Of a stretch of 21,590 nt of DNA, positions 1 to 21,590 are shown piece by piece. The stretch lies in the IMG/VR virus record IMGVR_UViG_3300029977_000039, positions 1 through 21,590 of that record; one strand, given 5' to 3'. Source of the DNA: a virus. The position numbers were made by a program, and so were the translations under genes. Below the pieces are notes generated by a model. That model ran no database searches, had not been told where the DNA came from, and saw only the letters and a list, made by a program, of their open reading frames with translations. The number at the start of each line of letters is the position of its first letter. The stretch's first letter is position 1.

Positions 1-1406
1 TCAACACGTTGCGAACGTTCAACAGACGTATCAATCTTAAACACTTTGTCTTTGATCGCAGCTAACTCTTCATGAATAGTACTGAGCACACTTGTTACGC
101 TCTCAGGAACCGTAACTGTAGTCGTAGTAGTAGCTATTGGTTCGACTGACTCTCGTAATTTAGGCGGCTCTAACACTGTCTTTAGAATTTTCATAGCATC
201 ATCTTTAGTAATCCGCTCCTGCTTCATCATACTTGCAACTTCTTCAACTACGAGTGCAGTCTTATCAATCTTTGTCAAATCTCTACCCGTAATATACTTA
301 ATCATAGTCTTCACTTCGTCAGAAACTTGTCCGCTTACATTCTTCCAAGACTCGACCGCTTTCTCTAGTAACTCTCTTAACGCCTCTTTATCTAATCGTC
401 GTTCTGGCTGCACGCTCTCCGAAACTTTCTTCAACGACTCTCGAACTTCTTCTAGTTTATCTGCAATTGGAGCAGTTTTCGTAGGTTCACCAACTCCTAG
501 AAGCTTGCTTACATCAAGTGCACCCCTTTGATCTTTAAGTACACTCAAAATCTTCTCTAAGAGCGATTTTTGTTCTTCTTCTCCTTCTCGTTGTTTAGTA
601 AAAATATTGATTAGTCTTCTAAAATGCTCATCGACTCTATAGTAGTAACCTTGCAGCGCTAAACTAAATGCTTGTTGCATTTGCGGAGGCAAGTAATCTC
701 TGATTCCGCTCGCGATCTTCTCTAATTGCATAACCTCACGTTTTCGCTCCGCAGACTTACTAAAATCTTTCAAGAATCTACCGATGAAAGTCTTCTCGCC
801 TCCCAAAGCTGTACCTAACAAAGAAGGCAGTTTCTCCTTAAAAAACTTATCTAAACCTAACTTCTCTTTCACCTGCTTAAATATCCAACCTAAAGGCTTC
901 TTAAAAAGAGGTGTATTAATGATATCTAGAAGAGGCTTAGTAAGTATTCCTAAAGGCGACACCGCAGTTAACATACCTTCATGGAATGCTTGCTGATCAT
1001 CGACTAAATGCGGAAGCGTCTTTGCATACGTATCCTCTACCGTTTCAGCAGCACTAGCTAAACGAGCGAACGCTTTTTGTCTAAACATCTCTGTGTTTTT
1101 AAACAAATGAGAATGAAAGAACTGTTCTAGAGGTCTCGCTAGTTCTTTCGGTACTATCTTCAAAACTTCTCTCTGCAACCGTAACATATCAATCGGCGTC
1201 GACTTCTTAAGGGCCTTCGAAAGTCCTTTAACAGTTTCTTCTACTGTAGCTCCTTTTCTGAAACTTTCCAGAGCAACCCTCAACGGTTTACTATACGCAC
1301 CTACTAACTTTCCTACGGCAGAGAAAGTAACAGCTGGAGCAAACATACTCCCCTCAGATATTGTAGTCGTCTCAGCCATTCGTCTGAATACGTCTGAGAG
1401 TGCCAT
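1..1406 (-). CDS. long helical protein, 3' end beyond window; possible tape-measure or internal virion protein
   Basis: Reading the minus strand from the ATG at 1406 gives an open frame with no stop to the window edge: 468 complete codons, so the protein is truncated on the left. The start overlaps the TerL stop by one base (TAATG) and has an AAGGAG site about 8 nt upstream. It begins MALSDVFRRMAETTT. The chain is mostly charged, predicted helical sequence, with hydrophobic patches near residues 145-180 (SPLGILTKPLLDIINTPLF), a Lys/Glu-rich stretch around 265-300, and coiled-coil-like heptads after residue 310. A low-complexity run of threonines (ATTTTTTVTVPES) lies near 435-447. I recognise no enzymatic motif. 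Its place next to terL and one gene from a hub-like gene, plus its length and helicity, make a tail tape-measure or other internal virion protein a reasonable guess, but only an inference. The existence of the gene is secure; the function is not. Confidence 0.85.
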   Translation of the reverse strand, partial: MALSDVFRRMAETTTISEGSMFAPAVTFSAVGKLVGAYSKPLRVALESFRKGATVEETVKGLSKALKKSTPIDMLRLQREVLKIVPKELARPLEQFFHSHLFKNTEMFRQKAFARLASAAETVEDTYAKTLPHLVDDQQAFHEGMLTAVSPLGILTKPLLDIINTPLFKKPLGWIFKQVKEKLGLDKFFKEKLPSLLGTALGGEKTFIGRFLKDFSKSAERKREVMQLEKIASGIRDYLPPQMQQAFSLALQGYYYRVDEHFRRLINIFTKQREGEEEQKSLLEKILSVLKDQRGALDVSKLLGVGEPTKTAPIADKLEEVRESLKKVSESVQPERRLDKEALRELLEKAVESWKNVSGQVSDEVKTMIKYITGRDLTKIDKTALVVEEVASMMKQERITKDDAMKILKTVLEPPKLRESVEPIATTTTTVTVPESVTSVLSTIHEELAAIKDKVFKIDTSVERSQRV

Positions 1407-3046
1407 TATATGATCTCCTTACTTCCCATGAAACTCTCAAAGAAAGACTCAAGTAAATCTACATTCGGGCGTTCGTCTCTCATAGTAGTAATCATTTCAT
1501 CTTCACCCTTACTATATCTATATGCAAATAGTTCTTCTACACCGCCTAATGGTGTAGTTATCTTACTTTCGTCGCCAACTAAACGTAATATTGTATCAGA
1601 TGCATACTTTGTTGCCCAAAGAGTCATTCCCAACGCAAAAACAGCATCATCTGGAGAACCTACAATCTTACCTCCACGATTTCGTAAAGTCATTAGCTGG
1701 CGGCTTAGGACAGAAGATCTGAGAGTATCTACGTTATCTGATACATAAGAATATATGCAACTCAACACTTGATCTCTTACATTAGTGGTGTTGACCCAAC
1801 CATAATGAGTCTCTACCTTCTTCCCTTTTCGGATCTTTGTATAGAATAAACGTTGTTTTAGAAACTCGTGTTCTAAACAATACTCCACAACTTGATTTCC
1901 GACACCATTTGACTCTACAATTATCGCACATCTTCTATATAACTGCGCAAGTCTCTCTACAGCCCTACATAACGTAGTAGTCGAACATTTATGCACAAAC
2001 TCAGCAACAATTTGTTTGTCTGAATATCTGATAACATAAATAGCACTCTTTGAGTCTCCAGTACGTGTTGCAGTATCAACACCAACTATATAAATCTCAT
2101 CTCGATTTATAGTCGACCGAGGTTCATACAAAATAATGGGAAAGCCATCAACGAGAACTTCTTCAGCAGAAGCAACGTCTTCAATTTGCTGTAGTTTGAT
2201 CAAAATATCATCTGGAAAGAAACTCGACTCATCGCCTAAGAAGACAAGATCTAGTTCTTGTGCAACTTCTCTAGGATCTTTATCTTTTGTAACTGCTTTA
2301 TACCAATCGTCGTTGTAATCTGGAACATCCTTCCAATGAAATCGTACAGGTACGTAATTCGAAGTACCGTTCGAAGCTTCTAGCCACATTCGGAAGAAGA
2401 CTTCTCCTACACCCGTCATTCTATTTGGTGTACTACTGATTACAATTCCGTACGGTACTGAGGTTTGCTCGTATCTAAGAAACATTCGATTTGTAGTATA
2501 TGTTAAACCAGATAAGATTCTCTTCAAGTTTACGATATGTGCAGCTTCGTCTATAAAGATAAAGCCTGCTCTCAATCCTCTACCCGCCTCCTCAGGATTC
2601 TCTTTTGGGACTGAGATGGCAATTACATTCGAACCGTTAGCAAGTTCAATATACGACTCAATCTTCTTTACAACGTGTTCCTTATTGCTAAAATCAATAG
2701 TAAAAGGTGGACGTAAAGCTTCCAAAGCAAGTCTGATCTCTTTAACAAGCATATTCGTATGCTCTTGCTTTCTAGACAGAACAGCTATTGTATAATTAGG
2801 AAAGAATAACAATAGCCAACAACATAAAAACACAATCAAAACTGTCTTACCTACCTGTCTAGAGCCTAACAGTATAATACGATGATCTTTGAGAAACCTC
2901 TCTAGTATCTCCAACTGTTTAGGATACAGATTCGAGATAATAGGTTTATCGGGTAAAGTGTAATCCCTACAATAATGTGTTATGAAGTATACGGGATCAT
3001 TCTTACACTTTAGATATTCAACGATATACTCATTCTTAATCTGCAT
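1406..3046 (-). CDS. terL: terminase large subunit (packaging ATPase and nuclease)
   Basis: This is the motor of DNA packaging: it docks on the portal, hydrolyses ATP to translocate DNA into the procapsid, and cuts the concatemer. The 546-aa protein shows an N-terminal ATPase with Walker A GSRQVGKT (61-68), Walker B FIFIDE (162-167, Glu167 the likely catalytic base) and the coupling motif SST (204-206) inside IVISSTPNRM. The C-terminal RNase H-like nuclease shows VGVDTATRTG (Asp324), IIVESNG (Glu378) and VGSPDDAVFAL (Asp466/Asp467), a full set of metal-binding acidic residues. Length is normal for a T4-type TerL. The ATG at 3046 follows AGGAG by 6 nt, and the upstream gene's stop lies just before it. 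No small terminase was recognised. Family assignment rests on the motif order, which I consider decisive. Confidence 0.95.
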   Translation of the reverse strand: MQIKNEYIVEYLKCKNDPVYFITHYCRDYTLPDKPIISNLYPKQLEILERFLKDHRIILLGSRQVGKTVLIVFLCCWLLLFFPNYTIAVLSRKQEHTNMLVKEIRLALEALRPPFTIDFSNKEHVVKKIESYIELANGSNVIAISVPKENPEEAGRGLRAGFIFIDEAAHIVNLKRILSGLTYTTNRMFLRYEQTSVPYGIVISSTPNRMTGVGEVFFRMWLEASNGTSNYVPVRFHWKDVPDYNDDWYKAVTKDKDPREVAQELDLVFLGDESSFFPDDILIKLQQIEDVASAEEVLVDGFPIILYEPRSTINRDEIYIVGVDTATRTGDSKSAIYVIRYSDKQIVAEFVHKCSTTTLCRAVERLAQLYRRCAIIVESNGVGNQVVEYCLEHEFLKQRLFYTKIRKGKKVETHYGWVNTTNVRDQVLSCIYSYVSDNVDTLRSSVLSRQLMTLRNRGGKIVGSPDDAVFALGMTLWATKYASDTILRLVGDESKITTPLGGVEELFAYRYSKGEDEMITTMRDERPNVDLLESFFESFMGSKEII

Positions 3047-3049
3047 CTA

Positions 3050-4159
3050 CTACTCCTGTCTATTTAACTTCATTTCTACTCTGGCTCTAGGCCGTCCAGA
3101 TAACAATAAAGAATAAGTAACAGTTGTCAATGTGTAAGTACCTTGTAGATGTACAAATCGTGTCTCGTCCGTAAAGAACTCAACTTTCGTGCCCAATACT
3201 AACACTCGAGGATCTATCATAAATTCTGTTCGTGTGACTAATGTACACCCCTCTAGAAATAGTTCGTCATAGAGATGTTTCAGATTGGAGGATGAACCGA
3301 ACTCTCTTGACCCAATCAACGAATCGTGTAAATGTTGTTGTTGATACTTTAGGTCTTTTACTGTATAGAGAGTGTTATGTGCATAATCAACGGTAGGTAT
3401 AAACGCAGGCGCATAAAACGAGCGAGATGCTGCAGAGTAGGATGCTTGCGCATACTGCACAATAATACTATCTTGTGGAATTCTAGAGGTGTTAGGATTT
3501 GGTAAATACGCTAATTTAAGTTTAGAAGGTGTTGTATCTTTTAAGGAATACAGATAAAAGCCGTCTATATCGTAGGACGCAAAAACAGGTGTGTCGTAAA
3601 CACCATATGTACATACGACATACGAAAGAGCGCGCAATCTATCTACACTAGGAATGAAAACATTCTTTAGTGTAGACACCCCAGGAGGAGAGATATACTT
3701 TGGTCGTTTCACAATATCTCGCAGCAATTTCTCCGTACTAATCTGCTCTCTAAACAAAGATATACTCTCTTTTGCTATCAGTGAGTCTTGTAAATAACAA
3801 GTGACGTTTGCGTCTAGATATCTAGGAGTACTTTCATCACTACGTTTAGTATCTGTATCCGTACTCGTAAGCATTCCTATAGATTGAGATGAGACGTCCG
3901 CAACATATAACTTTGCAGTTACGAACTCATCTTTTTCTGCGAAAGAGAGACTCTTTGGAATCGTCCAAAAGATCTCTATCTCTTTGAGCATAAAGAAGTC
4001 TCGAGAAATCTGCAAATCGTCATCGAGTTTGAAAGTAAACACAAAAGTAGGAGAAATTAAGTCAGGTGACTTCAAGATCATCAAACTCATAACTCTATTT
4101 GTAAGCAAAATAGGACTACCGTTCTTTGTATATCCTGTTATCTCAAATCCGGAAGCCAT
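3050..4159 (-). CDS. baseplate hub-like protein (gp27-type candidate)
   Basis: The protein is 369 aa from the ATG at 4159. An upstream in-frame GTG at 4177 would add six residues but has no Shine-Dalgarno site, whereas the ATG has GGGGAG 10 nt upstream and sits 2 nt after the stop of the RNAP beta gene. The layout resembles T4 gp27 and related tail hubs: an N-terminal beta-rich region (TFVFTFKLDDDLQIS, LKEIEIFWTIP, VTAKLYVADV), a middle stretch with LLRDIVKR, and a C-terminal region in which VLVLGTKVEFF is followed by GTYTLTTVTYSLLLSG and RARVEMKL, the usual 'offset value, then return to a paired beta-strand' ending of hub proteins. No catalytic residues are apparent. Position between RNAP genes and terL fits a virion protein. 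The hub call is pattern matching by eye and needs structure prediction; 'virion structural protein' is the safer label. Confidence 0.5.
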   Translation of the reverse strand: MASGFEITGYTKNGSPILLTNRVMSLMILKSPDLISPTFVFTFKLDDDLQISRDFFMLKEIEIFWTIPKSLSFAEKDEFVTAKLYVADVSSQSIGMLTSTDTDTKRSDESTPRYLDANVTCYLQDSLIAKESISLFREQISTEKLLRDIVKRPKYISPPGVSTLKNVFIPSVDRLRALSYVVCTYGVYDTPVFASYDIDGFYLYSLKDTTPSKLKLAYLPNPNTSRIPQDSIIVQYAQASYSAASRSFYAPAFIPTVDYAHNTLYTVKDLKYQQQHLHDSLIGSREFGSSSNLKHLYDELFLEGCTLVTRTEFMIDPRVLVLGTKVEFFTDETRFVHLQGTYTLTTVTYSLLLSGRPRARVEMKLNRQE

Positions 4160-4161
4160 TG

Positions 4162-5925
4162 CTACAAATCTCCCCACTCAAGACATTTCTGTGCAACATC
4201 AGTATCTGATAAAACGGGTACTCTTCCTACGTTTACGCCAAGAGCGTATAGATACAAATATAAAGAGTGGTTTGTGTAGACTGAGTCGGGAGCTACGGGT
4301 GGCTCACCTACTTTCAAACAATGTGAAATCATGTTCTCTTTTGCAATTATATCATCTGCTTTGAATCCTAATGTTTCGACAACATTATGTACAGCTCCGT
4401 ATGCAAGTAAGTTCCAAATCTCCATTTCTCCTAATCGTTGGCCAGAACTATGACATTCATCATCACAAGGCTGTAATGTCTTAATATGATACGGTCCGTC
4501 TGCACGAGTACTAAACTTTGACTCCACTGTATGTACCAACGCCATGAAATACATAGTGCCATAACCAAAATCTCTCTCAAGTGCGCCTATTCGCCATACT
4601 TTAGTAGGAGATACTCCAAGCAGCTTCATACATTTTCGTATCATCTCTTTTGGTGAACGTGTGTATAGTGGTAACTCTAATGTGAAACCAAATTCAAGTA
4701 GTAGAGCCAATCGTTCCTTCACAGTTAGTTTCAAGTGTAGATATGGAATTGTTCCGTTTGTGATCTTCTCGATTGACTGTAAGAGCTTGAATGCTTCGTC
4801 GTATTTCTCAAACTCGACTAACTCTCGTACTTTTTCTTCTACAACTCTACACACCTCTCCTAAATGCATCTCGAAGATCTGTCCGATATTCATACGAGAG
4901 ATAACACCTAATGGATTTAGAACTAGATCTGGAACCCAACCATCTTTACTTGTTACATAACGATCTGGTACAATTATAGAGCAAACTCCCTTATTGCCGT
5001 GTCTATTACCTAGTTTATCTCCTACACAAAATGAACGAACTACTTTCGCTTGTGCTACTATAACTATTGCGTCTTGATTGCCTACTAACTCGTAGCTCTC
5101 AGGAAAGTATAATGGAGTAACTTTAGCGATTGATGGATCGATAGACGACAGTAAAGTCTTGACAGCTTTCGGTTTGTTATGCTCTTTTATCCACTTAAGA
5201 ACTGTCGGTGATGATTTATGCAAGTCCAAATACTTCTCACTTTTATAATACGTAGACACTCGCTCGATAACTAAGTCTGCATCCGCGAAAATTCTTCGTT
5301 TGTCTACAGAGGTACAAAGAACATTGATCGGATTCTTAGGAGCACTCGTCCACTCGAATAGTATCTCACCTTTCTTATAGAATCTTCCAACTATAGGATA
5401 CTTCATAAGAACTTCGTTAGGTTCTAATATCAACTCGAAAGATTTAACATACTGACTTGTTAGTTTCTGAGCACCACTTTCGCTCACAACAATAGCATCT
5501 TCATAGTTCCAACCTTCGTAAGGAGCGAATACAACTTTCAGATTCGTTCCAGCACAATATCTATCAAACTTTACGGCGGTGTGTTGTGCAAATACTTCTC
5601 CTTCCTTAACAATATCTTGTATAGATACAGACCAAAGTGAGGACGGTATCCTATATAAATAGACTTTACCTGTGGTCAATGATTTATACACAACAACTTC
5701 TTCATTACGGTATAAGATCTGTATATCTTCAGCTGCCTGCTTCAGAAAAGTAGTAAGTTTTGTAACTTCTCGTAAATAAGACGTACTTATGTATGGAAGT
5801 TGCGGATTCACTAAAACTAAACTCTGTCGTAAGAAGTTAGAGGCCATCTGTAGTCTATTACCATCATCATGCGCACAAAATGGTACACAACTTAACGCGC
5901 TACTCAATACCGACTTCATTATCAC
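4162..5925 (-). CDS. RNA polymerase A, beta subunit C-terminal half
   Basis: This 587-aa protein is the C-terminal half of a split RNAP beta subunit; with beta' it forms the catalytic cleft. It begins almost at the bacterial motif IPFLEHDDANR, here VPFCAHDDGNRLQMASN (14-30). Then come GTNLKVVFAPYEGWNYEDA (126-144, cf. GYNYEDA), GDKLGNRHGNKG (302-313, the switch/active-site region with conserved Lys and His), DLVLNPLGVISRMNIGQIFE (333-352), and a clamp-binding region with SSGQRLGEMEIWNLLAYGA (cf. GGQRFGEMEVWALEAYGA of E. coli). It ends in the equivalent of the beta C-terminal helix (LYLYLYALGVNV). The start is GTG at 5925, since GGGAGG lies 7-8 nt upstream; an ATG two codons in is poorly spaced. 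It lies 14 nt after the N-terminal half, the upstream stop TAG merging into the Shine-Dalgarno site, so co-translation is likely. Confidence 0.95.
   Translation of the reverse strand: MIMKSVLSSALSCVPFCAHDDGNRLQMASNFLRQSLVLVNPQLPYISTSYLREVTKLTTFLKQAAEDIQILYRNEEVVVYKSLTTGKVYLYRIPSSLWSVSIQDIVKEGEVFAQHTAVKFDRYCAGTNLKVVFAPYEGWNYEDAIVVSESGAQKLTSQYVKSFELILEPNEVLMKYPIVGRFYKKGEILFEWTSAPKNPINVLCTSVDKRRIFADADLVIERVSTYYKSEKYLDLHKSSPTVLKWIKEHNKPKAVKTLLSSIDPSIAKVTPLYFPESYELVGNQDAIVIVAQAKVVRSFCVGDKLGNRHGNKGVCSIIVPDRYVTSKDGWVPDLVLNPLGVISRMNIGQIFEMHLGEVCRVVEEKVRELVEFEKYDEAFKLLQSIEKITNGTIPYLHLKLTVKERLALLLEFGFTLELPLYTRSPKEMIRKCMKLLGVSPTKVWRIGALERDFGYGTMYFMALVHTVESKFSTRADGPYHIKTLQPCDDECHSSGQRLGEMEIWNLLAYGAVHNVVETLGFKADDIIAKENMISHCLKVGEPPVAPDSVYTNHSLYLYLYALGVNVGRVPVLSDTDVAQKCLEWGDL
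4170..4175 (-). promoter_or_regulatory. Shine-Dalgarno site deciding the hub-like gene start
   Basis: GGGGAG on the minus strand lies 10 nt before the ATG at 4159, within the last codons of the RNAP A beta gene. It lies downstream of the alternative GTG at 4177, which has no such site, so it supports the shorter start. Confidence 0.6.
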
Positions 5926-5930
5926 ATCTT

Positions 5931-5940
5931 CACCTCCCTC
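5931..5940 (-). promoter_or_regulatory. Shine-Dalgarno site joining the split beta genes
   Basis: GAGGGAGGTG (minus strand) uses the last G of the N-terminal half's TAG stop and lies 5 nt before the GTG at 5925, GGAGG itself being 7 nt away. It supports GTG rather than the ATG two codons later and suggests that one ribosome train makes both beta halves. Confidence 0.65.
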
Positions 5941-7127
5941 TAATTCTTCAATACAAAAATACCATTACGCTGTAACTCACAATCAGCAGCAAACTGTAAC
6001 TTAGCACCAATTCCTTCGTCGTCCGGAGTATCATATATACAAATATTACCGCCCATAGTGTAGTGTACATCTCGCATATCGTATGGAATGTACTCAAGTG
6101 GAACAACAACCTTATATCGTAGAGATATCTCCTTAAACATATTCGTTTGGTCAAAGTACTCAAAGAGACGTTGAAGTTGGGGTGAAGTAAAGAGACGTTT
6201 CAAAAGAAAGTCGGAAGCAATCTTGACTTTCTTTTGATATTTCTGCTGTTGCTGGTTCTCCCTCAGTTTCTCATAAAGAGCTATCATTATCGTCTCATAA
6301 GATCTTACACGCTTGAAGTACAGGTTACTACCCGTTAATGTCGTCTTCGACTTTCCTTCCGTTATATTTATAGTAAAATAAAGTAGATCTTTCACAGTCT
6401 GTACATTGTAAATCTCTTTCGTAATAGGATCCAACAACTCACGCTCAATAAACTCAACTACATCTGTATTCAGTTTAGGAACTTGTTTTAGCTTCGCTTT
6501 TGCTTTAATAGGTGTCCGAACCATCGAGTTTACCACTAATTGTTGAATTGGTGTAAGAAACTCGTAGCGAGTAGGCAACTTTACACTCAGATTTGGTTGA
6601 GATACTAAAGAACGTGCGAACTTCGAATCAACTTTTTCAGTATCCACAAACTCAAAATACAGTCCGTTCTGAATGAGCTCATCTTTCGTAAAGATATTGT
6701 AGAGTAGAACCCAAAAAGGAACTTTCTCGTCTTTAATCCTTAGTATACCATTTTCATCTCCGACGACAGCAAATAATGAACCTTGCCATCTGATCAACAG
6801 TTTATCCTCGGGAATATAACGATAGGATACTAACTGATCGGTTAACTCATTCACTAATATCCACGCTATATCATTAACAATGAAAACATCATCCTCATTA
6901 GGTATAGGTAACTTAAACGAAAATTGTTGAGAGTTCTCAGTTTCGCACGTAACAAGTACCACATTAGTAAAATGAAATCCGTATGTAGAATGCTGTACAG
7001 AAATCGGCCGCAACTTCCACGTCTTCAACTTATCCTTACAACTATCTGCAAACCACTCTAGGATACGTGGTAAGAAAGAGCTTAAACAAACCGACACTTC
7101 ATCTTTTCGCCATTCTAATACATTCAT
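5940..7127 (-). CDS. RNA polymerase A, beta subunit N-terminal half
   Basis: This 395-aa protein is the N-terminal half (protrusion and lobe) of the split beta subunit. Residues 73-100, with PIPNEDDVFIVNDIAWILVNEL, correspond to the bacterial stretch around GTFIINGTERVIVSQL. The last 40 residues, with GGNICIYDTPDDEGIG, correspond to RVCPIETPEGPNIG, so the chain stops just past the TPEG motif and the next gene resumes just before HDDANR. About 80-100 residues present in E. coli beta between these motifs are missing. Between the two landmarks the sequence is diverged, with basic segments (e.g. KAKAKLKQ) fit for nucleic-acid contact. The ATG at 7127 overlaps the beta' stop in an ATGA junction with only a weak GAGAGG upstream, so translation is probably coupled. 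I am sure of the family from the two landmarks and the context. Confidence 0.88.
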   Translation of the reverse strand: MNVLEWRKDEVSVCLSSFLPRILEWFADSCKDKLKTWKLRPISVQHSTYGFHFTNVVLVTCETENSQQFSFKLPIPNEDDVFIVNDIAWILVNELTDQLVSYRYIPEDKLLIRWQGSLFAVVGDENGILRIKDEKVPFWVLLYNIFTKDELIQNGLYFEFVDTEKVDSKFARSLVSQPNLSVKLPTRYEFLTPIQQLVVNSMVRTPIKAKAKLKQVPKLNTDVVEFIERELLDPITKEIYNVQTVKDLLYFTINITEGKSKTTLTGSNLYFKRVRSYETIMIALYEKLRENQQQQKYQKKVKIASDFLLKRLFTSPQLQRLFEYFDQTNMFKEISLRYKVVVPLEYIPYDMRDVHYTMGGNICIYDTPDDEGIGAKLQFAADCELQRNGIFVLKN

Positions 7128-10027
7128 ACACTTGCCTCTCGTGACATACTTACTTTACTTTTTTCAACTATATCCGCACCAAAATCCTCTTGAAGTCCTC
7201 TTAGATTCGACTGAATCAGATATTCTAACGGAGAAATTTTACTCTCACCTTGCGACGATAACATACAAGTAAAGAATTTTCTAAAGTTCTCAAAACACAA
7301 ACTCAATAACAAACGTTGATGTGGTAGATTTGCTACACTCTCTAGTCTTACCTGTTTGTCTACAGCAAAATCCGTAAGAGAAAAGCGGAGTGCTTGATCC
7401 GTTCTAGTTACATCCCGCAACCGTTCACTCCACAAAACTTCAAAGTGAATAGATAAGAGTTGTTGGTATCTAGCATACATCTCTTCTAACTTCATAAGTT
7501 GGTTCAGAGCGTCGCCTAGTGTAGTCACATACGTGCTATTGAGAAGTCTAGATACGTGTGAAAGATCGGTAGCCAGATCTGTTGTCTTAACAGAGATAAC
7601 AAAGAGAGGCGTTTGAGGAGGTAACATATCTTTGTCGGTGTCTAGCAGCCATCGTGTGCCTTCCGAAATCGTTATCACAGAGATATCCGTATCTGTATGT
7701 AGCTTGACGTCAAACTCTTCGATCACGTATCCCGCGGGATCAACAGGAACACTGGAAGGCAACTCAATTCTTACAGGTTGGTTTGTTACAACAATATCGT
7801 CATCTGTAATATCAACACACGCAGGTAGACTCATAAACTTAGTATCTGTAGCTGCGCCTCCTAAATGGAACGTACGCATTACTAGCTGTGTAGCAACTTC
7901 GGAAATACATTGTGCACTAATTATACCTACAAACTTAGATCTTCCCCAATCATACGGATAACACTTCTTGCAGAAATCAACAGACTTACACCCAATAGGA
8001 GATCTTAATCTTACTTCTTGGTCTATGAGCGAAGAGACGCTCTCATATGTAACATAAGTTCCGTCATCTAAATATCGTCCAATAATTGATTTGTAATTCT
8101 GAGGAGTTACTAAGAAAGGAAGATAGATATTCGTACCACAATCGTCTGTATCTCCAAGCATAAGATGCTGTAGAGAGAACACTAGTTTACGGGCTAGATA
8201 ACCTGATACAGCAGTATTCAATGCTTTATCGACAGCGCCCTTTCTATTTCCTGCAGCAGATCGTATCATCTCAGACGGCGTATAACCCTCAACAAGAGAG
8301 GATAGTATGGGTGGCAAGATCAACTTACCTAAACTATTTCTTACAAGGCCTCTAAGAGCAACAACTTGTGACCACTGTGACAGCTTACCTCTGGCCCCGG
8401 ATTGTAACAATGGAGCGATATTCTCACTCAGTGATAACGTTTCCACAGCATGTTTCGCATCACTACTAAATGCTTTAACTATAGGTGTAGACCACTTCGA
8501 AACATGTTCATACTTACGCTTCCAAGTAAGATCTCCCTCATACAGATCGTCAATCGAGATAGTAACACACGCAGCATACTTCAATGCGTATCGTTGTAGT
8601 TTATGTAGTATGGGCACAATTGTGTCAGACGATGCTTTCGTAATCCAATCTGTAAGCAACTCAGAAATTGTAGACTTCGATAGTTGCTTACTAATAGGAA
8701 TATCCAATAAACTCTCTATATATGCTCTTCCCGCAGTCGTTGTTTTGCCTCTCCAAAGGACAGATGTATGCGGATGTAACTCCTCTAACATGGCATCATT
8801 CGTAACTTCAACAACATTTGTGTCATTTGAACTTACACCATCTTTTGTAACGTACCATAATCCTACAACGATATCTTGTGTGACAGCGTTGAATCTACGT
8901 GAGCCAGGTGCGTACGGATACTGATCAAACGTCATATACGATGCTTCTATCAATGCTGCTCTTGTAAGAGGTGCGTACACAGCCATTGTGTCACCATCAA
9001 AATCCGCATTATAGCCCGGAGTAACAATCATAGGTATACCTATTGCGTCAGCATCTGTACCTATAGGACGGAATGCACGTATCGAAGATAGGTGTAAGGT
9101 AGGCTGTCTATTCAGAAGAATAAGATGGTGTGCGCACAGTCGATCAACAATCTCTTTGATCTCTTCCCGGACAGATAGAGATAAGAGCTGCGGATTTCGT
9201 ATAAACGAATCTACAGCTTCTCTAGCCGTAAGCATTCCTCGAGTTTGAGCTAACTCATTCACAACATATAGCTGAAATAATGATACTAATATTCTGTAAG
9301 GAATCTTCGCAGTATCTGCAGTCAAAGTAGGATCGACAGTTATAACAGAACGCCCTGTAAAGTCATTACGCTTACCAAGTATGCTTTGACGTATCAACCC
9401 TTCCTTCTTTGTCAATTTCTGGATAATCAACTTATACAAAGAAACTGCAATCTTCAGAATCGAGAGTTTCGTAAAATTGACAACTGCTTCGTCATCCGTC
9501 ACAATATACTTTTCTAGAATGTTAAGGATGTTGAGATAGTAAGTATTCAAGCGATCTAAATCCTTTATTCTATTACTCGCTGTAAAAGTAACAGGACGTA
9601 GTGTAGGTGGCAACACTGGTATCTTATCTAAGTAGAGCGGAAACGAACGTTGGAACTGCGCAAACCTAGAAGGATTTGATTGAATATAATCCTCCAAAAT
9701 CTGATATGTCTTAGTGTCTCCAACATTTCGCAAAAGACTAGTCTTGCTAGGAGGCATCAGATAGATGATAGCCATAGGATGAATAATAGAGAAAGGCAGA
9801 TGAATATGAGACATCGTATATCGACGAAGTAGTGAAGGTGCGACAAGTACGTTACACTCATCACATCTCTTACCAAGGTAATCTAAACCTTGTAACTTGC
9901 CGCACTGACATCTATAATCTTTTCTAGGTCCGAAGATTTGCTCAGAGAACAGACCAAAAGGATGGAAGATACCTTTTCGCAAAAGAATTTCAGACGAAGA
10001 TACTTCCCAACTCGATAATATTATCAC
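7124..10027 (-). CDS. RNA polymerase A, beta' subunit (complete, single chain)
   Basis: This catalytic subunit has 967 aa, compared with about 1400 in E. coli, and is intact rather than split as in phiKZ. In order: N-terminal zinc site C40/C42/C55/C58 (YRCQCG...RCDEC) followed by RRYTMSHIHLP; VLPPTLRPV (138-146); lid/switch region LGKRNDFTGRSVITV (217-231); LLNRQPTLH (304-312); catalytic YNADFDGDTMAV (339-350) with Mg-binding Asp342/344/346; RRFNAVTQDIVVGLWY; bridge helix from SGARGKLSQWSQ (543); GNRKGAVDKALNTAVSGYLARKLV; second zinc site C630/C680/C686/C689; and trigger loop TQLVMRTFHLGG with M717, R718, H721. The C-terminal LRGLQEDFGADIV resembles the final DLRGLKENVIVGR of bacterial beta'. 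The GTG start at 10027 has AGGAGG 5 nt upstream. First gene after the only sizeable intergenic gap, so it probably opens a transcription unit with both beta halves. Confidence 0.97.
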   Translation of the reverse strand: MIILSSWEVSSSEILLRKGIFHPFGLFSEQIFGPRKDYRCQCGKLQGLDYLGKRCDECNVLVAPSLLRRYTMSHIHLPFSIIHPMAIIYLMPPSKTSLLRNVGDTKTYQILEDYIQSNPSRFAQFQRSFPLYLDKIPVLPPTLRPVTFTASNRIKDLDRLNTYYLNILNILEKYIVTDDEAVVNFTKLSILKIAVSLYKLIIQKLTKKEGLIRQSILGKRNDFTGRSVITVDPTLTADTAKIPYRILVSLFQLYVVNELAQTRGMLTAREAVDSFIRNPQLLSLSVREEIKEIVDRLCAHHLILLNRQPTLHLSSIRAFRPIGTDADAIGIPMIVTPGYNADFDGDTMAVYAPLTRAALIEASYMTFDQYPYAPGSRRFNAVTQDIVVGLWYVTKDGVSSNDTNVVEVTNDAMLEELHPHTSVLWRGKTTTAGRAYIESLLDIPISKQLSKSTISELLTDWITKASSDTIVPILHKLQRYALKYAACVTISIDDLYEGDLTWKRKYEHVSKWSTPIVKAFSSDAKHAVETLSLSENIAPLLQSGARGKLSQWSQVVALRGLVRNSLGKLILPPILSSLVEGYTPSEMIRSAAGNRKGAVDKALNTAVSGYLARKLVFSLQHLMLGDTDDCGTNIYLPFLVTPQNYKSIIGRYLDDGTYVTYESVSSLIDQEVRLRSPIGCKSVDFCKKCYPYDWGRSKFVGIISAQCISEVATQLVMRTFHLGGAATDTKFMSLPACVDITDDDIVVTNQPVRIELPSSVPVDPAGYVIEEFDVKLHTDTDISVITISEGTRWLLDTDKDMLPPQTPLFVISVKTTDLATDLSHVSRLLNSTYVTTLGDALNQLMKLEEMYARYQQLLSIHFEVLWSERLRDVTRTDQALRFSLTDFAVDKQVRLESVANLPHQRLLLSLCFENFRKFFTCMLSSQGESKISPLEYLIQSNLRGLQEDFGADIVEKSKVSMSREASV

Positions 10028-10083
10028 GCCTCCCTCCTAATCTAGAAGTATGCAAAAAATATTTTATACAGTAGTTTGTTATG
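10028..10083 (-). promoter_or_regulatory. intergenic leader of RNAP A genes; AT-rich promoter candidate and strong RBS
   Basis: This 56-bp gap is the only non-coding stretch over about 20 bp. On the minus strand it carries TGTATAAAATATTTTTTGCA (10070-10051), whose TATAAAAT resembles a -10 or TATA-like element, inside an imperfect inverted repeat GTAT...ATAC (10069-10048). No convincing TTGACA lies 17 nt upstream, so a host sigma70 promoter is not clear; a phage-RNAP promoter is equally possible. The Shine-Dalgarno block AGGAGGGAGG (10038-10029) decides the GTG start at 10027. The T-run lacks a GC-rich stem, so I do not call a terminator. Confidence 0.45.
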
Positions 10084-10473
10084 TTACCGCCGTGCGAATC
10101 TAGCCAGCAGTCGTTTCGTTCTATCGTTTTTCTCCAACTGCTCTAGCAATTGTTTATCACGTGTAGTGTCAACAAGAGACATCTTATTTTTCCCAAGTAA
10201 TACAATTGCTTGAGTTGCAATATTGGTGACGACAGATTCATTCTCGGGCTGCTTGGATAAAGAAACAAGAGACTCAACAAGACCGTTAAGTTGGTCGGCA
10301 AGCTCCTGAAAAGTACTCGTTGTAGGCTTAACTTCTCTTTGTTCAACAATCGAGCGAAAAGCGTACTCCAACTCATCGAGAATATATACAGCTTCACTCT
10401 TTGAGATTCGTTTCGTACGAAGTATAGCAATCAGTCGTTGGATCTCTCGTATCTTATTTGTGGGAATCGCCAT
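10084..10473 (-). CDS. small helical protein of unknown function
   Basis: The 129-aa product is soluble-looking, charged and predicted almost all helical, beginning MAIPTNKIREIQRLI, with no membrane segment and a basic C-terminus (RTKRLLARFARR). I recognise no family. The ATG at 10473 has AAGGA 4 nt upstream and overlaps the o-spanin gene by 20 nt; the gene ends just before the RNAP A leader. As last gene of the upstream operon it could be a lysis accessory or a virion helical protein; neither is shown. Coding is supported by the RBS and tight packing, and the other frames here are broken into shorter pieces. Confidence 0.75.
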   Translation of the reverse strand: MAIPTNKIREIQRLIAILRTKRISKSEAVYILDELEYAFRSIVEQREVKPTTSTFQELADQLNGLVESLVSLSKQPENESVVTNIATQAIVLLGKNKMSLVDTTRDKQLLEQLEKNDRTKRLLARFARR

Positions 10474-10813
10474 TTTTCCTTACTCCACAAATGTTTGTAA
10501 CCGCAATAGCAAAATCGTTTAAGTCGTCTGCGTAATTCCTTAACAATCGAATGTTTAGGTATAAGCGGCGTGCGTCTTCTGCTGTCACACAATAATTGCC
10601 TTCGGAATCTTTGAACCAATTAATATCGGTACTCAGCTGCGGCCGTTCTGGTATCGATGGAAGTACTACTGGAGTCGGTTCTATTGCTACGTGTGTCTGA
10701 GAAGTCGTTGAACATGCTGCGCAGAAGATCAAGCAACTCATCACTACTACTAACTTGCTGACCGCCTTTACCATCACCCGCTTCTGAGCTAGTATTGTTT
10801 TCAATACTAACAT
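10454..10813 (-). CDS. Rz1: o-spanin lipoprotein (Rz1-like), nested with i-spanin
   Basis: This is the outer-membrane half of the spanin pair that fuses inner and outer membranes at the end of lysis. The 119-aa chain has a basic n-region (AQKRVMVKAVSK), a hydrophobic core LVVVMSCLIF and CAAC (31-34), giving lipidated Cys34; Cys at -3 of the lipobox is atypical. The mature part is proline-rich (PTPVVLPSIPERPQ), then WFKDSEGNYCVTAEDARRL, a type seen in Rz1-like proteins. The gene starts inside the i-spanin gene in another frame: 194 nt overlap, with 166 nt extending past its stop. The ATG at 10813 has AAGGAGG at 6 nt; an internal ATG at 10774 gives a shorter, more typical signal peptide but only weak RBS, so I prefer 10813. 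Confidence 0.85.
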   Translation of the reverse strand: MLVLKTILAQKRVMVKAVSKLVVVMSCLIFCAACSTTSQTHVAIEPTPVVLPSIPERPQLSTDINWFKDSEGNYCVTAEDARRLYLNIRLLRNYADDLNDFAIAVTNICGVRKNGDSHK

Positions 10814-11114
10814 TACCTCCCTCCTTTTTCATACAAAGTTTTACAAGTGTCTTAATCTCTGTTTCTTTTCTCTTAACTATCTTTTCGTAATACACTTTCA
10901 GCTCACCCGCATTTTTCACTAAGTGTTCTTGCTGACTCTTCAAAGCTGCAATCTGTTCTGCCGCACGTTGTAACTCTATATTCTTAGTCTCAAGATTAGC
11001 TGTAAGCGTATACGTCTTCTGTTTGTAGTACAATAAGCCAGCACCTAAACCAAGAACTATAAGTAGAATTGCAAATACACTTGCAATCTTTAGATTAGAT
11101 AAACTAGGTAACAT
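10620..11114 (-). CDS. Rz: i-spanin (Rz-like inner-membrane protein)
   Basis: This is the inner-membrane partner of the spanin complex. The 164-aa product has one N-terminal membrane segment (about residues 8-26, ASVFAILLIVLGLGAGLLYY), then a periplasmic coiled coil (about 35-95, with heptad-like ETKNIELQRAAEQIAALKS) and a Ser/Gly-rich, probably flexible tail. This N-in, C-out plan and the following nested lipoprotein gene identify the pair. The ATG at 11114 has a G-rich GGGGGTGG upstream and lies 10 nt after the transglycosylase stop. Residues MKKEGGN (near 95-101) are encoded by the bases that also form the Shine-Dalgarno site and start of the o-spanin gene. Length is typical of Rz proteins. 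Confidence 0.87.
   Translation of the reverse strand: MLPSLSNLKIASVFAILLIVLGLGAGLLYYKQKTYTLTANLETKNIELQRAAEQIAALKSQQEHLVKNAGELKVYYEKIVKRKETEIKTLVKLCMKKEGGNVSIENNTSSEAGDGKGGQQVSSSDELLDLLRSMFNDFSDTRSNRTDSSSTSIDTRTAAAEYRY
10816..10826 (-). promoter_or_regulatory. Shine-Dalgarno site of o-spanin inside the i-spanin gene
   Basis: On the minus strand AAGGAGGGAGG lies 2 nt before the ATG at 10813 (6 nt if the first AAGGAGG is used). It decides the o-spanin start over the internal ATG at 10774. The same bases encode Lys-Lys-Glu-Gly-Gly of the i-spanin. Confidence 0.75.
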
Positions 11115-11124
11115 TCACCACCCC

Positions 11125-11772
11125 CTACCAAAATATGTACCTCGTTTCGAAGCTATCGACACCTAAAAATCTCTTATACCGACTACCGTAGTCGTAAATC
11201 TTACGACTGTAACTACTATTTATATCGCAACCATTTCTCCATTGCCCACAAGAACCATCTGACAGTCTCCACACACAAACATCTTTCTCTTTACATAGAG
11301 ATCTCCAAAGATCATATGAACAAACACTCGCTTGCCGAACTTCTCTATTTAGCTTACCTATACTACGGTTGTATCCTTGATAAGTGATCCACAACTTTTT
11401 TGTGTCTGTTGGAGTTTTACATATATCTATAACGTTCTTATACACTTGAAACAACATATATTTGAATGCACCTATATGAGTAGCAGAATCTGTTGCATAC
11501 TTACCATACCCAGCTTTCATCAACTCCTCATCCCACCACTTCGGAGTTATTTGTGCAACACCTATACTCCCATGACCATCCTTACTTCGAATCCACACAC
11601 AATTACTTTCAGTCTTTAGTACTCCAATCGAATACCAATAAGGAAAATCTACACCAAAGTATCTAGTGGAATACTTCTTTACATAATCACCGTAATTATT
11701 GATACAGTAATCACGTGCATCCCCTATCGATACTATACACATCATTAATAATAAAATGCAAATGAACTTCAT
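11125..11772 (-). CDS. secreted lytic transglycosylase (SLT fold), probable endolysin
   Basis: This 215-aa protein should cleave peptidoglycan glycan strands. A Sec signal peptide is plain: MK, hydrophobic core FICILLLMMCIVSI, and a likely cleavage after GDA (residue 19). The goose-lysozyme/SLT motifs follow: SIGVLKTESNC with catalytic Glu55, GSIGVAQITPKWW (68-80), and a later tyrosine-rich YQGYNRS. The C-terminal third is cysteine-rich (CSYDLWRSLC, DVCVW, GSCGQWRNGC), suggesting disulfides in the periplasm. It sits between the holin-like gene and the spanins, so it is most simply the endolysin; export by Sec would make it independent of a large-hole holin. The ATG at 11772 has no clear Shine-Dalgarno site and begins 6 nt after the holin-like stop, suggesting translational reinitiation. 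A virion-associated transglycosylase is a less likely alternative. Confidence 0.85.
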   Translation of the reverse strand: MKFICILLLMMCIVSIGDARDYCINNYGDYVKKYSTRYFGVDFPYWYSIGVLKTESNCVWIRSKDGHGSIGVAQITPKWWDEELMKAGYGKYATDSATHIGAFKYMLFQVYKNVIDICKTPTDTKKLWITYQGYNRSIGKLNREVRQASVCSYDLWRSLCKEKDVCVWRLSDGSCGQWRNGCDINSSYSRKIYDYGSRYKRFLGVDSFETRYIFW

Positions 11773-11778
11773 ACTGTT

Positions 11779-12051
11779 CTATGCTTTTGAGTAGATAAGA
11801 TAAGAACCCGCAAGCATAACAAGAGCAAGTGTCTTTCTCCATTTATCTCCTTCTGATAGCCAATCGATCTTACCAATAAACGCTCTTCTAGAAACATACC
11901 AATGCAGAGTAGCTAAACTATAAAGAAAAATGCTACGTAGTGTTCCTTCCTGAGAAGGTAGCATTTCTTGATACAAACCAAGTATGGCAACAATACCCAA
12001 TACTAAAAAGATAAGTAAATCTACACTAAGCCTACTAAGGATTGACTTCAT
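11779..12051 (-). CDS. holin-like small membrane protein
   Basis: The 90-aa protein has three hydrophobic segments: about 11-27 (LLIFLVLGIVAILGLY), 38-53 (LRSIFLYSLATLHWYV) and 72-87 (TLALVMLAGSYLIYS), separated by charged loops (RRAFIGKIDW, EGDKWRK). Size, membrane pattern and position directly before a muralytic enzyme and spanins fit a phage holin or pinholin, which sets lysis time by permeabilising the inner membrane. Because the downstream enzyme carries a Sec signal, a depolarising pinholin role is possible; this is inference. The ATG at 12051 has AAGGAGG 7 nt upstream and overlaps the preceding gene by 17 nt. Confidence 0.65.
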   Translation of the reverse strand: MKSILSRLSVDLLIFLVLGIVAILGLYQEMLPSQEGTLRSIFLYSLATLHWYVSRRAFIGKIDWLSEGDKWRKTLALVMLAGSYLIYSKA

Positions 12052-12574
12052 TTCTGAACCTCCTTACTCTTTTGATTCTACGTAATTGTGGTCTACTACA
12101 AAATAGACACGCATACGGATAGATACCTGCGGCCATATTGAACTCACTCTGAGACTTCATCTTCACAAGAAGAAAGTTCTCGTTCGATAGCTTTACAAAC
12201 GCATACGAACCTGACAAAACTTCTCCTGAGAATTTCACGGCTAAAACATTCTGGTTATCTTCTATAACCTCAAACTGACCTCTATCTAGTATCTTAACTA
12301 TGCCTTTCCCGTAACCTTCACGAATCTCACCTTTGAAAGTCAACCATTTTAGCTCATGATCTTCCGTTCGGAATAGCCCAACACGAGATACTTTACCTGA
12401 CATCAGCTGATCTAATTTTCTGGTGGCCCAAGATATAAGTACACATTGTCGTGATTCACTATCGTAAGCTTCAAGTCGTAAATCGAAGTGCTTACCCGCA
12501 CGTTCGGCGTCATGTAATTGTACAACAAAACGACGTTTACATGTTGAGAAATCTACACCTCTTAGAAGTCCCAT
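12035..12574 (-). CDS. stand-alone LigD-type 3'-phosphoesterase domain (LigD_N)
   Basis: The 179-aa product matches the N-terminal phosphoesterase of bacterial LigD, which trims 3'-ribonucleotides and 3'-phosphates at DNA ends. Seen directly: RFVVQLHDAERAGKHFDLRLE (15-35) aligning with the LigD pattern 'FVVQ.H.A..LHYDLRLE', giving metal-site His21, His29, Asp31 and Arg33; VSRVGLFRTEDHELKW with His73; FKGEIREGYGKGIVKILDRG with Tyr88; and closing strands VKFSGEVLSGSYAFVKL and NFLLVKM. Compared with the usual pattern there are two extra residues between the first two histidines. The tail (about 140-179) is basic with a CLFC pair and is not part of the domain. No ligase or polymerase domain is fused. 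The ATG at 12574 has GGGGAGG 4 nt upstream. Its placement between virion and lysis genes is unexpected for a repair enzyme. Role in the phage (end processing, genome circularisation, RNA-end work) is unknown. Confidence 0.8.
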   Translation of the reverse strand: MGLLRGVDFSTCKRRFVVQLHDAERAGKHFDLRLEAYDSESRQCVLISWATRKLDQLMSGKVSRVGLFRTEDHELKWLTFKGEIREGYGKGIVKILDRGQFEVIEDNQNVLAVKFSGEVLSGSYAFVKLSNENFLLVKMKSQSEFNMAAGIYPYACLFCSRPQLRRIKRVRRFRNEVNP

Positions 12575-13155
12575 GTGGCCTCCCCTCTAAAAACGACTAC
12601 AAGATTGCCTGTAGTATCTTCTATCGTATTTTTATCTACCTTTACGTGTAGAAAACACTTTGAGTGTAATGAATACCGTAAACCAAACTTGAACTTGAAA
12701 GCAACATTAAAGCCCAAATCTATGCTCTCAATCTGCTCTGCTAGAAAAAAGCAATCAAGAAAATTAGATGGTAATACTACTTGTTTATGGCCGTGTCCGT
12801 TGTACGTACTAATAGTTACATGCGGAAGCGAAGAAAGCTGACTACATGCTAACCAATACTCCTTTATATTCACACGCGTAAATGTGGGAGGGCTAAATGA
12901 GAACTCGTGTGTAGTTAACAGGTTAGGAGTCACTAACACAAACGGCTCAACTTCTATAGGGCGATTCATATATTGCTTCTTCTGCTCAAAATCGGCTCTC
13001 TCTTCTTCAGTCACAACTTCAGCTCTATAAGTATTACAAGATGTCGTCAGATACAGAAATATACGTCCATCGGTATCTTCAAAACGGATAGGCAGATTCA
13101 AGGATCTGCGCAACCGTAGGATCTCTGCATAAGATACATCAATAATATTCATCAT
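12562..13155 (-). CDS. unknown protein, possibly virion-associated
   Basis: The 197-aa protein has no recognised family. It starts MMNIIDVSYAEILRLRR, with a predicted mixed alpha/beta fold, no membrane segment and no zinc or nucleotide motif. Stretches such as NLLTTHEFSFSPPTF and NGHGHKQVVLPSNF look like beta-rich structural protein. The ATG at 13155 overlaps the upstream stop (ATGATGA) with no good Shine-Dalgarno site, implying coupled translation; its end overlaps the LigD-type gene by 13 nt. Neighbours on the other side are a membrane protein and a neck-like protein, so a structural role is plausible but not shown. Confidence 0.75.
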   Translation of the reverse strand: MMNIIDVSYAEILRLRRSLNLPIRFEDTDGRIFLYLTTSCNTYRAEVVTEEERADFEQKKQYMNRPIEVEPFVLVTPNLLTTHEFSFSPPTFTRVNIKEYWLACSQLSSLPHVTISTYNGHGHKQVVLPSNFLDCFFLAEQIESIDLGFNVAFKFKFGLRYSLHSKCFLHVKVDKNTIEDTTGNLVVVFRGEATWDF

Positions 13156-14180
13156 TTATACACACTCTTCAAGAAAAGGATACTTGAAAGCATACCAACC
13201 GAAAGAAGAATGACCACACCTTTATCTTTGCCCACTTGAACTACATTAGACCAAAAATTAGACAGGAACTCTTTTACACTACCGTGTCGTCTATAACCTC
13301 TTACAAATACAAAAAGAGTTCCAATACCTATAGCTGTTAAGACGAACGTGCTCCACTTCATCTCATTTATACGCGCTATCAACTCATTCTCTTTCTTCTT
13401 CTTTCTGCTAATCCAATCCCAAAGCCTCAAGAACACACTCTTAATTTTACCACTACTAACAACACCTTCTAACAAAATTGTGTGTTCCATAGTAATCTGC
13501 TGACTAGTAGACGTTTGCTCTTTCGTACGCATACCTTCCATCGATCCTATTAACTTACGCAAAATAGGGTATACTAACACGAAGACGACGATACCAATAA
13601 ACAACCAAAAAGCAGCTTTCAATACCATACGAATCTTCTTCGATAACTCCGGACTAAGTATACTACGAATAAACGGTTCTTTTATCTCATCACCTAACTT
13701 ATACAACTTTGACGCTGTAGTGTAACCTAATGCACTAACAGCAAGATACATAGGGTCACTAGCAGCCAAACCGTAAGCGGCAGCAGTTTGCGTCACTTTT
13801 TCTTGGTAGTTACTAGGAGTTACATTTCCTGTAGCGAAAACTGCGTGTAAGAACTTTCTTGTAGCAGATTGTCTGCGTGTGAGATCTCGAAGAACGGGTT
13901 GTAGAGTATATGCTTTATACTTATTCTCAACAGAATTAAACACTTTCTCTACTTGGGTTGCTGCCCGCAGTTCATATCTCTTTAGAAACTTGTAGAACGC
14001 AAAAAGAGCCGCACCAACAACTACACTCGCGATAGCATATCTCTTCCAATTCTTATATATCTGCTCAACTTGTTGCGACAATCTCTCCAAGACTCGAACA
14101 ACCTGGCTCCGAAGCAAAGATTCTTGAGCCATCTCTTCTACCTTTTCACCAAGAATATCTGAAAATATAGTTTCGCCCAC
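13152..14180 (-). CDS. four-helix integral membrane protein, unknown function
   Basis: This 342-aa protein has four hydrophobic helices: about 48-64 (YAIASVVVGAALFAFY), 187-206 (LKAAFWLFIGIVVFVLVYPI), 277-293 (STFVLTAIGIGTLFVFV) and 321-337 (VVILLSVGMLSSILFL). Between helices 1 and 2 lies a soluble region of about 120 residues rich in small residues; before helix 3 there is a Lys-rich patch (RKKKKENE). The N-terminal 45 residues look like an amphipathic coiled coil. I recognise no family. The GTG start at 14180 is supported by AAAGGAGAG about 6 nt upstream. Surrounded by late-type genes, it could be a virion membrane-interacting protein used in DNA delivery, or an inner-membrane lysis factor; both are speculation. 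Confidence 0.8.
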   Translation of the reverse strand: MGETIFSDILGEKVEEMAQESLLRSQVVRVLERLSQQVEQIYKNWKRYAIASVVVGAALFAFYKFLKRYELRAATQVEKVFNSVENKYKAYTLQPVLRDLTRRQSATRKFLHAVFATGNVTPSNYQEKVTQTAAAYGLAASDPMYLAVSALGYTTASKLYKLGDEIKEPFIRSILSPELSKKIRMVLKAAFWLFIGIVVFVLVYPILRKLIGSMEGMRTKEQTSTSQQITMEHTILLEGVVSSGKIKSVFLRLWDWISRKKKKENELIARINEMKWSTFVLTAIGIGTLFVFVRGYRRHGSVKEFLSNFWSNVVQVGKDKGVVILLSVGMLSSILFLKSVYK

Positions 14181-14194
14181 GATTTCTCTCCTTT

Positions 14195-14899
14195 CTAAAC
14201 GACTTCTACGATTGTATTAGGCGGTAGAGACTGTAGTTTCTCTATTATTCTATCTCTTAGTTCAGTTGCTTTTGTTGAAAGTGCATCCGCATTCAATGTG
14301 ATCTCGCCAAACGGAGTATTTAGTGTCGCATACTTCGACCTCATATCCGCTATAACGTCATATATGTCTGCAAGAGCAAGATCACAAAAATCTCGTATAA
14401 AGTCTACGGGTATCGTACTTAAATCGGAAGGATGATTCTTCTCGTATCTAACATAGAATGTCGCTGTAAATCCTGTTAGTCTTGTAGGATAGATATATAG
14501 TTTATTTGGTGGTACAAACTCCCATTGGTGTCTAAAGAGTGAGTATCTCTCTACAGTACGCGCTTTCATAATGTCCATAATTTGGTTTGGCAGATCTTCG
14601 AAACTGGGGATGAACATCCAGGGGTGTCCTACGACGAATGCACTCGACATTGGCAACACAACATCCTTTACAGTTATCACACCGTCTTCATCATTCAAGT
14701 AATAAAGTGTAGGATTCTGAGGATCTCGATCTGCGGCGGTTAATTCCTTGAAAGCGACTGTAGGTACATACGTAGAAAATGTAGGAATTGTATGATGGAC
14801 AACAATATCCCATAACATATCATCCGATATCTCAATACCCAGATAAGGATGACCTAGCCTCGTCTTGATATAATTGAGCAAAAATGTTTTTGTTAACAT
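14195..14899 (-). CDS. putative neck/head-tail connector-type virion protein
   Basis: The 234-aa product begins LTKTFLLNYIKTRLGHPYLGIEISDDMLWDIV, a pattern (short amphipathic helix, 'RLG.P...EISDD.L.D.V') that recurs in connector or completion proteins of large myophages. It continues with beta-rich segments and GHPWMFIPS, then WEFVPPNKLYIYPTR, common in the same group, and ends in a helix with LRDRIIEKLQSLPPNTIVEVV. No catalytic motif is visible. The ATG at 14899 comes 1 nt after the stop of the AEP-like gene (TAG-T-ATG) with no strong Shine-Dalgarno site, so coupled translation is likely. The structural call is from pattern memory and moderate at best. Confidence 0.5.
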   Translation of the reverse strand: MLTKTFLLNYIKTRLGHPYLGIEISDDMLWDIVVHHTIPTFSTYVPTVAFKELTAADRDPQNPTLYYLNDEDGVITVKDVVLPMSSAFVVGHPWMFIPSFEDLPNQIMDIMKARTVERYSLFRHQWEFVPPNKLYIYPTRLTGFTATFYVRYEKNHPSDLSTIPVDFIRDFCDLALADIYDVIADMRSKYATLNTPFGEITLNADALSTKATELRDRIIEKLQSLPPNTIVEVV

Positions 14900-14900
14900 A

Positions 14901-15518
14901 CTATCTTAATGTTCGGAAGATCTCACGATCAAACTCATACATCTTTGTAGGAACTACAAACTTCTGTAGTACGCTTGCAAAATGAAGTTCATCTTTTATA
15001 TCATCTGGCTTAATCCCAAATCTTCTTATTGGTACAGGAACTTGCAGAAGTGCAAGTCTCCGAATAGGTAAATGACGAATAGACGATCGAATATCGAGAG
15101 ACGTATAAGATTTATATCTACGTGTAAACAAGTTTCGTAACTTCTCTATGTCTCGTAATCGAAGACCACTATAACTCGCACAACTATACAAATGATAGCC
15201 ATCCTTTGTCTCTTCGACATACCAATTGTAGGTATCTATGATTTCACTTTCACAAAAACGTATAAGATCTACTTTACTCTGCTCACCATCAAAATCAAAT
15301 GTAGGCTGCCACACTAACATACCTTTATATTTGTAGAAGGGGGAGACATGTAACTCTATCTTCTGACTAACAAACTCTCTCCATTTCGAGCTTACGCTCT
15401 CAATAAACGCATCCACCGTTTTCTGATACACGGGCATAGTTGCTACATACTTATAGTAAACTACGAGCGACTCAGGTGTAGCAACATACGAAGAACTCCT
15501 GGAGAGAGTAAGAGCCAT
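14901..15518 (-). CDS. AEP (archaeo-eukaryotic primase)-like protein, minimal Prim-Pol candidate
   Basis: In 205 aa, three spaced motifs match the AEP catalytic core: motif I WQPTFDFDGE with Asp75 and Asp77; motif II ETKDGYHLYS with His109; motif III YTSLDIRSSIRHLPIRR with Asp142 followed by basic residues, as in primases where the third Asp precedes an Arg/Lys-rich nucleotide site. Spacings (32 and 33 residues) suit a small AEP. An active AEP would make primers or fill DNA ends; LigD's polymerase domain is in the same superfamily. No zinc knuckle or helicase domain is fused. The ATG at 15518 has GGAGGAG 6 nt upstream and overlaps the previous gene by 58 nt. The context is virion and RNAP genes, not replication genes. 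It may be an inactive or structural homologue, or the motif match may be coincidental; structure prediction would decide. Confidence 0.5.
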   Translation of the reverse strand: MALTLSRSSSYVATPESLVVYYKYVATMPVYQKTVDAFIESVSSKWREFVSQKIELHVSPFYKYKGMLVWQPTFDFDGEQSKVDLIRFCESEIIDTYNWYVEETKDGYHLYSCASYSGLRLRDIEKLRNLFTRRYKSYTSLDIRSSIRHLPIRRLALLQVPVPIRRFGIKPDDIKDELHFASVLQKFVVPTKMYEFDREIFRTLR

Positions 15519-15829
15519 ATGTTCTCCTCCATTATTGTCTTAATTACGGCGATAAACTCCACATCCTCTAAAGACCTTATATACTCACTAAGCTCAGGAT
15601 ATGTAGAGTCTAACATACTAGCTACATTCATACGTACACTATACTTCTCAATCACTCTACCTAATAAATCACAAAAATGGTCTATGTAATAACTTATTGA
15701 CTGTGTCAACGCCAGCGCAGTATCAATACCGTGTGTATCTTCGAAAGCAAATACCTTATCGTGAACAAACGAAAGTGTAGTTGTTACTAGAGCATACACT
15801 TGCTTAAGATCGTATGCTACTCTCGTCAT
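15461..15829 (-). CDS. small helical protein coupled to RNAP B beta, unknown
   Basis: The 122-aa product begins MTRVAYDLKQVYALVTTT and is predicted helical throughout, with moderately hydrophobic faces (IDTALALTQSISYYI, EENIWLLLSPGVLRMLL) but no clear membrane span. I recognise no family. Its ATG at 15829 overlaps the beta stop in an ATGA junction, so it is translated together with RNAP B beta, and its end overlaps the AEP-like gene by 58 nt. Coupling makes an RNAP B accessory role a fair hypothesis (phiKZ-type enzymes use extra small or non-homologous subunits), but no sequence evidence beyond position supports it. Confidence 0.75.
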   Translation of the reverse strand: MTRVAYDLKQVYALVTTTLSFVHDKVFAFEDTHGIDTALALTQSISYYIDHFCDLLGRVIEKYSVRMNVASMLDSTYPELSEYIRSLEDVEFIAVIKTIMEENIWLLLSPGVLRMLLHLSRS

Positions 15830-18800
15830 TTCAGCTCTACACCTAAAGAGACTAGAATCGATTGTAGATATTCTCTGTTTCTATTAGGAATCGAGAGCTC
15901 AGCTAAACTAACACTGCCATTCTCAACTATCTTATTGAAGATCTGAGGACCCACATCTGCAGGATAGGCAAACAACTCCTTTGTGACAGCATCTAAATCT
16001 CTACCTAATAACGTCCAAGACATTTGCTCATCGATCTTCTGTCCTCCAACCCGTGATCTACCTCGTATTGCGTGACCTAACGTCTGATATCCACCTATTG
16101 CTCTCGCTGACTCCTTCGAGCTCGATTCATGATATAACTTGTATACATACATATAGCCAATAGGAACTTCTGTATAGCTTTGTGTGTCTTTCCAAATCAC
16201 ATGAGATGTTGTTGAGATACCAAGATCACGTACAATTTTACGCAAGTCATTCCATGTTGGTTCCTTGAACATAGGAATCACAAGGGGAACAAACGCTTTC
16301 TGTTTTGCTTTACTGAGGCCATAAGCAACAACAGCTTTATTAGATGTCTTATCCAGAGCTGTAAGAATACGCTCAAGTGTAGTAATAGCTTTCTGAGAAT
16401 AATTCTCTTTCATAAGCAAATCATTATAGTAACGAACGATATTCGAAGCATATAACTCTAACATTTGCCCTAAGTTCATCCTACCAACAACACCTAATGG
16501 ATTCAGTACAAGCTCAAAAGGTCTTCCTTTCTCATCTCTTGGCATCTCTTGTAGAGATTGTATCTTACATACCACACCTTTATTACCATGCCGATTTGTT
16601 AGCTTATCTCCCAATGTCATCGGTGCTTTCCATTTTATGTAAAAGTAAATGACACAACCATAACGATCACTCTTGTAAGTCAATGCATTACGTACTGTAA
16701 AGTCGTCTGCAGGTAACTGTTTAACATAATCTGCCAGAATCTTGTTTGCGGAAAGATAGTTCGCAGTTGTATGTACCACCACTCTCATAACATCTACATC
16801 TTCCGGAACTCGTACAAACACTTTTCGCTCTTGCGTCTCAAATACAACATCTTGTTTCTCAAACTCATCAAGTAGAGTATCTACACGCAATCCTTTTCCA
16901 GTCAGAACTACAAGAGCATCTCCTTTCTTAATTTTCTTATCTGATGCGACATGTAGTAACACACTATCTGAAGGGAGTTTGAGTACAACTTTGTTACCTT
17001 TTGTAACCGTAAGTCTTTCTGCTGCACTTTCACTAATCATTACAGCATCTTCGAATACGTCCAATGAAGGTATAAATGCAGTATACAAATTCGTACCTAG
17101 AGTAAGATCATCTCTGAAATGAAGTTCTTCAGCGGTAGCAATTATGTCTCCTGCCTTTACCTTCGCACCAATCTTTATAGTAGGCATCCAATGTACTACG
17201 AAATTGTGACTTGTAACGAAAGGTGTAAGACGGAATTCAACCCTTCTATTTGATGGAGTTTTAATCACAATTACATCCTCAGGCTTAATACTCTCAACAA
17301 CTCCATCAACAGTTGTACGAATATCAAGTCCAGCCACTTTTCGTATTGCACTCTCGATACCTGTAATTACGTATGGTGGTTCAGCATACGTCAACGGTAC
17401 AGCTTGTCGAACATGGTTTGCAGCCATCTGCAATCTATTACCATCATTAAATCTTGCAAAAGGAACAGTTGATACAGCCCAACTAAAAGGATAAGATGTA
17501 GAGGTTGTGTCAAGTTCAAGTGTAGGTGTAATTCTACTCGTAAGTGTTAGTCGCTGAACTACTCCGATAGTGTCACCACTAGGTGTATCAACGGGATCTA
17601 GAATACCTATATAAGACCGATGGAAACTTCTCGTCATTGGAGTAGCAAAACTTCCTATACCTACATTCGTCACACTACATAGATCTCTAAGAGACTCTAA
17701 AGGATTACCTTCAGAAGCAGATATCAACCAACCTTCGCGTAATAGATATCTAATCAACGCAAATCTACCAATAGGCAATTTCTCTATAGACGGCATACTA
17801 GCAAAGAATCTAGCTAGCATACGAATCAAAGCCTCATCTAGACCCGACGTACGTACACGATAATTGCTCAACTCAGTTGATAACGTCATTTCACCACTCA
17901 TAGCAAGCTCACACATATACTTCACAACATCTAGTGGTGTTGATAGATCTAGAGATTTAGCTTCAAGTGCAAATACGGTGTCGAATATCAAACTAAACTC
18001 TCTAGCAAGCTTCCGTAAGATGCTAGTATCGCGAGTCTTAGATACTAAGAACTGAGACCATTCACTTTGATCTAACGTCTTAGGAGTCTTCCCACCGATC
18101 TCAAGTCCATTGAACAGAAACTCACACAACGCAGAATCTATGACTAATGTATCTTTTCCTATCTTTAGCTCACGTTCTGCGAGCAAATGTTTTATACTAA
18201 ATGTGTTCAATATATCTCGTAACGGAAACAGTGCAAGTAAAACTTGAATCAGCGGTAGTCTATTACCTAACATGTTCAAGTAAAATGTAGTACGAGATTG
18301 GACACGCTTTAGATAAACCTCGAAGAAAGTAACGGTGTTGTTAAACTTTGCGGTGAGTAGCCTAGGTACGGTTATTGTTTTAGGCACAAGCACATGTCTA
18401 AAGATATACTTGTTTCCGTTATAATAGAAGAAGCCGTCTTTATCTATACGAGGAATGAAGAGCTCCACAGCTACTCGTTGATTCGTCTCTTCGTTTTTGA
18501 AGATGAATGTGCCTAAATCTATTGTAGACCGTGTAACTTCTGTAGTAGATGTATAAGGCTTCACGGAGATATCTTCTACTACCCAACCGATACCCTTTGG
18601 CAGTCGAAAAGATTCGAGAGCAGCTTTGATGTGACTATCCTTCCTCGTCAATACGCCTACAGTAACAGGAGGACCGAACGTGTTAGGTATACGTGTTGAC
18701 AGCTCCGTCCTCGCTTTCACAAGTTTTAACGTAGGCGTATCTAGTTTAGCAACAGAAGAAATGAGTTCTTTTGTTTCTTGTGGAGTTATCTCTCTTTTCT

Positions 18801-19692
18801 TACCTGTGAGTGCCCACGTAAGAGCTTTCCCTACCACAGTATCCTTCACTCGAGATGTCGTACTGGGCTCCTCAAGAAAGTCACCAACAACATCAATAGC
18901 ATCTTTTACTATCGAATCAACTATAGCTTTCTTACTTATCGGTAAGTTCGAGAACTTACGAGTTGGAATACCTACAGACGTAGTCTTTGGAGGAGAAAGT
19001 GTAGCAAGTTCTTCTGGAGCGTGCTCTCCATGAATAACATTTCTGATAAATGTAGGCACACGCGGAAACACACTTCTATTATGTTTATAAACACAGAAAA
19101 ACGTGATCTTATTAGATGCTTGATCATAGACACCTACAAGCATACCTTCTATACCTTTCACACTTACATCGCTCAAGCTCTCGTCTTCACTCTCTACATC
19201 AACGCCTAATAAGTAAGTGCAAAGATAGAGAACGCTTCTACGTAGTGTCGTAAGATTCACGTTCATCTCGTTCCATTTTTTCGTATTCGTGAGAAATACG
19301 AACCAACGATACGGACGTCTAAACTCTCTACTGTAACGAAGCAACGCATGCGCAAAAGTTTTATACGGAGATCGCACAAAGTTATCTCCGTAGAATGTGA
19401 CAGCTTGTTTAAGAATAGGCTGTAGATCAAATATTGCGCTCAATTTTGTAGAATTCAACGTATTTAGATTTCGAACTACACGTAGCTTACTTACAGAAGG
19501 AACACGAAGTGGCCATGTACGATTTAATGTGACAATAGGAGGAGCATACAACAACTTAGCAAACCGAAAGTGTGGTGCAAGATTCGAGATTGGTGGCATA
19601 TCTATGTCAGAGAGAACGATCAACATATTATCGTATGGATCTACATAGATATTACTTGTAATCATTCCTAACCGTAACGATGACAATCTCAT
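15826..19692 (-). CDS. RNA polymerase B, beta subunit (single chain with long N-terminal extension)
   Basis: This 1288-aa protein is a complete, unsplit beta subunit. Landmarks: DKDGFFYYNGNKYIFRHVL (418-435) corresponds to the bacterial GTFIINGTERVIV; DPVDTPSGDTIGVV (699-712) to the PIETPEGPNIG motif; TVPFARFNDGNRLQMAANH (742-760) to IPFLEHDDANRALMG; GTNLYTAFIPSLDVFEDAVM (866-885) to the GYNYEDA region; LGDKLTNRHGNKGV (1027-1040) and ELVLNPLGVVGRMNLGQMLE (1060-1079) are strongly conserved. The C-terminus keeps a diverged GGQKIDEQMSW (canonical GGQRFGEMEVW) and ends like beta (LQSILVSLGVELK). The first landmark lies about 340 residues later than in RNAP A, so roughly residues 1-340 are an extension. 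The ATG at 19692 overlaps the beta' stop as ATGA, with AGGGAG about 9 nt upstream. The enzyme is one of two RNAPs in this window. Confidence 0.95.
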   Translation of the reverse strand: MRLSSLRLGMITSNIYVDPYDNMLIVLSDIDMPPISNLAPHFRFAKLLYAPPIVTLNRTWPLRVPSVSKLRVVRNLNTLNSTKLSAIFDLQPILKQAVTFYGDNFVRSPYKTFAHALLRYSREFRRPYRWFVFLTNTKKWNEMNVNLTTLRRSVLYLCTYLLGVDVESEDESLSDVSVKGIEGMLVGVYDQASNKITFFCVYKHNRSVFPRVPTFIRNVIHGEHAPEELATLSPPKTTSVGIPTRKFSNLPISKKAIVDSIVKDAIDVVGDFLEEPSTTSRVKDTVVGKALTWALTGKKREITPQETKELISSVAKLDTPTLKLVKARTELSTRIPNTFGPPVTVGVLTRKDSHIKAALESFRLPKGIGWVVEDISVKPYTSTTEVTRSTIDLGTFIFKNEETNQRVAVELFIPRIDKDGFFYYNGNKYIFRHVLVPKTITVPRLLTAKFNNTVTFFEVYLKRVQSRTTFYLNMLGNRLPLIQVLLALFPLRDILNTFSIKHLLAERELKIGKDTLVIDSALCEFLFNGLEIGGKTPKTLDQSEWSQFLVSKTRDTSILRKLAREFSLIFDTVFALEAKSLDLSTPLDVVKYMCELAMSGEMTLSTELSNYRVRTSGLDEALIRMLARFFASMPSIEKLPIGRFALIRYLLREGWLISASEGNPLESLRDLCSVTNVGIGSFATPMTRSFHRSYIGILDPVDTPSGDTIGVVQRLTLTSRITPTLELDTTSTSYPFSWAVSTVPFARFNDGNRLQMAANHVRQAVPLTYAEPPYVITGIESAIRKVAGLDIRTTVDGVVESIKPEDVIVIKTPSNRRVEFRLTPFVTSHNFVVHWMPTIKIGAKVKAGDIIATAEELHFRDDLTLGTNLYTAFIPSLDVFEDAVMISESAAERLTVTKGNKVVLKLPSDSVLLHVASDKKIKKGDALVVLTGKGLRVDTLLDEFEKQDVVFETQERKVFVRVPEDVDVMRVVVHTTANYLSANKILADYVKQLPADDFTVRNALTYKSDRYGCVIYFYIKWKAPMTLGDKLTNRHGNKGVVCKIQSLQEMPRDEKGRPFELVLNPLGVVGRMNLGQMLELYASNIVRYYNDLLMKENYSQKAITTLERILTALDKTSNKAVVAYGLSKAKQKAFVPLVIPMFKEPTWNDLRKIVRDLGISTTSHVIWKDTQSYTEVPIGYMYVYKLYHESSSKESARAIGGYQTLGHAIRGRSRVGGQKIDEQMSWTLLGRDLDAVTKELFAYPADVGPQIFNKIVENGSVSLAELSIPNRNREYLQSILVSLGVELK

Positions 19693-21590
19693 AACACAGA
19701 TCTCCCTAACACACCTTGTTTATGAATATCAATCTCTTTATCTACCATTTGGAGCAGTCCAGCCCCTGGATCAGAGAAGAGAAATGCAACAAGTGGAGAA
19801 TTATATAGTATAGCTTTCTTAAATGGCACAACTACAGGCTTACTCGTTTGATCTAGTCTCCATGCAAGATTTGGATCACGTGAAGAACGAGTTAATGCCA
19901 TAGTGACGATCTCAAAATGAACTAACGGTAAAATGGCTACACTTCTATACATATTATATAACTCAAACAAGAGTTCGATTGCAGACTCTAATGGAGTATC
20001 CAAAAGCTTGTGAATACGATCGACAACACTTGTTACACCACTAGCATAACTCAACAAACTACCTACGATATCATCTTTCCTGAATGTGTAGATGATACGT
20101 GTAGCAGACTCAACAATCTTTGATGTATGAGTTGAGAGTTGTAGAGTAGTGGGTAGATCTACTTTCTTACTCTTACCTTTCTCGACAACGAGATTAAGAA
20201 CTTGTGGATACAAAATAACTCCTACAGCAGTTGCTTTAGTATTTTCATCATCTATATCTACAACTAAAGAGAAGGATTCAGTTGCGTAAACTACACCTTT
20301 ATCAACTCTGAATGGAGGAGGTAACTCAACTACTTCTGCAGTACCTTTCACACCTCCTCCATGCCAAGCCTTAAACGTAAGTTGTGTACTTCGCTCTCCT
20401 AATGTCTGTGCTGCTAGTAATCCGATTGCAGTTGCTCTAGCCACGGCTTCTCCATAACAAACTTCACAAATGCCTTTGGGATCTATACAATAAAGTGGAG
20501 ATCGTAATACAATCGTACCAGATAAATTCGTCTCGGGTGTAATGACTGTCTTATCCATCAAACGACGGCCATACAAACTCCTCTTATCAACTTGTGAAAC
20601 ATCCAAAGATAAACCAGAAGTAGTTCTGCAATCTCTACCCCCTAAAGTCACACTCTCTAAAAGATATATCAATTTACGAGTGAGATAACCTGAGCTAGAT
20701 ACACCAATAGACTTATCAATGATACCTTTACGCCATCCTGGAGCAGAGTTATAGATATCTTCCGCAGAAAGACCCGTGAAGTAGTTGCCTCTAACGACAG
20801 CAGATATAGCACCATGTACATCTTCAACATAGCCCCTAGCTACAAACAACTGTCTTAGTGTGTCCTCACTACCGCGTGCTCCACTCTCAAGATAGATCGA
20901 GAGAGAAGGATCATTCTTCTTAAGATGCTTCATATAGTTTGTAGTGGCTTCCTTCACTAGTTTAGCAAACTGTTGATCATCTTTCGCCCCCTTGAGCGGA
21001 GAGAATAATTCGTCTGGTGGAGCACACTTCTCCAAAATAAAACTCAACGGGTAACGCTTAAGAACTTCCGTCACCAGAGTATTCAAATTCTGCAGAAAAG
21101 TGGAGAATGCACGATCGTTCAGTATACGAGCAATTTTATCAAAGATCTCAGAATAGTTCTTCTTCGTAATCGTTTCGTTGAAATACTCATTTGTATTATG
21201 ACATAAATTGAATAGATATCTTCCGTAAGTAGACCTAACTACTTTACCACTGTTTACCAAACTTACGTATACGGGTGTTTGATACGAAATATCTTTGAGC
21301 TCATTGCTAAGAGATGTTGGTTGCTCTCGCTGAGGATACTTCAAAGTAAGAGAAGTTGTTGGTAGTGGTGAACGAAGAATGGATAACTCAGTCGCCGTTA
21401 AGATATATAGAGCAAGCAAGTAATCTAACTTTGGAGTGAAATGACACTTGTTTATACTAATGTTAAATCTATTCCGAGAAGGAAGTAAGTGCTGTGCCTC
21501 TCTTTGTGCTTCAATAGTATGTGGTACGAATACTGCCATAGTATCTCCGTCGAAGTCTCCACCAATAGGTGTAGTAATGTAAGGAGAGAT
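19689..21590 (-). CDS. RNA polymerase B, beta' subunit (5' end beyond window)
   Basis: The frame runs open to the window edge, showing 633 residues; the ATG at 21539 is internal because the 17 codons before it encode TPIGGDFDGDT, the catalytic motif with three Mg-binding Asp. Numbering from the edge: bridge helix from SGARGSEDTLRQ (236), WRKGIIDKSIGVSSSGYLTRKL, zinc-type Cys 321, 368, 375 and 378, then AAQTLGERSTQLTFKAWHGGG, where trigger-loop His410 is kept but the usual Met and Arg are Phe406 and Lys407. The end (GAGLLQMV...GVLGRSVL) resembles the bacterial LRGLKENVIVGR. The canonical NADFDGD is GGDFDGD here. RNAP A has 627 residues from the same motif to its end, so the unseen N-terminal part may be about 340 residues or may be a separate gene. 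Beta follows directly. Confidence 0.95.
   Translation of the reverse strand: MSPYITTPIGGDFDGDTMAVFVPHTIEAQREAQHLLPSRNRFNISINKCHFTPKLDYLLALYILTATELSILRSPLPTTSLTLKYPQREQPTSLSNELKDISYQTPVYVSLVNSGKVVRSTYGRYLFNLCHNTNEYFNETITKKNYSEIFDKIARILNDRAFSTFLQNLNTLVTEVLKRYPLSFILEKCAPPDELFSPLKGAKDDQQFAKLVKEATTNYMKHLKKNDPSLSIYLESGARGSEDTLRQLFVARGYVEDVHGAISAVVRGNYFTGLSAEDIYNSAPGWRKGIIDKSIGVSSSGYLTRKLIYLLESVTLGGRDCRTTSGLSLDVSQVDKRSLYGRRLMDKTVITPETNLSGTIVLRSPLYCIDPKGICEVCYGEAVARATAIGLLAAQTLGERSTQLTFKAWHGGGVKGTAEVVELPPPFRVDKGVVYATESFSLVVDIDDENTKATAVGVILYPQVLNLVVEKGKSKKVDLPTTLQLSTHTSKIVESATRIIYTFRKDDIVGSLLSYASGVTSVVDRIHKLLDTPLESAIELLFELYNMYRSVAILPLVHFEIVTMALTRSSRDPNLAWRLDQTSKPVVVPFKKAILYNSPLVAFLFSDPGAGLLQMVDKEIDIHKQGVLGRSVL

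Follow-up and report, generated by a model that had tools for sequence, protein, structure and literature searches.

A stand-alone LigD-type 3'-phosphoesterase with a substituted catalytic tyrosine in phages that carry multisubunit RNA polymerases

LigD-type phosphoesterases in cells and phages

LigD serves as the model enzyme of bacterial end joining; the mycobacteriophages Omega and Corndog bring their own Ku and use the LigD of their host. In the Pseudomonas aeruginosa enzyme (Pae LigD), the 3'-phosphoesterase (PE) is fused to a ligase and a polymerase and has an N-terminal arm (N-arm); His42, His48 and Asp50 are its Mn ligands, Arg52, His84 and Tyr88 contact the phosphate, and Tyr88 mutants are inactive (PMC8656161). 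Residues 14, 15, 21 and 82 are required for 3'-phosphatase activity but are dispensable for ribonucleoside removal (PMC8656161). Across bacteria, archaea, fungi and plants, all six catalytic residues are described as strictly conserved, and the N-terminal extension is missing from some cellular PEs (PMC4797286). In archaeal NHEJ, PE, Pol and Lig are separate, co-operonic proteins, and the PE resects displaced 3' ends (PMC4797286). LigD-type PEs go unmentioned in a survey of 224 jumbo phages (PMC7824862).

Here we describe a PE encoded in the window, a stretch of 21,590 nucleotides from IMG/VR virus record IMGVR_UViG_3300029977_000039. This phage PE has the same fold as the PE of Pae LigD (3n9b, Z 16.4) and shares five of the six catalytic residues with it, but has neither the fused ligase and polymerase nor the N-arm. 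With the archaeal stand-alone PEs of Korarchaeum cryptofilum (3p4h), Methanosarcina barkeri (3p43) and Methanocella paludicola (5dmp; Z 18.5, 18.3 and 15.0, respectively) it has in common a compact barrel with no N-arm or a short one, the metal triad, and the equivalents of Arg52 and His84. Whereas these enzymes are cellular and keep the catalytic Tyr, the phage PE has a Trp; it also carries two additional residues between the metal histidines, its loop after LRLE is longer, and its C terminus bears an extra tail. The archaeo-prokaryotic NHEJ split operon (Mpa PE, Pol, Lig and Ku; PMC4797286) resembles the phage arrangement in having separate PE and Pol-type genes in the same operon together with an ATP-dependent ligase. 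The phage set differs in that it shows no Ku match, its AEP (primase-polymerase)-like protein is smaller (205 aa) and falls below sequence-profile detection, its ligase is distant, and the genes are phage-borne. Like Omega and Corndog, the phage group of the window places bacterial-type NHEJ parts in a phage, but what it brings is a PE, an AEP-like protein and a ligase, with no Ku seen.

Table 1. Features around the PE gene in the window
Feature	Coordinates	Strand	Evidence
Rz1-like outer-membrane spanin, overlaps Rz	10454..10813	-	phrog_456 E=4.1e-4 (weak)
Rz-like inner-membrane spanin	10620..11114	-	phrog_739 E=2.3e-4 (weak)
Secreted lysozyme/transglycosylase-like protein, 215 aa (ES...GVAQITP)	11125..11772	-	Inspection; no significant profile match
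Holin-like hydrophobic protein, 90 aa, overlaps PE end by 17 nt; ribosome site AAGGAGG	11779..12051	-	Holin by inspection only
Stand-alone LigD-type 3'-phosphoesterase (PE), 179 aa	12035..12574	-	PF13298, AF2 model, residue map, dN/dS
Unknown protein, 197 aa, end overlaps PE start by 13 nt	12562..13155	-	ORF list; no Pfam match
Membrane protein, 342 aa, function unknown; equivalent directly before PE in L121	13152..14180	-	ORF lists
Virion structural/head-completion protein	14195..14899	-	phrog_18911 E=2e-30
AEP (primase-polymerase)-like protein, 205 aa: D75xD77, H109, D142, P151-x-R153	14901..15518	-	Motifs, AF2 fold
RNA polymerase beta-like subunit, set 2, one piece, 1288 aa	15826..19692	-	PF00562 98 bits

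Fold and active site of the window phosphoesterase

The PE gene reads on the minus strand (12574-12035), the plus strand at these positions containing many stops, and a strong ribosome site, GAGGGGAGG, precedes its ATG. An initial annotation had placed a stand-alone LigD-type PE at 12035-12574, and both its coordinates and its assignment hold. The profile search that it proposed as a check gave a significant, full-length match (PF13298, profile 1-107/107; 51.3 bits against a curated cut-off of 31.1, E=1.4e-13), and PF13298 is the sole Pfam domain in the 179 residues; the ORF carries no ligase or polymerase domain and is not a three-domain DNA ligase D, with PE, polymerase and ligase in one protein. 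TIGR02777 also matches (E=7.8e-19), at 68 bits, under its equivalog cut-off of 144. The closest solved relatives are the archaeal stand-alone PEs and the Pae LigD PE, with phmmer finding PDB entry 3p4h at E=7e-15. An AlphaFold2 (AF2) model built from 39 sequences has a core pLDDT of 93-98 and aligns with six solved PE entries at Z 12.5-18.5, the next unrelated entry reaching Z 3.6; the superposition on 3p4h has an rmsd of 1.7 over 116 residues. PHROGs yielded no family matching the PE, and BFVD no match at E <= 0.001. By family, fold and residue map, the window ORF is a genuine LigD-type PE.

Residues Gln40, His42, His48, Asp50, Arg52 and Ser61 of Pae LigD map onto Gln19, His21, His29, Asp31, Arg33 and Ser48 of the window PE, and Lys66, Arg76, Glu82, His84 and Tyr88 onto Lys53, Arg64, Glu71, His73 and Trp77. 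The metal triad (His21, His29 and Asp31) is complete, and Arg33 and His73 of the phosphate-coordinating set are kept, as is the equivalent of Glu82. The active site is nevertheless incomplete: Trp77 takes the place of the phosphate-coordinating tyrosine, which leaves five of the six catalytic residues. The initial annotation had listed His21, His29, Asp31, Arg33, His73 and Tyr88 as active-site residues. The first five are the counterparts of Pae His42, His48, Asp50, Arg52 and His84, but its Tyr88 is the tyrosine of the YGxG motif (Pae Tyr100) and shares the number 88 with the catalytic residue by coincidence; the true position lies four residues past His84. Overall, the earlier observation is thus partly confirmed, with corrections. 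The position of Pae Tyr88 is a Tyr in all 81 cellular PEs sampled and likewise in all PEs of the other viral contigs found first. The cellular PEs were retrieved by patterns that favour His42 and the SWA motif but do not include the Tyr88 position.

The N-arm (Arg14, Asp15 and Glu21 in Pae LigD) is absent as well: the ORF begins 13 residues ahead of the barrel, and the ribosome site confirms this start. Judged from these residues, the window PE should have weak 3'-phosphatase activity, and because the arm that phosphatase activity needs (PMC8656161) is missing, such a role is less likely than the trimming of 3'-ribonucleosides or flaps. For the change from Tyr to Trp we envisage two outcomes: either the indole NH would serve as hydrogen-bond donor and keep catalysis going, or substrate preference would shift. 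It could also mean lost activity, since mutating Tyr88 inactivates Pae LigD (PMC8656161), and whether Trp77 supports catalysis is our main doubt. A phage subfamily in which one of six catalytic residues is swapped while five are held offers a natural test of the tyrosine's job.

Spread, neighbourhood and partner genes

A scan with the phage beta' subunit returned 80 related contigs. Among the 36 related contigs tested, all from uncultivated phages with multisubunit RNA polymerase, 15 encoded a PE above the Pfam cut-off; since the group was picked for its beta' similarity and consists mostly of fragmentary contigs, this figure is not a frequency. The distant phage PEs score 40.6-89 bits against PF13298. 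The gene occupies the same place in three sister contigs, and comparison with the sister contig L002 (PE identity 89%), gives a dN/dS of 0.134, similar to that of structural and polymerase genes, with no difference at active-site residues. Within this sample the PE gene is under purifying selection, and this, together with its presence in 15 of 36 contigs, means that it is not a stray. A pseudogene was rejected on the dN/dS value. A host gene introduced by mis-binning was rejected too: the PE sits at one and the same position, flanked by phage genes, in four contigs of the same phage group, and the PE of L121, whose beta' is only 50% identical, is syntenic. The L121 PE also has Trp at the Tyr88 position and lies directly ahead of Rz-like and Rz1-like genes. 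A tblastn search of 50,697 phage records with five PE queries, which divergent copies may escape, found nothing; the plasmid matches were to cellular-type LigD on large rhizobial plasmids and similar.

Across 17 aligned rows of the phage group, the Tyr88 position is Glu in nine, Trp in four, Tyr in two (L193 and L148/L200), and Gln and Asn in one each. His48, Asp50, Arg52, Ser61 and His84 are invariant in these rows, and Glu82 and Gln40 are often replaced in distant phages. His42 appears lost in L148/L200, but this is an alignment effect, because an insertion displaces the FVIQQH strand that bears it to 135 residues before the rest of the PE. The insert measures about 130 residues (residues about 33-165) and separates the strand with His42 from the His48 motif. 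Most PEs of the group have no N-arm, and nearly all have the 2-residue insertion between the two metal histidines, which is absent in 81 of 81 cellular PEs. To ask whether the RAG insertion is the mark of a single viral lineage, we compared trees: without constraint, the window PE was placed apart from PEs found in giant ORFs, but a tree that kept all viral PEs in one clade could not be rejected and had a slightly better score (p-AU 0.57).

These giant multidomain PE proteins, in L102, L100, L098 and L099 from other phages, have as partner domains DNA ligase, a weak LigD_Prim-Pol match, DJ-1, ASCH, topoisomerase IB and helicase. A single ORF of 3475 aa in L102 combines ligase, the weak LigD_Prim-Pol match and PE; L099 joins ligase to PE, and L100 joins PE to topoisomerase IB and ASCH. 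The Tyr is retained by the giant-ORF PEs, several of which also have the N-arm. In L101 (IMGVR_UViG_3300034152_000949), inspection of a 3183-aa ORF suggests a PE into which an intein is inserted, immediately ahead of the second metal histidine (...VSNS/HFDLRLE).

The initial annotation had noted a holin-like gene after the PE, and a 90-aa hydrophobic product is encoded next downstream (Table 1), although its identity as a holin is by inspection only. A link to lysis or virion release is not favoured by the distant phages. In 12 such contexts (L218-L229) the order is mostly FEN-like 5'-3' exonuclease, phrog_18911, RuvC-like resolvase, PE, sometimes a rubrerythrin-like gene, and ribonucleotide reductase; the phrog_18911 homologue upstream of the PE in the window thus recurs there, as in L220. 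The lysis neighbourhood is therefore a local feature of the window, since distant phages place the PE among replication and recombination genes. The window also holds two multisubunit RNA polymerase gene sets on the minus strand (4162-10027 and 15826-21539). Set 1 (7124-10027, 5940-7127 and 4162-5925) has a one-piece beta' and a beta split in two, and the second beta', in set 2, is cut by the window end. The terminase is T4-like.

Upstream in the same operon lies a gene for a 205-aa protein that is likely an AEP, as judged from motifs and a predicted fold. The residues of its hDhD, xH and hD catalytic motifs (Asp75, Asp77, His109 and Asp142) are invariant in four phage lineages. Its AF2 model is of modest quality (pLDDT 73.7, from a shallow alignment of five sequences), and all of the top 50 rows of a VIA-align comparison with the PDB were AEP primases or PrimPols (Z 6.5-8.3); the polymerase domain of Pae LigD (2fao) scored Z 6.6 and the Methanocella NHEJ polymerase (5dmu) Z 6.5. 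Foldseek ranked primases high at non-significant values (E >= 0.05). Pfam and PHROGs gave no match to this protein, and tblastn against the 50,697 phage records, again open to escape by divergent copies, found nothing. The AEP homologue adjoins the PE with an ATGA overlap in L193, and in L148/L200 it is fused C-terminal to the PE in a 516-aa protein. An AEP profile matches 4 of 40 contigs, exactly the four lineages with the PE near beta'. Where AEP is present, Tyr or Trp occupies the Tyr88 position in four of four cases, against one of twelve where it is absent (Fisher 0.003, relatedness not corrected for).

A 99-kb sister contig (TerL 97% identical) encodes an ATP-dependent DNA ligase of 419 aa with PF01068 and an OB domain; it lies 35 kb away, and none was seen in the 21.6-kb window. 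The ligase and polymerase domains reported as missing by the initial annotation are hence absent from the PE protein but probably not from the phage. Also encoded on this contig are a TOPRIM primase, a RecA-like protein and a family A DNA polymerase fused to a uracil-DNA glycosylase; given the primase, a purely replicative role of the AEP-like protein is less needed. Ku (PF02735) had no match in sets of 11 and 36 contigs, these being fragments of unknown completeness.

Possible roles of the phage phosphoesterase

We propose, with confidence just short of an even chance, that the stand-alone phage PE trims 3' ends as one part of a split, Ku-less, LigD-like end-processing set; we infer both its activity and its partnership. 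In such a set, the AEP protein would fill gaps or extend 3' ends at phage DNA breaks, the PE with Mn2+ would trim surplus 3'-terminal ribonucleotides or displaced flaps to leave a ligatable end, and the phage ligase would seal it. That independent phages combine the same modules (L102 and L099) is a point in its favour. The phage may thus own a LigD-type repair kit in pieces. More broadly, it is possible, though we hold this with some doubt, that the multisubunit-RNA-polymerase phage clade has its own stand-alone PE subfamily with the Tyr replaced (by Trp, Glu, Gln or Asn), and that in one subclade PE, AEP polymerase and ATP ligase would make up a Ku-free split LigD for phage DNA end or gap repair. 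The missing Ku match, the distance to the ligase and the 11 of 15 PE-positive contigs with no AEP match count against a split set, and a late operon would be an odd place for a repair enzyme. If AEP, PE and ligase do cooperate, these phages own a Ku-less LigD-type kit in pieces, which would widen the known phage use of end-joining parts.

The gene order of the distant contexts is what most of them share, and there the FEN, phrog_18911, RuvC, PE and ribonucleotide reductase genes follow one another with no AEP match. The PE might accordingly clean 3' ends generally during phage DNA replication and recombination, together with the FEN-like exonuclease, the RuvC-like resolvase and DNA ligase, and the AEP would then be a chance neighbour in one subclade. 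We consider this unlikely, given the PE-AEP fusion in L148 and the ATGA overlap in L193; moreover, RuvC and FEN cuts yield 3'-OH ends, for which healing is unnecessary. It is rather improbable that the PE is catalytically weak or dead and has become a nucleic-acid-binding or regulatory protein: Trp77 does occupy a site whose mutation inactivates Pae LigD (PMC8656161), and Glu82 and Gln40 are often replaced too in distant phages, but His42, His48, Asp50, Arg52, Ser61 and His84 are invariant, the apparent His42 exceptions in L200 and L101 reflecting an insertion or intein there, and selection has left active-site residues unchanged (dN/dS 0.13).

The position of the window PE between RNA polymerase genes, and its presence in 15 of 36 contigs picked for such a polymerase, would fit an enzyme that processes RNA 3' ends in connection with the two multisubunit RNA polymerases of the phage. 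This co-occurrence is partly built in, however, because the contigs were selected by polymerase; 21 of them show no PE, a profile search run with no positive control found none in ten RNAP-bearing phage records, and other phage ORFs join a PE to DNA ligase or topoisomerase IB, so that we find an RNA-processing role very improbable. Least probable is an end clean-up function in packaging, which the initial annotation had raised, or in release, tied to the lysis genes. The PE lies just ahead of lysis genes in the window and in L121, with overlapping frames in the window, but in other phages it adjoins replication and recombination genes instead, and the ends left by T4-type terminases do not call for a PE. 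Among the 3' clean-up options considered in that annotation, DNA repair is the best supported.

Contig G001 (IMGVR_UViG_3300005573_000071) has, at 72239-74965, a fusion of a uracil-DNA glycosylase domain and a family A DNA polymerase that includes a 3'-5' exonuclease. By inspection, FolE-, QueD- and QueE-looking ORFs lie at about 16.2, 65.7 and 82.2 kb, which suggests 7-deazaguanine DNA modification in this phage. At about 16.9-17.8 and 84.4-93.9 kb, many small ORFs share GPGSNYGYVCGG...STIDRFQFPFDSGT...VGNLSG and form a multi-copy family of repeated proteins.
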